A stretch of 64,000 nucleotides of DNA from Pseudomonadota bacterium (GTDB lineage: Bacteria > Pseudomonadota > Gammaproteobacteria > Xanthomonadales > Rhodanobacteraceae): contig JAFEFQ010000239.1 in NCBI GenBank assembly GCA_018240505.1, positions 1-64,000 of the forward strand. Reading direction: 5' to 3'. The notes below the pieces were generated by a model, which worked only from the letters and a program-made list of their open reading frames with translations, made no database searches and was not told where the DNA came from. Every line of letters begins with the position of its first letter. The first letter of the stretch is position 1. The position numbers and the translations under genes are program-made. This document shows, in pieces, positions 1 through 64,000 of the stretch.

Positions 1-433
1 CCTGCGAGCCGATGTAGATCCACGAGCCGGCCGTCATCTGGCCGTACATCATCAGTCCCTTTTTATCGAGCTCGTTGAAATGCTCCCAGGTCGCCCAGTG
101 CGGCACGAGGTTCGAGTTCGCGAGCAGCACGCGCGGCGCGTCGGCATGCGTGGGGAACACGCCGACCGGCTTGCCCGACTGGATCAGCAGGGTCTCGTCG
201 TCGTTGAGTTCGCGCAGCGCGCGCAAGATCGCATCGAAGCACTCCCAGTTGCGCGCGGCGCGGCCGATGCCGCCGTAGACGACGAGTTCGTGCGGATTCT
301 CGGCGACCTGCGGATCCAGGTTGTTCTGGATCATGCGATAGGCGGCTTCGGTCAGCCAGCTCTTGCAGCTCAGCGTGTTGCCGCGCGGCGCGCGGATCGT
401 GCGCGCGGTGTCGATGCGGGTGGGAGCATTCAT
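1..433 (-). CDS. hutU: Urocanate hydratase, N-terminal part (cut by window edge)
   Basis: Urocanase converts urocanate to imidazolonepropionate in histidine degradation, using bound NAD+, in the cytoplasm. Reading the minus strand from an ATG at 433 gives 144 codons that run off the window. The translation has the family's N-terminal blocks: [59 protein letters not shown] and [13 protein letters not shown]. The conserved [12 protein letters not shown] block is about 55 residues in, as expected for a roughly 560-residue enzyme, so only about a quarter is present. No strong Shine-Dalgarno is visible before this ATG. The rest of the hut operon should lie to the left. Family assignment is firm. 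Confidence 0.93.
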
Positions 434-545
434 GGCGAAATCCCGGAAGGAGAGACCGCCGATTATCCATCGTCCGGGCGATGCTTGGCCACCGAGCGGC
501 GCGGCCAGAGACGGCCGCTTGCCGATCCCGGCGATCCCGCAGGAA

Positions 546-1196
546 TTACTTGCGCACGGCGCGCATCTGTTCCGAGCGCGCGCGCGAGAACACGAACACG
601 GACGCGGGCGGGATATTGCGCCAGGCGAAGCCGCCGCGACGCACGGACAGGCCGAGTTCGTCGAGCAGTTCGCGCGGCAATGGCGGCTTCGGCGAATAGG
701 TGAACTGGATGAAGCAGCCGTCGGGCCCGAGCACGTCGAAGGCCGAGCGCATGATCGAGCGCTGCAGGTCGCGCGACATGTTGAGCAGACCGAGCCCGCT
801 GACGACCGCGTCGACCTCGCCGGCCTTGGCGAACTGCTTCCCGGCGACGATGCTCGCCAGTTCGCAGGCATTGCCGCAGACGACGCGTGCGCCCGGGAAT
901 TGTTCGCGCAGATGCTCGTACAGTTCCCCGTTCAACTCGACGACGAGCAGGTGATCCGCGGCGATGCCGCTGTCGAGCATCGCCCGCGTGAACACGCCCG
1001 TGCCCGCGCCGAGTTCGATCACGCGTTTGGCGCCGCGCGGCAATTCGGCCGTCATCAACCCGGCCAGTTGCGGGCCCGACGGCGCCAGTGCGGCGACGCT
1101 CAGCGGGTTCTTCAGCCACTGGCGGAAGAACAGCCAAGCCTGCGAGCCGTACGTGGGCGGCGACGTTTGCGGTTGGGTCACTGGGAATCCGTGCAC
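546..1196 (-). CDS. Class I SAM-dependent methyltransferase, phospholipid N-methyltransferase-like
   Basis: This 216-residue protein has a Rossmann methyltransferase core. The SAM-binding motif [17 protein letters not shown], lies near residues 60-75, an acidic strand end (VVELN) follows, and a [10 protein letters not shown] block is around residue 132. The N-terminal segment with [11 protein letters not shown] and [12 protein letters not shown] resembles the PmtA/rRNA-dimethylase-like group that methylates phosphatidylethanolamine or related lipids. That substrate is inferred from the family only. The start is uncertain: a GTG at 1196 gives the longest frame and a second GTG at 1181 is equally possible. 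It lies 112 bp upstream of hutU on the same strand. The gap holds a short GC hairpin but no U-run. Confidence 0.75.
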
Positions 1197-1373
1197 AAGA
1201 TACAGCCGGCATCATAATGTGACGGGCTGAAGACGGCCAGCGTGGCGCAGGTCCGGCGCCTGCCGCGATTCATTTCGCGACGAACGCAATATCGCCTGAC
1301 TTCGCGCACTGCGCCGCAGGCGCGGCGCGACCGGCGAAGCCGGCTGAGGCAGCACCGGGCGCGATGGTCGTTA

Positions 1374-1406
1374 CAAAGAAAAACCCCGCTGCCGAAGCAG
1401 CGGGGT
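1374..1406 (-). terminator. Rho-independent terminator of the Gly/Tyr-rich protein gene
   Basis: A perfect 10-bp stem (1383-1392 with 1397-1406) closes a CGAA tetraloop. Read on the minus strand it is followed by TTTTTCTTT. It sits about 50 bp beyond the stop of the minus-strand gene at 1454-1882. Confidence 0.9.
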
Positions 1407-1453
1407 CATGGACCGGCGCTCAAACTGGGGGAAGGATGGCGCCGGGCAAGCTT

Positions 1454-1882
1454 TCAGTGGCCGTAGTACCCGCCGTGGCCGCGGTCGCCGCCGCGGTTGT
1501 AGTACCCGCCGCGTCCTTCGTAGTGGCCACGCCCATAACCGCGATGGTAGCCACGGTCGTAGCCGCGATAGTAGCCACCGCCGCCGTACACGACCGGACG
1601 GCCGTAGTAGCCGCCGTAGTACGCCGGATAGGCGTCGTAGTAGACCGGCGCCGGCGCATAGTACGTCGGGCCGTAATAGGCCGGCTCATAGTAGCCGCCG
1701 CCGTAGTAGCCACCGCCGACACCGACATAGGTGTGATGGCTGCCGACACCGATGCTCAGGCCGGGCACGCTGATGCCGAGGCTGAAATGATCGCGCGCGG
1801 AGGCGACCGACGCGAATGCGAGCCCGGCCACGGCGACCAGGCCGAAAGCCATCGCACGAAAACCACGCTTGCTGATGTTCAT
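1454..1882 (-). CDS. Secreted Gly/Tyr-rich low-complexity protein
   Basis: A 142-residue protein of unknown function. Residues 1-30 form a signal peptide (basic start MNISKRGFR, hydrophobic core, Ala-Ser-Ala cleavage region). The next 25 residues (FSLGISVPGLSIGVG) are followed by a tail dominated by GGYY, PVYY, YGGYYG and RGYxRGYxRG runs, rich in Gly, Tyr, His and Arg. Such tails occur in small exported proteins annotated only as hypothetical or virulence-like in gammaproteobacteria. The ATG at 1882 was chosen over an upstream TTG at 1897 because GGAG lies 7 nt before it. The gene stands alone between rlmKL and a strong terminator. Function cannot be inferred from sequence. Confidence 0.8.
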   Translation of the reverse strand: MNISKRGFRAMAFGLVAVAGLAFASVASARDHFSLGISVPGLSIGVGSHHTYVGVGGGYYGGGYYEPAYYGPTYYAPAPVYYDAYPAYYGGYYGRPVVYGGGGYYRGYDRGYHRGYGRGHYEGRGGYYNRGGDRGHGGYYGH

Positions 1883-2078
1883 GACTTGCTCCGTCAACTG
1901 CGAAAAGCGATCCGTTCGATCGCCAGCGCATGCTGCGGTTTTTCGGCTGAATCGATTGTGAAAAATCGCGCCGTTTCCCTGAACCGTTCAGGCTTCTCCC
2001 GGGCGCTCCGGTGCGAAGCTGAACGAGGGTTCGCAAAACGCATCCGCGGTTCGATTTATCGCGGCTCGAAGGCCGCCA

Positions 2079-2163
2079 CTTCAAGGGGAGGGTTGGCTGG
2101 GGATGATGTCGATCTTCATCGTCGTCGGTGCGACGAACACCATCCCTCTCCACCCCCTTGAAG
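2079..2163. repeat. Intergenic inverted repeat (85 bp)
   Basis: Perfect 10-bp arms (2079-2088, CTTCAAGGGG; 2154-2163, CCCCTTGAAG) enclose a second partial pairing, GGGATG near 2100-2105 with CATCCC at 2141-2146. The element fills part of the 303-bp gap between rlmKL and the Gly/Tyr-rich gene. It may be a repetitive extragenic element or a structured transcript end for rlmKL. No other copy was seen in this window. Confidence 0.5.
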
Positions 2164-2185
2164 GGGAAGGCTGAAAGCCGCGTTC

Positions 2186-4384
2186 CTACCGAAATCTGAG
2201 TTCCCAGGCCTGATGGATGCGCTTGTTGCGCTCGAAATCGAACGGGATCGTGGCCGCGCCGATGTCGCGAATCTCGAAGCCGGAAAGTGCCGCTTCGTCG
2301 AGCTTGAAGCGGCGGAAATTGTTCGAAAACAGGATCACGCCGCCCGGCAGCAGGCGCTCGCCGCAGAGCTGCAGCAGGCGCGCGTGATCGCGCTGCACGT
2401 CGAAGTCGGCCGCGCTTTTCGAGTTCGAGAACGTCGGCGGATCGACGAAGATCAGGTCGTACATCGCCGAATGCTGGGCGAGATAGCCGGCCGCATCGGC
2501 GCGCACCAGCTTGTGCCGGGTATTGCCGAAACCATTGAGCGCGAGATTGCGCGTCGCCCACTCGAGATAGGTCTGCGACAGGTCGACGCTGGTCGTCTCG
2601 GCCGCGCCGCCGGCCGCGGCGTAGACGCTGACGCTGCCGGTGTAGCAGAACAGGTTGAGGAAGCGTTTGCCCCTGGCCAGCTCGCGCACGCGCGCGCGCA
2701 GCGGGCGATGGTCGAGGAACAGGCCCGTGTCGAGGTAGTCCCACAGGTTGACGAGGAAGCGCAGGCCGCCCTCGCCCACCTCGATGAACTCGCCGCGATG
2801 ATCGAGGTTGCCGTACTTCTCGCCGCCCTTGCCGCGGCGGCGCTGCTTGACGGAAATATTCGCGCGAGTTACGCCCAGGGCCTCGCCCGCCGCGCGCACG
2901 AGCTCGCGCAGGCGCGTGCGCGCGAGAGTCTCGTCGACACTCGCGGGCGGTGCGTATTCCTGCACGTGCAGCCAGTCCACGAAATCGTCGTCGCGAAGCG
3001 ACACTTCCGTCCCTCGCCCGCGCGGATGCTCGCGATAGATATCGATCGCCGCCGCGTATTCGGGCAGGTCGGCATCGTAGACGCGCCAGCATTCGACACC
3101 TTCGCGCGCGGCAATCTTGCGCAGATGCCGGTAATTCTTCTCTATGCGGTTCTTGACCATCTGCGCGCCGGCCGAGAGCGGCTTAGGCTCGGGCTTCGGC
3201 GCATCGGCCGCGGCGATCTCGAAATTGAGCAACACGCATTCGAGCGCGCCGTTGTAGAGCTGGTATTTCTTCTCCGCGCGCAAGCCGATCGCGCGCGCGA
3301 GGTTTTCGTCCGACGTGATCACGCTCGCGCGCCAGCCGGGGAATTCGGACTTCAGTTTCGCGCCGAGCAGCCGATACAGATCGACGAGGCTCGCGTCCGC
3401 GCCCATGCGCTCGCCGTACGGCGGATTGCAGATCACGAGTCCCGGCGTCGGCAATTCCTGCGGGCGGTGCAGATGTTCCAGCGACTGCCTGCCGAGATGG
3501 ATGAAGCCCGACATCTGCGCGTACTGCGCGTTGTGCACGGCCTCGCGCAGCACGTTCGCGTCGAGGTCGAAGCCGAAGAACACGGGCCGCAGGCTCTGCG
3601 CACCGGTCAGCGCGCGCGCCTGCGCTGCCTCGCGCAGCGCCTGCCACAACGCCGCGTCGTGGCCGCGCCAGCCGAGGAAACCGAAATAGTCGCGGCGCAG
3701 TCCCGGCGCGATGTCCGCGGCGATCAACGCCGCCTCGATCAGCAGCGTGCCCGAGCCGCACATCGGATCGACCAGGCCGCCGCCGGCCGCGTACACGGCC
3801 GGCCAGCCCGCGCGCAGCAACATGCCCGCGGCGAGATTTTCCTTGAGCGGCGCGACACCCTTGCCGAGCCGGTAGCCGCGCTGATGCAGCGGCGTGCCGG
3901 CCAGGTCGATGCCCAGGATCGCCTGGCCCTTGCGCAGCACGAGATTGATACGCACCGACGGCCGTTCGGTATCGACGCTGGGGCGTTCGCCTTCACGCTC
4001 GCGGAACTGGTCGACGATCGCGTCCTTGATCCGCAGCGCGGCGAACTGCGTGTGCGTGATGCCCGGCGTGCTGCCGACCGCGTCGACCGCGAACGTCGCG
4101 CCGGCGCCGAAATGCGCGCTCCAGTCGACCTCGAGCGCACCGCGGTACAGCGCATCGCCGTCGGCGACGGCGAACTCGGCGATCGGCATCAATACGCGGC
4201 TGGCCAGGCGCGACCACAGGCAGGCGCGATAGCCCGCGTCGAGTCCACCACTGAAATGCACGCCGGCCAATACCTCGTGCACTTCGGCTGCGCCGAGCGC
4301 CTTCAACTCGTCGACGAGCAGGTACTCCAGCCCCTTCGGGCAGGTCACGAAAAACTTGCGCGTGTCGCCATTCGCCGCGTTCAA
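2186..4384 (-). CDS. rlmL: Bifunctional 23S rRNA methyltransferase RlmKL
   Basis: RlmKL makes m2G2445 (RlmL half) and m7G2069 (RlmK half) in 23S rRNA. The 732-residue length is close to the usual 700-710. A THUMP-type region occupies about residues 50-160. The RlmL half has DPMCGSGT at 206-213 and the catalytic NPPYGE at 320-325. The RlmK half has LNLFCYTGSVSVYAA near 590 and VDPPTF at 647-652. The start is TTG: it overlaps the upstream hydrolase stop by 4 nt (TTGA), has AGGAG 8 nt before it, and no better in-frame start is evident. It is the third gene of a coupled trio (Sel1 protein, hydrolase, rlmKL). Assignment is secure. Confidence 0.96.
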   Translation of the reverse strand: MNAANGDTRKFFVTCPKGLEYLLVDELKALGAAEVHEVLAGVHFSGGLDAGYRACLWSRLASRVLMPIAEFAVADGDALYRGALEVDWSAHFGAGATFAVDAVGSTPGITHTQFAALRIKDAIVDQFREREGERPSVDTERPSVRINLVLRKGQAILGIDLAGTPLHQRGYRLGKGVAPLKENLAAGMLLRAGWPAVYAAGGGLVDPMCGSGTLLIEAALIAADIAPGLRRDYFGFLGWRGHDAALWQALREAAQARALTGAQSLRPVFFGFDLDANVLREAVHNAQYAQMSGFIHLGRQSLEHLHRPQELPTPGLVICNPPYGERMGADASLVDLYRLLGAKLKSEFPGWRASVITSDENLARAIGLRAEKKYQLYNGALECVLLNFEIAAADAPKPEPKPLSAGAQMVKNRIEKNYRHLRKIAAREGVECWRVYDADLPEYAAAIDIYREHPRGRGTEVSLRDDDFVDWLHVQEYAPPASVDETLARTRLRELVRAAGEALGVTRANISVKQRRRGKGGEKYGNLDHRGEFIEVGEGGLRFLVNLWDYLDTGLFLDHRPLRARVRELARGKRFLNLFCYTGSVSVYAAAGGAAETTSVDLSQTYLEWATRNLALNGFGNTRHKLVRADAAGYLAQHSAMYDLIFVDPPTFSNSKSAADFDVQRDHARLLQLCGERLLPGGVILFSNNFRRFKLDEAALSGFEIRDIGAATIPFDFERNKRIHQAWELRFR

Positions 4385-4908
4385 GCGAACTGCTCCTGAT
4401 CGAATCGAGTCAGGAACAAGCGGAACTGCTCGGCGACGACATCGACGTGGTTGCCGAGGCGGTGATCGTCGTTCAACAGAGTGATGGCGTCACCGCGCGA
4501 ACGCGCGAATGCGAGCGCCGCGTCGACCGGACACAGCTCGTCGCCCCAGCCGTGCACGAGCGCGGTCGGCACCGCCGCCGCCGCGAACGGACGCGAGTAG
4601 CCGGGGATCGCCACCGGCAGCGCGATCAGGAACAGGCCGACGCAGTTCAGTCCGGTCGAGGCCAGCGCCGAAGTGAACGCGCCCAAGCTCGATCCCGCGA
4701 GCACGACGGGCGCGCCGGCGGGCGCATGCGCTTGCAGGCGCGCGATGCGTGCGTCGATGTCACGCACGTCGCGACGCGCATCGAGATCGCGGTAGTCGGG
4801 ACGCACGCTGCGAAAACCGAGCGGCTCCGCGATCTTCGCCAGCGCCGTCACCTTGGTCGCATCGGGTCCGCTTTCGAGGCCGTGCGAGAGAATCAGGAAG
4901 GGTTTCAT
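4381..4908 (-). CDS. Small alpha/beta-hydrolase
   Basis: A 175-residue single-domain alpha/beta-hydrolase. The N-terminus MKPFLILSHGLESGPDA supplies the oxyanion HG motif. The nucleophile elbow GSSLG is at 72-76 with Ser74, the acidic residue is probably Asp123 in HGWGDE, and the catalytic His is His149 or His154 in the DDHRLGNH stretch. It resembles short esterase/dienelactone-hydrolase-type proteins without a lid. The substrate is unknown. It overlaps the upstream Sel1 gene (ATGA) and downstream rlmKL (TTGA) by 4 nt each, so all three are probably translated from one mRNA. Confidence 0.8.
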   Translation of the reverse strand: MKPFLILSHGLESGPDATKVTALAKIAEPLGFRSVRPDYRDLDARRDVRDIDARIARLQAHAPAGAPVVLAGSSLGAFTSALASTGLNCVGLFLIALPVAIPGYSRPFAAAAVPTALVHGWGDELCPVDAALAFARSRGDAITLLNDDHRLGNHVDVVAEQFRLFLTRFDQEQFA

Positions 4909-5600
4909 TCAACAGCTTTCGTGTTGTCTCGAACTCTCGTTGGTGACCACGCGCTACCCTCCACCCTGCATGTTTGCATTTGCTCCTTGGACAATTTGGA
5001 TTCGGAAAAAGCGATTCTTCCTTTGGCCATCCTCTGAAACTTTGCATCGCTCGCCATTGCAAACCGCTGTGCACGCAACGTCCAAGCACACCCCATGACG
5101 AAATCCGGTTCGCCAACTTGCCCCGCCCCGTACATGGTCGCCAGATTCCACATCGCCTCGTACCATCCCAAATCGGCAGACTTTTTATAGAGCTCAAACG
5201 CCTTTTTTCGATCTTGGCTAAGTCCACCCAGGCCCAAATCATAAAAGTAGCCGAGATTGTTGATCGCTACCTCGTTGTCCTGCGCCGCGCTCTTCTGGTA
5301 CCAAGCGAGCGCCTCGCTCATTTTGTTTTCCGCTTGCAGTGAACTGCCAATGCTGTTTTGCGCTTCCGCATAACCCCGTTCGGCAGAGGCAAGATACCAA
5401 CGTTTGGCCTCATCTCCGTTGCGTGGTGCACCGCGACCCCAATCATAAGCCGTTGCGACGCGAAACTGCGCCTGCGCGTCGCCCGTTTTCGCCTTGTCAA
5501 GAAGCAAACGCACCTCATCCGACAGGCCGTCGCCTGCGAGCACCAAGCCGCCCAGCCCCATGCCAATCGTCACAGCTACGAGACGGCCCGACCGCGTCAT
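4905..5600 (-). CDS. Secreted Sel1-repeat (TPR-like) protein
   Basis: A 231-residue protein with an N-terminal signal or anchor (about residues 1-26) and about four Sel1-like helical repeats. Typical units include AQFRVATAYDWGRGA, EAKRWYLASAERGYAEAQNS, ALAWYQKSAAQDNEVAINNL and AFELYKKSADLGWYEAMWNL. Sel1 repeats act as protein-interaction scaffolds, often in the periplasm. The ATG at 5600 is preceded by AGGTG. Longer readings extending toward 7400 run antisense to tesB and were rejected. Base composition is visibly lower in GC than its neighbours, with many A/T-ending codons, which suggests later acquisition. It nevertheless overlaps the next gene by ATGA. Confidence 0.85.
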   Translation of the reverse strand: MTRSGRLVAVTIGMGLGGLVLAGDGLSDEVRLLLDKAKTGDAQAQFRVATAYDWGRGAPRNGDEAKRWYLASAERGYAEAQNSIGSSLQAENKMSEALAWYQKSAAQDNEVAINNLGYFYDLGLGGLSQDRKKAFELYKKSADLGWYEAMWNLATMYGAGQVGEPDFVMGCAWTLRAQRFAMASDAKFQRMAKGRIAFSESKLSKEQMQTCRVEGSAWSPTRVRDNTKAVE

Positions 5601-5648
5601 TGGAACACCTCTAACAGAATCCGCTGAAATCAAAATATCATACGCCCC

Positions 5649-6230
5649 ATGCCGATCACGTCTCCGCCTCCCGACCTCGTCGTCCACGACTGGCCCCTGC
5701 CCTACGAGGCCAGGCTCAACCATCGCGAGCTGGCGGCGATCGATCTCGTCGTGATCCACTGCACCGAGTTGCCCGACCTGGCGATGACGCGCGAATTCGG
5801 CGAGCGCGTGCACTATCCACAGAAGGGCACGGGCAACAGCGGCCACTACTACATCACCGAGAGCGGCGCGGTGTACCGCTTCGTCGCCAACGATCGCGTC
5901 GCCAACCACACCAAGGACTGGAACACGCGCTCGATCGGCATCGAGATGTTCAACGTCGGCCGCTATCCGCACTGGGGCGACAGCCGCTACCAGACGTTCG
6001 CGGCGCCGTACACAAAGGAACAAATCCACGCGCTGCTCGCGCTGCTCGCCAAGCTGCGTCACGACATTCCGACCCTGCGCCATATCGCCGGCCACGAGGA
6101 TCTCGACACGCGCCTCGAACCGGCGAGCGACGATCCGAAGATCATGCTGCGCCGGCGCCAGGACCCCGGTCCGCTGTTTCCGTGGAGCGAGATCGTACCC
6201 GCGGCGGGACTTGCACGGCTGCGCCCGTAG
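5649..6230 (+). CDS. N-acetylmuramoyl-L-alanine amidase (Amidase_2 family)
   Basis: A zinc amidase of the AmpD/PGRP type that cleaves the bond between MurNAc and L-Ala in peptidoglycan or muropeptides. The 193-residue protein has VVIHCTE (His37), SGHYYI (64-69), NTRSIGIEM (92-100), HIAGHEDL (145-152) and QDPGPLFPW (171-179), matching the family's metal ligands and C-terminal DPG block. No convincing signal peptide is visible, which favours a cytoplasmic AmpD-like recycling role, but secretion cannot be excluded. A TATCAT hexamer ends 7 nt before the ATG and no Shine-Dalgarno is present, so the transcript may be leaderless. Confidence 0.88.
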   Translation: MPITSPPPDLVVHDWPLPYEARLNHRELAAIDLVVIHCTELPDLAMTREFGERVHYPQKGTGNSGHYYITESGAVYRFVANDRVANHTKDWNTRSIGIEMFNVGRYPHWGDSRYQTFAAPYTKEQIHALLALLAKLRHDIPTLRHIAGHEDLDTRLEPASDDPKIMLRRRQDPGPLFPWSEIVPAAGLARLRP

Positions 6231-6329
6231 CGACTGATCCGCCTTCGGCGAGCGCTGCCGGCACCAATCCTGGCGCGATGCGCCGCGCCCGTGCGCTACA
6301 ATCTGCGCCCCGCAAACGATGGAGCGCGC

Positions 6330-7199
6330 ATGACCAACCCCGTTGTCGCCGAACTGGTCGAACTGCTCGGCCTGGAACGCCTCGAGGACAACCTGTTCCG
6401 CGGCCAGAGCCGCGACATCGGCACGCGCTACGTGTTCGGCGGCCAGGTGCTCGGCCAGGCCCTGTCGGCGGCGCAGCAGACGGTCGAGGAGCACCGCAGC
6501 GCGCATTCGCTGCACGCCTATTTCCTGCGCGCCGGCGACATCGCCGCGCCGATCGTCTACTACGTCGAGCGCACGCGCGACGGACGCAGTTTCTCCACGC
6601 GGCGCGTGACCGCGATCCAGCACGGCGAGCAGATCTTCAACTGCAGCGTTTCGTTCCAGGTCGACGAGCCCGGTTTCGAGCACCAGAGCGCGATGCCCGA
6701 CGTGCCGCAGGCGGAGGCCCTGCCTCCACGCAAGATGCGCTCGCCGGAAGAACTGGAAAAGCTGCCGCCGAAACTGCAACGCTGGCTCGGCAGCAAGGGC
6801 CCGTTCGAACTGCGTTACGTCGAGCCACGCGACGAAATCAATCCGGGCAAGCTCGCGCCGGTGCAACATGTCTGGTTCCGCCTCGTCGACCGCATCGGCG
6901 ATGCGCCGGCGCTGCACCGCGCGATGGTCGCCTACGCCTCCGACTTCAACCTGATCGGCACGGCGCTGCTGCCGCACGGCGTCTCCTGGCTCAACGGCAA
7001 GGTGCAACTGGCCAGCCTCGATCACGCGATGTGGTTCCATCGTCCGTTCCGCGCCGACGAATGGCTGCTCTACTCGCTCGACAGCCCGACCGCGCAAGGC
7101 GCACGCGGCCTCGCGCGCGGGCAGATCTTTTCCGCCGACGGCCGCCTCGTCGCCTCGACCGCGCAGGAAGGCATGATGAGATTGGCCGAGGGCAAGTAA
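6330..7199 (+). CDS. tesB: Acyl-CoA thioesterase II
   Basis: TesB hydrolyses medium- and long-chain acyl-CoA to free fatty acid and CoA. The 289-residue product matches the family length (about 286) and its double-hotdog fold. Recognisable blocks are RYVFGGQVLGQAL near 30-42, HSLHAYFLRAGD near 56-67, SFSTRRVTAIQ near 89-99, the second-hotdog SLDHAMWFHRPFRADEWLLY near 229-248 and the C-terminal QIFSADGRLVASTAQEG. The ATG at 6330 has GGAG 5 nt upstream; an earlier in-frame ATG lacks support. TACAAT at 6297-6302 may be its -10 box. Its stop overlaps the next start (TAATG). Confidence 0.94.
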   Translation: MTNPVVAELVELLGLERLEDNLFRGQSRDIGTRYVFGGQVLGQALSAAQQTVEEHRSAHSLHAYFLRAGDIAAPIVYYVERTRDGRSFSTRRVTAIQHGEQIFNCSVSFQVDEPGFEHQSAMPDVPQAEALPPRKMRSPEELEKLPPKLQRWLGSKGPFELRYVEPRDEINPGKLAPVQHVWFRLVDRIGDAPALHRAMVAYASDFNLIGTALLPHGVSWLNGKVQLASLDHAMWFHRPFRADEWLLYSLDSPTAQGARGLARGQIFSADGRLVASTAQEGMMRLAEGK

Positions 7200-7594
7200 T
7201 GCGGCAAATCTATACATCCGCGCGCAACGAGAACGTCGACCGCGTCGTCGTGCTGCTGCGCGAGGCCGGCATCGAGACCTCGGTGACGAACCGCAGCAAC
7301 TACAAGGGTCACGACTACAGGGGCCCGAGTTACTCGGCGAAATCCGGCCGCGACGACTGGGCGCAGGTGTGGGTCGTGCATTCGCAGGACCAGGCGCGTG
7401 CACGCGCGCTGCTGCGCGAGATCGGCATCGAGCCGCCGACGCGCTACGCCGAGGAGCTCGAAGCCTCGCGCAGCAAGGAGCGCACGCCCGAACAGCGCCG
7501 CGGACGCTTCGTCTGGAACGTGCGCACCCTGCTGCTCGCCGCGATCGTCTTGCTGCTGATGCTCAATTGGCTTGGCCTCATCAGGTTGTTTTAG
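7199..7594 (+). CDS. DUF2007-type putative signal-transducing protein with C-terminal membrane helix
   Basis: A 131-residue protein. Residues 1-85 have the DUF2007 pattern: IYTSARNENVDRVVVLLREAGI at the start, then a variable loop, WAQVWVVHSQDQARARALLRE and IGIEPP. This is a small ACT/PII-like fold usually fused to or found with membrane or zinc-ribbon segments. A basic linker (EQRRGRFVWNVR) leads to one transmembrane helix at about 108-128 (LLLAAIVLLLMLNWLGLIRL). Its start overlaps the tesB stop (TAATG), so it is cotranslated with tesB. Exact role unknown. Confidence 0.75.
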   Translation: MRQIYTSARNENVDRVVVLLREAGIETSVTNRSNYKGHDYRGPSYSAKSGRDDWAQVWVVHSQDQARARALLREIGIEPPTRYAEELEASRSKERTPEQRRGRFVWNVRTLLLAAIVLLLMLNWLGLIRLF

Positions 7595-7639
7595 CGATCG
7601 GCTGTTTCTGCGGTCGTCCTTGATCGCAAGAATCAAAAA

Positions 7640-7657
7640 GCAGCCATCCATGGCTGC
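7640..7657. terminator. Hairpin after the tesB operon, possible terminator
   Basis: Perfect 8-bp inverted repeat GCAGCCAT/ATGGCTGC with a 2-nt gap, 46 bp after the stop of the DUF2007 gene. There is no T-run downstream on the plus strand, so termination is uncertain. An A-run precedes it, which would suit minus-strand termination, but no minus gene ends here. Confidence 0.35.
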
Positions 7658-7712
7658 ACTTCTCGGCAAAAGCCTCTCACATCAATAAAATCTTCCCTCA
7701 GGATTCGCTGCC

Positions 7713-8390
7713 ATGAGCCGACACAAGACCGCCTTCCTCTTCGACCTCGACGGCACCTTGATCGACAGCGTCTACCAGCACGTGCTCGCCTGGAAGACGT
7801 CGCTCGATGCGGAAGGCATCAATATTCCCGTGTGGAAAATCCACCGCAAGATCGGCATGTCGGGCGGCCTGTTCGCGAATATCCTGCTGCGCGAAACCGG
7901 ACTCGACAACACGCCCGAGCGCCTGGAACGCCTGCGCAACAACCACGCCGCCGCATACAAGCGACTCTCGGACAGCGTGCGCCCGCTGCCCGGCGCGCGC
8001 GAGTTGCTCGACTATCTGACCGAACAGGGCAACCCGTGGGCGATCGCGACCAGCGGGCGCATGGAAACCGCCGGCCACAACCTCGCCGCGCTCGGCGTCG
8101 ATCCGGCCAGAGTGCCCGTGGTCACGCGCGACCAGGTCAAGTACGCCAAACCCGACCCGGACCTGTTCCTGACCGCGGCCGAACGCCTTGGCGTCGACAT
8201 CCGCGACTCGCTGGTCCTCGGCGACAGCATCTGGGACATGATCGCGGCCAAGCGCGCGCGCGGCCTCGGCGTCGGCCTGCTCTCGGGCGGCTATGGCGAG
8301 GAGGAGCTGAGCAAGGCCGGCGCGTTCCGCGTCTACGCCGACCCGGCCGACCTGCTGCTGCACATCGACGAGGTCGCGGCGCGGGCCTGA
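7713..8390 (+). CDS. HAD-family phosphatase (phosphoglycolate phosphatase-like)
   Basis: A 225-residue HAD hydrolase. Motif I FLFDLDGTLIDS (residues 8-19) carries the nucleophile Asp and the acid/base Asp two residues later. A helical C1 cap follows, then motif II ATSGR near 106-110, motif III Lys in KYAKPDPDLF near 146-155 and motif IV LGDSIWDM near 169-176. These features match the Gph/PGMB-like subfamily acting on small phosphorylated metabolites. The substrate cannot be told from sequence. It is transcribed alone between the tesB unit and bpt. Confidence 0.85.
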   Translation: MSRHKTAFLFDLDGTLIDSVYQHVLAWKTSLDAEGINIPVWKIHRKIGMSGGLFANILLRETGLDNTPERLERLRNNHAAAYKRLSDSVRPLPGARELLDYLTEQGNPWAIATSGRMETAGHNLAALGVDPARVPVVTRDQVKYAKPDPDLFLTAAERLGVDIRDSLVLGDSIWDMIAAKRARGLGVGLLSGGYGEEELSKAGAFRVYADPADLLLHIDEVAARA

Positions 8391-8490
8391 ACGGACCGCA
8401 ATCGCAGGGATCGGGTCGGCGGAAATTCCCGCCCGACGAAGCTTCATCCGCGGCCGCCCGGGCTGATCCACGTCGAGAAATCGGACTACA

Positions 8491-9222
8491 ATGACGCGCA
8501 TGAAGTCCGAAACCGTCCGCCTGTTTCAGACCCTGCCGCATGCCTGCGGCTACTTCGCCGAGCGGACGGCGCAGAACCTCGTCATCGATCCGTCCGCGCC
8601 GCACCTGCCGCGCATGTACGCGCATGCGCTGACGCGCGGCTATCGCCGTGCCGGCGGCCACGTCTACCACCCCCAGTGCCCCAAGTGCCACGCCTGCGTG
8701 CCGGCGCGCATCCCGGTCGCGCAGTTCGAGCCCGACCGCAGCCAGCGGCGCAATCTCCGGCGCAACGCCGACCTCGCGCTGAGCGTCGAGCCGGCACGTT
8801 ACAGCCACGAATATTTCAGCCTGTATCGGCGTTATCTCGACGCGCGCCACGCGGGCGGCGGCATGGACAACCCCGACCCGCAGGACTTCACCCGCTTCCT
8901 CTATACCGCGTGGAGCCCGACCTCGTTTCTCGAGCTGCGCGATGCCGACGGCGAATTGTGCGCAGTCGCGGTCACCGACATAACCGCCACCGGGTTGTCG
9001 GCCGTATACACTTTTTACGATCCGGCGCACGAGGCACGCGGACTCGGTACTTACGCGATCCTGCGCCAGATCGAACTCGCGCGCGAAAGCGGCCTGCCCC
9101 ATGTGTATCTCGGCTACTGGATCGAGCGCCACCCGAAGATGGACTACAAGGCGCGCTTTCGTCCGCTGGAACTGTTGATGCCCGAAGGCTGGAAAGTCGC
9201 TGACCGCGGCAGTGCCGCCTGA
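8491..9222 (+). CDS. bpt: Aspartate/glutamate leucyltransferase (arginyltransferase-family N-end rule enzyme)
   Basis: Bpt transfers Leu from Leu-tRNA to proteins with N-terminal Asp or Glu, tagging them for ClpS-ClpAP degradation. The 243-residue product has the ATE N-domain (LFQTLPHACGYFAER, then HPQCPKCHACVPARIPV near 64-80) and the C-domain (RYLDARHAGGGMD, SPTSFLELRD, YTFYDPAHEARGLGTYAIL, HVYLGYWIERHPKMDYKARF). The LGYWI and MDYK blocks are characteristic. Start choice: ATG at 8491, or ATG at 8500 (MKSETVRLF). TACAAT at 8487-8492 lies 7 nt before the second ATG and neither has a clear Shine-Dalgarno, so the mRNA may be leaderless from 8500. Confidence 0.93.
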   Translation: MTRMKSETVRLFQTLPHACGYFAERTAQNLVIDPSAPHLPRMYAHALTRGYRRAGGHVYHPQCPKCHACVPARIPVAQFEPDRSQRRNLRRNADLALSVEPARYSHEYFSLYRRYLDARHAGGGMDNPDPQDFTRFLYTAWSPTSFLELRDADGELCAVAVTDITATGLSAVYTFYDPAHEARGLGTYAILRQIELARESGLPHVYLGYWIERHPKMDYKARFRPLELLMPEGWKVADRGSAA

Positions 9223-9312
9223 CCCACTGTTCGCCTCGAACGCGCGCTCGACGCTTCGCCTCGATTCGAGCACCGGCGGTGCATTGTTGCCACGCCCGGC
9301 AGGCAGCTTCGC

Positions 9313-12300
9313 TCAGCGCGCGAACCAGCCTACCACGTCGACCACGAGTTGCGCGCCCCGACCGCTGCCGACATAGAACGACACCTTTCCGCCGTTGCCG
9401 ACCTTGGCAATGACCATGTTCGGTATGGTCTGATTCGCGACGAAATTGAGGTTCGAGGCGTTCGGCTGCGCCGATCCGGTTGGCCACACCGTCAGGTAAC
9501 CGGCGTCTGCCGGTTCGGTCACGGTCACGTTCAACACGACCGCGTCCACGCCGCTTGCCGGCACTCCGCCGCGGCCGCACATGGTCACGTCCGTCGTGCT
9601 CAGCGCTGCCAATACACCGCCACCAGCAAACTGGCCATCGATGGTGAATGCGCCCGTACGCGTATCGACCAGGCGCGCCGGCACCATGGGCGTCAGTTGC
9701 GACGATAGCGGAAACCAGCCCTGCACGTCCGCCACCACATCGGTGGTGCCGGCTGAGTTGTAGACCGATACCTGGCCCACGCTGCTGACTTTGGCCAACA
9801 CCAGATTGGGAATGGTCAATCCCGGCGCGAAGTTGAGGTTCGAGGCCAACGGCTGCGCGGCGTCGGTGGGCCACAGCGTCAGGTAGCCCGGCGCAGTCGG
9901 ATTGGCCACGGTCGTGTTCAGCAGCACTGCACCCACACCCGTCGCAGGCAGGGTATAGCGCCCCGAAACCTGGAGGTCGAGCTTCGCCCCGGAAGCGAGC
10001 GCGCCCAGGCCGGCAAATTGACCATCGACGGTCGCGCTGCCGCCACGCGTATCGAGCAGGCGCGCCGGCGTCAATGCGACCAGATCCGTCGCGGCACTGA
10101 AGTATCCGGCGACGTCGGCGATCAGATGCGTACCGGCCGATACGAACAGCGACACTTCGCCGTTGCTGCCGAGTTTGGCGACCACGAGGTTCGGAATGGT
10201 TTGTCCGGCCACGAAATTGAGATTCGACGCCAACGGCTGCGTCGCGCCCGCAGGCCATGCCGTGACGAAGCCGGAGCCAGTAGGCTCGGCCGTCGTCACG
10301 TTCAACACCACGGCGACAACACCAGTGGCAGGCACGCCGCCGCGTCCCGCCACGATCAGGTCGAGTCGGCCGCCCGCGCCGAGCGCGCCGACACCCGCGA
10401 ATTGGCCATCCACGGTGCTGTAGCCGGTACGTGTGTCGAGCAGGCGCGCGGGGTTGAGCGAGACGAAGCCAGGCGCGAACGTCACTGTGATCGCGCAACT
10501 CGAGGCTACCATGCCGGTGGTCCAGGTGCTCCCGCTTTGCAGGCTCGGCGTGCATGTCGTGCCAACCACCGTGTCTACCGCATGGCCCGGATCAGGCGTG
10601 ATGGTGAACGTCGTGGACGAACCGTCCGCGACCGAGGCAGTCGCCGGGGCGGAAGCCGATCCGCCGCTGCCGCTGACCGCCGTGGTCACGGTCCAGTACT
10701 GCACGAGGGCAATCGACTGCGATACCGGGGTGGCTGCCTGCCAGTCCGCGTCGCCGGCCTGGCTCGCGCTGATCGTGCAGGTGCCTGCCGCCACCATCGT
10801 CACGGTGCTGCCGGCGATCGAACACACCGCAGGCGTGAGGGAGGCGTAGCTCACTGCCAGACTGCTGCTGGCGCTGGCCAGCGGATTGAGCGCGAACGTG
10901 GCCCCGCCGGCGAATGAGCGGCTGGCCGGACTCTGCGCGCCGAACGTGATGCTCTGCGTGCCCTTGCCCACGGTCAGCGTGAAGCTTTGCGTCGCATCCG
11001 GCGCGATGCCGTTCGCCGCCTTGAAGCTGAGCGGATAGCTACCCACCGTGGCCAGCGCGGGCGCACCCGACAGCGTGGCCGTGCCGTTGCCGTTGTCGGT
11101 GAACGTCACGCCAGCCGGCAATGCGCCTGTTTCGCTGACTGATGGCGTCGGCGTACCCGTCGTCGTCACCGTGAACGTGCCGGCTGCCCCCACCGCGAAT
11201 GCCGTATTGTTCGCGCTGGTGATCGCGGGCGGACTGGTCACCGTCTGCGTGAGCGCTGCCGACACGGCCGCGTAGTTGTTCGCGTCGCCAGCAAAATATG
11301 CCGTAATCGCGTGCGTGCCGGCCGGGAGCGTGCTGGTCATGCATGCCGTCGGGCTGGCGCTGGCCGCGACCGTGCACAGCACGACGCCGCCGGTACAGGT
11401 CGCATTGGTTGTGGTCGCATCGGCACAGAAGGAGACATTGCCCGATCCGGTCAATGTGCCGGCGTTGGCAAAGGTCGCGCTGAAAGCGACGCTAGCGCCC
11501 TGCGCGCTAGGGTTGAGCGAACTCGACAGCATCAGCATCGGCGTGGCGGGCGTGACCAGGATCAGACGCAACTGCTGCGGTGCCGCGGCGGTAGTGCCGC
11601 TGGCCCCATCGCTGCCGCCGGCGCGCGAGGCTCGCACGCCGCACAATACCCCGGCAGCCGGGGCGGTCAGCGTGGCGCCGTTCACCGAGCAGGTGCCTGG
11701 CGTCCATACGTCGTAGACCACGGCGACGCCACCGCTGCCCGTCGCGGAGGCGCTCAACGCGATGCTGCTTCCGGCCGCCATCGTATGCAGCGGCGTGCCG
11801 GCTGCGCCTGGTGCAAAAGCGTTGAGCGACTGGCCGGACAAAATGCTCACCGGCACATGACTGTCGGTGGTCGAGCCGTTGCCGAGCTGGCCGCTCAGGT
11901 TGTCGCCCCAGCACTTTATCCCGCTCGCGGTGGTCAACGCGCAGGTGTGATTGGCGCCCGTGGCGATCGCGGCCACGCCGCCGGCCAGGGCTGTCACATC
12001 CACCGGCGTCGAACTGGCCGTGGTCGAGTTGTTGCCGAGCTGACCGCTGGAGTTGTCGCCCCAGCAACGTGCTCCGCCCGCAGCGGTCAATGCACAGGTG
12101 TGAAAGCCGCCTGCCGCGATCGCCATCACGCCGCCGGTCAAGCCCGTCACATCTACCGATGTCGAACTGTCCGTCGTCGATCCGTTGCCCAGTTGGCCAG
12201 CGCTGTTGGCACCCCAGCACTTCATCCCACCCGCCGTGGTCAGTGCACAAGTGTGATGGCCACCTGTCGCGATCGTGGCCACGCCGGCGGTCAGGCCGGA

Positions 12301-14064
12301 CACATCCACCGGCGTCAGGCTGCTCGTGTTCGAGCCGTTGCCGAGCTGGCCATTGCCATTGTTGCCCCAGCACTTGACCCCGCCCGTCGTGGTCAGTGCG
12401 CAGGTGTGATCTTCGCCCGCCGCGATCGATGCCACGCCAGCGGTCAGGCCCGTCACGTCCACCGGCGTCAAACTGTTCGTGGTCGAGCCGTTGCCGAGCT
12501 GGCCGTTGCCGTTGTTGCCCCAGCATTTCACTCCGCCAGCCGTGGTCAGCGCGCAGGTGTGATAACCACCAGTCGCAATCGCCGCCACACCACCGGCCAG
12601 GCCTGTCACTGCCGCCGGCGTCGAACTGTCCGTGGTCGTACTGTTGCCGAGCTGACCGTTGCCGTTGTAACCCCAGCACTTCACCCCGCCCTCGGTGGTC
12701 AACGCGCAGGTGTGCAGCTCGCCCGCTGAAATCATGATTGCGCCGCTGGTCAGAGCCACATCCACGGGCGTCGAGCTGTCGGTGGTCGAGCCGTTGCCGA
12801 GCTGACCATTGGAGTCATATCCCCAGCACTCCACACCACTCCCCACGGTCAGCGCGCAGGTGTGACGAGAACCCGTCGCGATTGCGGCCGCGCCGCTGGC
12901 GAGGCCCGTGACATCCACTGGCATATGGCTGTCCGTGGTCGAGTTGTTGCCAAGCTGGCCATTGCTGTTGCCACCCCAGCACTTCACCCCGCCGGCTGCG
13001 GCCGACGCGCAGGTGTGAAAGCCACCCGTCGCAATTGCCGCCGCACCGTCGGCGAGACCCATCGCGTCTACCGGTGTCAGGCTGGTCGTAGTCGAACTGT
13101 CGCCGAGCTGGCCATTGCTGTTGTCACCCCAACACTTCACCCCGCCCGTCGTGGTCGTGGCGCAGGTGTGAAAGTCGCCCGCGGCGACCGCTACCGCGCC
13201 GTTGGTCAGGCCCGCCACATCCACCGGCGTCGGATTGGCTGCGGTCGAGTTGTTGCCGAGCTGGCCATCGTCATTGGCGCCCCAGCATTTCACCCCACCC
13301 GCCGCAGTCAACGCGCAGGTGTGATATCCCCCCATCGCAATCGCCGCCACGCCGCTGACGAGTCCGGCGACATCTGCGGGACTCGGTTTGTCCGTGGCCG
13401 AACCGTTGCCGAGCTGGCCTTCGCCGTTGGCGCCCCAGCACTTCACCGCGCCGGCCTCGGTCAACGCGCAGGTGTGAAAGCCTCCCGCCGCGATTGCCGC
13501 CACGCCGCCGGTCAGACCCGCCACATCCACCGGCGCGGGGCTGTCCGTGGTCGAGTTGTTGCCGAGCTGGCCATTGCTGTTGTTGCCCCAGCACTTCACT
13601 CCACCCGTCGTGGTCAGGACGCAGGTGTGGGTACCGCCCGTCGCGATCGCCGCCACGCCGCTGGCGAGGCCGGTCACATTCACCGGCGTATTGCTGTCCG
13701 TGGTCGAATTGTTGCCGAGCTGACCATTGAAATTGGCGCCCCAGCATTTCACCCCGCCCGCCGAGGTCAACGCGCAGGTGTGATATCCGCCCGCCGCGAT
13801 AGCCGCCACGCCGCTGGTCAGGCCAGTCACATCCACCGGTGTGGATTTGTCCGCGGTCGAGCCGTCGCCGAGTTGGCCATGGGAGTCGTTGCCCCAGCAA
13901 CTCACGCCACCTGCCGTGGTTAGCCCGCAGCTGTGATAGAGACCTGCCGAGACTTGGGTTGTGACGGGATCGAGCACGCTGGGCGTACCCAGTCCCCATG
14001 CCATCGGCGCAACGATCAGCAGCAGGCCCGTGATCAGGGAACGGACCGCAATTCGACGCAGCAT
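9313..14064 (-). CDS. Giant secreted RCC1-repeat protein with Ig-like and PARLLDTR modules
   Basis: A 1583-residue exported protein. Residues 1-24 are a signal peptide (MLRRIAVRSL...MAWG). Residues 41 to about 745 hold 14 RCC1-type repeats of about 51 residues, each patterned HTCALTxxGGVKCWGxNxxGQLG with two conserved Cys. They are predicted to form beta-propellers, perhaps two of seven blades. Ig-like segments follow (PVSILSGQ to about 1190), including putative-Ig stretches such as AFAVGAAGTFTVTTTGTPTP. Three modules of about 125 residues then begin NPARLLDTR, TPARLLDTR and VPARLVDTR and end DVAGYF, DVQGWF and DVVGWF. These resemble C-terminal modules of actinobacterial and myxobacterial secreted proteins. 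No cell-wall anchor is visible. Function unknown; adhesion or protein interaction is a guess. Confidence 0.85.
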   Translation of the reverse strand: MLRRIAVRSLITGLLLIVAPMAWGLGTPSVLDPVTTQVSAGLYHSCGLTTAGGVSCWGNDSHGQLGDGSTADKSTPVDVTGLTSGVAAIAAGGYHTCALTSAGGVKCWGANFNGQLGNNSTTDSNTPVNVTGLASGVAAIATGGTHTCVLTTTGGVKCWGNNSNGQLGNNSTTDSPAPVDVAGLTGGVAAIAAGGFHTCALTEAGAVKCWGANGEGQLGNGSATDKPSPADVAGLVSGVAAIAMGGYHTCALTAAGGVKCWGANDDGQLGNNSTAANPTPVDVAGLTNGAVAVAAGDFHTCATTTTGGVKCWGDNSNGQLGDSSTTTSLTPVDAMGLADGAAAIATGGFHTCASAAAGGVKCWGGNSNGQLGNNSTTDSHMPVDVTGLASGAAAIATGSRHTCALTVGSGVECWGYDSNGQLGNGSTTDSSTPVDVALTSGAIMISAGELHTCALTTEGGVKCWGYNGNGQLGNSTTTDSSTPAAVTGLAGGVAAIATGGYHTCALTTAGGVKCWGNNGNGQLGNGSTTNSLTPVDVTGLTAGVASIAAGEDHTCALTTTGGVKCWGNNGNGQLGNGSNTSSLTPVDVSGLTAGVATIATGGHHTCALTTAGGMKCWGANSAGQLGNGSTTDSSTSVDVTGLTGGVMAIAAGGFHTCALTAAGGARCWGDNSSGQLGNNSTTASSTPVDVTALAGGVAAIATGANHTCALTTASGIKCWGDNLSGQLGNGSTTDSHVPVSILSGQSLNAFAPGAAGTPLHTMAAGSSIALSASATGSGGVAVVYDVWTPGTCSVNGATLTAPAAGVLCGVRASRAGGSDGASGTTAAAPQQLRLILVTPATPMLMLSSSLNPSAQGASVAFSATFANAGTLTGSGNVSFCADATTTNATCTGGVVLCTVAASASPTACMTSTLPAGTHAITAYFAGDANNYAAVSAALTQTVTSPPAITSANNTAFAVGAAGTFTVTTTGTPTPSVSETGALPAGVTFTDNGNGTATLSGAPALATVGSYPLSFKAANGIAPDATQSFTLTVGKGTQSITFGAQSPASRSFAGGATFALNPLASASSSLAVSYASLTPAVCSIAGSTVTMVAAGTCTISASQAGDADWQAATPVSQSIALVQYWTVTTAVSGSGGSASAPATASVADGSSTTFTITPDPGHAVDTVVGTTCTPSLQSGSTWTTGMVASSCAITVTFAPGFVSLNPARLLDTRTGYSTVDGQFAGVGALGAGGRLDLIVAGRGGVPATGVVAVVLNVTTAEPTGSGFVTAWPAGATQPLASNLNFVAGQTIPNLVVAKLGSNGEVSLFVSAGTHLIADVAGYFSAATDLVALTPARLLDTRGGSATVDGQFAGLGALASGAKLDLQVSGRYTLPATGVGAVLLNTTVANPTAPGYLTLWPTDAAQPLASNLNFAPGLTIPNLVLAKVSSVGQVSVYNSAGTTDVVADVQGWFPLSSQLTPMVPARLVDTRTGAFTIDGQFAGGGVLAALSTTDVTMCGRGGVPASGVDAVVLNVTVTEPADAGYLTVWPTGSAQPNASNLNFVANQTIPNMVIAKVGNGGKVSFYVGSGRGAQLVVDVVGWFAR
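11845..13944 (-). repeat. Fourteen in-frame tandem RCC1 repeats (period about 153 bp)
   Basis: The coding repeats are spaced about 51 codons apart. At DNA level each unit carries a near-identical core that reads CAGCACTT on the plus strand (KCW), followed by an Ala/Gly-rich stretch and GCGCAGGTGTG (HTCA). High similarity between units makes the array prone to recombination and assembly error. Confidence 0.85.
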
Positions 14065-14341
14065 GGGATTCCTCTATCTGCTCATGACTTTCGTACGTGC
14101 AAGCCCCTGTCAATGGCAGAAACAATGGCGGTCGATGCGAGTCGCGCAAGACTCCAGACGGCGGGGATGGTCAAGCCTAGCAGATTCCCGCATCGCCGAA
14201 AATCACGCGGCTTCAAGCGTCAGTTTCGTCAACGACGCACGCATCCTCGTACCGCTGACGGGGCTTGCCGGCTGCCCGTGTCGACACGCGTGTGGTCACG
14301 GTCGGGTATCCTAAGACGCTGTTCCTTCCCGCGACGTTTCC

Positions 14342-15778
14342 ATGCTGCGCCTCTTCTGCGTCCTCGCCCTGCTCCCGATCGCCGTCGTACACGCTGCGCC
14401 TCCCGACGAAACCTGGATGAGCGTGCTGCTCGACGGCCGCAAGATCGGCAGCATGCACACGACGCGCAGCGTCGACGGCGAGCGCGTGCGTACGACGCAG
14501 GCGCTGCAGATCGAGCTCGAACGCTCCGGCCTCAAGGTCGCGCTGAGCACGAGCGAGACCGACGAGGAGACGCGCGCGGGCAAGCCGCTGCGCTTCGAAT
14601 CGCGCACGAAGATTTCCGGCATCGAGAACGTGCAGACCGGCACGATAGGCGCGGACGGCAAGCTCGAGGCGACCACCGAAGTCGGCGGCGCGAAGCAGAC
14701 GCGCACGCTGGACTGGCCGCAGGGCGCGCTGCTCGCCGAGGGCCTGCGCCTGGCCGAGGAGCGGCACGGGCTCACGCCGGGCACGCGCTACCGCGCGCTC
14801 GCGTTCCAGGCCGAGAATCTCGAGGCGGTCGAGGTCGATTCGCGCGTCGGCGCGCGCGAGACGGTCATCCTGCCCGACGGCAAGCGCGAACTCGTGCGCA
14901 TCGAACAGACGATAGTCCTCGGCGGCGCGCCGACGAAGACGGTGTCGTGGGTCGAGGCCGATTCGAGCGTGCGCAAGCTGCTCGTGCCGATGATGGGCTA
15001 CGAGCTGACCATGCTCGCCTGCTCGAAGGCCTGTGCGACCGCGCCGAACCAGGCCCCCGACATTCTCGTGCGCACGCTGCTCGCGTCGCCGCGCGCGTTG
15101 ACCGCGGACGAGCGCGCCCGCGGCATGCGCATCGTCGTCAGCGCCACCGATGCGAACGACGAGGCGCTTACGTTCGCGACCACCGACGAACAGCAGGTCA
15201 CCGCGCTGGCCGACGGCAAGGTCGAGCTGCGCATCGCGCCGGCGTCCGCGGCGACCGCGCGCGAAGGCAAGCCTGCGCTCGCCGACACCCAGCCGAACGA
15301 CTGGCTGCAGAGCGCCGCTCCCGAGATCGTCAGGCTCGCGCGCGAGGGCGCCGGCGAGGCGAAAGCGCCGGCGGCGCAGATGCAGAACCTCGAAGACTTC
15401 GTGCGCCGCTTCATCCGCACCAAGGACCTCAGCGTCGGCTACGCCTCGGCGCTCGAAGTGGCGAAGAACCCCGAAGGCGATTGCACCGAGCACGCCGTGC
15501 TGCTCGCCGCGCTCGGGCGCGCGCGCGGCATCCCGACGCGCGTCGTCGATGGCCTCGTCTACATCGACAGCTATGCGGGCAAGACCAACGTGTTCGTGCC
15601 CCACGCCTGGGCACAGGCCTGGGTCGACGGGCGCTGGCGCAGCTACGACGCCGCGCTGCAGGGTTTCGACGCAGGGCACGTGGCCTTGTCCAGCGGCAGC
15701 GGCGACCCGTGGCGGTTCTATGCGGGCTTCAACACGCTCGGGCGCGTGCGCGTGGATGCGATCGAGCCGCTGCAATAG
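14342..15778 (+). CDS. Exported transglutaminase-like domain protein
   Basis: A 478-residue protein with a signal peptide (MLRLFCVLALLPIAVVHA). Residues about 20-340 form a beta-rich region of unknown function (DETWMSVLLDGRKIGSMH and the DLATARRIAL-like blocks typical of DUF3858/transglutaminase companions). The C-terminal transglutaminase core has Cys381 in EGDCTEHAVLLAALGRARG, His421 in PHAWAQAWV and Asp436 in RWRSYDAAL, so the Cys-His-Asp triad is intact. Bacterial members act as proteases, amidases or ligases on envelope substrates; the substrate here is unknown. It is monocistronic, followed by a hairpin and a REP doublet. Confidence 0.82.
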   Translation: MLRLFCVLALLPIAVVHAAPPDETWMSVLLDGRKIGSMHTTRSVDGERVRTTQALQIELERSGLKVALSTSETDEETRAGKPLRFESRTKISGIENVQTGTIGADGKLEATTEVGGAKQTRTLDWPQGALLAEGLRLAEERHGLTPGTRYRALAFQAENLEAVEVDSRVGARETVILPDGKRELVRIEQTIVLGGAPTKTVSWVEADSSVRKLLVPMMGYELTMLACSKACATAPNQAPDILVRTLLASPRALTADERARGMRIVVSATDANDEALTFATTDEQQVTALADGKVELRIAPASAATAREGKPALADTQPNDWLQSAAPEIVRLAREGAGEAKAPAAQMQNLEDFVRRFIRTKDLSVGYASALEVAKNPEGDCTEHAVLLAALGRARGIPTRVVDGLVYIDSYAGKTNVFVPHAWAQAWVDGRWRSYDAALQGFDAGHVALSSGSGDPWRFYAGFNTLGRVRVDAIEPLQ

Positions 15779-15807
15779 TCGGGCCGCACAGGCACGCCAA
15801 TATTTCG

Positions 15808-15827
15808 GGGTTCGATTCATCGAACCC
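15808..15827 (+). terminator. Hairpin downstream of the transglutaminase-like gene
   Basis: Perfect 8-bp stem GGGTTCGA/TCGAACCC with a TTCA tetraloop, 29 bp after the stop codon. No U-run follows, so it may terminate weakly or protect the 3' end. Confidence 0.45.
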
Positions 15828-15838
15828 GGCTCTTCGCC

Positions 15839-15930
15839 CGTCAATCCCGCGAAGGCGGGAATCCCGCGAATTTTTAGGGAGCGAAGGGCAAAAGGCGCCG
15901 GATTCCCGCCAGAAGCATGCGGGAATGACG
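15839..15930. repeat. REP doublet in inverted orientation (REPIN-like)
   Basis: Two REP-type hairpins face each other. The first, 15839-15864, begins CGTCAATCCCGC and folds as CCCGC/GCGGG. The second, 15900-15930, read on the minus strand begins CGTCATTCCCGC and folds with perfect 8-bp arms (15902-15909, 15919-15926). The CGTCATTCCCGCGAA-type core is a common interspersed repeat in Lysobacterales. It fills most of the 291-bp gap before the SPFH gene. Confidence 0.7.
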
Positions 15931-16069
15931 AGAAAAAATGCCGGGCGCGATCGTTTTCATATCTTGCGCGCGAGGCGCGCGCAAGTCGCGCCCCTGCCAT
16001 CACTTTTTTGCGTCAGTTGATAATTTGATATCTTTTTGATATCTTGTTTTCAACCACTGGAGAGCCACC

Positions 16070-16936
16070 ATGAACGAACGTCCCGTTTCCGCGCCGTCCG
16101 GCATTCCCGCCCTGATCGGCCTGGTCGTGCTGCTGCTCGTTGATATCGCCGGACTGATCTACGCGATCCAGAGCAAGGCCCCCTGGGGCATCGTCGCCGC
16201 GATCCTGGCCGGCATCGTCGTGCTGGTCAGCCTCGGCGGTTTCTTCACCGTCGCGCCGAACGAGGGCAAGGTGCTGCAGTTCTTCGGCAAGTACGTCGGC
16301 ACGGTGCGCGATCCCGGACCGCGCTGGGCAAACCCGTTCTACAGCAAGACCGGGGTCAGCTTGCGCGTGCGCAACTTCGAATCGTCCAAGCTCAAGGTCA
16401 ACGACCTCGACGGCAATCCGATCGAGATCGCCGCGGTCGTGGTCTGGCAGGTCGTCGACACGGCCGAGGCCTTGTTCCAGGTCAACGACTACGAGAACTT
16501 CGTCCATATCCAGAGCGAGTCGGCATTGCGCCAGATGGCGCAGAGCTATCCCTACGATTCGCACGATACCGGCGGCATTTCGCTGCGCAGCCACGGCAAG
16601 GAAGTGGCCGATCATCTGCAGGAACAAATCCAGGAGCGCCTCGCCAGCGCCGGCGTCAAGGTGATCGAGGCGCGCATCACTCACCTCGCCTTCGCGCCCG
16701 AGATCGCACAGGCGATGCTGCAGCGCCAGCAGGCGAGCGCGATCATCGCCGCGCGCACGCGCATCGTCGAAGGCGCGGTGACGATGGTCGAGATGGCACT
16801 CGATCAACTGAAATCGCGCGGCGTCGTCCAACTCGACGAGGAGCGCAAGGCGGCGATGGTGTCGAATCTGCTCGTCGTGCTCTGCGGCGAGCGCGGCACG
16901 CAGCCGATCGTCAATACCGGCACGTTGTACAACTGA
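16070..16936 (+). CDS. SPFH/Band 7 (prohibitin-like) membrane protein
   Basis: A 288-residue protein with two N-terminal transmembrane segments (about 12-32 and 38-60), then a Band 7 domain at about 63-235 ([71 protein letters not shown]) and a helical tail. SPFH proteins oligomerise in the inner membrane and scaffold proteases or lipid microdomains. An unusual [20 protein letters not shown]-type stretch near 185-205 is standard for the family. GGAG lies 8 nt before the ATG. It heads a tight plus-strand run with a small membrane protein, a ribbon-helix-helix protein and a VanY-like peptidase. Confidence 0.9.
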
Positions 16937-16951
16937 GCACCGGAGAAGGCC

Positions 16952-17212
16952 ATGGGCATTGAACAGCGCGAAATATGGTTTCCCGCAAAACGCTACGGCT
17001 GGGGCTGGGGACTGCCCGTGGCATGGCAGGGCTGGCTGGTTCTCGCCGGTTATTTTCTGCTCGCGACAGGTGGTGCCGGCATACTGCTGAGCCGACCGCA
17101 AACCGCCACATCCGCCATGGCGTTCATGGGCTACATTCTGCTGTTGACCCTCGCGCTGGTCGTCGTCTGCCGGGCCAAGGGCGAGAAACCGAAATGGCGC
17201 TGGGGCAAATAG
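16952..17212 (+). CDS. Small two-helix inner-membrane protein
   Basis: 86 residues, with a Trp-rich start (WFPAKRYGWGWGLPVAWQGW) and two hydrophobic helices at about 27-46 and 54-73, ending in a basic tail (AKGEKPKWRWGK). It starts 16 bp after the SPFH gene with GGAGAAGG as ribosome-binding site, so it is in the same operon and may be an SPFH partner. No recognised family. Confidence 0.75.
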   Translation: MGIEQREIWFPAKRYGWGWGLPVAWQGWLVLAGYFLLATGGAGILLSRPQTATSAMAFMGYILLLTLALVVVCRAKGEKPKWRWGK

Positions 17213-17254
17213 CCTTGCAACATGCAGGTTCGCCGGTCAAACGCATGAACCCTC

Positions 17255-17446
17255 ATGGCTGCTGAAAAAAAAGCCTACCCGCTGCGCATCAGCGCCGACG
17301 TGCTCGACGCCGTGCAGCGCTGGGCCGACGACGAACTGCGCAGCGTCAACGCGCAGATCGAATACGTTTTGCGCGACGCGCTGCGCAAAGCGGGGCGGAT
17401 CAAGGCACAATCCGCGCATGAGCCGCCCGAGCCCGACTCCGCCTGA
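17255..17446 (+). CDS. Arc-like ribbon-helix-helix protein
   Basis: 63 residues. The N-terminal strand [19 protein letters not shown] and the helix [18 protein letters not shown] match the Arc/MetJ-type ribbon-helix-helix fold, with the pattern YPLRI-polar-hydrophobic that contacts DNA and the RSxNAQIExxL helix typical of Arc homologues. It ends within the first 29 bp of the VanY-like gene, which is in another frame. It could regulate this operon or be an orphan antitoxin-like protein, but no toxin gene is adjacent. Confidence 0.78.
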
Positions 17447-17954
17447 CGACTTCGTAGCCCTCGCCTTTTCCCTCGGCGTGCCGCGCGACTACGGTCGCGT
17501 GCGCGGCCTGCGCCGCGTGCGCGAGCCGGAACGGCTGGCGGCGATCGGCCGCGACACGCAGGGGCGCGAGCAGTACCTTGCCCCGCGCGCCGCGCGCGCG
17601 TGGGCGCGCATGCGCGAGGCGGCGATGCGCGCGGGCGTGGAACTGGAAATCGTCTCCGCGTTCCGCGGCATCGAATACCAGCTCGGCATCCTCCGGCGCA
17701 AGCTCGAACGCGGACAGACGATGGACGAGATCCTGCGCGTCAGCGCAGCGCCGGGCTACAGCGAGCACCACACGGGCCGCGCGCTCGACATCACTACGCC
17801 CGGCTATGCCGCGCTCGAAGAGGAATTCGAACGCTCCCTCGCATTCGCCTGGCTGCGAAAAAACGCGAAGTCATACAAATTCTCCCTGAGCTATCCACGC
17901 GGCAATCGCCACGGCATCGTCTACGAGCCGTGGCACTGGTGCTGGCACGCGTAG
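17418..17954 (+). CDS. VanY/M15-type D-Ala-D-Ala carboxypeptidase
   Basis: A 178-residue M15B peptidase, which removes terminal D-Ala from peptidoglycan precursors or muropeptides using zinc. Family blocks are [18 protein letters not shown] (residues 79-96), [17 protein letters not shown] (109-125, with His and Asp zinc ligands) and the final [12 protein letters not shown], where EPWHW supplies the catalytic Glu and third His. No signal peptide is seen, so it may act in the cytoplasm on recycled peptides, or export may be undetected. It overlaps the ribbon-helix-helix gene by 29 bp. Confidence 0.87.
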
Positions 17955-17988
17955 CGGCGCGACTCGTCGCACGCGACGCTTCGCGTCG

Positions 17989-19332
17989 TCAGGAGGATTT
18001 CTTCGCCGCGCCGTCCAGCTTCTCGATCGTCGCCGACGACGGCCGTTCGCTAGCCTGCAGGCGCTTCGCCGCCGCTTCGGTCTCTCGCAGCACGCGCAGG
18101 ATATTGCCGGCGGCGAGCTTGGCGAGATCCGCGTCGTTCCAGCCGCGGCGCGCGAGTTCGACGAGCAACGCCGGGTACTTGTCGACGCCGTCGAGGCCCT
18201 GCGGCGTCGACGGAATGCCGTCGAAGTCCGAGCCGATGCCGACGCAGTCGATGCCGCAGACGTTGCGGATGTGCTCGATGTGGTCGGCCACCATCGCGAT
18301 CGTCACGGCCGGCATCGGATGCGCCTTGTCCCACTCGGCCAGCGCGGCCTTGGCGCGTTCGGGCTGGCCGATGTACAGGCCGGCGAACGGCGGCGCGTTG
18401 TAGCGCGTCTGCTCGGCGGCGCGATCGGCCTCCCAGCGCGCGCGCTCGGCCGATACATACGGTGGCGCGAAGTTGACCATGACGATGCCGCGGTTTTTCT
18501 TCACCAGTGCGAGCACGTCGTCGGGCACATCGCGGGGGTGATCGACCAACGCACGCGCGCTCGAATGCGAAAACATCACCGGCGCGGTCGAGACCGCGAG
18601 CGCGGCCTTCATCGTTTCCGGCGAGACGTGGCTCAGATCGACGAGCATGCCGAGGCGGTTCATCTCGCCGACCACGGCGCGGCCGAACGCGGTCAGGCCG
18701 TGATGCTTCGGCGTGTCCGTCGCCGAGTCGGCCCAGTCGTTGTTCTGCGAATGGGTCAGGGTCATGTAGCGCGCGCCGAGGGCGTACATCTGGCGCAGCG
18801 CAGGCAGAGAATTTCCGATCTGATGGCCGCCTTCGATGCCGATCAGCGAGGCGATGCGCCCGGCCTTGCACGCACGCAGCAGATCGTCCGCCGTGCCGGC
18901 CATTTCCATGTCGGTCGGATAGCGCGAGACCATGTTGTGCACGATGTCGATCTGCTCCAGCGTGGTCTGCACCGCGGCAGCGCCGGTCAACGAAGACGGA
19001 ATCCAGACCGACCAGAACTGGCCGCCGACATGGCCCTTGCGCAGACGCGGGATGTCCGTCATCAGCGGCATCCAGTCTTCGGACGTATCCGCGGGGCGCG
19101 GCAGCTTCAACGTGTCGGCGCGCAGGTCCACGCCATCGGCATTGCCGAAGCGCTCACGGATACCCCACGGCAGGTCGTTGTGTCCGTCGATCAGCGGCGT
19201 CGCCGCAAGCACGCGCTCGACCCGCGCGGCGAGCATGGCGTCGGTTTCGGCGGCGGCGAGCGGAGCACAGGCCGCGACGGCAGCGCAGGCGGCAAAGGCG
19301 TACTGGATAGTCGAACGCAGAGTGTTGTTCAT
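17989..19332 (-). CDS. Exported membrane dipeptidase, M19 family
   Basis: M19 (renal-dipeptidase-like) zinc enzymes hydrolyse dipeptides, including those with D-residues. The 447-residue protein has a signal peptide (residues 1-28, ending PLAAA) and a complete metal site: His51 and Asp53 in DGHNDLPW, the bridging Glu in GIEGGHQ, HSQNNDWAD, DLSHVS, SHSSAR and GIGSDFDG. It is the most 3' member of the minus-strand run that starts at 29839, 99 bp after a serine hydrolase gene. Unlike the second M19 protein at 28598-29839, it keeps all canonical ligands, so catalysis is expected. Substrate specificity is inferred from context only. Confidence 0.93.
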   Translation of the reverse strand: MNNTLRSTIQYAFAACAAVAACAPLAAAETDAMLAARVERVLAATPLIDGHNDLPWGIRERFGNADGVDLRADTLKLPRPADTSEDWMPLMTDIPRLRKGHVGGQFWSVWIPSSLTGAAAVQTTLEQIDIVHNMVSRYPTDMEMAGTADDLLRACKAGRIASLIGIEGGHQIGNSLPALRQMYALGARYMTLTHSQNNDWADSATDTPKHHGLTAFGRAVVGEMNRLGMLVDLSHVSPETMKAALAVSTAPVMFSHSSARALVDHPRDVPDDVLALVKKNRGIVMVNFAPPYVSAERARWEADRAAEQTRYNAPPFAGLYIGQPERAKAALAEWDKAHPMPAVTIAMVADHIEHIRNVCGIDCVGIGSDFDGIPSTPQGLDGVDKYPALLVELARRGWNDADLAKLAAGNILRVLRETEAAAKRLQASERPSSATIEKLDGAAKKSS

Positions 19333-19431
19333 GGTGTCTCGCGGTTGGCCAGGAAGTGGAACCCATCCTGGTGCGTTCGCCTCGCGCCGCGCAGGGCGGC
19401 ACGAAGCAAACAGAATCCCGGTTGGGTGCGC

Positions 19432-21006
19432 CTATTTTGACTTTTCCACCGGCGTAAATGACAAGTCCTGATAGTCGTAGCTGAAATCGGCGAGCGGCGA
19501 GACCGGCTTCAGCGTCACGCCGGTGATCTTGCCGTCCGCATCGAGGGCGAAAGTCACATAGGCCGGCTCGATCGTCTTGTCGGTGAAGCGCGTGACGAAG
19601 CTGTCGTACTGCCAGTGGTCTAGCGCGCCGCCCATGCGCGGCGTCGACTTGAACTCGATCGCAAGCCTGCCTTGCACCTGGCTGACTTCGATCCGGCCAT
19701 ACCAGGGATCGGCGTAGGTGCCCGTGTAGCGCGCGAGCGGCAGCGAGGGACCGACCTTGGCCGGCTTGGCCGCGGCGGTCTTGTACGCTTCGAGTGCCTT
19801 GGCCAGGCGTTCCTTCTTGTAGGCGATGAATTTCTCCGGCCAGTCGTTGGTCGGCACGCCGAGATAGTGGTCGAGCAGTTCGTAGAGCAGGCCGTACAGG
19901 ATTTCGCCGTCTTCACTGTTGATCTCGATCGCGAAACCGACCTGCTTGTCCGGCAGCAGCGCCACGACCGTCTTGAAGCCGAGCACCGCGCCGCCGTGCT
20001 TCAGGATTTTCGCGCCGCGATAATCCTGCACGTCCCAGCCGAGCGCATAGGTATTGAACATCGGCACGGCAAGCTTGAGCGAGTCCGGCAGGGGGTCGAC
20101 GGGCTGGAATACCTGCGGCGTCCACATTTCCTCGCTTTGTTTCGCCGAAAACAGGCGGCCTTCGCTGTCCGGCAACTTGCCGCGGCCGAGCTGGATCGAC
20201 AGCCAGCGCGCCATGTCGTTGGCGCTGACCGCAAGCCCGCCCGCGGGCGCGGCGGCGCGGCCGAGAACGTCGCGCTCGTCGAGACGCTCCTGCCTGCCGA
20301 CGCCGCGCAGACCGCCGTCCATGCGCGCATGCGGATAGGCGCGATCGGCGACCTTCCAGCGCACCTCGTCGTCGCTGGTCGAATGCAGCATGCCGGCCGG
20401 CTTGAACACGTCTTCGGCGACGAACCTCTCCCAGGTCTTGCCGCTGACCGCCTCGATGAGTTGCCCGGCAACCATGTAAAGCACGTTGTCGTAGGCGAAA
20501 CCGTAGCGGAAACTGGTCGCCGGCTTGAGGTAGCGCAGGCGTCGCACCGATTCTGCGCGCGAAAGGCTTCCGCGCGGCACCATCAGCAGATCGCCCTCGC
20601 CCAGGCCCAGCCCGCTGCGATGCACGAGCAGGTCGCGTATCGTGATCTCGCGCGTCACCCAGGGGTCGTACATCGCGAAACCCGGCAGGTGGTCGATCAC
20701 CTTGTCGTCCCAGCCGATCCTGCCGCGATCGACGAGCACGGCGAGCGCGGCCGTCGTCACCGCCTTGCCTGTGGATCCAGTCGGAAAGATCGTGTCGGCA
20801 TCGACCGGTTCGTTCGAGCCGAGTGCGCGCACGCCGAAGCCTTTCGCCATCGTCGCCTTGCCGTTTTCGACGATGGCCACGGCCATGCCGGGCACGCCGA
20901 TCTCCTTGCGCAGTTTTTCGACGCGCGCTTCGAAATCCGCCGGCGGCGCGGCGAAGGCAGAGGCGCCGAACAGCAGCGCACAGAACGATAAAACGGGTTT
21001 GTTCAC
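19432..21006 (-). CDS. Serine hydrolase, class C beta-lactamase/DD-peptidase fold, with DUF3471 tail
   Basis: A 524-residue exported protein with a signal peptide (first 19 residues). Catalytic motifs are STGK at 78-81, YDN at 172-174 and KHGG in the third-box position near residue 345. A C-terminal beta-barrel tail (about 425-524) resembles DUF3471. Such proteins act as esterases, D-aminopeptidases or DD-peptidases. The start is GTG at 21006 with a strong AAGGAGG 4 nt upstream, and GTGA overlaps the stop of the upstream YkvI-type transporter, which implies translational coupling. The context of dipeptidases and an epimerase favours a D-peptide substrate; that is inference. Confidence 0.88.
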   Translation of the reverse strand: MNKPVLSFCALLFGASAFAAPPADFEARVEKLRKEIGVPGMAVAIVENGKATMAKGFGVRALGSNEPVDADTIFPTGSTGKAVTTAALAVLVDRGRIGWDDKVIDHLPGFAMYDPWVTREITIRDLLVHRSGLGLGEGDLLMVPRGSLSRAESVRRLRYLKPATSFRYGFAYDNVLYMVAGQLIEAVSGKTWERFVAEDVFKPAGMLHSTSDDEVRWKVADRAYPHARMDGGLRGVGRQERLDERDVLGRAAAPAGGLAVSANDMARWLSIQLGRGKLPDSEGRLFSAKQSEEMWTPQVFQPVDPLPDSLKLAVPMFNTYALGWDVQDYRGAKILKHGGAVLGFKTVVALLPDKQVGFAIEINSEDGEILYGLLYELLDHYLGVPTNDWPEKFIAYKKERLAKALEAYKTAAAKPAKVGPSLPLARYTGTYADPWYGRIEVSQVQGRLAIEFKSTPRMGGALDHWQYDSFVTRFTDKTIEPAYVTFALDADGKITGVTLKPVSPLADFSYDYQDLSFTPVEKSK

Positions 21007-22115
21007 AAAGCCTCCTTTGCGACTGAACGGGTGCGTTGGCGCCACAGGCGCGCCACGCCGAACGTCATCAGCGGCAGCACGTAGACCACGAGAAAGATCG
21101 CGGCGAGCGCGCGGTAGCCCCTGGCGATCAGCGCGACGAGGCCGAAGCGGCCGGCAAGCAGCATGCAGCCGACGAGCAGCACGAGTGCGATCGCGAGGCG
21201 CGCGACCGGCGAAAGCGTCGCGCCGTGGCGCGCGCGCCAGGCCTTGTCGATGCGCTCGTTGATCGCGTGCACCGCGCCGGTGCCGCTTTCGAGCAGGGCC
21301 GCGAAGATCATGAGCTGGAACAACAGATGGAACAGCGGCAAGTTCAACTTCTGCAGGAGGAAGTCCGACGGCAGCGTCTCGTTCGCAATCTGCGGGTACC
21401 AGGCGACCATGCACACGAAGAACAGCAGCGCCGGCAGCATCGCCAGCGGACCGGCGATCGCGCCGGCGATCACCGCATCGCGCGTGCTGGTCAGATGGCG
21501 CAGCACCGGCAGGATCACGACGGCGCCGATGATGTTGTAGCTCGCGTACGTCAGCCCGCCCAGCGCCCAGCCTTCGCCGGAAACGGGGCTGGAGAAGCCC
21601 GCGAGGATGCGATCGCCGAAACGGGTGGCGGCGAACACGACGAACAGCGCGTACACCGCGTAGAGCAGAAACGACACGTATTTGAACAGGCGCTCGACCG
21701 AAGCATTGCCGAACGCGGTGAACAGCGTGATGCCCGCCATCAGCGCCAGCGTGCCGGCGATCCCGGGCAGGGCGAACATCGCCTCCCCTATCGCCCCCGC
21801 GGCCGCGCCGAACACGGCGAGGATCAGGATCACGAACAGGACGTAGGCCGCCTCGAAAACAACCCAGCCCGGCCCGAGCAGGGCGCGCACGAAGCTCAGA
21901 TAATCCCTCGCGTCGTGCAGGCGCGCGAAAACGAATGTCGCGATGCAGACCGCGCTCCAGATCAGCGTCGCCAGCAGCATCCCGGCGACGCCGCCCCAGG
22001 GTCCGCTCGGCATGAAAAATTCGGCGAGTTCGCGCCCGGTCGCATAGCCGCCGCCGATGACGACGGCCTTGAATGCGAAGCCAGGCAGAAGAAAACGTTG
22101 GAACCAGGACGACAT
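21003..22115 (-). CDS. YkvI-type multi-helix membrane transporter
   Basis: A 370-residue integral membrane protein with about ten hydrophobic helices. It starts WFQRFLLPGFAFKAVVIGGGYATGRELAEFF, a glycine-rich segment typical of the YkvI/LeuT-fold group of putative amino-acid or ion symporters. Other marks are GLTYASYNIIGAVVILPVL near 195-213 and the conserved LLFQLMIFAALLESGTGAVHAINERI near 265-290. The transported compound is not known for the family. Coupled to the following serine hydrolase by a 4-nt overlap, it is a candidate importer for amino acids or dipeptides released by the peptidases of this cluster. Confidence 0.78.
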   Translation of the reverse strand: MSSWFQRFLLPGFAFKAVVIGGGYATGRELAEFFMPSGPWGGVAGMLLATLIWSAVCIATFVFARLHDARDYLSFVRALLGPGWVVFEAAYVLFVILILAVFGAAAGAIGEAMFALPGIAGTLALMAGITLFTAFGNASVERLFKYVSFLLYAVYALFVVFAATRFGDRILAGFSSPVSGEGWALGGLTYASYNIIGAVVILPVLRHLTSTRDAVIAGAIAGPLAMLPALLFFVCMVAWYPQIANETLPSDFLLQKLNLPLFHLLFQLMIFAALLESGTGAVHAINERIDKAWRARHGATLSPVARLAIALVLLVGCMLLAGRFGLVALIARGYRALAAIFLVVYVLPLMTFGVARLWRQRTRSVAKEAL

Positions 22116-22166
22116 GATCGTGTGCTCAACCGCGGGTCGACTGGAAAGGCATCGCCGTGGCCGACC

Positions 22167-23156
22167 TCAGCCCCAGATCTCGGGGCCGCACCAGATCGTG
22201 CCGTCGGCATAGCGCGCACGCGGCTCGGGATCGTTGGCGATGAGCAGCGGTCCGTCGAGGTCGACGTAGTCGCAAATCTGGCCGAGCACGAACGCCGGCG
22301 CCATCGACAGGCTCGTGCCGCACATATTGCCGACCATGACGCCGAGGCCGAGCCGCCGCGCCTCGCGCGCGATCGCAAGGCCCTCGGTGAGGCCGCCGCA
22401 TTTGTCGAGCTTGATATTGACGACATCGAAGCGGCCGACCAGGCCGGCCGTGTCGGCGAGCGTCAGCGCCGACTCATCGGCCGCAATCGGAATCGGCGAG
22501 ACATAACCTTCAAGATCGGCCTCGCTCCCGCGCTGCAGCGGCTGCTCGAGCAGCGACACGCGCGCCGCGACGAGGCCGCGCACGAGCGCGTCGACATCGC
22601 CGATGGCGTAACCGCGGTTCGCGTCGACGCCGAGCCATGCATCGGGGCACGCCGCGCGCACTGCGTCGACACGCGCAAGATCGAGATCGAGTTCGCCGGT
22701 CAGTTTCAATTTCAGCGAACGTGCGCCGACGAATCTGCGCGCACCCGCGGCCATCGTTTCCGGGGCTTCGGCGCCGAGGGTGAATGTCGTCACCAGCGGC
22801 CTGACGGGAGGCATGCAGGCCAGCGCCAAGACGCTGCGGCCGCCGCGCTTCGCGTCGAGATCCCACAGCGCACAGTCGACCGCGTTGCGTGCGCCGCCTG
22901 CAGGCATCAATTCCTGCAGGCCGGCGCGGTCGATGCCGGATTCGATTTCGGCGCGACATCCCTCGATCGTCGCCACCAGGCTCTGCGAAGTATCGCCGAG
23001 ATAGTAGACGCCCGCGGCCTCGCCGCGACCGCGATGCGCGCCTTCTTCGAGCGTGACGATCACCGCATCCTGCTTCTCGAACACGTATCCGGAAATGCGG
23101 AACGGCGCGACGAAGCGCAGTTGCTCGACTGCGATATGCAATTTGCGCCGCGGCAT
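22167..23156 (-). CDS. Enolase-superfamily dipeptide epimerase (L-Ala-D/L-Glu epimerase or DgcA-type racemase)
   Basis: A 329-residue enolase-superfamily enzyme with a complete muconate-lactonizing-type active site: Lys149/Lys151 (KLK), metal ligands Asp178 (VDAN), Glu204 (LEQP) and Asp227 (ADES), and the opposite base Lys249 in NIKLDKCGG. The late DLDG block is typical of L-Ala-D/L-Glu epimerases. Such enzymes convert the D-Glu of stem-peptide fragments to L-Glu. Related racemases named DgcA act on N-acetyl-D-Glu made by DgcN, and a DgcN homologue lies three kilobases upstream in the same run. Its ATG overlaps the upstream stop (TGATG). Confidence 0.87.
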   Translation of the reverse strand: MPRRKLHIAVEQLRFVAPFRISGYVFEKQDAVIVTLEEGAHRGRGEAAGVYYLGDTSQSLVATIEGCRAEIESGIDRAGLQELMPAGGARNAVDCALWDLDAKRGGRSVLALACMPPVRPLVTTFTLGAEAPETMAAGARRFVGARSLKLKLTGELDLDLARVDAVRAACPDAWLGVDANRGYAIGDVDALVRGLVAARVSLLEQPLQRGSEADLEGYVSPIPIAADESALTLADTAGLVGRFDVVNIKLDKCGGLTEGLAIAREARRLGLGVMVGNMCGTSLSMAPAFVLGQICDYVDLDGPLLIANDPEPRARYADGTIWCGPEIWG

Positions 23157-25126
23157 CAGAAGTTCGTCCCGAAGCGGAACAGGTTGAGCACGAGTGCCGT
23201 CCACAGCACGACCAGCGCCGACAACACGAGCGCGATGCTCCAGGTCTTCGCCGGCCAGCGGCGACCGCCGCGCCACACCGCGACCAGATTCCACAGCAGC
23301 GCGAGGAAGCCGCCGACAAAGACGACAAAGCCGAACAACTGCGCGAACCAGAGCAGACCGTCGACGCTCGAACTCATGTTGCCGACGTCCTTTAGCAGGA
23401 AGACAAAGACCCCGGTCCAGACGAGCACGCCGGCAACGATCGCAGTCGAGGCGAGCCTGCTCCAGTGGAACGCGGCCAACGACGTACCCGCGAGAGCGAG
23501 CTTCGCCCCGTAGCGGCGCCGCACCAGCGCCGCGATCGGCCAGGTGATTGCGGTCAACAGCAGGGCGATCAGGCTCGCGCAAAGCAGCGGCAGCACCAAA
23601 GCACTGTCCCGGTACCAGGGTGCGCGGTCGAACACGGTGAACGGCGAGACCATGTCGAAACTCCAGCGCACGACCTTGCCGTCGACGACTTTCGCCGCGA
23701 GCCGCTGATGGCTGTCGTCGTCGCGCCAGAGGAACGGCGCGATCTCGGTCCAATGCCGCGGCTTGCCGTTGAGGCCTGGAAACGGCACGACGATACCGCC
23801 TTTGTCGTCTGCGGCGACTTTCATCTGGGTGAGGAAATTCGCCGCGGCGAGGAAGTTGGAATACGAGCCGCGCGATCCGTCCCAGGTACCGGCGATCAGC
23901 GCCGCGTGCTCCTTCGCGGTCCTCTCTTCGACCTTGCCGTCCTTCGGCGTGACGTCGGGGAAATAGCGGTCGACGAAATCGGCGAACAGGGCGATGCGCA
24001 ACTGATGCGCGGCGCCTTCCTTGCCTGCGCTGTTGAACGAGACATAGAAACCCGTGTTCTCCTTCAGCAGCAGATGCAGGGAAGTATGGAAATAATCCGT
24101 GTCGCCCAGATGCGCGATGATCTCGCGACCATTGAGGTTGGTTTCGAAGAAGCCCAATTCCATGCGGTTCAGCGGCGGCAGGATATCGAGCGGGCTGTTG
24201 TGCATCTTTTCGGCCGTGTCGGCACGCAGGATGCGATGGCCGTCGTACTCGCCGTTGTTGAGGTGCGCGAGCATGAAATGCGCCATGTCCTCGCCGGTCG
24301 AGGACAGCGCGCCGGCCGGTGCCTGCGCGACGAACTCGAACGGCTTCGCCTCGTCCGAGCCCAGTTCGTAGCCCTTCGACATCGACGGCGCGAGATCGGA
24401 CGGCAGCGGCTGCCTGAAGCTCGAATGCCGCATGTCGAGCGGTGCGAAGATGTGCTTGTCCATGTAGTCGTCGAAGCTTTCGCCCGACACGCGCTGCACG
24501 ACATAGCCCGCGAGCGTGGTCGCGTAGTTCGAATACGCGGGAGTCGTGTCCGGCGCGAATACGCGCTTGGGCACCCAACGGCTGACCACGGTCTTGAGCG
24601 CCGGCATGGTTTCCGCGGAGTGGGTCAGGATGTCCTTGACCTGCTCCTCGAAGCCGGCCGCGTGCTGCATCATCTGCCGCATCGTGACCGGCTTGCCGTC
24701 GCGTTCGGGAATCTTGAAGTCCAGGTACTGGTTGACGTCGGCATCGAGATCGATCCTGCCCTGCTCGACGAGCTGCATCACCGCGGTCCAGGTGAACAAC
24801 TTCGATACCGAGCCCGGGCGGAACAGCGTCGTCTTCGGATCGACCGGCCTGCGTGCGGCGACGTCGGAATATCCGTAACCGCGCTCGCTCAGGATCTGCC
24901 CGTCCTTGACCACCGCGACGACGGCGCCGGCGATGTCACCGGTCGCGAGCGCGTAAGGCATGTAACCGTCGAGCCAGGCGTCGAGATCCGCCTTCGTCAG
25001 CACGACGGCGCCGGCTTCGGCCATCGGTGGCGGCGACGCGACGACAGGGTCGGCCGGCGTCTGCGCCGACAGCGATACGGTCGCGAGCGCGGAAAATGCC
25101 GCAGCGAGCCATCTTTTCTTGTGCAT
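23156..25126 (-). CDS. Serine hydrolase (beta-lactamase fold) with C-terminal membrane helices
   Basis: A 656-residue protein. It has a signal peptide (MHKKRWLAAAFSALATVSLSAQ), then a class C beta-lactamase/D-aminopeptidase domain with SVSK at 106-109, YSN at 198-200 and a HLGD third box near 315. A beta-rich middle domain follows (about 400-500) and then about four C-terminal transmembrane helices (about 500-655: LLCASLIALLLTAITWPIAA, AGVLVWTGVFVFLL, LFGFVVFVGGFLALLW, ALVLSALVVLWTALVLNL). This periplasmic-domain plus membrane-bundle layout occurs in serine hydrolases of proteobacteria and Bacteroidetes. GAGAGGAAC precedes the ATG. A 163-bp gap separates it from the dgcN-like gene, so a second promoter is possible. 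Confidence 0.88.
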   Translation of the reverse strand: MHKKRWLAAAFSALATVSLSAQTPADPVVASPPPMAEAGAVVLTKADLDAWLDGYMPYALATGDIAGAVVAVVKDGQILSERGYGYSDVAARRPVDPKTTLFRPGSVSKLFTWTAVMQLVEQGRIDLDADVNQYLDFKIPERDGKPVTMRQMMQHAAGFEEQVKDILTHSAETMPALKTVVSRWVPKRVFAPDTTPAYSNYATTLAGYVVQRVSGESFDDYMDKHIFAPLDMRHSSFRQPLPSDLAPSMSKGYELGSDEAKPFEFVAQAPAGALSSTGEDMAHFMLAHLNNGEYDGHRILRADTAEKMHNSPLDILPPLNRMELGFFETNLNGREIIAHLGDTDYFHTSLHLLLKENTGFYVSFNSAGKEGAAHQLRIALFADFVDRYFPDVTPKDGKVEERTAKEHAALIAGTWDGSRGSYSNFLAAANFLTQMKVAADDKGGIVVPFPGLNGKPRHWTEIAPFLWRDDDSHQRLAAKVVDGKVVRWSFDMVSPFTVFDRAPWYRDSALVLPLLCASLIALLLTAITWPIAALVRRRYGAKLALAGTSLAAFHWSRLASTAIVAGVLVWTGVFVFLLKDVGNMSSSVDGLLWFAQLFGFVVFVGGFLALLWNLVAVWRGGRRWPAKTWSIALVLSALVVLWTALVLNLFRFGTNF

Positions 25127-25289
25127 GGTCGTTCCTCTCACAGCGATCGGTTGCTTGCCTTTCCCGTCATTTCCGCGGATCCGTACTTCCCGGCCTTTCC
25201 TCGAGCGGCGTTGCGCGAGGCACCGGGCTTCCGCAGTGGCGATGCGGCTTTTGCACACTGTCGACGGCGGATTGCGTTTGTCGATGCGC

Positions 25290-26333
25290 TCATGCAAGAC
25301 AGGCATCGACCAGTTTTTCGAATTCCTCGCCGCCGCGAACCGGATCGGCCACGGCCAGCTTCAGCCGCGCGCTCGCGTGCGCCAGCCATTCGCGCGCCTC
25401 GCCTTCGCCCAGACCCGACGTATTCACGCTGACGCCCGCGCAACGGATCCCTGCATTCGTGCGCCTGCCCATGTACAGATTGAGATCGATCGCCTCCTCG
25501 AGGCTCGGCAGCGCGTAGTCCGGATAACCCGCCACGTGCTCGCGCCCGGCTTCGTGGCAGACCACGATCACATCGGGTTGGCTGCCGTGCAGCAGACCGA
25601 GCGAAACGCCAGCGTAGGCCGGATGGAACAGCGAACCCTGCCCTTCGATCACGTCCCAGTGCGCGGGCGGCGCGTCGGGACTGAGCATCTCGGCCGCGCC
25701 TGCTTCGAAGTCGGAAATCACCGCGTCCATCGGCATGCCGGAACCTGCGATCAGGATGCCGGTCTGCCCGGTCGCGCGAAAATCGGCGTCGACTCCGCGC
25801 GCAGTGAACGCACGCGCCAGCGCAAGCGCCGTATACTTTTTCCCGAGCGCGCAGTCGGTGCCGACCGTCAGCAGGCGCTTGCCGCCGCGTTTGCGCCCGG
25901 TTGCAATCGGAATATTCGGCGGCGGCACGCGCACGTCGATCAGGCGGCGACCGCAGCTTGCGGCCGCAGCCGCAAGCTGCGGCACGTCGCCGAGCCGGCG
26001 GTGCATGCCGCTGACCAGATCGAGTCCGGATTCGAGTGCTTCGAGCAAGAACGGTATCCAGCCCGTGGCGATCGCGCCGCCGACGTTGGCGACGCCGATG
26101 ACCATGCCACACGCGCCGCGCAAGCGTGCTTCCTTCGGCGTGAGCCGCGGCAGGCCGGTCGTCACCGTCGCCGCACTCGTCGACCACTCACCGATGCAGC
26201 GATCCGGCGCCCAGTCGCGCAGGCCGAACGCGGTCTTCGCATAGGTCGTCTCGGTCGTATCACCGAGGAACAGCAGGTACGGCGACGGCAGTTTCTCGAT
26301 CGCGGAGTCGCGGGTCAACGGTTTGGTTTGCAT
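25290..26333 (-). CDS. dgcN: DUF1611 protein, DgcN-type D-glutamate N-acetyltransferase homologue
   Basis: A 347-residue DUF1611 protein. The N-domain starts SPYLLFLGDTTETTYAKTAFG. The C-domain has the family's nucleotide/CoA-type loop GTDCALGKKYTALALARAF near 175-193, GQTGILIAGSGMPMDAV near 210-226 and DVIEGQGSLFHPAYAGVSLG near 246-265. DgcN members are reported to acetylate D-glutamate as the first step of a D-Glu catabolic route, partnered by the enolase-family racemase DgcA. The assignment rests on recalled family motifs. Position between the TonB receptor and the serine hydrolase/epimerase pair fits D-Glu salvage. Confidence 0.75.
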   Translation of the reverse strand: MQTKPLTRDSAIEKLPSPYLLFLGDTTETTYAKTAFGLRDWAPDRCIGEWSTSAATVTTGLPRLTPKEARLRGACGMVIGVANVGGAIATGWIPFLLEALESGLDLVSGMHRRLGDVPQLAAAAASCGRRLIDVRVPPPNIPIATGRKRGGKRLLTVGTDCALGKKYTALALARAFTARGVDADFRATGQTGILIAGSGMPMDAVISDFEAGAAEMLSPDAPPAHWDVIEGQGSLFHPAYAGVSLGLLHGSQPDVIVVCHEAGREHVAGYPDYALPSLEEAIDLNLYMGRRTNAGIRCAGVSVNTSGLGEGEAREWLAHASARLKLAVADPVRGGEEFEKLVDACLA

Positions 26334-26381
26334 GCATGTTCCTTCAAGGCTTTCCCCTTGCGCAGTCCCCTGAAACGGTAC

Positions 26382-28598
26382 TCAGAATTTCGCATCGAAA
26401 CCGACGCCGATCACGCGCGGCTGCAGCGGCGTGGCGCCGACGCGACTGATCGCACCGGTCGGGCTGGTCGGATCGATCAGCGGCGTCATCGCCACATAGC
26501 TGCCTTTGTTGGTCAGGTTCTTGATGAAAAAGCGCAGAGTCCAGCGATCGTTGGCGATGTCGGCGTTGAGATCGAACGCGGTGTAGCTCGGCAGCAGGAA
26601 CGAGCGCGGATCGTGGGTGACGCCGGTCGTGCGCTCGCCCGTATGGCGCAGGCCGCCACCGAAGCGCGCGCTCCAGTTGTTGCCGAGGTCGAATGTGTAG
26701 TCTGCGGTTGCCGAAGCATTCCATTTCGGCACGAACGGCAGACGGTCGCCATCGAGCCCGCCGATCGAAGGGATGGCCTCGGACAGGCTCGCGTCGGCAT
26801 AGGCCGCGTTCAACCCCAGGCGCAGGCCGCTCACCGGCGTGTACACGGCGGAGAACTCGAAGCCCTTGCTGCTTGCCTTGCCGCCGTTGACCGCATAGTT
26901 GACGGTACCGTTGGTCGTCAGCACCTGGATCTTCTTCCAGTCGATGTTGTACACGGCGGCATCCAGGATGAGGCGACGGTCGGCCAGAATCGTCTTGATG
27001 CCGGCCTCGTAGCTGGTCAGCGTGGACGAGCCGACCTGGGGCGGCACGTCCGGCAGCGCGAGGTTCGGCCCGCCCGCCTGATAACCGGTGGCGACGCGCG
27101 CATACAACATCGTGTCCGTATCCAGATGCCAGCGCGGGCTGACCGACCAGGTGCGCACGTTCTCCGCCGAGCTTCCCGGGGTTTCTCCCGACGGCAGTAT
27201 CGGGCTCTGGACGATCTGCGTGAATTCCTGCTCGTTGCGCGCCCAGCGCAAGCCGGCGGTGATGTCGAAGTTCGGATTGAATTTCCAGGTGACGTCGCCG
27301 AACAACGCGTACTCCTTGTACGTCGTCGGCAAGCCCGTGATCGCGAGCGGATCAAGACCCGCGATCGGCGTGCCGTCGAATTCCTGCGCGCTGAGAATCT
27401 GGTATTTCCTGCTGTTCTCGTTCGTATAGAACGTGCCGACGAGCCACTCGAATCGATCGTCGGGCTTCGAAGCCAGGCGGAATTCCTGCGTGGTCTTGTA
27501 CAGGCTGAGCTTCTGGTCGAACGTCGAAAGCCCTGGCGAGGGCAGGCCGAACAGCGGAAACAGCAGGCCGTACTGGAGCGAGACATCGGTAAGCGAATGC
27601 ACGGTCGTGTGCGAATAGCTCGACGCCGAGACGAAATCGGCAAAACCGACATCCCAATTCACCGTCGCGCTGAAGTAGTCGAGCTCGCGCTTGCTCGCTT
27701 CGGGTACGTAGTTGTCGTTGCGGTCTTTGCCGTAGATCGGTCCCAGTGTCGCCGGATCGAGCGCGACCGTGGTGTTGCTGTCGGCATCGACCTTGTACTT
27801 GATCGCGGACAGCGACACGGCAAGGTCGTCGTTCGCCTTCCAGCGCAGTGCGACGCGGCCGCCGGTCTGCGCATAGCCGTTCTCGTCCTTCTCGCCCGTG
27901 CGCACGTTGTCGACGAAGCCCGGCGTCTGTTGGCGCGCGACGCTCGCGGTCACGGCGAGCTGTCCGGGCAGCAGCGGCAGGTTGACGCTCGCGCGAGCAC
28001 CGTAGCCGAGATCGCCCGAACGCGCCATGCTCGACACGTCGCCGCCGACGCGCACCGAAGTCTGTTCGAGATCGGGCTTGCTGGTCGTGTACTGGATCAC
28101 GCCGCCGAGCGCGCCCGCGCCCCAGAGCGTGCCTTGCGGACCGCGCAGGACCTGGAAGCTGTCCACGTCGTAAGGCAGCAGATCGAGCACGTCGCCGGCC
28201 GCGGTCGCATAGAACGAGCTCGAACCGAGCGGCGTATCGTCGATGTACATCGCGACGGTGGAGTTTGCACCGAGCGGCGTGATGCCGCGGATGCCGATCG
28301 AAGCCAGCCCCGGCGTGCCGGTACTGCTCATCTGCAAGCCGGGAATGTAGCTGGCGTAGTCGGACAGCTCGGTCGCGTGCATCTGCTCGAGCTGTTCGTT
28401 GCCGATCACGCTGATCGAGATCGGCACGCTCTGCACGTCCTCGCTGCGCTTCTGCGCGGTCACGATGATGGGGGCGAGCGCAGCGGCCTCTTTTTCGGCA
28501 GGCTCGATTGCATCGCCGTCCGCGGTATGGGCGTAACTCGACAGCAATGCGAGCACGCTGACCAGGGTTGGGATCGCGAAACGGGTTCTTGAAGTCAT
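26382..28598 (-). CDS. TonB-dependent outer-membrane receptor
   Basis: A 738-residue TonB-dependent receptor. A signal peptide (residues 1-25) precedes a TonB-box-like segment and the plug: APIIVTAQKRSEDVQSVPIS, then LSDYASYIPGLQM, RGITPLG and VAMYIDDTPLG. The barrel runs to a C-terminal aromatic residue (GVGFDAKF), as required for outer-membrane assembly. It most resembles the iron-complex/sphingomonad-type receptors that take up sugars, siderophores and aromatic or peptide compounds. The ATG overlaps the upstream M19 stop (TGATG). Linkage to dipeptidases and DgcN/epimerase homologues suggests peptide or muropeptide uptake. Confidence 0.93.
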   Translation of the reverse strand: MTSRTRFAIPTLVSVLALLSSYAHTADGDAIEPAEKEAAALAPIIVTAQKRSEDVQSVPISISVIGNEQLEQMHATELSDYASYIPGLQMSSTGTPGLASIGIRGITPLGANSTVAMYIDDTPLGSSSFYATAAGDVLDLLPYDVDSFQVLRGPQGTLWGAGALGGVIQYTTSKPDLEQTSVRVGGDVSSMARSGDLGYGARASVNLPLLPGQLAVTASVARQQTPGFVDNVRTGEKDENGYAQTGGRVALRWKANDDLAVSLSAIKYKVDADSNTTVALDPATLGPIYGKDRNDNYVPEASKRELDYFSATVNWDVGFADFVSASSYSHTTVHSLTDVSLQYGLLFPLFGLPSPGLSTFDQKLSLYKTTQEFRLASKPDDRFEWLVGTFYTNENSRKYQILSAQEFDGTPIAGLDPLAITGLPTTYKEYALFGDVTWKFNPNFDITAGLRWARNEQEFTQIVQSPILPSGETPGSSAENVRTWSVSPRWHLDTDTMLYARVATGYQAGGPNLALPDVPPQVGSSTLTSYEAGIKTILADRRLILDAAVYNIDWKKIQVLTTNGTVNYAVNGGKASSKGFEFSAVYTPVSGLRLGLNAAYADASLSEAIPSIGGLDGDRLPFVPKWNASATADYTFDLGNNWSARFGGGLRHTGERTTGVTHDPRSFLLPSYTAFDLNADIANDRWTLRFFIKNLTNKGSYVAMTPLIDPTSPTGAISRVGATPLQPRVIGVGFDAKF

Positions 28599-29839
28599 CA
28601 CTTCCTCTCCTCTTGTTTCTTGTCTGCTTGCGTTTTGTCCTGCGGCCTGTCCTCCTCCGGCGCCTTTCCGGATTTGGCCGGCCGCGGCACCCAGCTTTCG
28701 CCGAGCAGGCGGCGGAAATTGCCGCCGAGTACGGCCTGGATGTGTTCGCTGCCGTAGCCGCGGCGCAGCAGCGCCGCGGTCAGGTCGTAGACCTTGAATG
28801 GATGATCGAAGCCGTCGGTATCGATCCTGTCGCGGAAGGCGTAGCTCGACTTGTACGCCGCCTTCAGTTGCTTGTACTGGTCCGGCGGCATCTTGTCGTA
28901 GCCGATCAGGTCCGAGTCCGAACCGATGCCGACGTGCTCGACGCCGACCAGCTTGGCGACGTGGTCGATGTGGTCGACGATGTCTTCGATCGTCGTCGGG
29001 TCCTTGTCCTTGACGAACATGCGCACGCCGGTGATGCCCATGACGCCGCCTTTCGCGGCGAGCTTCCGGATCGCCTCGTCGGTCTTCAGGCGCGGATGGT
29101 TGTTGAGCGCGCGGCAGTTCGAATGCGTGATCGCGATCGCGCGCGGCGACAGCTCGATCGCGTCGAGCGTGGTGCGGTCGCCGCAATGCGAAACGTCGAT
29201 CAGCATGCCGATCTCGTTCATCGCCTTGATGATCTCGACGCCGTAGTCGCTGACGCCGCCGTCGATGCGGTCGGTCGAACCGCCGCCGATCAGGTTCTGC
29301 GAGTTGTAGGTGAGTTGCGCGCAGCGCAGACCGAGCTGGTGGAAGGCTTTGACGTCCCTGGCTTCGCGAAACTCGTCCGCGTTCTGCAGGCCCATGACCA
29401 CCGCGACCCTGCCCTGCTTCTTCGCCTTGTCGAGATCGGTCGCGGTGCCAACCAGGGTGAACACGTCCTGGTTGCGGCCGACGAAGCCGTTCCATGCGGC
29501 GAGGAAGGTAAGCGCGTCGGCGTAGGCACTCGCGCCGCCGACGCCGATCGAGTTGTGGAACCCGGTGATGCCGCAGGAACGGAACATTTCCGCGTCGGCT
29601 GCGCTGAGCGGATCGGCATAGGCCTCGGGGCGGAAATCGATCTTGAGCGGGGCGAGCATGTCGATCACGAGCGAGCGCTCGACGAGATCGACCACTTTCT
29701 TCGGATATTTCTTTCTCGCCTGCATCGCGGGTGCGATTGCGGCGAAGCCTGGCCCGGGCAGCAACAGCGACGATGCGGCAATGCCCGCTGCCGCGAGCAG
29801 GCGGCGACGCCCCGTCTGTATGGCCTGCTGCGATGACAT
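28598..29839 (-). CDS. M19-fold dipeptidase homologue lacking the first metal-site motif, Tat-like signal
   Basis: A 413-residue M19-family protein with a twin-arginine-like leader (TGRRRLLAAAGIAASSLLL), a basic C-terminal tail (KKQEERK) and the later family motifs: DVSHCGDRT, THSNCRALNNHPR and GIGSDSDL. The usual N-terminal His-x-Asp (here SLVIDMLAPL) and the bridging Glu (here VMGLQNADEF, where GIEGGHQ is normal) are replaced. It may bind one metal, use other ligands or be non-catalytic. A subset of proteobacterial M19 proteins seems to share this pattern, so it may mark a subfamily. It is the first gene of the minus-strand run. Confidence 0.85.
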   Translation of the reverse strand: MSSQQAIQTGRRRLLAAAGIAASSLLLPGPGFAAIAPAMQARKKYPKKVVDLVERSLVIDMLAPLKIDFRPEAYADPLSAADAEMFRSCGITGFHNSIGVGGASAYADALTFLAAWNGFVGRNQDVFTLVGTATDLDKAKKQGRVAVVMGLQNADEFREARDVKAFHQLGLRCAQLTYNSQNLIGGGSTDRIDGGVSDYGVEIIKAMNEIGMLIDVSHCGDRTTLDAIELSPRAIAITHSNCRALNNHPRLKTDEAIRKLAAKGGVMGITGVRMFVKDKDPTTIEDIVDHIDHVAKLVGVEHVGIGSDSDLIGYDKMPPDQYKQLKAAYKSSYAFRDRIDTDGFDHPFKVYDLTAALLRRGYGSEHIQAVLGGNFRRLLGESWVPRPAKSGKAPEEDRPQDKTQADKKQEERK

Positions 29840-29874
29840 GCTCGTCTCCCAACGATACTGTCTCTTCTCAGGCC

Positions 29875-29914
29875 ACTGTAATCCTGATTAGAAAATTGTC
29901 AACAATAATTTTCT
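29875..29914 (-). promoter_or_regulatory. Promoter and palindromic operator of the D-peptide cluster
   Basis: On the minus strand TTGACA (29902-29897) and TACAGT (29880-29875) are 16 bp apart, 36-63 bp upstream of the first M19 ATG. A palindrome with perfect 8-bp arms, AGAAAATT (29890-29897) and AATTTTCT (29907-29914) with a 9-bp spacer, covers the -35 element. It is AT-rich in a GC-rich region and lies next to a divergent XRE-cupin regulator gene, a likely binder. Confidence 0.65.
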
Positions 29915-29928
29915 GAATAGGATGATAG

Positions 29929-29956
29929 TTGACGCAACGACGCACGCGCGTATGCT
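29929..29956 (+). promoter_or_regulatory. Promoter of the XRE-cupin regulator
   Basis: TTGACG (29929-29934) and TATGCT (29951-29956) are separated by 16 bp on the plus strand, 49 bp before the ATG at 30005. The operator palindrome ends 15 bp upstream of this -35, so one bound regulator could control both directions. Confidence 0.55.
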
Positions 29957-30004
29957 TGGCGCGGCGCTGAAGAAACGCGGCGCCTTGCCATCACCGGAAG
30001 CTGC

Positions 30005-30700
30005 ATGGATTCCAAGACCCACCACCCGACGCTAGGCAGCGTGTTGCGCTCGCTACGCACGCGGCATGGATGGACGCTCAAGGAAATGAGCGAGCGCGTG
30101 GATATTCCCGTGTCGACCCTGTCCAAGGTCGAGCACGATCGCCTCACGCTGACGTATGACAAGTTGCAGCAGCTCAGCCAACGCCTCGACATGCGCATGG
30201 CCGACCTGTTCTCCGATCCAGACGCGGCGGCCGAACCCGTGGTCACGGCGCGCCGAAGCCTGGGGTTCGTCGACGACGCGGTGCGCGTCACCACGAAGAA
30301 CTACGACTACTACTATCTGTGCACGGAGTTGCGCCGCAAGCGCATGATCCCCGTCGTCGGCTACGTGCGCGCGAAGAGCGTGCACGAATTCGGCGAACTG
30401 GTGCGTCACCCCGGCGAGGAATATGTCTACGTGCTCGAGGGCGCGATCAAGGTGCACACCGAGTTCTACGATCCGGTCGTGCTGCGCGCAGGCGAATCGA
30501 TCTACATCGACAGCAGCATGGGGCACGCCTACGTTGTCGAAGAGTGCGACGAGGCGATGATCCTAGGCATCATGTCGAGCGCGGACGAAAGCCTGATGCA
30601 ATCGCTGATGAGCCTGCACGCGGATACCGGCGCCCCTCGAGCTGCCGGCACCGCGAAACGCAAGACCAAACCCGCGAAAGCGCGCACGCGGAGCAAATAG
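30005..30700 (+). CDS. XRE-family regulator with C-terminal cupin domain
   Basis: A 231-residue transcription factor. Residues about 10-65 form an XRE helix-turn-helix (LGSVLRSLRTRHGWTLKEMS, VDIPVSTLSKVEHDRLTLTY, LQQLSQRLDMRMADLF). Residues about 115-195 are a cupin barrel (HPGEEYVYVLEGAIKVHTEF, LRAGESIYIDSSMGHAYV), followed by a basic Lys/Arg tail. XRE-cupin proteins such as PuuR and SutR sense small amines, amino acids or sulfur compounds through the cupin. The gene diverges from the M19/TonB/DgcN run over a shared 165-bp region with a palindrome, so it is probably that run's regulator. The ligand is unknown. Confidence 0.88.
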   Translation: MDSKTHHPTLGSVLRSLRTRHGWTLKEMSERVDIPVSTLSKVEHDRLTLTYDKLQQLSQRLDMRMADLFSDPDAAAEPVVTARRSLGFVDDAVRVTTKNYDYYYLCTELRRKRMIPVVGYVRAKSVHEFGELVRHPGEEYVYVLEGAIKVHTEFYDPVVLRAGESIYIDSSMGHAYVVEECDEAMILGIMSSADESLMQSLMSLHADTGAPRAAGTAKRKTKPAKARTRSK

Positions 30701-30769
30701 CGCTCTGCGCCCCCGTCTTCCGCCACCCGGCCTTCACCGCAATGGCGGAAACGATTCTTCGCAGAGCGC
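30700..30769. terminator. Nested palindrome between convergent genes, possible bidirectional terminator
   Basis: Outer perfect 10-bp arms GCGCTCTGCG (30700-30709) and CGCAGAGCGC (30760-30769) enclose inner 8-bp arms TTCCGCCA (30718-30725) and TGGCGGAA (30743-30750). The element spans the gap between the stop codons of the XRE-cupin and acylase genes exactly. No U-run is present. Confidence 0.5.
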
Positions 30770-33628
30770 CTACGGATTGCCCACCGTCAACGGGTGATAC
30801 TGCCCGGTCAGCCATAGCGGCAACTGGTCGACGTAGTTCGGGCTGCCGAGCACCGCGCTGTTGCCGCCGGGAATCACCTCGAACGCGTTGATCGGCAGCG
30901 ACATCTCGCCGACGAAGCGACGGCCCGGAGCGGTCGCGCCGCTGAACATGAAATCGTTGACGCCGTTGACACGCAAGGCATGACCACCCGGGTTCACGGT
31001 TTCCCAGCCACTGTCGCGTGCGAAGCCCGGTAGATTCGGCGCGAGATCGGTGAACGGATACGGGCTGCCGGCGCCGGGCACGTTGAACGGGCCGCCGAGC
31101 GGATGCTGGAGCACGAAGCGGTGCAACAGGCCCCAGTGATAGTCGGCGGGATTCGTCGAGTTGTTGAACGCGGCCGCGAACGCGTTGCCCGATGCCTGCG
31201 TCAGCGCGTCCTTCAGGCTCTTGAGCAGCACATAGTCGCGCGCCGATGCGGCATCGGGCGCACCGCTGACGGCGAAGAAATTCACGCCCGATGCACCCTT
31301 GCCGCCGAGCACGGGGAATGCGTCGAGCAGGAATTTCACGCTGGTCCATGCATCGTCGTCGGCAGGCAGATAGCTGCCGAGGCCGAGGCCGGTCAAGGTC
31401 TTGTCCTCGATGTTCTTGATCGCGTTGCTGCGCCAGAGGTAATACAGCGTGGCAGCGACGTCGGCGTTCTGGCCGTAGCTCGATGTGACCGGCAAGCCGA
31501 GCGGATTGTCCACGATTGACGGACTGTCGTAGCCCTGTGCCAATCCGGTCGGCGTAGCGAGATTCCATGTTTGCAGATAGGCCATCGCCTGGATGACGCC
31601 GCTGTCGTTCGCGAGTGCGCCGAGTTGGCTCCATGCACTGCCCTGCGCGTTCGCGTACGCGGTCAGCAGATACGGCAACACGAGTTCCGCATCGGCCGGC
31701 TGCCGATTGCGCTGCACGGTCTTGATATCGTCCGGCGTGATCTTCCTGCCCTGGGCGATCAGCGCAGACAGCAGCTTGCTGATGCGCGTCGCGCGATACA
31801 CGCTGTAGTTGTAGTTGAGGTAGTAGATGCCGCCGCCTGGGCGCTGCATCGCGAGCGGGTTGTTGCCGGTGGTGACGCCGATCGGGTCGTTGTTGCCGTT
31901 GGCGAAGAAGCCCGACGCGGGGTTGATCACGTGCGGCATTTCCGCGGCCGGCATGATCTCGAACGGCGTCGCCTGGTTCGGCTGCGGATGCTGCACCGGC
32001 AGCCAGTCGTGATGCAGCTTGCCGGAACCGTCGCGGATCAGCCACGGCGGAATGCCGCCGCCCGGACCACCGTCCTGCTGCAGGTCCTGGCGGATCGGGT
32101 TCTCCGCGCTGGTGAAGTAGGCGATGTTGCCGGCGGTGTCGGCGTAGGCGAAGTTCTGCGAGCCGAAATCGAAGTACGTCAGCGCGTTCTGGAAATCGGC
32201 GAGGTTGTTCGCGCGATTGATCTTCTTGAACGCCTTCAGTTCCATCGTCGGGCCGAATCCGGTGTAGGCGATCGACAGACCGCTGTTGCCGTCGATCTGC
32301 ACGATCGGACCATTGTTCCGGCGCGGCACGATGATGGTCAGACCGCCGTTGGTCGGGCCGATCGAATCATCGCGCACGAGGTTGTCGGTCACGCCCACCT
32401 GCATCTTGTTCACGTAGTAGCTCTGGAACTGCCAGATCACGGGTTCGGCCGCGCCGTTGTGCACGATCGCGGTCGGCAGGCCGAACGCGTTGAGCTGCAG
32501 CGTCTCCTGGAAGAAATCGGTCACGTCCATCGGGTTGACGGTCGTGCCCCAGCAGACGTTCGTCGTGCAGCCCTGGATGATGCCCGGCGCGCCCGGCACG
32601 CTGACGCCGCTCGCGTTGAGCGGCTGCGCGTAGGCCGGATCATGCGAGGTAATGTGCATCTCGATGAAGATCGGCGGCAGCGCGAGCGTCAGATGCGGAT
32701 CGTTCGCGATGATCGGCTTGCCCGAGGCGGTGACGCTGGCGGACACCGCGAACTCGTTGCTGCCCTCGCGGTCGGCGCGCGAGCGCAGCGTCGGCGCGAT
32801 CAGCGGATGCGCGGCGATCTTGTCCAGCCAGCCCTGCGCGAGCTTCACGGTCTGCGCGGAAATCGGCTGCGGCTGGTTCGCAGCCGATGGCGCTGTCGCC
32901 TGCAGCGACGCGGCGGGCACGCCGCTGCCGCTCGCCGCCGCGCCGGGCGTGAAGCCGGGAATCGTCACGGTCGCATCGGGCGGCGCGAAGCGGTGCGTGT
33001 CGCCGAAGTACAACGCGACCGGATCGACCTTGGCCGCGGCCGCGGCCTTCTGGTAGGCGGCGAAATTGATCGTGCTCTGCACTTTCGACGAATCGAACGA
33101 AAGCTGGTAGGCGAGCCCCTTGCCGATACTGATCGTGTCGATCGGCAGCCACTGCTCGGCCTGGCTGAGGCTCAGCGCGCGGTACTCGGGCGGCAGCGAC
33201 GGCGTCGTCTTCAGCCAGTAGTTGACCCCGTTCGCGTAGGCCTGCAGCCAGCCGCGCGTGTCGTCGTCCATCGCCTGCCAACTCGCCAGCGCGGCCCGGC
33301 GCAGGCCGAGCGTGCGCGACTGGATATCGTTCGCCAGCGCTGGCTGGCCGACCAGTTCGGCCAGCGTGCCGCTGACCGCGCGGCGGTTGAAGTCCATTTC
33401 GAAGAAGCGCGCCCTGGCCTGCGCGTAACCCTGCAGGAAGGCGACGTCGTCGTCGTTCGCGGCGCTGATCGTCGGCATGCCGAGGTCGTCGTAGACGAGA
33501 CTGCCAGGCGCGGACATGCCGGGCGCGGTGATCGTCTCGGCCAGCGCGGCGGTGGTGCAAAATACCAATGTGGAAAAAGCAAGAAGTACACAGTGCGCCA
33601 GAAAGCGGCGCGCGAGCGATGTCGACAT
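30770..33628 (-). CDS. Penicillin acylase-family Ntn hydrolase, exported
   Basis: A 952-residue exported Ntn hydrolase of the penicillin G/AHL/aculeacin acylase family, which cleaves side-chain amides and matures by self-cleavage into alpha and beta subunits. A signal peptide (to about residue 30) precedes the alpha-subunit start block (YDDLGMPTISAANDDDVAFLQGYAQARARFFEMD). The expected autocatalytic Ser is Ser290 in EGSNEFAVSAS, and GKPIIANDPHL follows as usual. Later blocks include NVCWGTTVNPMDVTDFFQE. The substrate could be N-acyl-homoserine lactones, beta-lactams or N-acyl peptides. GGGAGGGGG precedes the ATG. It is convergent with the XRE-cupin gene. Confidence 0.93.
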   Translation of the reverse strand: MSTSLARRFLAHCVLLAFSTLVFCTTAALAETITAPGMSAPGSLVYDDLGMPTISAANDDDVAFLQGYAQARARFFEMDFNRRAVSGTLAELVGQPALANDIQSRTLGLRRAALASWQAMDDDTRGWLQAYANGVNYWLKTTPSLPPEYRALSLSQAEQWLPIDTISIGKGLAYQLSFDSSKVQSTINFAAYQKAAAAAKVDPVALYFGDTHRFAPPDATVTIPGFTPGAAASGSGVPAASLQATAPSAANQPQPISAQTVKLAQGWLDKIAAHPLIAPTLRSRADREGSNEFAVSASVTASGKPIIANDPHLTLALPPIFIEMHITSHDPAYAQPLNASGVSVPGAPGIIQGCTTNVCWGTTVNPMDVTDFFQETLQLNAFGLPTAIVHNGAAEPVIWQFQSYYVNKMQVGVTDNLVRDDSIGPTNGGLTIIVPRRNNGPIVQIDGNSGLSIAYTGFGPTMELKAFKKINRANNLADFQNALTYFDFGSQNFAYADTAGNIAYFTSAENPIRQDLQQDGGPGGGIPPWLIRDGSGKLHHDWLPVQHPQPNQATPFEIMPAAEMPHVINPASGFFANGNNDPIGVTTGNNPLAMQRPGGGIYYLNYNYSVYRATRISKLLSALIAQGRKITPDDIKTVQRNRQPADAELVLPYLLTAYANAQGSAWSQLGALANDSGVIQAMAYLQTWNLATPTGLAQGYDSPSIVDNPLGLPVTSSYGQNADVAATLYYLWRSNAIKNIEDKTLTGLGLGSYLPADDDAWTSVKFLLDAFPVLGGKGASGVNFFAVSGAPDAASARDYVLLKSLKDALTQASGNAFAAAFNNSTNPADYHWGLLHRFVLQHPLGGPFNVPGAGSPYPFTDLAPNLPGFARDSGWETVNPGGHALRVNGVNDFMFSGATAPGRRFVGEMSLPINAFEVIPGGNSAVLGSPNYVDQLPLWLTGQYHPLTVGNP

Positions 33629-33655
33629 GACCCCCTCCCGATGACAGGTTGCGAA

Positions 33656-33674
33656 ATCAAAACGAGCGTTTGAT
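33656..33674. promoter_or_regulatory. Operator-like palindrome upstream of the acylase gene
   Basis: ATCAAA (33656-33661) and TTTGAT (33669-33674) with a 7-bp spacer lie 28-46 bp before the acylase ATG. It is AT-rich relative to its surroundings. The sequence differs from the 29890 palindrome, so a different regulator is likely if it is functional. Confidence 0.35.
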
Positions 33675-33787
33675 ATCGAGTATGCGCCGCCGTGGTTGCG
33701 GCGCCCAGTGCCGTCGCGAAGTTTCGATTCCGCGCCGCAGCAAAGCGCCGCGGCGCACCGGAATCGCGGGTCTTTCCGCTTGCGCGG

Positions 33788-34156
33788 TCAGTCGTCGAGC
33801 CGGCGCAGACAGGCCGCGGCCACGGCAAGCCAGCCACCGATCAACGCGATGCCGCCGACCGGCGTGATCGCGCCGACGATGCGCGGCGCGCCGAGCGCCA
33901 GCGCATACAGGCTGCCGCTGAACAGCACGATGCCGGCCGCGAACGCGAACGCGCCCAGCCTGCGCCAGCGCGATGGCGGCAACGCGAGCGCCACGATCAG
34001 CAACGCGAGCGCGTGCCAGAGTTGATACTCGACCGCTGTGTGCCAGGTGCGCAGCGCCGCCTCGTCGAGCGTGCCGCGCAGGGCATGCGCGCCGAATGCG
34101 CCCAAGGCAACGCCGAGCGCACCGCAGACCGCACCGAATGTCGCCAATCCACGCAC
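33788..34156 (-). CDS. DUF423 (YgdD-type) inner-membrane protein
   Basis: A 122-residue protein with four predicted helices. The family signature is clear: a glycine-rich first helix FGAVCGALGVALGAFGAHALRG, WHTAVEYQLWHALALL in helix two, AFAFAAGIVLFSGSLYALAL in helix three, and TPVGGIALIGGWLAVA in helix four. YgdD/DUF423 proteins are widespread and poorly understood. It is 8 bp downstream of the DUF4340 gene on the same strand and so may be the last gene of the Gld-type ABC operon. Confidence 0.88.
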   Translation of the reverse strand: MRGLATFGAVCGALGVALGAFGAHALRGTLDEAALRTWHTAVEYQLWHALALLIVALALPPSRWRRLGAFAFAAGIVLFSGSLYALALGAPRIVGAITPVGGIALIGGWLAVAAACLRRLDD

Positions 34157-34164
34157 GGTCGCGC

Positions 34165-35442
34165 CTACGGACGCACCGGCGCCGCGCCGGGCGGAAGCAT
34201 CGCCGATGCCGGCTTTGCGCCCTTCGCCGCCGCGGATTTGCTCTCCAGCGGCTTGAGCAGTTCTTCCATGCCGCGATGGAAATTCGAGAACGCGTATTGT
34301 GGCAAGGTAAAGGTCCAGCCGCTCAGTTTGGCGTTCAGTTCTTCGACCGCCTTGTTCGCCGCCGCGAGCCGCTCGGCGCGGTCCTTCGCCGGATCGACCA
34401 GCGAGACAGGCTTCGCCACATCGGCCTCCGCCTTCGCGATCGCCGCCTCGTCGCCCTTGGCCTCCACGACCTTGAGCTTGGCCGCGGCGACGGCCGTCTC
34501 GTAGGCGGCCTTGTCCCTGGCCTGCGCGACGGCGATGTCGGTATCGAGTTGCGCCGCGTCGTTGGACACAGCGAATTGCGCGCGCGCCTTGCCGTCCGCT
34601 TCCCAGGCGCTCACGTCGACAACGCGGCCGTCGAAAGCGAGATAGTGCGCCTTGAAGAACTTCGCAGGTGCGGGCGCGTCCCCGACCGCGGCGACGTCGT
34701 CGGCGCGCAGGTTCGACAGACCGGAGCCCATGCCGTTGGCGGCGAAGTCGGAGACGGGCTCCCTGCCCTTCGGCAAGTCGGCGATCCTGAAGTTGGCGTC
34801 GCCCGCCTGTTCCTTGTAGACGCGCAGCGTCTTACCGTCGTTGCCGGTCAGCGTCACTTCCTTGATCCTGGCCGCATCGATGTCGATCACGTCCTTGCGG
34901 ATCCACGCAGCCGGATCTTTTTCCGCGAGCAGCGTGCCGCTCGCGAGCAGGCTCTGCGCCTCGCCCTCGCGGCGCACGAACGTACCGCCGCCGCCCTGGC
35001 CGTTGTACAGACCGACGATCAGCTTCGGCAGGTCCGGCACGCCGCCGAGCGCGACCAGAACGCTTTTCGCGGCCGGATCGATAGGGTCCTCGACGCCGAG
35101 TTCGGCGTAGCGCTTCGGGCTCGCCGTCTTCGTGTCGAGCACCTTGGCGTCGGCGAGCTTGTACAGGTACTCGCGCAACTTGGCCACGTCGGCCGGATAG
35201 CCGGAACGCTCCACGACCTGCCAGCCCTCGCCGCTGCGCTTCAGCGTGACCAGCGCCTTGCCACCCGCGCCGCCCAGCGCGAATGCATCGACCTTGTTGA
35301 GTTCGTCGCGCAGGCCCGGCAGCAGCGGCTTGTCCTTCGCCGACTCCTCGCTGACCGGCGCATTGGCCGAGTTGATCCAGATCGCCGCGGCCAGCGCGAC
35401 CGCGGCGGCGACGGCCAGTTTAGACAGTGTTTTCGCGTTCAT
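34165..35442 (-). CDS. DUF4340 protein of the Gld-type ABC operon
   Basis: A 425-residue protein anchored by one N-terminal helix (about 7-25) with a periplasmic beta-rich DUF4340 region. Repeating blocks include VTLKRSGEGWQVVERSGYPAD, SPKRYAELGVEDPIDPAAKSVLV, LYNGQGGGGTFVRREGEAQS and WIRKDVIDIDAARIKEVTLTG. Residues about 310-385 are Ala/Lys/Glu-rich and probably coiled coil. DUF4340 proteins occur next to GldG-like proteins and ABC exporters in many phyla and are thought to work with them. The gene follows the gldG-like gene by 11 bp. Confidence 0.85.
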   Translation of the reverse strand: MNAKTLSKLAVAAAVALAAAIWINSANAPVSEESAKDKPLLPGLRDELNKVDAFALGGAGGKALVTLKRSGEGWQVVERSGYPADVAKLREYLYKLADAKVLDTKTASPKRYAELGVEDPIDPAAKSVLVALGGVPDLPKLIVGLYNGQGGGGTFVRREGEAQSLLASGTLLAEKDPAAWIRKDVIDIDAARIKEVTLTGNDGKTLRVYKEQAGDANFRIADLPKGREPVSDFAANGMGSGLSNLRADDVAAVGDAPAPAKFFKAHYLAFDGRVVDVSAWEADGKARAQFAVSNDAAQLDTDIAVAQARDKAAYETAVAAAKLKVVEAKGDEAAIAKAEADVAKPVSLVDPAKDRAERLAAANKAVEELNAKLSGWTFTLPQYAFSNFHRGMEELLKPLESKSAAAKGAKPASAMLPPGAAPVRP

Positions 35443-35453
35443 CGATCGCTATC

Positions 35454-37325
35454 TCATGCGGTCTTGCGGCGCTGGCGCTTGAACAAGGCGAAACCGAGCG
35501 CAAACAGGGTGATCAGCAGCGGCATCAGGCCGATGTTGACGAGCTTCAGGCGCGTACCCAGCGCCTCGATGCGGTCGTCGAGGCTGCGCCGCACCGCGCG
35601 CAGCTCCTTGCGGATCGCGACCTTCTGGTCCTGGAACCTGGTCAACTCGGCCTTCTGCTCGGGCGAAAGGATCATTTCGTTCTCGCGGCTCTTGCCGCTC
35701 TGCAGCTCGGTGAGCTTGCGCTCGGTGTCGGACAGGCGCTGCTGCAGTTCGCGTTCCTTGCCGCGGAAACTTTCCTCGGCGGCGCGGCGCATGTTGTCGA
35801 CCGTGGTGAACGGCCGCTGCGAAGTCGCGCGGCCGCGGATCGAGATCAGGTCGGAGGAGCCGCCGAGATTGTCGACCGCGTTGACGATGAAGTCGCCGTT
35901 GTTGGCGAATGCGTTCATGACCTGCTGGCCGAAGAACGCCTGCACCTGCACCCACAACCGGTTGCTGAGGATGTCGGTGTCGGCGACGAGGATGATCTCT
36001 CCCGCGTCCTTCGCCTCGGCGAGATGGCCTTCCTCCTTGCGCTCGGGGAACGCCGTGACGAACTTGCCCTCGAGGCGCGCGGCGACGACGAGCGGCTGAC
36101 CGCCCGGCTTGTAGTCGACGAGCAACTGGCTTGGGTCGGGCAGGAACTTGACCCTGTCGGCCGACACGGTCGTCGCGTCGGCGCTGGTCTGGATCAGCGG
36201 CGTCAACTTGTTCTTCGAATCCACGGCCAACTGGAAATAGCCGGCCGTGGAGACGTTGATGCTCTGCAACTGCGCGGTGACGATGTCGGTCGGGTTGAGG
36301 TCGCGCTGGTTGAAGCCGAGGATCGCCGCATGGCGGATCGGCTGGCCCTGCGGCGAGGACACCTGCAACGCATGCTCGCGATCGAGCACGATCTTCGACG
36401 GCGAGTAGTCCACGCCCCAGGCCTTGAACAGCTTCGGCAGGTCAGAGGAACGATCGGCCATCATCGCCGCCTGCGGGTTGTTCGGGTCGGCGCCGGAATC
36501 GTCGCTCTCGGCAAGCGGATCGACGAAGACGAGCAGATGGCCGCCGCGCAGCACGAACTGGTCGATCGCGTACTGCGCGTCATCGGGCAGGTTCTTCGGC
36601 TGCACGACGACGAGCACGTTGATGTCCTTGTCGATGGCCTTGACCGACGCCGGGGTCAGCGTGCGCACCTCGAACATCTGCTCGAGCTGGGACTGGATCG
36701 CCCAGGGCTGGCGCATCTGCCGCGTCTGCGCGTCGAAGCCGGCCCCCATGGCCAGGCCCGAGATCAGGCCGACCGCGGGTTTCTTCGTCATCGACAGCTC
36801 GTGGACCATCTTGGCCACGTCGTACTCGAGGAAGGTTTCCTTGCGCGGATCGGCGATCGGCATCACCGACTTGCCGTTGGTCGAATTCGTGCCGACGATG
36901 CCGAGGAAGAGGTTGCCGCCGCCCTGTCCCCACGGCAGCGCCTGCAGGCCGAGCGTGGTCGCACGATCCTCGTCTTCGGAGAACGGCAGCGGGTCGATCG
37001 TCTGCACGCGCAGCTTGCCCCCGGCGCGTGCCGCCATCTCGGCGAGCAGTTCGCGCACGCGCGGCGCGTAGTTGCGCAGCGCGGCCGCGTCGGGATTCGC
37101 GCTATCCGCGGCGGCCTTGTCGGAGAAGTACAGGGTCAGATTGACCGGCTCCTCGATCGAGGAAAGGATGTTTTTGCTACCTTGCGACAAGGTATACAAA
37201 TGGTTCTGGGTCAGATCGAGGCGCGCGCCGCGGAACAGCGTGTTGCTGACCAGGATCATGGCGACGAACAGCACGGCCAGGACCGCCAGCGCGCCAAAGC
37301 TGAGGAGTTTCTTGTTCGATTTCAT
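35454..37325 (-). CDS. gldG: GldG-family ABC transporter auxiliary protein
   Basis: A 623-residue protein with N- and C-terminal membrane helices (about 9-28 and 595-617) and a large periplasmic region. Blocks match the GldG/ABC_transp_aux family: VNLTLYFSDKAAADSANPDAA, YAPRVRELLAEMAARAGGKL, KPAVGLISGLAMGAGFD, EQMFEVRTLTPASVKAIDKD and DQFVLRGGHLLVFVDPLAES. A long heptad-rich segment at about 510-590 (GKERELQQRLSDTERKLTEL) forms a coiled coil before the last helix. In Bacteroidetes GldG serves gliding; in proteobacteria the exported substrate is unknown. It lies 13 bp after the permease gene. Confidence 0.9.
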   Translation of the reverse strand: MKSNKKLLSFGALAVLAVLFVAMILVSNTLFRGARLDLTQNHLYTLSQGSKNILSSIEEPVNLTLYFSDKAAADSANPDAAALRNYAPRVRELLAEMAARAGGKLRVQTIDPLPFSEDEDRATTLGLQALPWGQGGGNLFLGIVGTNSTNGKSVMPIADPRKETFLEYDVAKMVHELSMTKKPAVGLISGLAMGAGFDAQTRQMRQPWAIQSQLEQMFEVRTLTPASVKAIDKDINVLVVVQPKNLPDDAQYAIDQFVLRGGHLLVFVDPLAESDDSGADPNNPQAAMMADRSSDLPKLFKAWGVDYSPSKIVLDREHALQVSSPQGQPIRHAAILGFNQRDLNPTDIVTAQLQSINVSTAGYFQLAVDSKNKLTPLIQTSADATTVSADRVKFLPDPSQLLVDYKPGGQPLVVAARLEGKFVTAFPERKEEGHLAEAKDAGEIILVADTDILSNRLWVQVQAFFGQQVMNAFANNGDFIVNAVDNLGGSSDLISIRGRATSQRPFTTVDNMRRAAEESFRGKERELQQRLSDTERKLTELQSGKSRENEMILSPEQKAELTRFQDQKVAIRKELRAVRRSLDDRIEALGTRLKLVNIGLMPLLITLFALGFALFKRQRRKTA

Positions 37326-37338
37326 CGTCGGCTCCGGC

Positions 37339-38073
37339 TCAGTCGGCTTTCTTCAGGTCGATCACGACCGCGCTCGCGTACAGCCAGAACGCGATCGTCA
37401 AACCGAAGTAGACGAGGTCGCGCAGGTCGATGACGCCTTTGGCGATCGCGGCGAAATGGCTGAGGAAGCTCAGCCCGGAAACCGCGTCGACCAGGCCCTG
37501 CGGCGCGATCACGCTGATCGCGTTGAGCACCAGCGGATAACCGGCGAGTAGAAACAGGAAACAGACGACCACGGTCAGGATGAAGGCCACGACCTGGTTG
37601 CGCGTGCACGCCGAGATGCACGAGCCGATCGCGAGGAACGCGCCGGCCATGAGGAAGCTTCCCAAATAACTCGCGAAGATCACGCCGTTGTCGGGCGAGC
37701 CAAGATAGTTGACCGTGATCCAGATCGGAAACGTCAGCGCGAGCGCGATGCCGATGAACGCCCACGCCGCGAGGAACTTGCCGACGACGGCCTGCCACAT
37801 GGTGATCGGCAGGGTCAGCAGCAGCTCGATCGTGCCGCTCTTGCGTTCCTCCGACCACAGGCGCATCGAAACGGCGGGGACCAGGAACAGATACAGCCAC
37901 GGGTGGAAGGTGAAGAACGGCAACAAGTCCGCCTGGTTGGTCTGATAGAAATTGCCGATGTAGAACGTGAACGCGCCGGCGAGCAGGAGGAAGATCACGA
38001 TGAACACGTAGGCCACGGGCGTGGCGAAATAGCTGGCGAGCTCGCGCTTGAACACGGTGAGGATATTGCTCAT
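37339..38073 (-). CDS. ABC-2 permease, GldF-like
   Basis: A 244-residue ABC-2 type permease with six predicted helices. The N-terminal cytoplasmic segment MSNILTVFKRELASYFATPV leads into helix one, and the conserved WSEERKSGTIELLLTLPIT loop lies near 72-90. LGSFLMAGAFLAIGSCISACT near 142-162 and the final LVYFGLTIAFWLYASAVVI complete the bundle. The ATG overlaps the ATPase stop (ATGA), so the two subunits are translationally coupled. Together with the ATPase and GldG/DUF4340 proteins it forms a Gld-like exporter of unknown substrate. Confidence 0.92.
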   Translation of the reverse strand: MSNILTVFKRELASYFATPVAYVFIVIFLLLAGAFTFYIGNFYQTNQADLLPFFTFHPWLYLFLVPAVSMRLWSEERKSGTIELLLTLPITMWQAVVGKFLAAWAFIGIALALTFPIWITVNYLGSPDNGVIFASYLGSFLMAGAFLAIGSCISACTRNQVVAFILTVVVCFLFLLAGYPLVLNAISVIAPQGLVDAVSGLSFLSHFAAIAKGVIDLRDLVYFGLTIAFWLYASAVVIDLKKAD

Positions 38074-39023
38074 GCGCGTGCCTCCTCGGCCAGATCCTCG
38101 CCAAGGTCGCCGTGCGTGATCGTGCGGAACACCTCGTCCATGCGTCCGGATTCGAGCTGCAGTTCGCTGACCGCAATGCCCTGCGCCTGCAACAGCTCGC
38201 TGATCGGGGCGAAGATCTGCCGGCCCGGCTTCGGGATCGCGGTCAGGCGCCGCGTGATCGTGTCGTATTCGACCGCGGCGACGTCGGCCACGCGCGCGAG
38301 CACGTCCTTCGCGCCGGCGAGATTCGTCGTGGTCAGCGACACGGCCTGGTGATAGCGCGAACGCGCCTCGAGTTCGGCCGGTGTCGCATCGGCGAGGATT
38401 TTGCCGCGCGCGATGATCACGGCGCGTGTGCACACGGCCTGCACTTCCTCGAGGATGTGGGTGGAGACGACGATGGTCTTGTCCTTGGCCATCGCGTTGA
38501 TGAGATTTCGCACCTCGAACTTCTGGTTCGGATCGAGGCCGTCGGTCGGTTCGTCGAGGATCAGGACGGCCGGATCGTGGACGATCGCCTGGGCCAGGCC
38601 GACGCGGCGCTTGAAACCCTTCGACAAGGTCTCGATCGACTGCTCGAGCACGTTGTGCAGGTGCAGGCGTTCGATCACCTCCTCGACGCGTTGCGCGCGC
38701 CGCGCGCCGCGAATTCCGCGCGCTTCGGCGATGAAATTCAGGAACGCGCGGGTCGTCATCTCGCCGTAGCTCGGCGCGCCTTCGGGCAGGTAGCCGGTCA
38801 CGCGCTTGGCCGCGAGCGCATCGTCGACGACGTCGTGGCCGCAGACGCTGGCGCTGCCGGAACTGGGGCCGAGGAAGCCCGCGATCATCTTCATCGTCGT
38901 GGACTTGCCGGCGCCGTTGGGACCGAGGAAGCCGAGCACCTGACCGGGCTCGACCTTGAAAGTGATGGCGTCGACGGCGGTGAACTCGCCGTAGCGCTTG
39001 CTCAGTTGCCGGGTTTCGATCAT
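38070..39023 (-). CDS. ABC transporter ATPase, GldA-like
   Basis: A 317-residue ATPase: Walker A GPNGAGKST near 34-42, Q-loop GYLPEGAPSYGEMT near 83-96, signature LSKGFKRRVGLAQA near 136-149, Walker B VLILDEPTDGLDP near 155-167 and switch His in VSTHILEE. The C-terminal 100 residues carry the extra ABC-2/GldA domain (ATPAELEARSRYHQAVSLTT to GRMDEVFRTIT). ATG at 39023 was chosen because MIETRQLSKRYG is the usual family start; the frame extends upstream without support. It is first in the operon running down to DUF4340/DUF423. Confidence 0.94.
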   Translation of the reverse strand: MIETRQLSKRYGEFTAVDAITFKVEPGQVLGFLGPNGAGKSTTMKMIAGFLGPSSGSASVCGHDVVDDALAAKRVTGYLPEGAPSYGEMTTRAFLNFIAEARGIRGARRAQRVEEVIERLHLHNVLEQSIETLSKGFKRRVGLAQAIVHDPAVLILDEPTDGLDPNQKFEVRNLINAMAKDKTIVVSTHILEEVQAVCTRAVIIARGKILADATPAELEARSRYHQAVSLTTTNLAGAKDVLARVADVAAVEYDTITRRLTAIPKPGRQIFAPISELLQAQGIAVSELQLESGRMDEVFRTITHGDLGEDLAEEARA

Positions 39024-39202
39024 GCGCGAAATTCCGAAGTGATGGTCGAATTCTTCCCTTGGGAAACGACGGCCGGTCTGCACGCGGCCGCGACAGAAAT
39101 ACCGCAGCGGCGTGAAAAAGTTCCGCGCGTTTTTTCCCTGCCACGGAAACGAAACAGCGCGGACAGAGGTTCGCCCTGCCCGCGCCGCGTTGTCCGCCGT
39201 GC

Positions 39203-40264
39203 TTACTGCTGGATCGTGACCGGCAGCGAAACCGTGAACGACTGGTTGTCTTCGGCCGCGTTGGCGTCGGTCGTGGTCAGTTCGTCGTAGAAGCGTCCCG
39301 GGCCGGTGCCGCTGTCGTCGAACGCGTAACCGTGGGTCAGCGCGTAGGCCTTGAGCAGCAGGCGGGTCAAAGGCAGTTGTGCAGGCGAGCCGGTGAACGA
39401 GGCCGTCAGCACCTTGCCCGCATACGTCGTGCCGACCTTGACCGGATCGGCCGGAGTGACGTCGTCGGTCTTCTCGACCGGCACGGCGATGTCGAACTCG
39501 TAGTTCTCGTCACCCCAGTTCGAGGTGACCGTGATGCGCGGGCCGGTCTGCGTGAGCTTGCTCTTCTTGATGTCGGCGTTGATCGCGGTGAGCGCCTTGT
39601 CGGTCGCGTCGGCGACTTCGTCGAGCGAGCGCTTGGCCTGGGTCGACACGTACAGGATCGGGCGCGCAGCCACGTCCTTGAGCTCGAACGCCGTGTCCTT
39701 GTAGTCGACGTTCGGGACGGTGGCGAGGAATTTCTCGAGATCATCCAGATGCAGCTGGACCAGCGTCGACGGCTCGCCGCCGACGTACAGGCCGGTATAG
39801 CGCGCGAGCAGATCCCAGCCGTACTCGACGTCATAGCCGAGCGTGATCTTGACCGTCTTGCCGTTCTCGGCCGGATCGAGGTCCCAGGTGAGGGTCTTGC
39901 CCTCGCCCTTCCAGTTGTTTTCCACGGCCCAGCGCACCTGCTTGTCCTGCACCGGGTCGGGAATGATCGTGAAGCCGCCGTTGCCGAGCTTGGCATCGGC
40001 CGAGCCGGTCCAGTTGAGCTTTGCGCCCGAGCCGCTCTCCGGCCCCTGGAAGTCGAAGCGCACCTTCGGGTCGAAAGCGCGCAGCGGCGCCGGCCAGGAC
40101 GGATAGGTGCGGTAGCCGTTCAACACGTCGTAGATCTGACGCACCGGTGCGGAGTACACCTTCTGCTTGTCGATATGCCGATGGTTCGGCAGCGCGATCG
40201 CGAAGACCACCGCGAGGACAGCGACGATGATGAGGGCAACGAAAATCTCAAGCAGGCGAATCAT
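39203..40264 (-). CDS. SRPBCC (polyketide cyclase-like) protein with GyrI-like tail
   Basis: A 353-residue protein with one N-terminal membrane helix (about 8-27), an SRPBCC ligand-binding domain at about 35-180 (YSAPVRQIYDVLNGYRTYPSW, AENNWKGEGKTLTWDLDPAE, YDVEYGWDLLARYTGLY) and a C-terminal portion (about 240-353) resembling GyrI/AraC effector-binding folds. YDVEYGWDLLARYTGLYV is a hallmark of the family often annotated as a polyketide cyclase. Ligand and process unknown. It sits between the ABC operon and a two-component system on the same strand, with gaps of 179 and 284 bp, and is probably transcribed alone. Confidence 0.8.
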   Translation of the reverse strand: MIRLLEIFVALIIVAVLAVVFAIALPNHRHIDKQKVYSAPVRQIYDVLNGYRTYPSWPAPLRAFDPKVRFDFQGPESGSGAKLNWTGSADAKLGNGGFTIIPDPVQDKQVRWAVENNWKGEGKTLTWDLDPAENGKTVKITLGYDVEYGWDLLARYTGLYVGGEPSTLVQLHLDDLEKFLATVPNVDYKDTAFELKDVAARPILYVSTQAKRSLDEVADATDKALTAINADIKKSKLTQTGPRITVTSNWGDENYEFDIAVPVEKTDDVTPADPVKVGTTYAGKVLTASFTGSPAQLPLTRLLLKAYALTHGYAFDDSGTGPGRFYDELTTTDANAAEDNQSFTVSLPVTIQQ

Positions 40265-40548
40265 CCTATCTCTCTCCAGAATTGGAACCGGCAAGCCGCG
40301 TCACATCCCCGGCACGGCCGCACGACAAACACCCGGATACACAGTTCTCGAGATCAGGAGTCCCCAACCGCCTGCGTCCAGCCCGGGCACCGTCCGAATG
40401 TTACTTGCAAATTCCGGCAATGGCTATGGCGACTGCAACATTGTGGGCGGAACCGGGCTCCCGGCCTCGATCGGCCGTGGCCGCGCCGCTAAAAAGGGGG
40501 CGAGTCGGAACGGGATCGGGCCGGGCGCATCGCCCTGAAAGCAGGTTC

Positions 40549-41217
40549 CTACACGATGCCGATTTCGAAGGCTTTCAGCACCGCGCGCGTGCGATCGCGC
40601 ACGCCGAGCTTGGACAGGATGTTGGAAACGTGGTTCTTCACCGTACCCTCGGCCACCGTCAACGAATTGGCGATTTCCTTGTTGCTGTAGCCGCCGGCCA
40701 TGAGGCGCAGGATCTCGGTCTCGCGGTCGGTCAGCGGATCGGGGCGCTCGAGGCTGACGAAATCGTTCTGCATGCGCTCCAGGCCCGAGAGCAGGCGCTG
40801 GGTGACGACAGGGGCGACCAGCGAGCCGCCGCCGGCCACGGTCTTCACCGCGTCGACGAGTTGTTCGAGCGAAACGTCCTTGAGCAGGTAGCCGCGCGCG
40901 CCGGCCTTCAAACCGGCGAGCACGAGCTGGTCGTCGTCGAACGTGGTCAGGATGATCGTCGGCGGCAGTTCGTTTTTCGCCGCGAGCGCGTTGAGCACGT
41001 CGAGCCCGGACATGCCGGGCATGCGCATGTCGAGCAGGACCACGTCGGGCCTGGCCTGCGGTATCGTCGCGACGGCCTGGTTGCCGTCGCCGGCTTCGGC
41101 GATCACCGCGATGTCGTCGGACAATTCGAGCAGCGAGCGGATGCCCTGGCGCACCAGGGTCTGGTCGTCGACCAGGCATACGCCGATCTTGTCCGGCATC
41201 GGTTTCGTCGTCGTCAT
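40549..41217 (-). CDS. NarL/LuxR-type response regulator
   Basis: A 222-residue regulator. The receiver domain (about 10-125) has the phospho-acceptor Asp63 in VVLLDMRMPGMSG, an acidic pair in CLVDDQTL and a Lys in GYLLKDV. The LuxR-type helix-turn-helix is at about 158-215 (LTDRETEILRLMAGGYSNKE, VAEGTVKNHVSNILSKLGV). Its ATG overlaps the upstream kinase stop by 4 nt, so kinase and regulator are coupled. Targets are unknown; the nearest plausible one is the SRPBCC gene 284 bp downstream. Confidence 0.93.
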   Translation of the reverse strand: MTTTKPMPDKIGVCLVDDQTLVRQGIRSLLELSDDIAVIAEAGDGNQAVATIPQARPDVVLLDMRMPGMSGLDVLNALAAKNELPPTIILTTFDDDQLVLAGLKAGARGYLLKDVSLEQLVDAVKTVAGGGSLVAPVVTQRLLSGLERMQNDFVSLERPDPLTDRETEILRLMAGGYSNKEIANSLTVAEGTVKNHVSNILSKLGVRDRTRAVLKAFEIGIV

Positions 41218-42374
41218 CGTGCGGCCTCCAGCGGCAGCCAGGCATCCAGGGCGAAGCCGCGATCGAGATGGGTATCGATATTCAGGCGTCCGCCGACCTG
41301 GGCGAGACGTTCGCGCATACCGGTCAGGCCGTTGCCCTGCTTGAATCCGGCGGCGCCGCGGCCGTCGTCGCGCGCGTGGATCGCCAGTTCGTTGCTCTCG
41401 GTGCGCTCGCAGCGCAGCCACAGATTGGCTGCGCCCGCATGCTTGACCGTATTCGTGATGATCTCCTGCGCGCAACGCAACAGCACCTGTGCGCGCAGCG
41501 GGTCGTCGACCGCGAAACGCGGCGGCAGGTCGAGGTGGATGTTCAGCCCGGGCACGCCGTCGACCAGCGTCTTCAGCGCGGCCGAGAGGTCGATCGTATC
41601 GCCCTCGCGCAACTGGCTGACGACTTCGCGCACGTCCGAGAGCAGCAGCTTCGCCACCGTCTGCGCCTGGCGCACGTGCTCCTGCGCGGTGCCGTGGACG
41701 AGGTGGCTGGCGACTTCGAGGTTGAGGCTCAGCGCGGTGAGGTGGTGGCCGACGAGATCGTGCAACTCGCGCGAGATGCGCATGCGCTCGCTCATGCGGC
41801 TCGACTCGGTCAGCAAGGTGCGCGTCGCGCGCAGCTCGGAGTTGAGGCGGCGTTGTTCCTCGCGCGAATCGACTTGCTGCTTGGCGACGAGCGAGGTGGC
41901 GTAGGTGAACGCGGAAAAGCCGACGTAGAGCGCGCACTGCAGGAACGCATCGACCCAGGTGAAGCCCGGCTCGCGCGCGAACACCGGGAACAGCGAGAAG
42001 CACTGCAACAACACCCAGACGGCGCCGGGCCAGAACGGCAGCGTCCACGGCACGACGCCGGCGATGACGAGGAACAGGATCGCGGAAATGCCGCTGTGGC
42101 TGAACCAGCCGATCGCAAACGCGGCAAGGTTCATCCCGATCAGCAGCGGCACGCGTTCCAGATGGCGCTCGCGGCGACCGAGTCCGCGTGTGGCGAACCA
42201 GTACATCAAGCCGAACAGGACATACGCGGCGCACCAGCCCACGTGGTCGGGCGAGCCCGTCTCCACGCCCTCGGCGCGCCAGGAACTGCTCAGCAGCGGC
42301 AGGCCGGTGCAGAGGTAGGTGAACAGTCCCGCGTAGCGCAGCAGCAGGATGTGATTGAACAAGGGTACCTTCAC
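41214..42374 (-). CDS. Sensor histidine kinase of the NarX/DesK (HisKA_3) type
   Basis: A 386-residue membrane kinase. Residues about 10-165 contain five or six hydrophobic helices with no large periplasmic loop, as in DesK-like sensors of the membrane state. The dimerisation/phosphorylation block RISRELHDLVGHHLTAL carries His205. The HATPase region (about 285-380) has EIITNTVKHAGA, HARDDGRG and KQGNGLTGMRERL, the last being diagnostic of HisKA_3 kinases. Translation is coupled to the response regulator. The signal is unknown, and the membrane-embedded sensor suggests lipid or membrane stress. Confidence 0.92.
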   Translation of the reverse strand: MKVPLFNHILLLRYAGLFTYLCTGLPLLSSSWRAEGVETGSPDHVGWCAAYVLFGLMYWFATRGLGRRERHLERVPLLIGMNLAAFAIGWFSHSGISAILFLVIAGVVPWTLPFWPGAVWVLLQCFSLFPVFAREPGFTWVDAFLQCALYVGFSAFTYATSLVAKQQVDSREEQRRLNSELRATRTLLTESSRMSERMRISRELHDLVGHHLTALSLNLEVASHLVHGTAQEHVRQAQTVAKLLLSDVREVVSQLREGDTIDLSAALKTLVDGVPGLNIHLDLPPRFAVDDPLRAQVLLRCAQEIITNTVKHAGAANLWLRCERTESNELAIHARDDGRGAAGFKQGNGLTGMRERLAQVGGRLNIDTHLDRGFALDAWLPLEAAR

Positions 42375-42690
42375 TTCAGCGTCCTCGTCCCTCGCCCGCG
42401 CACGACAACGGCGACAGGTTGGTGCCGGGCGCAGCGGCGATGTTCGAAGGCATCCATGCCGCGCATCATAGAACGCCGCGCATCGCCCGCAACATGCAAC
42501 AAGTCATATCGGCGCAAAAGTGGCAACCACCGCGGCGGGAAATCCATCCCGCGGAGCCACGGGCCGCGGACCGTTAGTCCGGCTTAACGAAAAAGCCCGC
42601 GCCGCGTCATGGCCCAAGCCGGCGACGCATGCAATAATACGCGTCATAGAGCGCGCCTCGCCGCGCGCCTCGCCCACGGAGCACGTCCGC
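42375..42690. other. Divergent intergenic region (316 bp)
   Basis: Lies between the kinase gene and the divergent GNAT gene. It holds small GC-rich dyads (for example CGGAC/GTCCG around 42567-42581) and an AT-containing stretch AATAATACGCGTCATAGA near 42633-42650 that could hold the GNAT promoter. No open frame with a family match, RNA gene or long repeat was seen. Confidence 0.4.
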
Positions 42691-43290
42691 ATGAGCATCA
42701 CCATTCGCGACGTTCGCGAGCATGAGCTGGATTCGATCCTCGCGCTCAACAACGCCGCAGGTTCCACGATCCTGCCGCTGGATGCGACCAGCGTGCGCAA
42801 ATTCCACGATGAAGCCGCCTATTTCCGGGTCGCCGAAGCCGAAGACCATCTCGCGGGCTTCCTCATCGGCCTGCGCGAGAACGCCGACTACGCCAGCGAC
42901 AACTTCCTCTGGTTCCGCGAGCGCTATCCGCAGTTCCTCTACATCGACCGCATCGTCATTGCCCGCCCGTACCGCGGCCTCGGCCTCGGCCGCATCTTCT
43001 ACGCCGACGTGACCAGTTTCGCCGAGGTGCGCGTGCCGCTGCTCGCCTGCGAGGTGTTCCTCGAACCGCGCGACGACGTGGCCGTGCTGTTCCACGGCAC
43101 CTACGGCTTCCGCGAGGTCGGGCAACGCAACATGGCGAGCGTATCGCGGCACGTTTCGCTGCTGGCGAAGGAACTGTGCAGTTTCGAATTCGTGCGGCAG
43201 AAATATCTCGACGCCGACGGATTGCCGAACCAGGCCTGGCTCGCCGGGCGCACCCATGGCCTGCCCGCGCCGCAAGCGCGCATCGCCTGA
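42691..43290 (+). CDS. GNAT-family N-acetyltransferase
   Basis: A 199-residue acetyltransferase. The N-terminal strand MSITIRDVREHELDSILALN and the central IDRIVIARPYRGLGLGRIFY (residues about 89-108), carrying the acetyl-CoA pyrophosphate-binding RGLGLG loop, define the GNAT fold. LACEVFLEPRDDVAVLFHGTYGF follows as the typical N-x-x-x-x-x-x-Y-x-x-x-G-F region. The family includes predicted amino-group acetyltransferases of unknown substrate. It ends 26 bp before minC on the same strand, so it may be cotranscribed with the min operon. Confidence 0.88.
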   Translation: MSITIRDVREHELDSILALNNAAGSTILPLDATSVRKFHDEAAYFRVAEAEDHLAGFLIGLRENADYASDNFLWFRERYPQFLYIDRIVIARPYRGLGLGRIFYADVTSFAEVRVPLLACEVFLEPRDDVAVLFHGTYGFREVGQRNMASVSRHVSLLAKELCSFEFVRQKYLDADGLPNQAWLAGRTHGLPAPQARIA

Positions 43291-43316
43291 GTCTTCACGG
43301 AGCGAGTCCCCCTTCG

Positions 43317-44114
43317 ATGCGAGCGACGATAGCGGCTGTCGAGCCGATCCTCGAGTTGAAATTCGGCCAGGTCGGCATCGCCAACCTGCGCCTCAACCTC
43401 AACGATCCGGCCGCGCTGCGCTCCGAGATCGAACAGAAGGTCGCCGCCGCGCCGCAGTTGTTCGCGCGCGCCCCGGTCATCCTCGACCTGAGCCGCCTGC
43501 CGCAGCTGCCGGACGCGGCCCAGGCGCAGGCACTGCTCGATGCGATCCGGGCCGGCGGCATGCTGCCGGTCGGCCTGTCCTACAGCACGACCGAAAACGA
43601 GTTGCTAGCGAAGGATCTCGGCGTGCCGCTGCTGGCGAAATTCCGCGCGGTGTACGAACGCCAGAACTCCGACGAAGGCGTCGCCAACATCGCCGCAGCG
43701 GCGCCCGCGCCGAGCCGGCCGCGGGCGGTCACCGCTGCCGCCGAGCCGCCACCCGCGCCCGCGGCGGCGCCTGCCGCGGCCGCGCCCAGCCTGCGCCATG
43801 CCAAGGCCGTGCGCTCCGGCCAGCAGGTCTACGCGCGCGGACGCGACCTCATCGTCAACGCGATGGTCGGCAACGGTGCCGAGGTCATCGCCGACGGCTC
43901 GATCCACATCTACGGCCGCCTGTCCGGGCGCGCGCTCGCCGGCGCGCAGGGCGACGCGACGGCGCGCATCTATTGCCTGGATTTCCAGGCCGAACTGATT
44001 TCGATTGCCGGCCGCTATCGCGTGTTCGAGGACCTGCCTGTCGAGTTGCGCGGCAAGCCCGTGCAGGCCTGGCTGGACGGCGAGAAATTGCTCATCGAGG
44101 CGCTCGCGCCGTAA
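43317..44114 (+). CDS. minC: Septum site-determining protein MinC
   Basis: MinC inhibits FtsZ polymerisation away from midcell. The 265-residue protein has the N-domain (about 1-115: ILELKFGQVGIANLRLNLND, APVILDLSRLPQLPDAAQAQ, LPVGLSYSTTENELL), an Ala/Pro-rich linker (about 125-160) and the C-terminal beta-helix (about 165-265: HAKAVRSGQQVYARGRDLIV, GAEVIADGSIHIYGRLSGRALAG), which binds MinD and the septum. The GRLSGRALAG block is diagnostic. The linker is longer and more Ala/Pro-rich than in E. coli. It is first of minC-minD-minE. Confidence 0.95.
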   Translation: MRATIAAVEPILELKFGQVGIANLRLNLNDPAALRSEIEQKVAAAPQLFARAPVILDLSRLPQLPDAAQAQALLDAIRAGGMLPVGLSYSTTENELLAKDLGVPLLAKFRAVYERQNSDEGVANIAAAAPAPSRPRAVTAAAEPPPAPAAAPAAAAPSLRHAKAVRSGQQVYARGRDLIVNAMVGNGAEVIADGSIHIYGRLSGRALAGAQGDATARIYCLDFQAELISIAGRYRVFEDLPVELRGKPVQAWLDGEKLLIEALAP

Positions 44115-44180
44115 GCCCACGCGCTTGCGAAAAGTGTACATTTTGCAGTTTTAGCTTTATATAAAAATGGAGATTTCAAG
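44115..44180 (+). promoter_or_regulatory. AT-rich minC-minD spacer, possible internal promoter and minD leader
   Basis: The 66-bp spacer is far more AT-rich than its surroundings and contains TTTTGCAG followed by TTTATATAAAA, which look like -35/-10 elements with imperfect spacing. GGAG at 44169-44172 lies 8 nt before the TTG start of minD. Confidence 0.4.
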
Positions 44181-44993
44181 TTGACCGAGAATATCGTGGT
44201 GACATCGGGCAAGGGCGGCGTCGGCAAGACGACGACGAGCGCTTCCATCGCCGTGGGCCTGGCCAAACGCGGCAAGAAGGTCGCGGTGATCGACTTCGAC
44301 GTCGGCCTGCGCAACCTCGACCTGATCATGGGCTGCGAACGCCGCGTGGTCTACGACTTCGTCAACGTCATCCACAACGAGTGCACGCTCAAGCAGGCGC
44401 TGATCCGCGACAAGCGCTACGAAACCCTGTACGTGCTCGCCGCCTCGCAGACGCGCGACAAGGACGCGCTGACCCAGGACGGCGTGCAGCGCGTGCTCGA
44501 TGAACTCGCCGCCGACGATTTCGACTACGTCGTCTGCGACTCGCCGGCCGGCATCGAGAAAGGCGCCTTCCTCGCCATGTACTTCGCCGACCGCGCCATC
44601 GTCGTGGTCAACCCGGAAGTCTCCTCGGTGCGCGACTCGGACCGCATCCTCGGCCTGCTTTCCTCGAAGACCCGTCGCGCCGAAGCCGGCAACGGCAAGG
44701 TGCAGGAGCACCTGCTGCTCACGCGCTACAACCCCGCGCGCGTCGCCAGCGGCGACATGATGAGCATCGCCGACGTCGAGGAAATCCTCGGCATCAAGGT
44801 CGTCGGCGTGATCCCGGAATCCGAAGGCGTGCTCGCCGCGTCGAACTCGGGCGTGCCGGTGATCCTCGACGAGGCCTCGAACGCCGGCCAGGCGTACGAC
44901 GACGCCGTCGCGCGCCTGCTCGGCGACGAGCGCGCGCTGCGCTTCACCGAGGCTCCGAAGAAGGGCTTCTTCTCGCGCGTGTTCGGAGGCTAG
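44181..44993 (+). CDS. minD: Septum site-determining ATPase MinD
   Basis: MinD is a membrane-binding ATPase that recruits MinC and oscillates with MinE. The 270-residue protein has the deviant Walker A KGGVGKTT near residues 11-18, the switch I region [17 protein letters not shown] (37-53), switch [16 protein letters not shown] (112-125) and the C-terminal amphipathic membrane-targeting helix ending [11 protein letters not shown]. The start is TTG at 44181: the family N-terminus begins here, GGAG lies 8 nt upstream, and the only nearby ATG (44167) is out of frame and stops at once. Confidence 0.97.
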
Positions 44994-44995
44994 CC

Positions 44996-45277
44996 ATGGG
45001 CATCTTCGATTTCCTGCGCAAGGGCCCGCAAAACACCGCCTCGCTGGCCAAGAATCGCCTGACCATCCTGATCCAGGAGGAGCGGGACCGCAGCGGCCGC
45101 GGCGCGCCCGACTACCTGCCGATGCTGCGCCGCGAACTGCTCGAGGTGATCCGCAAGTTCGTCAACGTCGATGCCAACGCGGTCGACGTGAAGACGCACA
45201 AGGACGGCGACCACGACGTGCTCGAGCTGTCGATCGCGCTGCCCGACAAGGCCTCGCCCGCCACGGCGAGCGGTTGA
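44996..45277 (+). CDS. minE: Cell division topological specificity factor MinE
   Basis: A 93-residue Min[21 protein letters not shown] forms the N-terminal membrane-targeting sequence and the anti-MinCD helix region (about 13-31: [19 protein letters not shown]). The C-terminal topological specificity domain (about 35-90) contains [20 protein letters not shown] and [21 protein letters not shown]. The gene begins 2 bp after minD and so is coupled to it. It follows the normal minCDE order of gammaproteobacteria. Confidence 0.96.
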
Positions 45278-45299
45278 GACGCGCCAGGTTCGGCGCACC

Positions 45300-45773
45300 G
45301 TGCTGACCCTGGCCGACATCGATGCGGGCGACGCCGACGCCCTGCTCGCGCGCTACGGCCTCAGCCTCGAACGCGTCGCCGGCGACGCGCCGATCCCGGG
45401 CAGCTACTGGGGCGAACCCGAAGCCGGCGTGATCGGCTCGAGCGTCTACGCACGCGACGACACGCCCGTGCATTCGCTGCTGCACGAGGCCTGCCACCTG
45501 ATCGTCGCGCCGGCCGAGCGCCGCGCGGCAATCCACACCGACGCGTCCGACTCGCAGGCCGAGGAAGACGCGACCTGCTACCTGCAGATCCTGCTTGCCG
45601 AGGAATTGCCCGGCGTCGGCGGCGAATGCCTCATGGACGACATGGACGCCTGGGGCTACACATTCCGTCTCGGCTCCACGCGCGCGTGGTTCGAGCGCGA
45701 TGCCGAAGACGCACGCGCGTGGCTGGCCGCGCGCGGCCTGCCTCATGTCGCGCAAAAATCCCGGGCGGCCTGA
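45300..45773 (+). CDS. Unknown cytoplasmic protein with an HEACH zinc-protease-like motif
   Basis: A 157-residue protein starting at GTG 45300, 22 bp after minE. The motif HSLLHEACHLIVAP contains HEACH at 62-66, the HExxH pattern of zincin metallopeptidases. DSQAEEDATCYLQILLAEEL lies downstream, where Glu88 or Glu89 might be a third ligand as in other gluzincin-like small proteins. No signal peptide or membrane helix is visible. The SYWGEPEAGVIGSSVYARDD start and its min-operon position have no family I can name. Protease activity is a prediction from the motif alone. Confidence 0.7.
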   Translation: MLTLADIDAGDADALLARYGLSLERVAGDAPIPGSYWGEPEAGVIGSSVYARDDTPVHSLLHEACHLIVAPAERRAAIHTDASDSQAEEDATCYLQILLAEELPGVGGECLMDDMDAWGYTFRLGSTRAWFERDAEDARAWLAARGLPHVAQKSRAA

Positions 45774-45870
45774 CCACTTCACACTACTTTACACAGGCGA
45801 CAAATTCCGCCGACGCGGGCTCCGCAGACTGCACCGTGGGAATCGTCCCATCACGCATCGGAGATCCGCC

Positions 45871-46356
45871 ATGACCCTTTTCACCTCTGTTCCCCGCAAA
45901 GCCCTGCTCGCGTTCGCGCTGATCGGCAGCGCCGCCTTCGGCGCCAGCGTCCTCGCCCATTCGCCAAGCGACGCGCACGCGATGCAAGCCGGCGCCGACG
46001 GCGCGCAGGGCATCGTCGCCCACGTCAACAACATGCTGCAGTACGTCTACACCGAAGCCGGCGCGACCGACGCACAGAAGACCCAGCTCACGGCGATCAC
46101 GCAGCAGGCGCAAACCGACCTCGCGCAGATACAGAATCAGGGCGGAGAGGGTCACGCGCGCATCTTCGGCCTGCTCACGCAGCCGACCATCGATCGCAGC
46201 GCGGTCGAAGCCGAGTATGCGGCGCACATGAAGATTCACGAACAGGTGTCCAAGCGCACTCTGCAGTTCCTGCTCGACGTGGCCGAAGCACTGACCCCGG
46301 CGCAGCGCAAGGCGCTGGCCGACCATGTCGCGCAGCACGCGGCGCACGCGGGCTGA
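45871..46356 (+). CDS. Spy/CpxP-like periplasmic protein
   Basis: A 161-residue exported protein. The signal peptide spans about residues 1-29 (VPRKALLAFALIGSAAFGASVLA). The mature part is helical, with AQKTQLTAITQQAQTDLAQI and KRTLQFLLDVAEALTPAQRK, the second ending in the LTPAQR version of the LTxxQ motif of the Spy/CpxP family. These are periplasmic chaperones or sensors of misfolded protein or metal stress. Immediately downstream are an OmpR-type regulator and kinase, the arrangement of cpxP with cpxRA. The ATG has GGAG 8 nt upstream. Confidence 0.82.
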   Translation: MTLFTSVPRKALLAFALIGSAAFGASVLAHSPSDAHAMQAGADGAQGIVAHVNNMLQYVYTEAGATDAQKTQLTAITQQAQTDLAQIQNQGGEGHARIFGLLTQPTIDRSAVEAEYAAHMKIHEQVSKRTLQFLLDVAEALTPAQRKALADHVAQHAAHAG

Positions 46357-46400
46357 ACCACGTCTTGCGGTTCGATCGTGCAACGTCCACAGTGGCGCGC

Positions 46401-47090
46401 ATGGCCGAACGCATCCTGCTGGTCGAAGACGACGCCCGCCTCGCCGAGATGCTGTCCGAATATCTCGGCGGGGCCGGCTTCCGCGTCGTGCATGTGACGC
46501 TCGGCGCGGCGGCGCTTGAACGGCTCGCCGCCGAACCCTGCAACGCCGTGGTGCTCGACCTGATGCTGCCGGACATGGACGGCCTCGACGTCTGCCGGCA
46601 ATTGCGCACGAAGTCGGACGCGCCCGTGCTCATGCTCACCGCGCGCGGCGACGCGACCGACCGCATCGTCGGCCTCGAACTCGGCGCCGACGACTACCTG
46701 CCGAAGCCGTTCGCGCCGCGCGAGCTGCTCGCGCGTCTGCGCGCGATTCTGCGCCGGCGCGGCAACGGCGCGGCAAGCGAGGCGCCATTGTGTTTCGGCC
46801 GCCTCGAGATCGATCGCGCGGCGCGCACGCTGCGCATCGACGGCGCCGAACGCACGATCACTTCCTACCAGTTCGCCCTGCTCGTCGCGCTGGCCGAGAA
46901 TGCCGGTCGCGTGCTCTCGCGCGACACCCTGATGGATCTGGTCAAGGGCGAAGCGCTCGAGGCGTTCGACCGCTCGATCGACGTGCACGTCTCGCGCGTC
47001 CGCGCGGCGATCGAGGACGATGCCAGGCACCCGCGCCGCATCATCACCGTGCGCGGCGCGGGCTACGTGTTCGCCAAGGCACAGGACTGA
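46401..47090 (+). CDS. OmpR/CpxR-type response regulator
   Basis: A 229-residue regulator. The receiver domain has ILLVEDDARLAEML, the phospho-acceptor Asp53 in VVLDLMLPDMDG, and the conserved Lys in DDYLPKPF. A winged-helix domain follows at about 130-225, with ITSYQFALLVALAENAGRVL and RSIDVHVSRVRAAI, ending RIITVRGAGYVF. ATG 46401 was taken because MAERILLVEDD is the usual start; an upstream in-frame extension to 46365 has no support. Two codons separate it from the kinase gene. With the preceding Spy-like gene this forms an envelope-stress set. Confidence 0.93.
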   Translation: MAERILLVEDDARLAEMLSEYLGGAGFRVVHVTLGAAALERLAAEPCNAVVLDLMLPDMDGLDVCRQLRTKSDAPVLMLTARGDATDRIVGLELGADDYLPKPFAPRELLARLRAILRRRGNGAASEAPLCFGRLEIDRAARTLRIDGAERTITSYQFALLVALAENAGRVLSRDTLMDLVKGEALEAFDRSIDVHVSRVRAAIEDDARHPRRIITVRGAGYVFAKAQD

Positions 47091-47092
47091 AC

Positions 47093-48055
47093 ATGATTTC
47101 GCATTTGCACACGCGCTTTTTCCTCACCCTCGTCGGTAGCCTCGCCGCATTCGCCGTCGGCGGGATCGTGTTCATGCATGTCGACGACGGCGGTCGCGTC
47201 GTCCACGTGGTCCACAGCTTCATCATTTTTCCCGCTCTCGCGCTGTGCATCGGCATCGCAACCTATCCGCTGACGCGTCGCCTTCTGCGGCGGCTGGAAC
47301 GTCTCGAACAGGCGGTGGATGCCCTGGGTGCGGGCGATCTGTCCGCGCGCGTCGCGGTCGAAGGCAGGGACGAAGTCGCACGGCTCGCGCAGAGCTTCAA
47401 TCGCGCCGCCGGCCGCATCGAGGAACTCGTCGCCGCGCACAAGCGCCTGCTCGCCAACGCCTCGCACGAGCTGCGCACGCCGCTCGCGCGCGTGCGCCTC
47501 GCGGTCGAGCTGATCGGCGAGTCGGCCGACCCGAAGCGCAAGGCCGGCCTCGACGGCGACATCGCCGAACTCGACCAACTCATCGACGAGATCCTGCTCG
47601 CCAGCCGCCTCGACGCGGTCGCCGACCCCGGTGCCGACGAAGAAGTCGATCTGCTCGCGCTCGCCGCGGAAGAATGCGCGCGCTACCGCGACGTGCGCCT
47701 CGACGGCGTGGCGGCCGTGCGTCGTGGCGATCCGCGATTGCTGCGGCGCCTGCTGCGCAACCTGCTCGACAACGCACAGCGCCACGGCGCGGCGCCGATC
47801 GAAGTGCGCCTGACGCGGCTGCCCGGAAGCATCGAAATCGCGGTGGACGACGCCGGGCCGACTCTTTCCGCCGAACAGTCGCAGCGCCTGTTCGAGCCGT
47901 TCTATCGCCCTGCCGCCACGGAACGCAACGTCGGCACCGGGCTCGGCCTGAGCCTCGTGCGCCAGATCGCGCAACGCCACGGCGGCGACGCGGCCTATCG
48001 ATCGCTGGAACCGCACGGCAACAGTTTCGTCGTCACCTTGCCGCTGCAGGCGTAA
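47093..48055 (+). CDS. CpxA/RstB-like sensor histidine kinase
   Basis: A 320-residue kinase, short for its class. It has two membrane helices (about 8-28 and 40-60) with only a very short periplasmic loop (HVDDGGRVVHVV), then a HAMP domain (about 60-112). The HisKA block NASHELRTPLARVRLAVELI carries His125, and HATPase motifs follow: NLLDNAQRHG, DDAGP and GTGLGLSLV. The minimal loop means signals are probably sensed within the membrane or through a partner such as the Spy-like protein. It starts 2 bp after the regulator stop. It lacks the large periplasmic domain of CpxA. Confidence 0.92.
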   Translation: MISHLHTRFFLTLVGSLAAFAVGGIVFMHVDDGGRVVHVVHSFIIFPALALCIGIATYPLTRRLLRRLERLEQAVDALGAGDLSARVAVEGRDEVARLAQSFNRAAGRIEELVAAHKRLLANASHELRTPLARVRLAVELIGESADPKRKAGLDGDIAELDQLIDEILLASRLDAVADPGADEEVDLLALAAEECARYRDVRLDGVAAVRRGDPRLLRRLLRNLLDNAQRHGAAPIEVRLTRLPGSIEIAVDDAGPTLSAEQSQRLFEPFYRPAATERNVGTGLGLSLVRQIAQRHGGDAAYRSLEPHGNSFVVTLPLQA

Positions 48056-48111
48056 CGATCGGCGCCACGGCGAAATGCCATAATCGAAGCACGGCCCCAT
48101 CGAGACGCCCC

Positions 48112-48741
48112 ATGAAACTCACCAGCCGCAGTTTTGCTGACGGCGCGCGCATTCCGGGCGAATTCGCCTTCTGCGTGACCGATCCCAAAAACCATGTCGC
48201 GCTCAGCGCGAACCGCAACCCGCACCTGGCCTGGAACGACACGCCGGCGGGCACGAAATCGTTCGCCGTGATCTGCCACGACCCCGACGTGCCGAGCCGC
48301 GGCGACGACGTCAACCAGGAAGGTCGCGAAGTACCGGCCTCGCTGCCGCGCGTCGATTTCTTCCACTGGCTGCTGTGGGACATCCCGGCCTCCGTGCACG
48401 AGATTGCCGCCGGCAGCCACAGCGACGGCGTCACCGCGCGCGGCAAGCACGGTCCCGCGGCGCCGCAGGGTTGGCGCCACGGCAGCAACGACTACACCGG
48501 CTGGTTCGCCGGCGATGCGGAGATGGGCGGCACGTACTACGGCTACGATGGCCCCTGCCCGCCGTGGAACGATGCACTCGTCCATCGCTACGTGTTCACT
48601 GTTTACGCGCTCGACGTGGCGAAGCTCAATGTCCAAGGCGAGCCGATCGGTGCGAATGTGCGCGCGGCGCTGCAAGGACACGTGCTGGCGCAGGCGAGTA
48701 TCGGTGGCACGTATGCCCTCAACTCGCGTTTGCAGAAATAG
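48112..48741 (+). CDS. YbhB/YbcL family (PEBP-like) protein
   Basis: A 209-residue phosphatidylethanolamine-binding-protein-like domain. The start MKLTSRSFADGARIPGEFAF, the NPHLAWNDTPAGTKSFAVIC block, the ligand-pocket DPDVP near 58-62, FHWLLWDIPASVHEI near 84-98 and YDGPCPPWNDALVHRYVFTV near 145-164 are family marks. The insert is longer than in E. coli YbhB. No signal peptide. The biochemical role of bacterial PEBP-like proteins is unclear. CATAAT at 48079-48084 may be its -10 element. Confidence 0.9.
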   Translation: MKLTSRSFADGARIPGEFAFCVTDPKNHVALSANRNPHLAWNDTPAGTKSFAVICHDPDVPSRGDDVNQEGREVPASLPRVDFFHWLLWDIPASVHEIAAGSHSDGVTARGKHGPAAPQGWRHGSNDYTGWFAGDAEMGGTYYGYDGPCPPWNDALVHRYVFTVYALDVAKLNVQGEPIGANVRAALQGHVLAQASIGGTYALNSRLQK

Positions 48742-48790
48742 CGTTAGGCGATCGCCGCGATCGTCCGCCACGCAGTTGCCTCCCAGCGCT

Positions 48791-49402
48791 TTATCCGCTG
48801 ATCAGACTTGCGAGGAACCGCGAGCCCGCGTCCGACAGTAGCCAGCCGAAGACGGACACGTTGACTGCAACGGCCAGCCAGAATACGAACTGGAAGGATT
48901 CCTTGCGCGACTTGTGGCGCAGCACCTGCTGCGCGCAGATGCCCCCAGGCCATCCGCCCAACAATGCCAAGAGCTGCAAAGTGCTCTCCTGTGTGCGCCA
49001 GCGCCCTTCCTGTGCGGCGGACTTGTCCCAGGCGTAGACCGCAAAAGTGATGCAACTGAGAGTGAAATAGGCGACAAGAACAGGCATTGGAAGCTTTCCT
49101 GTCAATGCCAAAGCACCCACCGTTGCGAGAAACACTCCGGCAAAGAGGATCAGTGGAACACTTGCGCCAGATCGCTCACGAGATCGCCCTTGAAGTGCAA
49201 CATATTCCACTTGCTCGGCACGCAGACGCCCTTGGCCATCGCTCGATCTGACGAAATTCACCAACTCGTTGCCCACCGGACGACGAGAGAGCCGTTTGAA
49301 CGCAGTGATGTGAAAGAAAACGCGTTCGCCGCCCGCATTGGGCGTGATGAATCCGTACCCCTGATCGTCACGCCATTCCGAAATCCGCCCCAGATACCGC
49401 AT
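48791..49402 (-). CDS. Cold-shock domain protein fused to DUF1294 membrane domain
   Basis: A 203-residue fusion. Residues 1-65 form a cold-shock (OB-fold) RNA/DNA-binding domain (GRISEWRDDQGYGFITPNAG, VFFHITAF). A DUF1294 membrane domain follows with about four helices (about 80-203: VPLILFAGVFLATVGALALT, YFTLSCITFAVYAWDKSAAQ, LALLGGWPGGICAQQVLRHK). ATG 49402 is preceded by GGGGAG 4 nt upstream. Base composition is lower in GC than in adjacent genes. Fusions of this type are common in proteobacteria, with no settled function. Confidence 0.9.
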   Translation of the reverse strand: MRYLGRISEWRDDQGYGFITPNAGGERVFFHITAFKRLSRRPVGNELVNFVRSSDGQGRLRAEQVEYVALQGRSRERSGASVPLILFAGVFLATVGALALTGKLPMPVLVAYFTLSCITFAVYAWDKSAAQEGRWRTQESTLQLLALLGGWPGGICAQQVLRHKSRKESFQFVFWLAVAVNVSVFGWLLSDAGSRFLASLISG

Positions 49403-49457
49403 TGCACTCCCCATGCAATCATTGCATCGGCACAAATATCTTCAATCGCTTCTCAAA

Positions 49458-50756
49458 TCAATCGCCGCTCGCCCCCGCCGCGGCGATCACGGCGGCGTCG
49501 CCGTCGATCTTCTCGGGGATGCGTTTGGCGATGCGGCGGTACCAGCGCCAGCCGATCAGGCCGATCAGGTAGAACACGCTCGAGGCCACCGCGAGATGCA
49601 GGGCCGAACTCGCGATCAGCGGTCCCAGCGCGCCGGCGAGCAGCGCGCTGAAGATCAGCATGAGGAACGCCTGCACCGACGAGGCGGCGCCGCGGTACTG
49701 CGGGAAGCGGTCGAGCACGAGCAGGTTGAGCGCCGGCGCAACGAGGTTGACGCCGATCGCGCCGATCGCGATCGGCAGCACGCTCCACGGCACGCGCGCG
49801 GGTTGCACGACGAACGCGGCGACGAGATTGAGCAGCGAGGCGACGAGCATGAGCGCATAGCCTGCGCCGACGAGCGTGCGCACCGGCACGCGTCCGGCGA
49901 GGCGGCTGGTCAGCAGCGCACCGAGCATCAGGCCGCTGATCGCGGGCACGAACAGCCACGGGAAATGATTCTGGTCGAGCTTGAGGATGTCGAGCACGAA
50001 CACCGGCGCGTTGGCGATGTAGACGAAGAAGCCGGCCGAGTTGAACGTCAGCGCGAGCGCGAGCGCGACGAACTGGCGATCGCCGACGATGCGGCGATAG
50101 TTCGCGAACAGCGTCCGCGGCCGGAACGCGACGCGGCGTTCGCGCGCGTGGGTTTCCGGCAGCACCGCGAGGCACAGGCCGATCAACGCCAGGGTGAACA
50201 GGGACAGCGCCCAGAACAGCGCGTGCCAGCCGACCAGCACCGCCGGCGGCGTGGCGAGCGGGCGACCGTCCCAGGCGACGAGCCAGGCGCCGACCATCGG
50301 CGCGAGCGCCGGCGCGAGGCCGAAGATCAGGCTGATCTGGGCCATCAATTTCTGCGCGTGCGGCCCTTCGAAGCAGTCGCGCACGATCGCGCGGCCGACG
50401 ATCATGCCGATGCCCGCGCTCATGCCTTGCAAGGCGCGAAATGCCAGCAGCGCGTGCATCGACGGCGCGAGCGCGCAGCCGACCGTGCCGACGAGGAACA
50501 CGACGAGGCCGGCGAGGACGATCGTGCGCCGCCCCCACGCGTCCGACATCGCGCCGACGAACAGCGACAGCGCGGCGTAGGCGAACAGGTAGACGCTGAT
50601 CGTCTGCTGCATCGCGACCGGGCCCGCGCCGAAGTGCCGCGCGATCGCCGGGAACGCCGGGAAGATGGCGTCGATGCAGAACGGCCCGAGCATCGCCAGT
50701 GCGGCGAGCAGGCCCGCAAGCAAGCCGCGATGCGGAATCGGCGTGGAGGAATCCAT
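49458..50756 (-). CDS. Bcr/CflA-type MFS drug exporter
   Basis: A 432-residue major facilitator with 12 predicted helices. The start GLLAGLLAALAMLGPFCIDAIFPAFPAIA and the helix 2-3 loop SDAWGRRTIVLAG (MFS motif A) are typical. FRALQGMSAGIGMIVGRAIVRDCF around 115-138 is motif B/C of the Bcr/CflA drug/H+ antiporters. LAPMVGAWL and AGFFVYIANAPVFVLD complete the pattern. The start is ATG 50756. Substrates may include bicyclomycin, chloramphenicol or sulfonamides. A palindromic MITE lies 120 bp upstream. Confidence 0.92.
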   Translation of the reverse strand: MDSSTPIPHRGLLAGLLAALAMLGPFCIDAIFPAFPAIARHFGAGPVAMQQTISVYLFAYAALSLFVGAMSDAWGRRTIVLAGLVVFLVGTVGCALAPSMHALLAFRALQGMSAGIGMIVGRAIVRDCFEGPHAQKLMAQISLIFGLAPALAPMVGAWLVAWDGRPLATPPAVLVGWHALFWALSLFTLALIGLCLAVLPETHARERRVAFRPRTLFANYRRIVGDRQFVALALALTFNSAGFFVYIANAPVFVLDILKLDQNHFPWLFVPAISGLMLGALLTSRLAGRVPVRTLVGAGYALMLVASLLNLVAAFVVQPARVPWSVLPIAIGAIGVNLVAPALNLLVLDRFPQYRGAASSVQAFLMLIFSALLAGALGPLIASSALHLAVASSVFYLIGLIGWRWYRRIAKRIPEKIDGDAAVIAAAGASGD

Positions 50757-50876
50757 CAGGAATACGGTGCGGTTTCCGGCACGGCGTAGTGCGAACGTCC
50801 GGCATGATACGCGCAAACCGGCCGATGCTGTCACAATTCGCTTGCGCAGGTCCGCTACGATTTGCGATCTTTTGCA

Positions 50877-51020
50877 TAGAACCTATCTCAAAATTACTGC
50901 GCTCGACATTTCGCGCGCCGGCGGTGCTCGGAATCCTCATTTACTACTTGTAAACTCCGGTTCCTGCGCTCCGGCGACGCGCAAATTGTCTTCGCTCGCT
51001 ACGTTTTGAGATAGGTTCTA
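50877..51020. mobile_element. 144-bp MITE with 17-bp perfect terminal inverted repeats and TA ends
   Basis: Ends are TAGAACCTATCTCAAAA (50877-50893) and its exact reverse complement (51004-51020). The outermost TA at each side fits a TA target duplication of the IS630/mariner type, leaving 15-bp inverted repeats. The interior is itself an imperfect palindrome centred near 50948, so the whole element can fold into one hairpin. No open reading frame of use is inside. It lies 22 bp upstream of the ppx start codon. Confidence 0.8.
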
Positions 51021-51042
51021 GACGACATCGGGAAGCCCGCGC

Positions 51043-52575
51043 GTGAGCAACTCTCGCAACCAGAAGATCAGCAACGGCGAACTGCTCGCTGCCGTCGACC
51101 TGGGTTCGAACAGTTTCCACCTCGTCGTCGCGCGCTACGAGCACGGCGAGCTGCGCGTGATCGATCGGCTGCGCGACAGCGTGCGCATGGCCGCCGGCCT
51201 GCGCGCCGATGGCAGCCTCGACGACGCGCGCCGCGACCGCGCGCTCGCCTGCCTCGCGCGCTTCGGCCAGCGCCTGTCCGGCCTGCCCGCGGAGCGCGTG
51301 CGCGCGGTGGCGACGAACACGGTCCGCCGCCTCGCCGTGCCGGGCATGTTCCTCGCGCCCGCGGAAGATGCGCTCGGCCATGCGATCGAAGTCGTCTCGG
51401 GTCGCGAGGAAGCGCGCCTGATCTATCTCGGCGTCGCCCACGGCATACCCGAATCGGCCGAACGCCGCCTCGTCGTCGACATCGGCGGCGGCAGCACCGA
51501 GTTCATCATCGGCCAGCGCTTCGAGGCGCTGGAGAAGGAAAGCCTGCAGATGGGTTGCGTCGCGAGCACGATGCGCTTCTTCGACGACGGCAAGCTGAGC
51601 GCGAAACGCTGGCAGCGCGCGCAGGACGAGATCGCGGTCGAACTGCAGCAGTTCGCCGCCGACTACCGCGCGCACGGCTGGAGCGAGACGATCGGGTCGA
51701 GCGGCACGGCGAAGGCGATCGGCAACGTCGCCCAGGCCTGCGGCTGGAGCGAGACCGGCATCTCGCGCGTCGCGCTGGAGAAGATCCGCGACGCCCTGCT
51801 CGCCGCCGGCAGCATCGACCGGATCCGCCTGCCGGGCCTCGCCGAGGATCGCGTCGGCGTGTTCGCGGGCGGCGTGGTCATCCTCGAGGCCGCGTTCGCC
51901 GCGCTCGACATCCGCCAGATGCGCGTCTGCGAAACCGCGATGCGCGAAGGCCTGCTCTACGACATGATCGGCCGCGCCGAACACCGCGATCCGCGTACTG
52001 CGAGCATCACCGCGCTCGCCCAGCGCTACGGCGTCGATCGCGCCCATGCCGCGCGCGTCGAAGCGACCGCGCACGCGCTGTTCGATTCGATCGCGCTGGA
52101 CTGGCAGCTCGGCCGCGACGAGCGCGACTGGCTGGCCTGGGCCGCGCACATCCACGAGATCGGCCTCGCGATCGCACACAGCCAGCACCATATCCACGGC
52201 GCCTACATCGTCGAGAACTCCGATCTCGCCGGCTTCGCCCGCCACGAACAGATCGTGCTCGCGATCATCCTGCGCTGCCACCGGCGCAAACCCGACCAGA
52301 GCATCATCGACATCGCGCCAGAGCGCCTGCGCCGCTCGACCGCACGCGTCACCGCACTGCTGCGCCTCGCCGTGCTGCTGCAGCGCGCGCGCAAACCCGA
52401 GCCGCTGCCGCCGCTCACGCTCAAGCTCGAGGACCGGACCTTGCAACTGCGCCTGCCCGAAGCCTGGCTCGACGCGCACCCGCTGACGCGCACCGACCTC
52501 GACCAGGAGCGCGACTATCTCAAGCACCTCGACATCAAGTTGCAGGTAAAGGCCGGCGAGAAGCTTGCCGCGTGA
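51043..52575 (+). CDS. ppx: Exopolyphosphatase (Ppx/GppA family)
   Basis: Ppx removes terminal phosphate from polyphosphate. The 510-residue protein has the ASKHA N-terminal domain (LLAAVDLGSNSFHLVVARY at 14-32, AVATNTVRRLA near 88-98, EVVSGREEARLIYLGVAHG near 115-133, LVVDIGGGSTEFIIG near 146-160) and the C-terminal HD-like domain (LDWQLGRDERDWLAWAAHIHEIG, HHIHGAYIVENSDLAGF). The start is GTG. The upstream sequence is mostly the MITE, so the promoter is either inside the element or beyond it. A tetraphosphatase role in pppGpp hydrolysis (GppA) is an alternative because sequence does not separate them well. Confidence 0.92.
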   Translation: MSNSRNQKISNGELLAAVDLGSNSFHLVVARYEHGELRVIDRLRDSVRMAAGLRADGSLDDARRDRALACLARFGQRLSGLPAERVRAVATNTVRRLAVPGMFLAPAEDALGHAIEVVSGREEARLIYLGVAHGIPESAERRLVVDIGGGSTEFIIGQRFEALEKESLQMGCVASTMRFFDDGKLSAKRWQRAQDEIAVELQQFAADYRAHGWSETIGSSGTAKAIGNVAQACGWSETGISRVALEKIRDALLAAGSIDRIRLPGLAEDRVGVFAGGVVILEAAFAALDIRQMRVCETAMREGLLYDMIGRAEHRDPRTASITALAQRYGVDRAHAARVEATAHALFDSIALDWQLGRDERDWLAWAAHIHEIGLAIAHSQHHIHGAYIVENSDLAGFARHEQIVLAIILRCHRRKPDQSIIDIAPERLRRSTARVTALLRLAVLLQRARKPEPLPPLTLKLEDRTLQLRLPEAWLDAHPLTRTDLDQERDYLKHLDIKLQVKAGEKLAA

Positions 52576-52664
52576 GGACAGGTTCCGGATTGGCGCCGCG
52601 TTCGACTGTGCTCGCCCTCGTCGTGCCGCTATCATGGCGGCCTTTCGTATCCGGAGTTTCCCGC

Positions 52665-53342
52665 ATGACCCGCCATCTCCTGCTCAGTCTCGCCTTTCTC
52701 GCCGCCGCCCCGCTCGCGTTCGCCCAAGCGCCGGCCAAGCCGGTCGCCCAGCCTGCGACGAAGCCGGCCGTGGCGAAACCGGCCGCCGCCGCACCGGCGA
52801 ACAAGCCTGCGGCCGCCACGCCCGCACCCGCGGCGGCGACCAAGGCCGTGCTGCACACGAGCCTGGGCGACATCACGATCGAACTCAACGCCGAGAAGGC
52901 GCCGAAGTCGGTGGAGAACTTCGTCCAGTACGCGAAGGACGGTTTCTACAACGGCACCGTGTTCCATCGCGTGATTCCCGGCTTCATGGTCCAGGGCGGA
53001 GGCTACGCCCGCGACCTGCAGGAGAAGAAGACGCGCGCGCCGATCCGCAACGAGGCGAACAACGGCCTGTCCAACCTGAAGTACACCGTGTCGATGGCGC
53101 GCACGCCCGATCCGCACTCGGCACGCGCGCAGTTCTTCATCAACCTCGTCGACAACAAGCGCCTGGACTACACCAGCGACACGAGTCCGGCCACCTGGGG
53201 CTATGCGGTGTTCGGCAAGGTGATCAAGGGCAGCGAAGTCGTCGACAAGATCGCCGCGATCCCGACCGGCGCCGCCGGCCCGTTCTCCAGCGACGTGCCG
53301 ACGACGGCGGTGACGATCGACAAGGTCGAACTGCTGCCGTAA
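52665..53342 (+). CDS. Periplasmic cyclophilin-type peptidyl-prolyl isomerase
   Basis: A 225-residue exported isomerase. A signal peptide (about 1-20) is followed by a low-complexity Ala/Pro/Lys region (about 21-58), then the cyclophilin domain (60-225). Core blocks are LHTSLGDITIELNAEKAPKS, FVQYAKDGFYNGTVFHRVIP (with the catalytic Arg), FMVQGGG, SMARTPDPHSARAQFFINLV and WGYAVFGKVIKGSEVVDKI. PpiA-like enzymes aid periplasmic folding. The 3' end of this gene reappears at 57250-57280 in the tandem duplication. It runs into lpxH on the same strand with 57 bp between. Confidence 0.93.
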   Translation: MTRHLLLSLAFLAAAPLAFAQAPAKPVAQPATKPAVAKPAAAAPANKPAAATPAPAAATKAVLHTSLGDITIELNAEKAPKSVENFVQYAKDGFYNGTVFHRVIPGFMVQGGGYARDLQEKKTRAPIRNEANNGLSNLKYTVSMARTPDPHSARAQFFINLVDNKRLDYTSDTSPATWGYAVFGKVIKGSEVVDKIAAIPTGAAGPFSSDVPTTAVTIDKVELLP

Positions 53343-53399
53343 GCCTCGCCTGCTGCGCTGCTCCGCGGCAACGTGCGGGCAGCGTGAAGCGGAACGTCG

Positions 53400-54089
53400 A
53401 TGCCGACCCTGTTCATCTCCGACCTGCACCTCGACCCACGGCGTCCGCATATTGTGGATTTGTATACTGAGTTGCTGGCCGGCGAGGCGCGCCGCGCGGA
53501 CGCGCTCTACGTACTCGGCGACCTGTTCGAGGCCTGGATCGGCGACGACGACGATGCCGAACTGCCCGCGCGCGTCGCCGCGGCCACGCGCGCGCTGCGC
53601 GAGGCGGGCGTACCGGTGTACTTCATGCGGGGCAACCGTGATTTCCTGCTCGGCGAAGATTACGCGGCGCGCGCCGGCATGACCCTGCTCGCCGATCCCG
53701 CCGTGATCGAACTCGACGGCGAGCGCGTGCTGCTGACGCACGGCGACACGCTGTGCACGGACGACGCCGACTACCAGAAATTCCGCACGCTCGTGCGCGA
53801 CCCGCGCTGGCAGCGGCAGTTTCTCGCCAAGCCGCTCGCCGAACGCCGCGCCTTCGCCGCGCAGGCGCGCGGCGAGAGCCGCAAGCACACCTCGGCGGCG
53901 AAGCCCGAGATCATGGACGTCAACCAGGACGCCGTCGCCGCCGCGATGCGCGCGCACGGCGTGCGCAAGTTGATCCACGGCCACACGCATCGCCCGGCCA
54001 CGCACCACTTCGACCTGGATGGACACACGGCCGAACGCATCGTGCTCGGCGACTGGTACGAACAGGACAGCGTGCTGCGCATCGGCTAG
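53400..54089 (+). CDS. lpxH: UDP-2,3-diacylglucosamine diphosphatase
   Basis: LpxH cleaves UDP-2,3-diacylglucosamine to lipid X and UMP in lipid A biosynthesis, at the inner face of the cytoplasmic membrane. The 229-residue protein has the calcineurin-like metal motifs: DLH at 8-10, GD at 40-41, GNRD at 78-81, HGD at 114-116, and HGHTH at 193-197, plus the family's DVNQDAVAAAMR near 173-184. All ligands are intact, so this is the functional copy. A decayed second copy lies at 57342-57656. Confidence 0.96.
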   Translation: MPTLFISDLHLDPRRPHIVDLYTELLAGEARRADALYVLGDLFEAWIGDDDDAELPARVAAATRALREAGVPVYFMRGNRDFLLGEDYAARAGMTLLADPAVIELDGERVLLTHGDTLCTDDADYQKFRTLVRDPRWQRQFLAKPLAERRAFAAQARGESRKHTSAAKPEIMDVNQDAVAAAMRAHGVRKLIHGHTHRPATHHFDLDGHTAERIVLGDWYEQDSVLRIG

Positions 54090-54137
54090 CGTCGCAGGTT
54101 TTTGTGGTCACGCGAGCAAGCCCCTCTCGTCGCCCGC

Positions 54138-54197
54138 ATCCCGTAGCAATTCGGGGATTTCGCGCGCCGACAAGCGCGAAACCCCGACTTCCGGGAT
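54138..54197. terminator. Strong hairpin between convergent lpxH and DUF1631 genes
   Basis: Arms CGGGG-A-TTTCGCGC (54152-54165) and GCGCGAAACCCCG (54174-54186) pair with one bulged base. Outer arms ATCCCG (54138-54143) and CGGGAT (54192-54197) extend it. It lies between the stops of lpxH and the minus-strand DUF1631 gene and could end both transcripts. Confidence 0.55.
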
Positions 54198-54204
54198 ACA
54201 CGAA

Positions 54205-57072
54205 TCAGGATAGTGTCGATGTAACGTTTTCGCGCAGTTTGCTGAACATCGACTGCAGGGAACGATCGAACATCGACTCGCGCGGAACAACGAATGCCAG
54301 TTCGCGATCGAGCAGATCGTCGAGGTCGAGCCTGCTTTCTTCCCGCCACAACGTGCCATCCGGCTTGATCAGAATCGTCCGCCCTGTGAGAGAACTGATC
54401 CACGTCACCTTGCCGCGGCCAACCCGGCCCGAGGCCGCAAGGAAGGTCGTGTGGCTGGCGCCAGCGCCGCTGCGGAATTCGATCCAGTCGCCGACCTTCC
54501 AGCGTGCGGGAACCATTCTGACCGGAGCAGGCTTGGCGGCAGGTGCGGGCGCCGGCTCCGATGCGGATATCGCTGCTAGTGGACTGCCGGCGGGTACTTC
54601 GATTCGCGATTCCGCCTGTGCAACCGCATTCGCCGCGGCTGTCGCCTGCGCCGGCGCCTGCCCGGCAATCGCCGGCTGCAGACGCGCCGCAACCAACCCT
54701 TCCAGCCAGTTCCACCGGCGCGACGAATCGGGGGCGACGCGTCCGGTGCGGACATCGGCCCACAGGCGGAACGTGGCGATCCAGCGCTCGCGTGCCTCGA
54801 CCGGCGCCGGTCCTTCGGCCAGCACCATCTTCCAGGCTCGTTCGATTGCGGGCCAATCCTGTTCCAGATCGGCCTGCGCCCGCGCACCCGCCTCCACCGA
54901 GAACAGGCCGACGATCGCATTGAACTGGCGGTCCAGCCACGAGGCCTCGTAGGACCGCTCGCCGTGTACTTCCCGAATGCGAACCTCGTGGTTGACCCAG
55001 AGCAGGGACAGAGCGTGACGCAGCCCTTCCGGCATGACTTTTCCGTCCAGCCGCTCGCGCATGCGCGAGGTCACCGACAAGAGGATCTGATACGCATTCG
55101 CGGACCGCTCGCCGCCCGAATCGGCGGCGCGGCTCGACGGCACTGCAGCGGACGACTCCGGTGATGGCACGGGTGTGGCTGCTCCCTGCGCCACGGACTT
55201 CGCCCCGGCGGCTCCCCGCGCGACTTCCGCCGCCGTTTGCTCGACCAGGGCCTGTAGTTCGACGTCGACCAGGGCCGCTACCTGATCGTGCTCGCGCGTG
55301 GCGACTCGCCTTTCGATCGAATCGCACCAGGTGCTGAACTGCGCCCATTCCTGCTCGAAAAGGATCCGCGTGATCGTGGTGGCCCTGACGATGCGTTCGA
55401 CGAGAGCATGCATTTTTTGCATTGTCTCTGCCAACTGCGGATTGTCCGGCATGCAGGCCTTTCCGACCTCGGCCAGCCGATCGATCAGCGCGCGCGCCGG
55501 ATGGTGCAAGTCCGAAAACAGTTCCGGATCGATCAAGACCGCGCGCAGATACGGCAACTGCAGGCGCGACAACAGGACCTGGACTGCAGCGGGCAAGGCC
55601 GGATCCGACTGGATGTAGGAGAACATCATCGCCACCATGTCGACAACGTCCTCGTACTCGCCGAGGGTGACTCCATGCTCCTCGGCAAGGCGCCCGTCCG
55701 CGTGCGGCGTGACTTCGCCGTCCCCACCGTGGATCCGGTCACTCAGTACCTTGCGCAGTTCGCGCTTGAGCTGATCGGCATCCAGCCTCTCTCCTTCGGT
55801 AATGTCCATCCAGGATGCAGGCAGGGACGGGGATGGCAGGGTGGCGAGCGCCTCCAGCAAGGTTTCCAACTCCAGGGTCTGCAACATGGGGGCCTCCAGG
55901 GCGGCGAAACTCCAGCCGGAGTTATCGCCCGAGGAATCTGCTGACCCAGCGTAGCCGGGGACAGAAAAGGGACCGGACGCAGCGGTCGACAAGACCGCCT
56001 GCCGGGCCAAGCGTCGATGCTCCAGCAGGATGCGAACCCAGGCCGCCAGTTGAGTCCGCTCGAAAGCATCCTGCGGAAAATCTCGCAGCGCGTACTGATT
56101 CGCGCTGGGAATGCCGCAACGGATCGAATCGGCATGGTGCATGCGCAGTGCCGGCTCGTACGCTCCGGGTTCGAGCAACGGCATGGTTTCCAGCCACGAT
56201 CGTCCTTTCCTGGCGCCTCTGGAGTCGGTGGCAGCGGCACGCAGTGAAGGCGCGGGTCGCAAGGCGGCGGAACGACCTGGCGGCGAAGACGCACGTGCCC
56301 ACCGCGGCGCTACGCCGCCCCGGGCCAGAAACCGGTTCAGTTCCTGACAAACCACGCCGACCGCGCTCATTACGAAACGGTCGAACAGCTTGAATACGAT
56401 CAAGCTCACGTCGACGGGCAAATCCGAGACCTCGTCGAGGGAATCGGCGAACGTCTGCACCATCATCGCGGGCGAGGCGGGAACATCGTCCTCCTGCACG
56501 ACCTGGTTCTTGCGCAGCAGGGTCAGACGGTGGCACAGCGCGGGCAACTCCGCGCTGCACAGGAACATGCCCCGGTTCACGGTGTGATCCACAGCCAGAT
56601 TTCGTTCGAACGTGGCCGTTTCGTCCAGCGAAAATCCGCCGCGCGGACGGTCACCGTCCGCAAACGAGTCGCGCGCGGAAACCAGGCGCGGCCGGAATGT
56701 TCCGGGCATCTGCGGCATCAAGCCTTTCCAGCGCTCGTCGATGCGGTCGAACCAACCCTCGATCAGCGCATCGCGACTGCGGCGCAGTACGCGCATGCCG
56801 TCGAAGAACTGCTGGAACGTGGCACCCGACCGATCGAACAGCACATCGTCGAGACTTTCGAAGAGCCGGGCCGACATGGGCCGGAGCAGGTCGATCTGGA
56901 TGCGGCTCAGACGGCCCCACCACTCCTGCTCATGCATGGTGCCGCGACGGCCGTCTTCCGCAGCGGAACGATCGGCTCGCAGGACGGGAGTAGCCGGCTC
57001 AGCATCGCCTGCGGGCTGGCCGTCGATGGCCTGGGATGCGGGCGTACCGTGCGTGGGAGGCGATGGCGCCAT
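54205..57072 (-). CDS. DUF1631 family protein, copy 1
   Basis: A 955-residue soluble DUF1631 protein. The N-terminal conserved block includes WWGRLSRIQIDLLRPMSARL, LFDRSGATFQQFFDGMRVLR and VQTFADSLDEVSDLPVDVSL. A long middle is Ala/Gln-rich and variable. The DUF1631 core has LPYLRAVLIDPELFSDLHHP and HPARALIDRLAEVGKACMP. The C-terminal beta-rich segment (about 820-930: VGDWIEFRSGAG, GRGKVTWISSLTGRTILIKP) resembles a PilZ-like barrel, but the RxxxR motif is not evident. Function unknown. The copy at 57659-60532 is its tandem paralogue, about 70% identical by eye over the first 80-residue block. Confidence 0.8.
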   Translation of the reverse strand: MAPSPPTHGTPASQAIDGQPAGDAEPATPVLRADRSAAEDGRRGTMHEQEWWGRLSRIQIDLLRPMSARLFESLDDVLFDRSGATFQQFFDGMRVLRRSRDALIEGWFDRIDERWKGLMPQMPGTFRPRLVSARDSFADGDRPRGGFSLDETATFERNLAVDHTVNRGMFLCSAELPALCHRLTLLRKNQVVQEDDVPASPAMMVQTFADSLDEVSDLPVDVSLIVFKLFDRFVMSAVGVVCQELNRFLARGGVAPRWARASSPPGRSAALRPAPSLRAAATDSRGARKGRSWLETMPLLEPGAYEPALRMHHADSIRCGIPSANQYALRDFPQDAFERTQLAAWVRILLEHRRLARQAVLSTAASGPFSVPGYAGSADSSGDNSGWSFAALEAPMLQTLELETLLEALATLPSPSLPASWMDITEGERLDADQLKRELRKVLSDRIHGGDGEVTPHADGRLAEEHGVTLGEYEDVVDMVAMMFSYIQSDPALPAAVQVLLSRLQLPYLRAVLIDPELFSDLHHPARALIDRLAEVGKACMPDNPQLAETMQKMHALVERIVRATTITRILFEQEWAQFSTWCDSIERRVATREHDQVAALVDVELQALVEQTAAEVARGAAGAKSVAQGAATPVPSPESSAAVPSSRAADSGGERSANAYQILLSVTSRMRERLDGKVMPEGLRHALSLLWVNHEVRIREVHGERSYEASWLDRQFNAIVGLFSVEAGARAQADLEQDWPAIERAWKMVLAEGPAPVEARERWIATFRLWADVRTGRVAPDSSRRWNWLEGLVAARLQPAIAGQAPAQATAAANAVAQAESRIEVPAGSPLAAISASEPAPAPAAKPAPVRMVPARWKVGDWIEFRSGAGASHTTFLAASGRVGRGKVTWISSLTGRTILIKPDGTLWREESRLDLDDLLDRELAFVVPRESMFDRSLQSMFSKLRENVTSTLS

Positions 57073-57103
57073 GTGAATTCCGATGCTCCAAAAGGAACGC
57101 GCC

Positions 57104-57149
57104 GTGCCCTGAACTTGGCACAATCCGAATCGACTGCGGTTCGATCATA
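57104..57149 (-). promoter_or_regulatory. Promoter -10 and leader hairpin of DUF1631 copy 1
   Basis: Minus-strand TATGAT (57149-57144) lies 72 bp before the ATG and aligns with the same hexamer before copy 2. A short hairpin GTGCC/GGCAC (57104-57108 with 57117-57121) lies in the predicted leader. Confidence 0.5.
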
Positions 57150-57341
57150 AAGAAGTCGTTTGCCCTTGTTAGTGATGATGTTCGCTTTTGTCACGAATAC
57201 ATACCTTCAAATTCCCATACTCCCGATCAGGATCGACCACTCCGCCGCCGACGCGGCTATCGACAAGGTCGAACTGCTGCGGCAAGCCGCACTTGCTGCT
57301 GCCCCGCGGCAACGTCAGGGACAGCGTGACACGGAACGTCG

Positions 57342-57656
57342 ATGCCAGCCTTGTTCATCCCTGACCCGCACCGATCCGCAGCGTTCGCACATTTGTGGAT
57401 TTGTATACCAGACTGCTCGCCGGCGAGGCGCGCCGCGCGAACGCGCTCCACATCCTCGGCGAATCGGCAGCGAGACCCGATCGCGGGCGTCAACCAGGAC
57501 GAAGTCGCCGCCGCGATGCGCAGGCTCGGCGTGCGCAGGCTGATCCACGGCCACACGCACCGACCGGCGACGCGTCGTTCGATCTGGACGGCCGCACGAC
57601 CGGAACCGGCGCGCGATTCGCAGGAATGCCGCGCGCAGAAATGCCTGCGGCAGTGA
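57342..57656 (+). pseudogene. lpxH remnant with internal deletion and frame loss
   Basis: Opens with MPALFIPDPH, matching MPTLFISDLH of lpxH. It shifts frame at about 57390 (the VDLYTRLLAGEARRANALHI stretch is in another frame) and rejoins the first frame at GVNQDEVAAAMRRLGVRRLI, followed by HGHTHRPAT. The region for LpxH residues 41-172 is missing, about 390 bp including the GNRD and HGD metal motifs. Upstream (57250-57341) is sequence similar to the 3' end of the cyclophilin gene and the spacer, with the cyclophilin stop lost. The whole 57073-57658 gap therefore holds a decayed duplicate, not new genes. Confidence 0.88.
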
Positions 57657-57658
57657 AC

Positions 57659-60532
57659 TCAGGACGCGACGCTGGCGACGTCTTCGCGCAGCTTGGCGAA
57701 CATCGATTGCATCGAGCGGTTGAACAGGGATTCGCGCGGAACGATGAAAGCGAGGCCACGGTCGATCAGGGCATCCAGATCGACCCTGTCCTCTTCACGC
57801 CAGAGCGTACCGTCGGTCTTGACCAGCACGGTGCGTCCGGTGAAAGAACCGATCCATGAGACCTTGCCTCGCCCGGCGCGGCTCGGCGCGCTGCCGGATT
57901 CCGCCTGCGCGGCGACTCCAGCCGCCGGTTCGTCCTTGAACTCGATCCAGTCGCCAACCGCCCAGCGCGCCGGTGCCGGCTGGGCCGGAGCCAGCTTGGC
58001 GCTGGAACCGGGTGATTGCGTCGACGCCGAACCCGCAGTCGCCGCAGACTCGACGGCCTGCTCCCCCGCTCCCGCCGGCAATGCCGCGGCCGAGGGAGCC
58101 GTTCCACGCATCTTCTCCGATGGCGCGGAATCCGAAGCAACCAGGCCTTCCCGCCAATTCCAGCGTGCCGATGGATCGGCGGCGACACGGCCGATCCGGA
58201 CCTCGGCCCAGCGTCGGAACGTCGCGATCCAGTTCGTGCGTGCTTCGACAGGAGCAGAGCCTTCGGCCAGCACCTGGCTCCAGGCGCGTTCGATGCCCGG
58301 CCAGTCCTGCGCGAACTGCTCCTGCGCCTTGGCGTCCTGTTTCGTCGTGAACAGGGCCGCTACCGCGGCGAGTTGCCGATCCAGCCAGGACGCCTCGTAG
58401 GACCGTTCTCCGAACTTCTCCCAGACCCGCACCTGATGATTGACCCAAAGCAGCGACAGCGCATGGCGCAGTCCTTCCGGCATCGCCTTGCCTTCAATCC
58501 GTTCGCGCATGCGCGCGGTCACGTCAAGGCGGATCTGATGGAGGTGTGCGCGCCCGACTGAAGGGTTGGAGTCCGACCCCGCCTGCGTCGAAGCCGGCCG
58601 ATCCACATCCGCCGTCGTCGTGGACATGGGCATGGGCTCGTTCGCCGCAACGGACGCGCGCACGGTAGCGGATTCCGCCACGAAAATTTCGACCGGTGCC
58701 GCCTGCTCCGTTGCCTGCGCTTCGCTTGCCTGCGGCTCGTCTTCGATCAACGCGGAGACCTGATCGCGCTCGCGCGCGGCGGCACGCTGCTCAAGCGCGT
58801 CGGACCAGGTGCGGAATTTCGTCCACTCCTGTTCGACGAACGCCCGCGTAATTTCGTGCTGGCCGACAATGCGTCCGACCAGCGAGTGCATTTTCAGCAT
58901 CTTCTCCGCCAGCATCGGGCTCCCCGGCGCGCAACTCTTGCCGAACTCGGCCAGATGGTCCATCAGAGCCCGCGCGGGGTGCTCGGCATCGAAGAACATC
59001 TGCGGCTCGCTCAGCGCCAGACGCAGATACGGCAATTGCAGACGCGACAGCAGGGCCTGCACGGCTGCCGGCAGCGCCTGATCCTGCTGAATGAAACTGA
59101 ACATCATCGCGACCATGTCGATGACGTCCTCATGCTCGCCGAATGCGATGTCGGGCATGTCGGCGTCCACGGCTTCGGCGTGTGCCGCCGCGCCGCCATG
59201 CGCATCCATGCCGTCCGCGCGCGGACGCATCCGTCCATGCAACGAACGACTGAGATCGTTCTTGAGCTGGCCTGGATCCCAGGCGGCTTCTTCCGGCTCG
59301 CCCACCCAGGACGTGGGCAGCGCCGGCGACGGCAGCGATGCCAGTACCTCCATCAGGGCTCCCAACTCCAGTGTCCGCGGGGCCGTGGCGGGGGCGATCG
59401 CGCCCCATTCCGCAGTCGCCCCCCCGCGAACCGGTGCTGCATGCGCGACACCGGGAATCTGTCCGGCCGCTTGCGCCCACGAAGCGGCGTAGCGGGCCAT
59501 GCGCCGATGTTCGAGCAAGGCGCGAACGGAGGCAGTCAACTGCTGCTGCCCCACGACTTCCGCAAGATCCTGTTGCAGGTATCCGGAAACGGAAGCTGCC
59601 GCGAACTGCGCCGACATGCCGGCGACCGGCGCTGCCTGATCAAGCGCGGGAACGGTTTCCAGCCAGAACGGATCTTCCCACACTTCGGTGGGAGCGGATG
59701 GCATCGCCGCCTGGGGCGCAGGCCGCGCAACGGAGGAGCGCGTGGGCGACGACGGCGCCCAGGTCCAGCGCGGGGCAATCCCGCCCGCCACGAGGATCCG
59801 GTTCAGTTCCTTGCAAAGCATGTCGACCGCATTGATCACCACGCGATCGAACAACTTGAACACGATCAGCGCCACCTCGACGGGCAGGCTCTGCACCTCG
59901 TCCAGTGACTTCGCGAACGTCTGCACGAGCAGAAGCGGAGCGGCAGGTACTTCTTCCGGCGCCACTTCGGCACCCTTGCGCAGCAGCGTCAGGCGGTGGC
60001 ACAACGGCGGCAACTCCATGCGGCACAGGGACAGGCCGCGCGCGACCGCGCTGTCGATGGCCAACTTCCGCTCGAGCGTGACCTCGTCGATCAGCGCAAA
60101 CTCGCCGTTTACCGTTTCCTCGACGGGCGCACCGTCCGCGGAAACCAGACGCGGACGGAATGCTCCCGGCGCCTGCGGCTTCAAGCGGTTCCATGCTTCG
60201 TCGACGCGGTCGAACCAGCCCTGGAGCAGCGCGTCGCGATTCTTGCGCAAGATGCGCATGCCTTCGAAGAATTGCTGGAACGAGGAGCCTGATCGATCGA
60301 AAAGCGTATCGTCGAGCTTTTCGAACAGTTGCGCCGACAGCGGGCGGAGCATGTCGATCTGGGTCTGGCTCAGACGACTCCACCAGTCCTGTTCCGAGCC
60401 GTGATCCTGATGCACCCCGCCGGCATTTGGATAGCGGTGGGAGGTCGAAACGGAATCGGCGCGTGCTCCCCCGCGGTCCGACTGGGCAGATACGGAGGCC
60501 GATGCGGGCGGACGGTGGGGCTGGTACGTCAT
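57659..60532 (-). CDS. DUF1631 family protein, copy 2
   Basis: A 957-residue paralogue of the gene at 54205-57072 with the same layout. The N-terminal block WWSRLSQTQIDMLRPLSAQL aligns residue for residue, a variable Ala/Gln-rich middle follows, the core is LPYLRLALSEPQMFFDAEHP, and the C-terminal barrel-like segment has AVGDWIEFKDEPAAG and GRGKVSWIGSFTGRTVLVK. Divergence from copy 1 is highest in the middle, which suggests relaxed constraint there. Like copy 1 it runs convergent to an lpxH copy, here a pseudogene. Function unknown for the family. Confidence 0.8.
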   Translation of the reverse strand: MTYQPHRPPASASVSAQSDRGGARADSVSTSHRYPNAGGVHQDHGSEQDWWSRLSQTQIDMLRPLSAQLFEKLDDTLFDRSGSSFQQFFEGMRILRKNRDALLQGWFDRVDEAWNRLKPQAPGAFRPRLVSADGAPVEETVNGEFALIDEVTLERKLAIDSAVARGLSLCRMELPPLCHRLTLLRKGAEVAPEEVPAAPLLLVQTFAKSLDEVQSLPVEVALIVFKLFDRVVINAVDMLCKELNRILVAGGIAPRWTWAPSSPTRSSVARPAPQAAMPSAPTEVWEDPFWLETVPALDQAAPVAGMSAQFAAASVSGYLQQDLAEVVGQQQLTASVRALLEHRRMARYAASWAQAAGQIPGVAHAAPVRGGATAEWGAIAPATAPRTLELGALMEVLASLPSPALPTSWVGEPEEAAWDPGQLKNDLSRSLHGRMRPRADGMDAHGGAAAHAEAVDADMPDIAFGEHEDVIDMVAMMFSFIQQDQALPAAVQALLSRLQLPYLRLALSEPQMFFDAEHPARALMDHLAEFGKSCAPGSPMLAEKMLKMHSLVGRIVGQHEITRAFVEQEWTKFRTWSDALEQRAAARERDQVSALIEDEPQASEAQATEQAAPVEIFVAESATVRASVAANEPMPMSTTTADVDRPASTQAGSDSNPSVGRAHLHQIRLDVTARMRERIEGKAMPEGLRHALSLLWVNHQVRVWEKFGERSYEASWLDRQLAAVAALFTTKQDAKAQEQFAQDWPGIERAWSQVLAEGSAPVEARTNWIATFRRWAEVRIGRVAADPSARWNWREGLVASDSAPSEKMRGTAPSAAALPAGAGEQAVESAATAGSASTQSPGSSAKLAPAQPAPARWAVGDWIEFKDEPAAGVAAQAESGSAPSRAGRGKVSWIGSFTGRTVLVKTDGTLWREEDRVDLDALIDRGLAFIVPRESLFNRSMQSMFAKLREDVASVAS

Positions 60533-60547
60533 GGCTTATATTTCCCC

Positions 60548-60613
60548 GTGACCCGCCAAGCCCCCTGAAAACCTGGCGCGGTCACATCAAAAATCGGAGG
60601 CCAGCCGATCATA
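60548..60613 (-). promoter_or_regulatory. Promoter -10 and leader hairpin of DUF1631 copy 2
   Basis: Minus-strand TATGAT (60613-60608) lies 76 bp before the ATG. In the leader an imperfect inverted repeat pairs GTGACCCGCCA (60548-60558) with TGGCGCGGTCAC (60574-60585), 16 nt upstream of the ATG. The stem ends next to the putative GGGGA ribosome-binding site and might affect translation. Confidence 0.5.
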
Positions 60614-60909
60614 GGGAAACGGAACAATTGTTAACGTGACGTTGTTCGCCGTTGCGTCGAACGCGATTGATCGACTTGGCAGAATGCTCTTGTTTTTCTC
60701 GTCTCCGACTCGATCGCGCACGTGACGCAATTCACATGCAGCGCCACTGCTACAGACTTGCCAAGGAGAAATCGGCGGCGTCGACTTCGGCGATGCTCGC
60801 CTGCCCGCCCGGGTAACGTCGTCGAGCAGTCCGGCATGAAGGCACAAGCCTTCGCCGGGCACGTGTTGCTCGAGACGCGGCCCATCTGGCGGACGCACGT
60901 CGTGGTCCA
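60614..60909. other. Intergenic region upstream of the kdp-like leader
   Basis: About 296 bp between the DUF1631 copy 2 promoter and the T-rich repeats. Its left 40 bp aligns with the promoter flank of copy 1 at 57150-57190. I see no open frame with a family match, no RNA gene and no long repeat in the rest. Confidence 0.4.
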
Positions 60910-60967
60910 TGCGATTTTTACGCGATCTTTATCTGCACAAGGCGATTTTCTACGCCGTTCTTATGCG
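60910..60967 (+). promoter_or_regulatory. Four T-rich direct repeats resembling a kdp-type promoter
   Basis: GCGATTTTTA (60911), GCGATCTTTA (60922), GCGATTTTCTA (60942) and GCCGTTCTTA (60954) recur with spacings of 11, 20 and 12 bp, about one or two helical turns, 43-100 bp before the small ORF at 61010. Such T-rich tracts are typical of KdpE operators. This is a comparison from memory and no KdpE-regulated gene follows. Confidence 0.4.
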
Positions 60968-61009
60968 CGGAAGCACAGAGTGACGGCCGTTCTCACACGA
61001 GCCGCCGCA

Positions 61010-61102
61010 ATGGATGCCCTCTACTTGTTGTTGCTGATCGCACTGGTCGGTTCGACCGCCGCGTTCCTGCGCCTGTGCGCGCGCCTGGAGGACCGGTCGT
61101 GA
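61010..61102 (+). CDS. 30-residue hydrophobic peptide resembling the small ORF preceding kdpF
   Basis: ATG 61010 opens a 30-residue peptide, MDALYLLLLIALVGSTAAFL followed by RLCARLEDRS: one membrane helix with a basic C-terminal end. Very similar small proteins precede kdpF in many proteobacterial kdp operons. Its stop overlaps a GTG start (GTGA), as in a coupled operon, but the next frame ends after 14 codons. Confidence 0.5.
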   Translation: MDALYLLLLIALVGSTAAFLRLCARLEDRS

Positions 61103-61143
61103 TCGCCGTTTTCTTCGCCATCGCCGCGATGGTGCCGACCTAG
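61099..61143 (+). pseudogene. Truncated kdpF-like frame (14 codons)
   Basis: GTG 61099, overlapping the preceding stop, opens VIAVFFAIAAMVPT and then TAG at 61141. KdpF is normally about 28-30 residues and followed by kdpA. No kdpA, kdpB or kdpC is found downstream, where a glycosyltransferase gene begins at 61385. It is either a relic or a coincidental short frame. Confidence 0.35.
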
Positions 61144-61384
61144 ACCGGTCTCTACTTTGCCCCGTGCAAGAGCGGAGCGAAACGCTGCTCGACCACCGCG
61201 AGCCAGCGCCGGAAAAATGAGGTACATTCGCCAGCTTGCGACGCGTCGGCAGCCTGTGTCCGCGTGCCGCTACAGGGGGAATAGATCGTGATGAATTTTA
61301 GTTGTGCCTTGTTTCGCGCCCGCGTTGTTCGTCGGCGCCACGCATCTGCGGCAGACACCATTTCCGCTGCGGCATAATCGCAAC

Positions 61385-62464
61385 ATGCGCATCTGCCTTT
61401 CGATGATCGTCAAGAACGAAGCGCCCGTGATCGGGCGCTGCCTGGCCTCGGTGCGCCCCTTCGTGCACGCTTGGGCGATCGCCGACACCGGATCGAGCGA
61501 CGGCACGCAGGACCTCGTGCGCCAGGCGATGGACGGCCTGCCCGGCGAATTGATCGAGCGGCCGTGGGTGGACTTTTCCACCAACCGCAATGAGGCGCTC
61601 GCACTCGCGCGCAAGCACGGCGACTTCGCCTTGATCATCGATGCCGACGAAGTCATCGAAGCCGACGCAGGCTTCGTCTGGCCGAAGCTCGACGCGCCGG
61701 GCTATCTGCTCGAACTCGTCTACGGCGACACGCGCTACCGCCGTGTCGCGATGCCGCGGCTCGACCTCGACTGGGTCTGGCGCGGCGTCCTGCATGAGGC
61801 GCTCAACTCGGCGCACGCGGCGCAGGCGCGCTTCCTGCCCGGCCTGCGCATCCGCGTGCATACCGATGGCGCGCGCAGCCAGCTGAGCCAGCGCGAGAAG
61901 TTCAGCCGCGACGCCGAAGTGCTGCGTCGAGCCTTGAAGGACGAGCCAGACAACGCGCGCTACGCGTTCTATCTGGCCCAGAGCCTTCGCGACGCCGGCG
62001 ACATCAAGGAATCGATCGCCGCCTACGAGGCGCGCGTCGCGATGGGCGGTTGGATCGAAGAGGTATACTTTTCCAAACTCCAGATCGCCATGCTCAAGGA
62101 ACGCATCGGCGCCGCGGCCGCCGAGGTCGCCCTCGCCTATCTCGATGCCTATGACTACCGCCCGGCGCGTGCCGAGGCAGCCTGCGAATTCGCGCGCTGG
62201 AACCGCCAGCAACGCCGTTTCACCGTCGCCCGCGATTTCGCCCGCATCGCCATGAACACTAAGCTGCCGAACGACGTGCTCTTCATCGATCGTCCGGTCT
62301 ACGACTGGCGCGCGCGCGACGAACTGTCGATCGCCCTGTACTGGTGCAACGAACGTGAGGAAAGCGCCCGCCTTTGCCGCGAGTTGCTCGCCGACCCGCG
62401 TCTGCCGAACGAGCAGCGCGAGCGCGTGGCGAAGAATCTCGGGTTCGCGCTGGGCAACGCCTGA
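61385..62464 (+). CDS. Family 2 glycosyltransferase (GT-A fold) with C-terminal helical repeats
   Basis: A 359-residue protein starting MRICLSMIVKNEAPVIGRCL. That start, the DTGSSDGTQDLVRQ block near 34-47 and IIDADEVIEADAGF near 83-96 (DxD-type metal motif) are typical of GT2 enzymes of the SPBc2-type group that elongate or decorate cell-surface glycans. The C-terminal half (about 185-359) is helical with TPR-like repeats (EPDNARYAFYLAQSLRDAGD, IKESIAAYEARVAMGGWIEE). No signal peptide or membrane helix is visible. CATAAT ends 6 nt before the ATG, so the mRNA may be leaderless. Donor and acceptor are unknown. Confidence 0.85.
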   Translation: MRICLSMIVKNEAPVIGRCLASVRPFVHAWAIADTGSSDGTQDLVRQAMDGLPGELIERPWVDFSTNRNEALALARKHGDFALIIDADEVIEADAGFVWPKLDAPGYLLELVYGDTRYRRVAMPRLDLDWVWRGVLHEALNSAHAAQARFLPGLRIRVHTDGARSQLSQREKFSRDAEVLRRALKDEPDNARYAFYLAQSLRDAGDIKESIAAYEARVAMGGWIEEVYFSKLQIAMLKERIGAAAAEVALAYLDAYDYRPARAEAACEFARWNRQQRRFTVARDFARIAMNTKLPNDVLFIDRPVYDWRARDELSIALYWCNEREESARLCRELLADPRLPNEQRERVAKNLGFALGNA

Positions 62465-62660
62465 CCACATCTGCACGTATCCAGCGCGCCTGGGACCGCA
62501 GGCGAAAGCCGACTCGCAGCGCGACGCGCATGCGACAATGGAACATGGCCGCGAATCGCTCGCAGCAACGCGTACGGGACCAGCGTCTTCACTTCTTCTG
62601 ACCGAGGTCGGTGTGGGTTATCGTTGCGCCGACGATTGAGAAAAAGGAAAGTCGATCCGC

Positions 62661-64000
62661 GTGGAAACTCTTTCTGTCGATCTCTGGCGCATCGCCGCGG
62701 TGCTGCTGCTCGTGTTTGCCAACGGGTTCTTCGTCGCCGCCGAATTTTCGCTGGTTTCGGTGCGGCGCAGCCGCGTCGCCGAACTCGTCGCGCTCGGGCG
62801 GACGAACGCCGCCGCGTTGCACCGTGCCGTCGACCGCCTCGATGCGTATCTCGCTGCGACCCAGCTCGGCATCACCATTTCTTCGCTGGCGTTGGGCTGG
62901 ATCGGCGAACCGGCGCTCGCGCATTTGATCGAACCGCTGCTAGCGCCGCTCGGCGACACTGCCGCTGCGGCCTCGCACGCAATCGCCGTCGCGATCGCTT
63001 TCGTCGTCATCACGGCGCTGCACATCGTGCTCGGCGAACTGGCGCCGAAGAGCCTGGCCTTGCAGCGCAGCGAGCGCACGGCGCTGCTCGTCGTGCGGCC
63101 GCTCGCGGTGTTCCTGTTCGTGTTCCGTCCGGCGATCCTCGCGCTCAACGGGCTCGGCAACGGCGTGCTGCGCCTGTTCGGCCTGCGCGCGGGTAGCGGC
63201 GAGGAAGGCGCGCTGCATTCGCCCGACGAACTGCGCATGCTCGTCGCCGAGAGCCGCCGCGCCGGTCTGCTCCAGCTTGCGCAGCAGGAAGTCGTCGAGC
63301 GCACGTTCAATCTCGGCACGCGGCGCGTGCGCGACATCATGACGATTCGTCCGGACGTCGAGTGGATCGACGCCGACGACACGCGCGCGGCGATGCTGAG
63401 CGAAGTGCGGCGATGCCGGCACGAACAACTGCTGTTCTGCCGCGGCGGCATCGACGAAGTGCTCGGCGTGGTGCACAAGCGCGACCTGCTCGACCAGGCG
63501 CTCGATGGTGCCGAGTTCGATCCGCAGGCGGTCGCGCTGAAGCCGTTCGTCGTGCACGAGGCGACGCCGATCTTCAAGGTGATCGAAGAATTCCGTACGC
63601 GGGCCGCGTCGACCGCGATCGTGATGGACGAGTACGGCACGCTCGGTGGCATCGTCACGCGCACCGACCTGCTCGAAGCGATCGCCGGCGACGTTGCGGA
63701 CAAGGAGAACGAATCCGACATCCTCGCGCGCAAGGACGGCTCGTTCCTGATCGACGGCCTCGCCGCCGTCGCCGACGTGTTCGACCGGCTCGGAATCCGG
63801 CGCTGGCCGCAAGTGCGCGACTTCAACACGCTGGCCGGTTTCGCTTTGCAGGAATTCGGCAGCATCCCGGTGGCGGGCGAGGCTTTCGCTTGGGAAGGCT
63901 GGCGCTTTGAAGTCGTCGACATGGACGGCCACCGGATCGACAAACTGCTCGCCATGCGGGTGCCGGAGGCGCGGGCAGACGGCGACGAAGACGCACCCGG
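62661..64000 (+). CDS. CNNM/CorC-type (HlyC/CorC family) membrane protein, cut at window end
   Basis: A GTG at 62661 opens a frame of 446 codons to the window end with no stop. Residues 1-190 are a DUF21 membrane domain (FANGFFVAAEFSLVSVRRSR, ATQLGITISSLALGWIGEPA, LHIVLGELAPKSLALQRSER). Residues about 210-340 form a CBS pair (DIMTIRPDVEWIDADD, LGVVHKRDLL, IVMDEYGTLGGIVTRTDLLE), then a CorC_HlyC domain from about 355 (KDGSFLIDGLAAVADVFDRL, FNTLAGFALQEFGSIPVAG). Members mediate Mg2+ or Co2+ efflux, or bind nucleotides through CBS domains. AAGGAAAG lies about 11 nt upstream of the GTG. Confidence 0.9.
   Translation, partial: METLSVDLWRIAAVLLLVFANGFFVAAEFSLVSVRRSRVAELVALGRTNAAALHRAVDRLDAYLAATQLGITISSLALGWIGEPALAHLIEPLLAPLGDTAAAASHAIAVAIAFVVITALHIVLGELAPKSLALQRSERTALLVVRPLAVFLFVFRPAILALNGLGNGVLRLFGLRAGSGEEGALHSPDELRMLVAESRRAGLLQLAQQEVVERTFNLGTRRVRDIMTIRPDVEWIDADDTRAAMLSEVRRCRHEQLLFCRGGIDEVLGVVHKRDLLDQALDGAEFDPQAVALKPFVVHEATPIFKVIEEFRTRAASTAIVMDEYGTLGGIVTRTDLLEAIAGDVADKENESDILARKDGSFLIDGLAAVADVFDRLGIRRWPQVRDFNTLAGFALQEFGSIPVAGEAFAWEGWRFEVVDMDGHRIDKLLAMRVPEARADGDEDAP

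Follow-up and report, generated by a model that had tools for sequence, protein, structure and literature searches.

The question raised by this locus is what could feed an operon that joins peptidases, a TonB-dependent receptor (TBDR) and a permease to homologues of the D-glutamate enzymes DgcN and DgcA. In the window (the whole stretch of 64,000 nucleotides analysed here), a run of eight minus-strand genes (17989-29839) faces an XRE-cupin gene on the plus strand (Table 1). All genes named in the initial annotation were found; its "ten-protein set" is corrected to eight operon genes plus one regulator. The GTGA overlap (YkvI-type/BlaB) and the two TGATG overlaps (M19a/TBDR and BlaA/DgcA) that it described are present in the sequence, and gene overlaps recur in related loci. 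No paper on the gene cluster was found in the open-licence PubMed Central literature. We lean slightly towards reading the locus as a catabolic operon under XRE-cupin repression that serves D-amino-acid-containing peptides, the D-amino acid being mainly other than glutamate.

Table 1 Features of the locus, with positions in the window
Feature	Position	Strand	Basis
M19a, M19-family protein lacking HxD and the bridging Glu; Tat-like RRxLL start	28598-29839	-	PF01244 258 bits
TBDR, TonB-dependent receptor	26382-28598	-	PF00593, PF07715
DgcN-like (DUF1611) protein, operon clade	25290-26333	-	NF041892 445 bits (cut-off 480); closest PDB 7xrj; tree
BlaA, S12 serine hydrolase, ~4 C-terminal TM segments	23156-25126	-	PF00144
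DgcA-like enolase-superfamily racemase/epimerase, altered lid	22167-23156	-	NF042940 352 bits (cut-off 400); AF2 model
YkvI-type transporter, LeuT-type fold apparently closest to APC amino-acid permeases	21003-22115	-	AF2 model
BlaB, S12 serine hydrolase with DUF3471, signal-like start	19432-21006	-	PF00144, PF11954
M19b, membrane-dipeptidase homologue, M19 metal-ligand motifs intact	17989-19332	-	PF01244 377 bits; closest PDB 3id7, 387 bits
XRE-cupin regulator, divergent	30005-30700	+	PF01381/PF07883 over cut-off
Mirrored operator/promoter region, 55 bp, two ATTTTCTRAWYAGGAT copies	29875-29929		Inverted arms, promoter matches
Conserved motif TTGACAATTTTCTAATCAGGA including operon -35 box	29882-29902	-	Recurrence in loci

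Of 80 loci anchored on DgcN, from Xanthomonadales, relatives of Steroidobacter and Sphingomonadales, many keep much of the gene set; these loci were selected by their similarity to the window DgcN, and the counts are therefore not natural frequencies. Among the 62 loci that span at least 18 kb, the S12 hydrolase was detected in 60, the regulator and DgcA in 57 each (5 without a hit in either case), the YkvI transporter in 52 (10 without), a TBDR hit in 40 (22 without one of the window type) and any M19 gene in 31 (31 without). Each window protein was matched 0-2 times in 20 control stretches, which were taken at round positions picked by hand in 14 related genomes and are thus non-random. A less biased view comes from regulator-anchored and whole-genome surveys of related genomes. 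The regulator-anchored survey of 121 genomes gave 12 XRE hits, and all four at 65% identity or above (own genome included) have an operon-type DgcN within 10 kb. Five of the seven DgcN genes with at least 60% identity in the surveyed genomes (window counted) are flanked by regulator, S12, DgcA and TBDR hits, and the other two (61-62% identity; G029 and G044) have no operon around them. The transporter of G377 (64%) is separated from DgcN and neighbours a weak XRE hit, and that of G039 lies 20 kb away. Only two M19 genes were found in the window's own genome (86% complete), both inside the operon. The initial annotation had held that scattered genes would speak against the system; with the exceptions above, the genes are co-conserved both in the loci and in the genome surveys.

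Hits to XRE, YkvI, M19 or TBDR were found in 0/7 canonical DgcN loci. Intermediate loci carry a DgcN that retains Q49 and partly R42; YkvI is absent from 21/21 of them, and the regulator and M19 from 20/21. A quick DgcN tree (72 of 113 rows) separates operon rows (n=45, support 96) from canonical rows, and we use it for this split only, because its inner support is weak (21/68 branches starred). The DgcN of L105 (62%) falls within the operon clade, though its surroundings gave no further operon gene, and that of L110 (61%), with DgcA as its only operon neighbour, falls outside.

The regulator is likely a local repressor, and its action on the operon, both repression and induction, is predicted here. 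It combines an HTH domain with a cupin, is divergent from the operon (opposite in strand to DgcN for 48 of its 60 assigned hits across the 62 loci) and faces a palindrome at the promoter, where binding is predicted. This palindrome, noted in the initial annotation, proved larger than described there, with arms of 23 nt (29875-29897 and 29907-29929) that are 78% complementary across a 9-nt spacer. ATTTTCTRAWYAGGAT occurs twice in the region, one copy per divergent promoter, with mirrored cores 27 nt apart and promoter matches on either strand. The sole sigma70-like minus-strand match in 17900-30800 lies here (29902-29875, TTGACA-16-TACAGT); both strands together gave three such matches versus 1.4 expected. 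TTGACAATTTTCTAATCAGGA recurs in 40/47 loci by a matrix scored on its own training loci, and in 24/26 and 16/21 loci by a class-split test that answers this circularity. In the own genome (86% complete) it occurs at a single operator-like site at up to three mismatches, and a wider regulon there was rejected on this count. PuuR-type polyamine regulation was also rejected (42.2 bits to the PuuR model NF007408 versus a curated cut-off of 211), as was an intrinsic terminator for the operon (nine terminator-like sites versus 9.7 in shuffles). A search of 16000-34000 against Rfam gave no match at gathering scores.

XRE-cupins have been linked to dipeptides (PsdR) and to D-branched-chain amino acids (DbuR) in the available sections of PMC10965056, PMC7901475 and PMC12724383. 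The DbuR/dbuABC system of Pseudomonas putida is alike in its HTH and cupin regulator, divergent from a D-amino-acid operon with a palindrome near the promoter, but it uses an oxidase route and an ABC-annotated transporter, and its operon is described in those sections of PMC12724383 without peptidases, DgcN or DgcA. PsdR-mdpA-dppA3 of Pseudomonas aeruginosa likewise pairs peptide transport and a metallo-dipeptidase gene with an XRE-cupin acting as local repressor; its site, TTAAGN5CTTAA, differs from the window motif, and D-amino-acid enzymes go unmentioned for it in the sections available (PMC10965056, PMC7901475).

The DgcN/DgcA pair bears most directly on the substrate. The window proteins score 445.1 bits (DgcN-like, NF041892) and 351.9 bits (DgcA-like, NF042940), under the curated equivalog cut-offs of 480 and 400, and a separate LysR-dgcN-dgcA locus in the same genome (C176) exceeds both (521.5 and 433.2 bits). 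As far as the available sections of PMC12363236 and PMC10845958 describe the DgcN-DgcA D-glutamate pathway, the operon shares its two families, but it carries an XRE-cupin where the genome's own canonical pair has a LysR-type neighbour, and it places peptidases, receptor and permease in one unit with the enzymes. The checked enolase-superfamily (MLE-type) residues K149, K151, D178, E204 and K249, which we take to be the KxK motif, the metal D/E ligands and the second Lys, are intact in 69/69 operon DgcA rows (rows under 250 aa were excluded beforehand, and distant L089 and L112 are not counted). In contrast, the three basic lid residues R23, R/K26 and R52 (window numbering), present in 32/32 canonical DgcA proteins and in E. 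coli YcjG, are missing from 67/67 operon rows with letters there, which carry G, F or I, and Y (G23, F26 and Y52 in the window). Arg209 is present in 67/69 operon rows and could serve to bind an acid. The altered lid does not track the operon, because intermediate DgcA proteins largely share it while their loci have no YkvI and mostly no regulator or M19. Since the racemase is without the basic lid residues and the genome has a separate canonical pair, we read the D-amino acid as mainly not glutamate; judged from sequence, the true food of the operon is probably other than D-Glu-type.

The other proteins fit a peptide-degrading system in part. The initial annotation proposed two M19 dipeptidases. 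M19b agrees with this, retaining LIDGHND, IEGG, DLSH, FSHS and SDFD, in which we take HxD, Glu, two His and Asp to be the M19 metal ligands; M19a does not: in 21/24 rows VIDML and xQN stand where HxD and the bridging Glu would be. The three other rows are hits of 29 to 33%, one of which has the Glu. M19a, whose RRxLL signal was judged by eye, may catalyse another reaction. The S12 motifs are intact in BlaA (SxSK, YSN and HxG, each 78/78 rows) and BlaB (SxxK and YDN 41/41, HxG 40/41 with one gap), counting only rows above 400 aa and 250 bits. BlaA carries a C-terminal TM part, as ClbP does. ClbP-type S12 peptidases (PDB 7mdc, 3o3v, 4e6x) are among the best PDB hits of BlaB (ClbP at E ~1e-21), and ClbP is absent among the 60 PDB matches listed for BlaA; unlike ClbP, BlaB carries DUF3471 and lacks a TM part.

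Searches of Pfam and NCBIfam at E 0.001 gave no family match for the YkvI-type protein, so its label rests on the naming in the initial annotation and on the predicted fold. Its AF2 model (pLDDT 92.4, pTM 0.89; alignment of 41 rows, from 40 of the 63 hits together with the window) aligns with 9a52 (YcsG, an integrative model) at Z 30.1 over 346 residues (rmsd 3.4), with LAT2/BasC/Asc1 at Z 27 to 28 and with many APC chains at Z 24-28. The model thus suggests a LeuT-type fold nearest to amino-acid permeases (APC); because NRAMP and NSS chains score similarly (Z 23-26), the fold leaves the substrate class unassigned.

The food proposed in the initial annotation was peptidoglycan stem-peptide fragments, with D-Glu passing to L-Glu via DgcN/DgcA or through L-Ala-D/L-Glu epimerisation, and we consider this unlikely. 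The window pair has DgcN and DgcA as its best profile matches, and DgcN-DgcA is described as most probably the principal D-Glu route of Shewanella WP2 (available sections of PMC10845958). In addition, a Bacteroides enzyme (B. theta 3iji, solved with L-Ala-D-Glu according to its title) has Thr at R23, Tyr at R52 and R only at 26, so R23 and R52 are not required for D-Glu. However, the separate canonical locus, the sub-cut-off scores and the changed lid do not bear out an L-Glu product. A VanY gene (17418-17954, convergent) adjoins the operon, which favours the stem-peptide reading, but it was rejected as a member, being absent from the 12 families that recur as neighbours in addition to those of the window itself (clusters in at least five loci by a simple gene caller; one without any match). 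LD-carboxypeptidase, NlpC/P60, AmpG and murein amidase were not identified among these families, nor was any other murein-specific hydrolase or importer, and stem peptides as food gained no positive support there. The E. coli ycjG/mpaA murein-peptide locus shares the idea of D-residue peptide use, and the window DgcA is 40% identical to YcjG; yet the YcjG lid (R23, R26, P49, Y50, R52, Y53, E55) is not kept in operon-type DgcA, and mpaA, which adjoins ycjG, as well as the nearby pgrR and mppA, were not identified among the recurrent neighbours (no by-name search).

It is even less probable that the DgcA-like protein is a dipeptide epimerase with neutral or hydrophobic substrates and that the DUF1611 protein modifies something else, although D-residue peptides would still be the food. 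The DLD motif is retained, and the DgcA model (pLDDT 94.1; alignment of 39 rows, from 38 of the 71 hits together with the window) is similar to dipeptide epimerases that differ in specificity (3jva, 3rit, 3q45 and 3deq, Z 39.5 to 42.2). Of these, 3jva has Ile at lid 26, with Arg 209 and Gln 181 as in the operon type (Arg 181 in the window), and a Thermotoga enzyme accepts hydrophobic dipeptides according to the available sections of PMC13338154. Nevertheless, 4gfi is closest in both sequence and fold (Z 46.8), the DgcA profile outscores the epimerase profile, and DgcN is accompanied by DgcA in 57/62 loci. An island degrading beta-lactams or N-acyl peptides, in which the S12 and M19 enzymes cooperate with a neighbouring penicillin-acylase-family gene, is very improbable. 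That penicillin amidase family gene (30770-33628) adjoins the regulator, the S12 proteins have hits to class C beta-lactamase models, and a class A beta-lactamase gene recurs in 5/80 loci; yet the class C scores are far under cut-off, the third S12 motif is HxG, and the acylase gene is convergent to the regulator. The proposal is already weakened because the acylase is not conserved across loci (relatives in 2/62, 25 to 26% identity), and we rejected the gene as part of the system.

We return to a D-peptide operon of acetylation and racemisation with its substrate shifted away from D-Glu, a reading that has, in our judgement, a little better than an even chance. The scheme of import, hydrolysis, uptake and racemisation in the initial annotation stands in that its parts fit, are co-conserved, share one regulator and overlap, but not in its D-Glu to L-Glu product. 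We infer the substrates, the order of the steps and their location. The peptide would cross the outer membrane through the TonB receptor and be cleaved by the two S12 serine hydrolases in the periplasm together with the M19 protein(s); the products would enter the cell by the LeuT-fold permease, to which some relatives add a POT peptide symporter (21/80 loci). The DgcN-like enzyme would then acetylate the released D-amino acid and the DgcA-like enzyme would racemise the N-acetyl compound to the L form. In favour of this reading, a PRK09061-type amidohydrolase occurs in 34/80 loci. Against it, no deacetylase was found within the operon itself.

More tentatively, and less likely than not, this may be a second DgcN/DgcA branch in Xanthomonadales, Steroidobacter relatives and Sphingomonadales that acetylates and racemises neutral or hydrophobic D-amino acids, within a complete outer-membrane-to-cytoplasm D-peptide locus whose XRE-cupin repressor senses the D-amino acid or its N-acetyl form, and in which M19a, with its incomplete metal site, was recruited to a different reaction. 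D-amino acids are part of recalcitrant dissolved organic matter, and the substrates named for the DgcN/DgcA route are D-Glu and its kin (available sections of PMC12363236 and PMC10845958). Not every DUF1611 plus enolase pair should be annotated as D-Glu catabolism, since the regulator and a small number of residues distinguish the operon type from the canonical one. If the branch serves other D-amino acids, it would give the DgcN/DgcA chemistry a second point of entry, in which a single unit combines receptor, peptidases, permease and regulator.

The gene set that an initial annotation had picked out, eight minus-strand genes facing an XRE-cupin regulator in a draft genome of 3.51 Mb (86% complete, contig C154), was conserved together in loci anchored on its DgcN-like protein and was nearly absent from control stretches. 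The loci were the best 80 of 551 matches in one genome-collection scan with the window DgcN, and came from Xanthomonadales, relatives of Steroidobacter, Sphingomonadales and a few others, including two Verrucomicrobia bins. They were compared with ten window proteins, and counts were made over the 62 loci of at least 18 kb. Specifically, the regulator was matched in 57/62, the S12 serine hydrolases BlaA and BlaB in 60/62 and 44/62, DgcA in 57/62, the permease YkvI in 52/62, the TonB-dependent receptor (TBDR) in 40/62, any M19 gene in 31/62 and the acylase beyond the regulator in 2/62; regulator, an S12 gene, DgcA, YkvI and TBDR occurred all together in 30/62. Assigned matches lay on the DgcN strand for YkvI (51/52), DgcA (59/60), TBDR (41/41), BlaA (70/75) and M19a (18/21), and 48 of 60 regulator matches lay on the opposite strand. 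Twenty 20-kb control stretches, placed at round-number coordinates across 14 related genomes, contained no match for M19, TBDR, DgcN, YkvI, regulator or acylase, two for each S12 protein and one for DgcA.

Coordinates of the operon, its flanking features and the second dgcN-dgcA pair of the same genome (G000).
Feature	Coordinates	Strand	Remarks
1583-aa protein	9313-14064		RCC1 repeats (many); bacterial Ig-like domain
VanY-type D-alanyl-D-alanine carboxypeptidase	17418-17954		PF02557, 132 bits; convergent with the operon end; absent from recurrent neighbours
Eight operon genes (M19a, TBDR, DgcN-like, BlaA, DgcA-like, YkvI, BlaB, M19b)	29839 to 17989	minus	Taken from the window sequence
Sole sigma70-like promoter match on the minus strand of 17900-30800	29902-29875	minus	Adjoins the regulator's own promoter match (plus strand)
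XRE-cupin regulator	30005-30700	plus	
Penicillin-amidase-family acylase, 952 aa	30770-33628		Convergent with the regulator; PvdQ match weak
Canonical dgcN-dgcA pair (loci L085, L181)	G000:C176:3078-5041		LysR-family gene (PF00126, PF03466) adjoins; two S12-type matches downstream

The overlaps reported among the eight genes, one GTGA and two TGATG, were confirmed in the window sequence, and tight spacing recurs across the loci. Median spacing was -4 nt for DgcN-YkvI (≤100 nt in 33/38), M19a-TBDR (12/12) and YkvI-BlaB (19/26), -0.5 nt for BlaA-DgcA (26/36) and +11 nt for TBDR-DgcN (35/40), with wider values for BlaA-DgcN (+83) and DgcA-TBDR (+79). The closest relative among the loci, Rudaea sp. 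3F27F6 (L038; 81% identity to the window DgcN and 95% to M19b), keeps the window's order behind a divergent regulator, with two additional genes: one of the POT family, placed between DgcA and YkvI, and one for an amidohydrolase of PRK09061 type, which follows M19b. Since the DgcA-YkvI gap in the window is 51 nt, the POT gene is lacking there.

Variants of the set were also seen. Parts of it occur in the two Verrucomicrobia bins (L024, L025), whose DgcN shares 70-72% identity with that of the window; this may reflect transfer or mis-binning. A sphingomonad form (10 loci: L020, L022, L023, L034, L043, L045, L052, L056, L058, L074) carries its regulator, at lower identity (38-43%), on the same strand as the operon, together with an alpha/beta hydrolase and extra amidohydrolases. 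In locus L065, many members lie in opposite orientations within one 21-kb stretch, perhaps as two copies of the system.

A genome survey less tied to the window DgcN found DgcN-type proteins in 30 of 121 genomes of the same order (7 over the NCBIfam cut-off) and M19 proteins in 76/121. Forty-one DgcN places were classed as canonical (7, over the cut-off), operon-like (7, at least 60% identity; G000, G053, G039, G055, G081, G029, G044), intermediate (21) or distant (6), and neighbourhoods were covered for the first three classes, some being cut by contig ends. Regulator, S12, DgcA and TBDR matches adjoined 5/7 operon-like DgcN, with a transporter within 6 kb in 3/7 and an M19 gene in 4/7; in G055, a transporter fragment sits close to the end of one short contig and DgcN close to that of another. 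Two DgcN at 61-62% identity stand alone or with DgcA as sole partner. Canonical neighbourhoods showed regulator, YkvI, M19 or TBDR matches in 0/7 and S12 matches in 3/7, including the same-genome C176 locus. Among intermediate neighbourhoods, S12 and TBDR matches were both present in 8/21, weak regulator (35%) and M19 (31%) matches in 1/21 (G004), and YkvI in 0/21.

Anchoring on the regulator gave 12 matches: all four at 65% or more (G000, G053, G055, G081) lie within 10 kb of an operon-like DgcN. Among the eight weaker ones, a DgcN is present within 10 kb in G039 and for one of the two G004 matches. Anchoring on YkvI gave 14 matches. Four stand at 59% or above; three of these have a DgcN at most 6 kb away, and for the fourth (G039) the distance is 20 kb. 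Of the ten weaker matches, G084 alone shares its contig with a DgcN, at about 11 kb. In the rest of the class, YkvI was matched in 5/274 genomes. On the basis of these DgcN-, regulator- and YkvI-anchored surveys, the set is strongly linked, yet sporadic and breakable. In genome G377, from this wider part of the class, a YkvI (64%; contig C6, L194) adjoins a weak XRE regulator relative, TBDR and amidohydrolases, with DgcN genes on other contigs. In G027 (contig C46), one of the eight weaker regulator matches neighbours an M19 gene but no DgcN; both are possible sister systems.

The initial annotation had inferred import of stem-peptide fragments and conversion of D-Glu to L-Glu. The window proteins have DgcN (445 bits, cut-off 480) and DgcA (352 bits, cut-off 400) as best NCBIfam names, with the YcjG model behind DgcA (234 bits, cut-off 343), whereas the C176 pair exceeds both cut-offs (521 and 433 bits). 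We aligned 69 operon-type, 14 intermediate and 32 canonical DgcA rows with E. coli YcjG. K149, K151, D178, E204, K249, D251 and K252 (window numbering) are identical throughout. In L-Ala-D/L-Glu epimerases, the Glu carboxylate is held by an Arg of the 20s loop. Position 23 is R in 32/32 canonical rows and YcjG but G in all 67 operon rows with a letter there, and position 26 changes from R/K to F (65) or I (2). Further canonical-to-operon differences are PY to GV at 49-50, R to Y at 52, E to D at 55, E to Q at 181 (67/69; the window itself has R), A to R at 209 (67/69) and C to N at 277 (67/69). The Bacteroides structures 3iji/3ijq, solved with L-Ala-D-Glu according to their PDB titles, keep R at 26, whereas positions 23 and 52 hold T and Y; in 3jva, a dipeptide epimerase of E. 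faecalis, positions 26, 181 and 209 are occupied by Ile, Gln and Arg. Because of these residues, position 26 bears most weight. Within these limits, the operon-type lid argues against D-Glu as substrate. Intermediate DgcA largely keep this lid (G49 14/14, Y52 13/14, N277 14/14; position 26 W 7, F 6, C 1), so the lid change either predates the operon or is not tied to it. In DgcN, position 49 is Q in 24/24 canonical and 17/17 intermediate rows but E in 87/87 operon rows, and position 42 is R in 23/24 canonical and A in 79/87 operon rows. Since intermediate DgcN retains Q49, DgcN and DgcA did not change in one step.

BlaA and BlaB retain the S12 motifs, and their PDB sequence matches include alkaline D-peptidase and D-Ala-D-Ala carboxypeptidase, for BlaB additionally ClbP, D-aminopeptidase and D-amino-acid amidase; D-stereospecific peptidase action is plausible, and esterases and beta-lactamases stand in the same lists. 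M19b retains all M19 ligand motifs, and its nearest PDB match is 3id7 (Sco3058), an enzyme that prefers C-terminal D-residues. In 21/24 aligned M19a rows both HxD and the bridging Glu are missing, the other three being weak 29-33% matches. All four hydrolases have signal-like starts by eye (RRxLL in M19a); a hydrophobicity scan flagged those of M19b and BlaB only, and found no hydrophobic start segment in DgcN or DgcA. A third M19 type (HLDTP where aligned, xENSY, GADWDGG; 28-32% identical to M19b) was seen near the set in L014, L018, L030, L054, L057, L063, L065, L068, L069, L070, L072, L073, L076 and L081.

The permease was modelled with a pLDDT of 92.4, and its predicted fold is of the LeuT type, with YcsG (9a52, an integrative model; Z 30.1, 3.4 Å over 346 residues) as best fold match, followed by LAT/Asc-type transporters. 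Foldseek's own ranking places NRAMP chains first, so the substrate cannot be read from the fold. Beside the operon, POT symporters recur in 21/80 loci (21/21 genes on the operon strand) and PRK09061-type amidohydrolases in 34/80 (32/38 genes; match below cut-off, 207 vs 340 bits), as do Xaa-Pro-dipeptidase-like (15 of the 80 loci), S15 (8) and S9 (5) peptidases. The recurrence of these families points to peptides.

The palindrome proposed between operon and regulator is also borne out. Upstream of the operon, a motif around TTGACAATTYTCYRATYRGGAYCATTA is present in 40/47 loci with an opposite-strand regulator of at least 59% identity (threshold 20 bits; maximum 10.3 in 1380 dinucleotide-preserving shuffles), the misses being L033, L040, L042, L049, L051, L053 and L065. 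A relaxed core search placed a copy on the operon strand in 43/48, window included. Trained on alphaproteobacterial loci, the motif was recovered in 24/26 others, and in 16/21 with reverse training, always on the operon strand. Allowing up to three mismatches, the source genome contains a single match, at this operon, and a related motif lies upstream in 9/10 sphingomonad-form loci (L022 the exception). A mirrored second core, 26-27 nt away in the window, L006 (the isolate Rudaea cellulosilytica DSM 22992), L008 and L038, accounts for the palindrome; in the window it falls inside the regulator's own promoter match, which suggests that the regulator controls itself. The papers cited describe XRE-cupins as local repressors, PsdR for dipeptides and DbuR for D-branched-chain amino acids (PMC7901475, PMC10965056, PMC12724383); a wider regulon for PsdR is also reported (PMC10965056). 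We infer both that the window regulator is a repressor and what class of ligand it would sense.

We found no paper on this gene set in open-licence PubMed Central. Taken as written, the D-Glu and muropeptide part of the scavenging reading is not supported, whereas peptide scavenging is the best available reading, and the operon represents a further form of the DgcN/DgcA kind that differs from the canonical pair.

Follow-up and report, generated by a model that had tools for sequence, protein, structure and literature searches.

A young repeat of an lpxH tract between two DUF1631 genes of older divergence in a relative of Rudaea

The window, that is, the whole stretch of 64,000 nucleotides analysed here (contig JAFEFQ010000239.1 of assembly GCA_018240505.1), comes from a draft genome of 3.5 Mb in 281 contigs, 86% complete, whose closest relatives are all Rudaea or near kin. 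We refer to this genome as G000 and compare it with Rudaea sp. 3F27F6 (G014), Rudaea cellulosilytica DSM 22992 (G008) and the metagenome-assembled genomes SZAS LIN-99 (G002) and SZAS LIN-97 (G004). The locus reads Ppx/GppA(+), cyclophilin(+), lpxH(+), DUF1631 A(−), remnant tract(+), DUF1631 B(−), glycosyltransferase-like gene(+). On the left flank, the Ppx/GppA phosphatase gene (51043..52575, +, Pfam PF02541) is syntenic in all four relatives carrying this DUF1631 clade, with 89-95% amino acid identity, and the intact cyclophilin (peptidylprolyl isomerase) gene that follows (52665..53342, +; matches to NCBIfam PRK10903/PRK10791 under their cut-offs) is syntenic in relatives as well. On the right flank, the glycosyltransferase-like gene (61385..62464, +) also adjoins the DUF1631 gene in G002, where its product is 84% identical. 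A search for phage or defence families found none, and Rfam gave no match within the window.

LpxH, UDP-2,3-diacylglucosamine diphosphatase, forms lipid X on the way to lipid A and is indispensable to model Gram-negative bacteria. The only intact lpxH found in the G000 assembly lies at 53400..54089 (+) and matches TIGR01854 over its full length (residues 3-228) with 316 bits against a cut-off of 190, and NF003743 with 321 bits, which places it in the LpxH family. Between the two DUF1631 genes, at about 57243-57603, lies a second tract. Two alignment blocks, each at 81% identity, match it to the cyclophilin 3′ end, the spacer that follows that gene and two parts of lpxH; the first block has 227 columns (E 1e-54) and the second 142 (E 5e-34). 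The repeated lpxH-DUF1631 order of the original prediction, with homology reaching outside the DUF1631 frames, is thus borne out; the limits first proposed were roughly right, the true span being slightly larger (53300-57200 versus 57243-60650). The left edge of the repeat is the cyclophilin 3′ end, whose duplicate at 57243..57285 (+) aligns to about 53297-53342 and encodes no gene. Next come the duplicated cyclophilin-lpxH spacer (57286..57341, +), identical to 53343-53399 at 47/55 positions, and the lpxH remnant (57342..57603, +). The remnant retains a start codon and has, as originally noted, decayed: two frameshifts, a 2-bp loss and a 1-bp gain, fall in the first alignment block, about 370 bp are deleted near 57462, and the 3′ end is gone. 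The motif CTCGGCG stands at both ends of the deleted segment in the intact gene. From the old start 104 codons can still be read, the first half of them for the most part in a frame other than that of lpxH, and the GHTHRP region alone remains in frame; no intact TIGR01854 frame with its phosphoesterase motifs is left, the middle of the gene having been lost through the frameshifts and the deletion. We read this second lpxH, from its sequence, as a pseudogene. Since one intact lpxH is retained, loss of the second copy is unremarkable.

The two DUF1631 genes are open throughout, as had been claimed. A, the divergent copy, encodes 955 amino acids (54205..57072, −; PF07793, E 1.3e-76), with a likely ATG start at 57072 and a TTG start at 57123 open as well; B encodes 957 (57659..60532, −; E 7.7e-76). 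Both belong to PF07793, at 259 and 256 bits against a gathering cut-off of 33.7. On their profile scores they count as distant relatives of PacR and not as members of that family as curated (NCBIfam NF058594, 102-103 bits against a cut-off of 1200). We know of no function for DUF1631. Papers that name the family mention DUF1631 once each and PF07793 nowhere, none of the PacR literature could be recognised as dealing with this family, and a profile search of the PDB returned no relative. An AlphaFold model of B built from six sequences (mean pLDDT 48, pTM 0.26) was too poor for a fold search and suggests at most that the protein is largely helical, with strands concentrated in a small part close to the C-terminus. 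A and B are about 52-54% identical in amino acids. dN/dS (NG86) is about 0.36 between A and B and 0.27 between B and its G002 counterpart; purifying selection acts on both copies, a sign that each is in use. In composition A and B are alike, in GC content as in GC3, so nothing there points to a foreign source. GC3 stands at about 76-78% in the two genes, versus 89-91% in Ppx, cyclophilin and lpxH (51043-54089), and the DUF1631 gene is likewise lower in GC3 than its neighbours in all four relatives, so that this is a property of the gene and not of recent transfer.

The similarity between A and B extends upstream of the genes. The promoter-like block of A (57144..57185, −) comprises TATGAT at 57144-57149 and GTTCGC at 57180-57185, 36 bp apart, and its counterpart before B on the same strand (TATGAT 60608-60613, GTTCGC 60644-60649) has the same 36-bp spacing, in agreement with the original prediction. 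The blocks match at 27/48 aligned bases, which 0/2000 shuffles reach, and look homologous on this alignment. In A, CTAACA-17-TATGAT is the sole sigma-70-like match in 53300-61000, where one is expected by chance. The upstream region of B (60533..60740, −) is 83% identical over 251 columns to that of G002 and 79% over 202 columns to that of G014, both including the first codons; its promoter block alone is common to A. Within it, a leader hairpin of the B mRNA is predicted at 60548..60585 (−), with GTGACC...GGTCAC as its arms and CAGGGGG near the loop, and is kept in relatives. This hairpin precedes the DUF1631 gene in five genomes (G000 and those of loci L037, L038, L040 and L039); 4/13 of its pairs are changed on both sides, a number reached by 7/500 shuffles, and 83% of cells are paired versus 24-43% when the structure is slid. 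Upstream of A there is a shorter hairpin, GTGCC/GGCAC, with TTCAG in its loop. Rfam gave no match here either; the leader hairpin may serve in regulation, for instance as a target of RsmA/CsrA.

Which of the two genes is the resident one? G002, G004, G008 and G014 each carry one long DUF1631 gene of this clade that runs convergently to lpxH; 197 genomes of the family yielded no further member. None of the four shows a second copy or a remnant of one, and a search of their lpxH-DUF1631 spacers for lpxH or cyclophilin remnants found none. As no rpoB was found in the draft genome, making that gene unusable for a species tree, the tree was built from Ppx, cyclophilin and lpxH instead; in it G000 pairs with G002 (84/86) and next with G008 (100/100). 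B, the positional ortholog of the single G002 gene, groups with it with 100/100 support; their 77% amino acid identity, the same glycosyltransferase-like neighbour and the 83% upstream identity identify B as the resident gene. No gene nearer to A than 54% was found among the 197 family genomes or in the genome collection; an unsampled donor is possible.

The trees show independent ancestry of A and B, and not the common recent ancestry proposed at first. A clade of A and B is rejected on protein (AU p 6.6e-8) and on DNA, with all sites (8.7e-10), first and second (5e-37) or third codon positions (1.4e-6). Along the whole gene, sites at which B equals G002 and A differs exceed those at which A equals B and G002 differs, and no window suggests gene conversion between A and B. 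The position of A itself is loose: the tests accept it as sister to B and G002, as sister to G008 and as lying outside both (AU p 0.09-0.49). Differences at four-fold sites amount to 0.489 between A and B, 0.508 between A and G002, 0.494 between B and G014 and 0.294 between B and G002. Because A and B differ more than B and G002 do, the A/B split is older than the split of G000 from G002.

The repeated lpxH tract gives another age. The spacer of the remnant differs from the intact one at 8/55 positions (identity 0.85) and the spacers of G000 and G002 differ at 24/57 (33/57 identical, 0.58; Fisher p 0.0016), with 34/56 (0.61) identical between remnant and G002; as the spacer is short and the G002 branch somewhat long, this comparison with G002 is by itself modest evidence. 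Independent of G002 is the comparison with the silent sites of the DUF1631 pair: 8/55 (0.15) in the spacer versus 139/284 (0.49) at the four-fold sites of A and B (Fisher p 1e-6). At first and second codon positions the remnant differs from intact lpxH at 26/172, versus 12/172 between the functional lpxH genes of G000 and G002; this rate is close to that of the spacer, which argues that the remnant evolved much like neutral DNA. Remnant and spacer together lie about 15% from the intact copy at neutral-like sites. The coding columns of the remnant alone (263 sites) yielded no starred branch and non-committal AU tests, so that the argument is carried by the spacer and the neutral-rate comparisons. 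Low divergence of spacer and remnant with high silent divergence of A and B dates the repeat of lpxH as recent and the split between A and B as old.

The original prediction of one duplication for the whole unit therefore holds for the cyclophilin-end-lpxH tract, which was duplicated, and finds no support for the DUF1631 pair as a product of the same event. The order of the repeat and the equal promoter spacing are what a single recent tandem duplication, followed by very fast evolution of A, would leave behind. At silent sites too, however, A and B are far more diverged than lpxH is from its remnant or B from G002, and their clade is rejected at p of about 1e-6 or less. On these comparisons we regard such a duplication as very improbable and all but refuted, unless silent sites in A evolved several-fold faster. 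Slightly less improbable, though still unlikely, is a chimeric contig in which sequences of two strains or species meet at the lpxH repeat, as an assembly of 281 contigs at 86% completeness might allow. The second lpxH is no clean allele: it has frameshifts and an internal deletion, and a chimera would call for a strain whose lpxH was already broken. The region is, moreover, syntenic at either end with a single G002 contig. A true remnant and two flanks on one contig make a chimera unlikely.

We favour, at about one chance in two, the explanation that A was imported with DNA of another Rudaea-like lineage, that the same event repeated the cyclophilin-end-lpxH tract, and that the surplus lpxH then decayed. 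We infer the following course. B would have descended beside lpxH in this Rudaea lineage, and A, divergent in sequence and equipped with a promoter of its own, would have come from another Rudaea-like one. One end of the incoming DNA may have paired with homologous cyclophilin/lpxH DNA and the other joined at or near the cyclophilin 3′ end, which would place a cyclophilin-end-lpxH tract on either side of A. The route could have been homology-facilitated illegitimate recombination, or a tandem duplication followed by exchange of the first DUF1631 copy. The extra lpxH next to B could then decay, by small frameshifts and by loss of the segment between the short CTCGGCG repeats, while A and B were both held by purifying selection. 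In favour of import are the single DUF1631 genes convergent to lpxH in the relatives, in G002 with the flanks of B, the rejection of the A and B clade on protein and every codon-position set, the unequal ages of the lpxH repeat and the A/B split, ComEC, a DNA-uptake channel encoded in G000 and its relatives, and the two unrelated genes that occupy the lpxH-DUF1631 interval in G014. Against it, no donor genome with an A-like gene was found among the 197 family genomes, A and B are alike in composition, the coding part of the remnant by itself finds no place on a tree, and synteny is continuous up to lpxH, with no clear breakpoint resolved inside the intact gene. The other junction, between the upstream region of A and the cyclophilin end, lies within about 57190-57243 and fits any tandem duplication too. 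The accepted placement of A as sister to B and G002 fits a duplication within the lineage and also counts against import.

Such a duplication is the strongest competitor, to which we assign roughly a third of the weight in our judgement. The unit of cyclophilin end, lpxH and DUF1631 would have been duplicated in an ancestor of G000, G002 and perhaps G008; the DUF1631 paralogs would have diverged while gene conversion kept the lpxH tracts alike until one decayed, and G002, perhaps also G008, would have lost one copy, cleanly, once the direct lpxH repeats recombined. In protein trees A lies within the G000/G002/G008 group, a group of A, B and G002 is not rejected, the promoter blocks of the two genes look homologous, and a direct-repeat deletion leaves no scar, none being seen in G002. 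This history requires conversion limited to the lpxH tract and at least one precise loss, and 0/4 relatives show a further copy or the remains of one. A is placed too loosely for a choice between import and an old pair.

The interval between lpxH and DUF1631 seems prone to insertion. In G014 (L038:7311-9891) it holds two unrelated genes, by eye one chitinase-like with proline-threonine linkers and the other with an SH3-like stretch, and in G008 it measures 818 bp. A bolder and unlikely reading is that this interval is a recurrent insertion spot in Rudaea, at which species trade divergent DUF1631 alleles and each exchange rebuilds the essential gene alongside, with A and B together a selected two-allele state and not an accident.

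What does the locus teach? An apparent single tandem duplication, recognised by eye, may hold parts of very different age, and the neutral remnant of an essential gene can be used as a clock to expose them. It also ties a DUF1631 subfamily to lpxH in Rudaea, with divergent copies kept together and open to functional study. The locus is a dated case of an already known kind of event. As in ordinary tandem duplication with pseudogenisation, there is a direct repeat in which one essential copy is kept and the other is broken by frameshifts and a slippage-type deletion; unlike in that process, the two DUF1631 genes differ in age from the lpxH repeat. Homology-facilitated illegitimate recombination is described in Acinetobacter, Streptococcus pneumoniae and Pseudomonas stutzeri (as cited in PMC5361080) and in E. 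coli conjugation (PMC3240628). In such recombination, as proposed here, foreign DNA that pairs by homology at just one of its ends and is joined without homology at the opposite one can be added, so that a resident gene comes to lie displaced downstream; our evidence is comparative only. The same course has been proposed for the immunity gene arrays of the Vibrio T6SS; the displaced resident tract here holds a decayed essential gene, and no kept immunity gene. In Streptococcus pneumoniae, transformation produces merodiploids, in which tandem duplications with two copies of essential genes arise during DNA uptake (PMC3784515). Those duplications span about 100-900 kb between repeats, compared with about 4 kb here and no repeat seen at the edges, and in both cases the extra copy of an essential gene can change freely.
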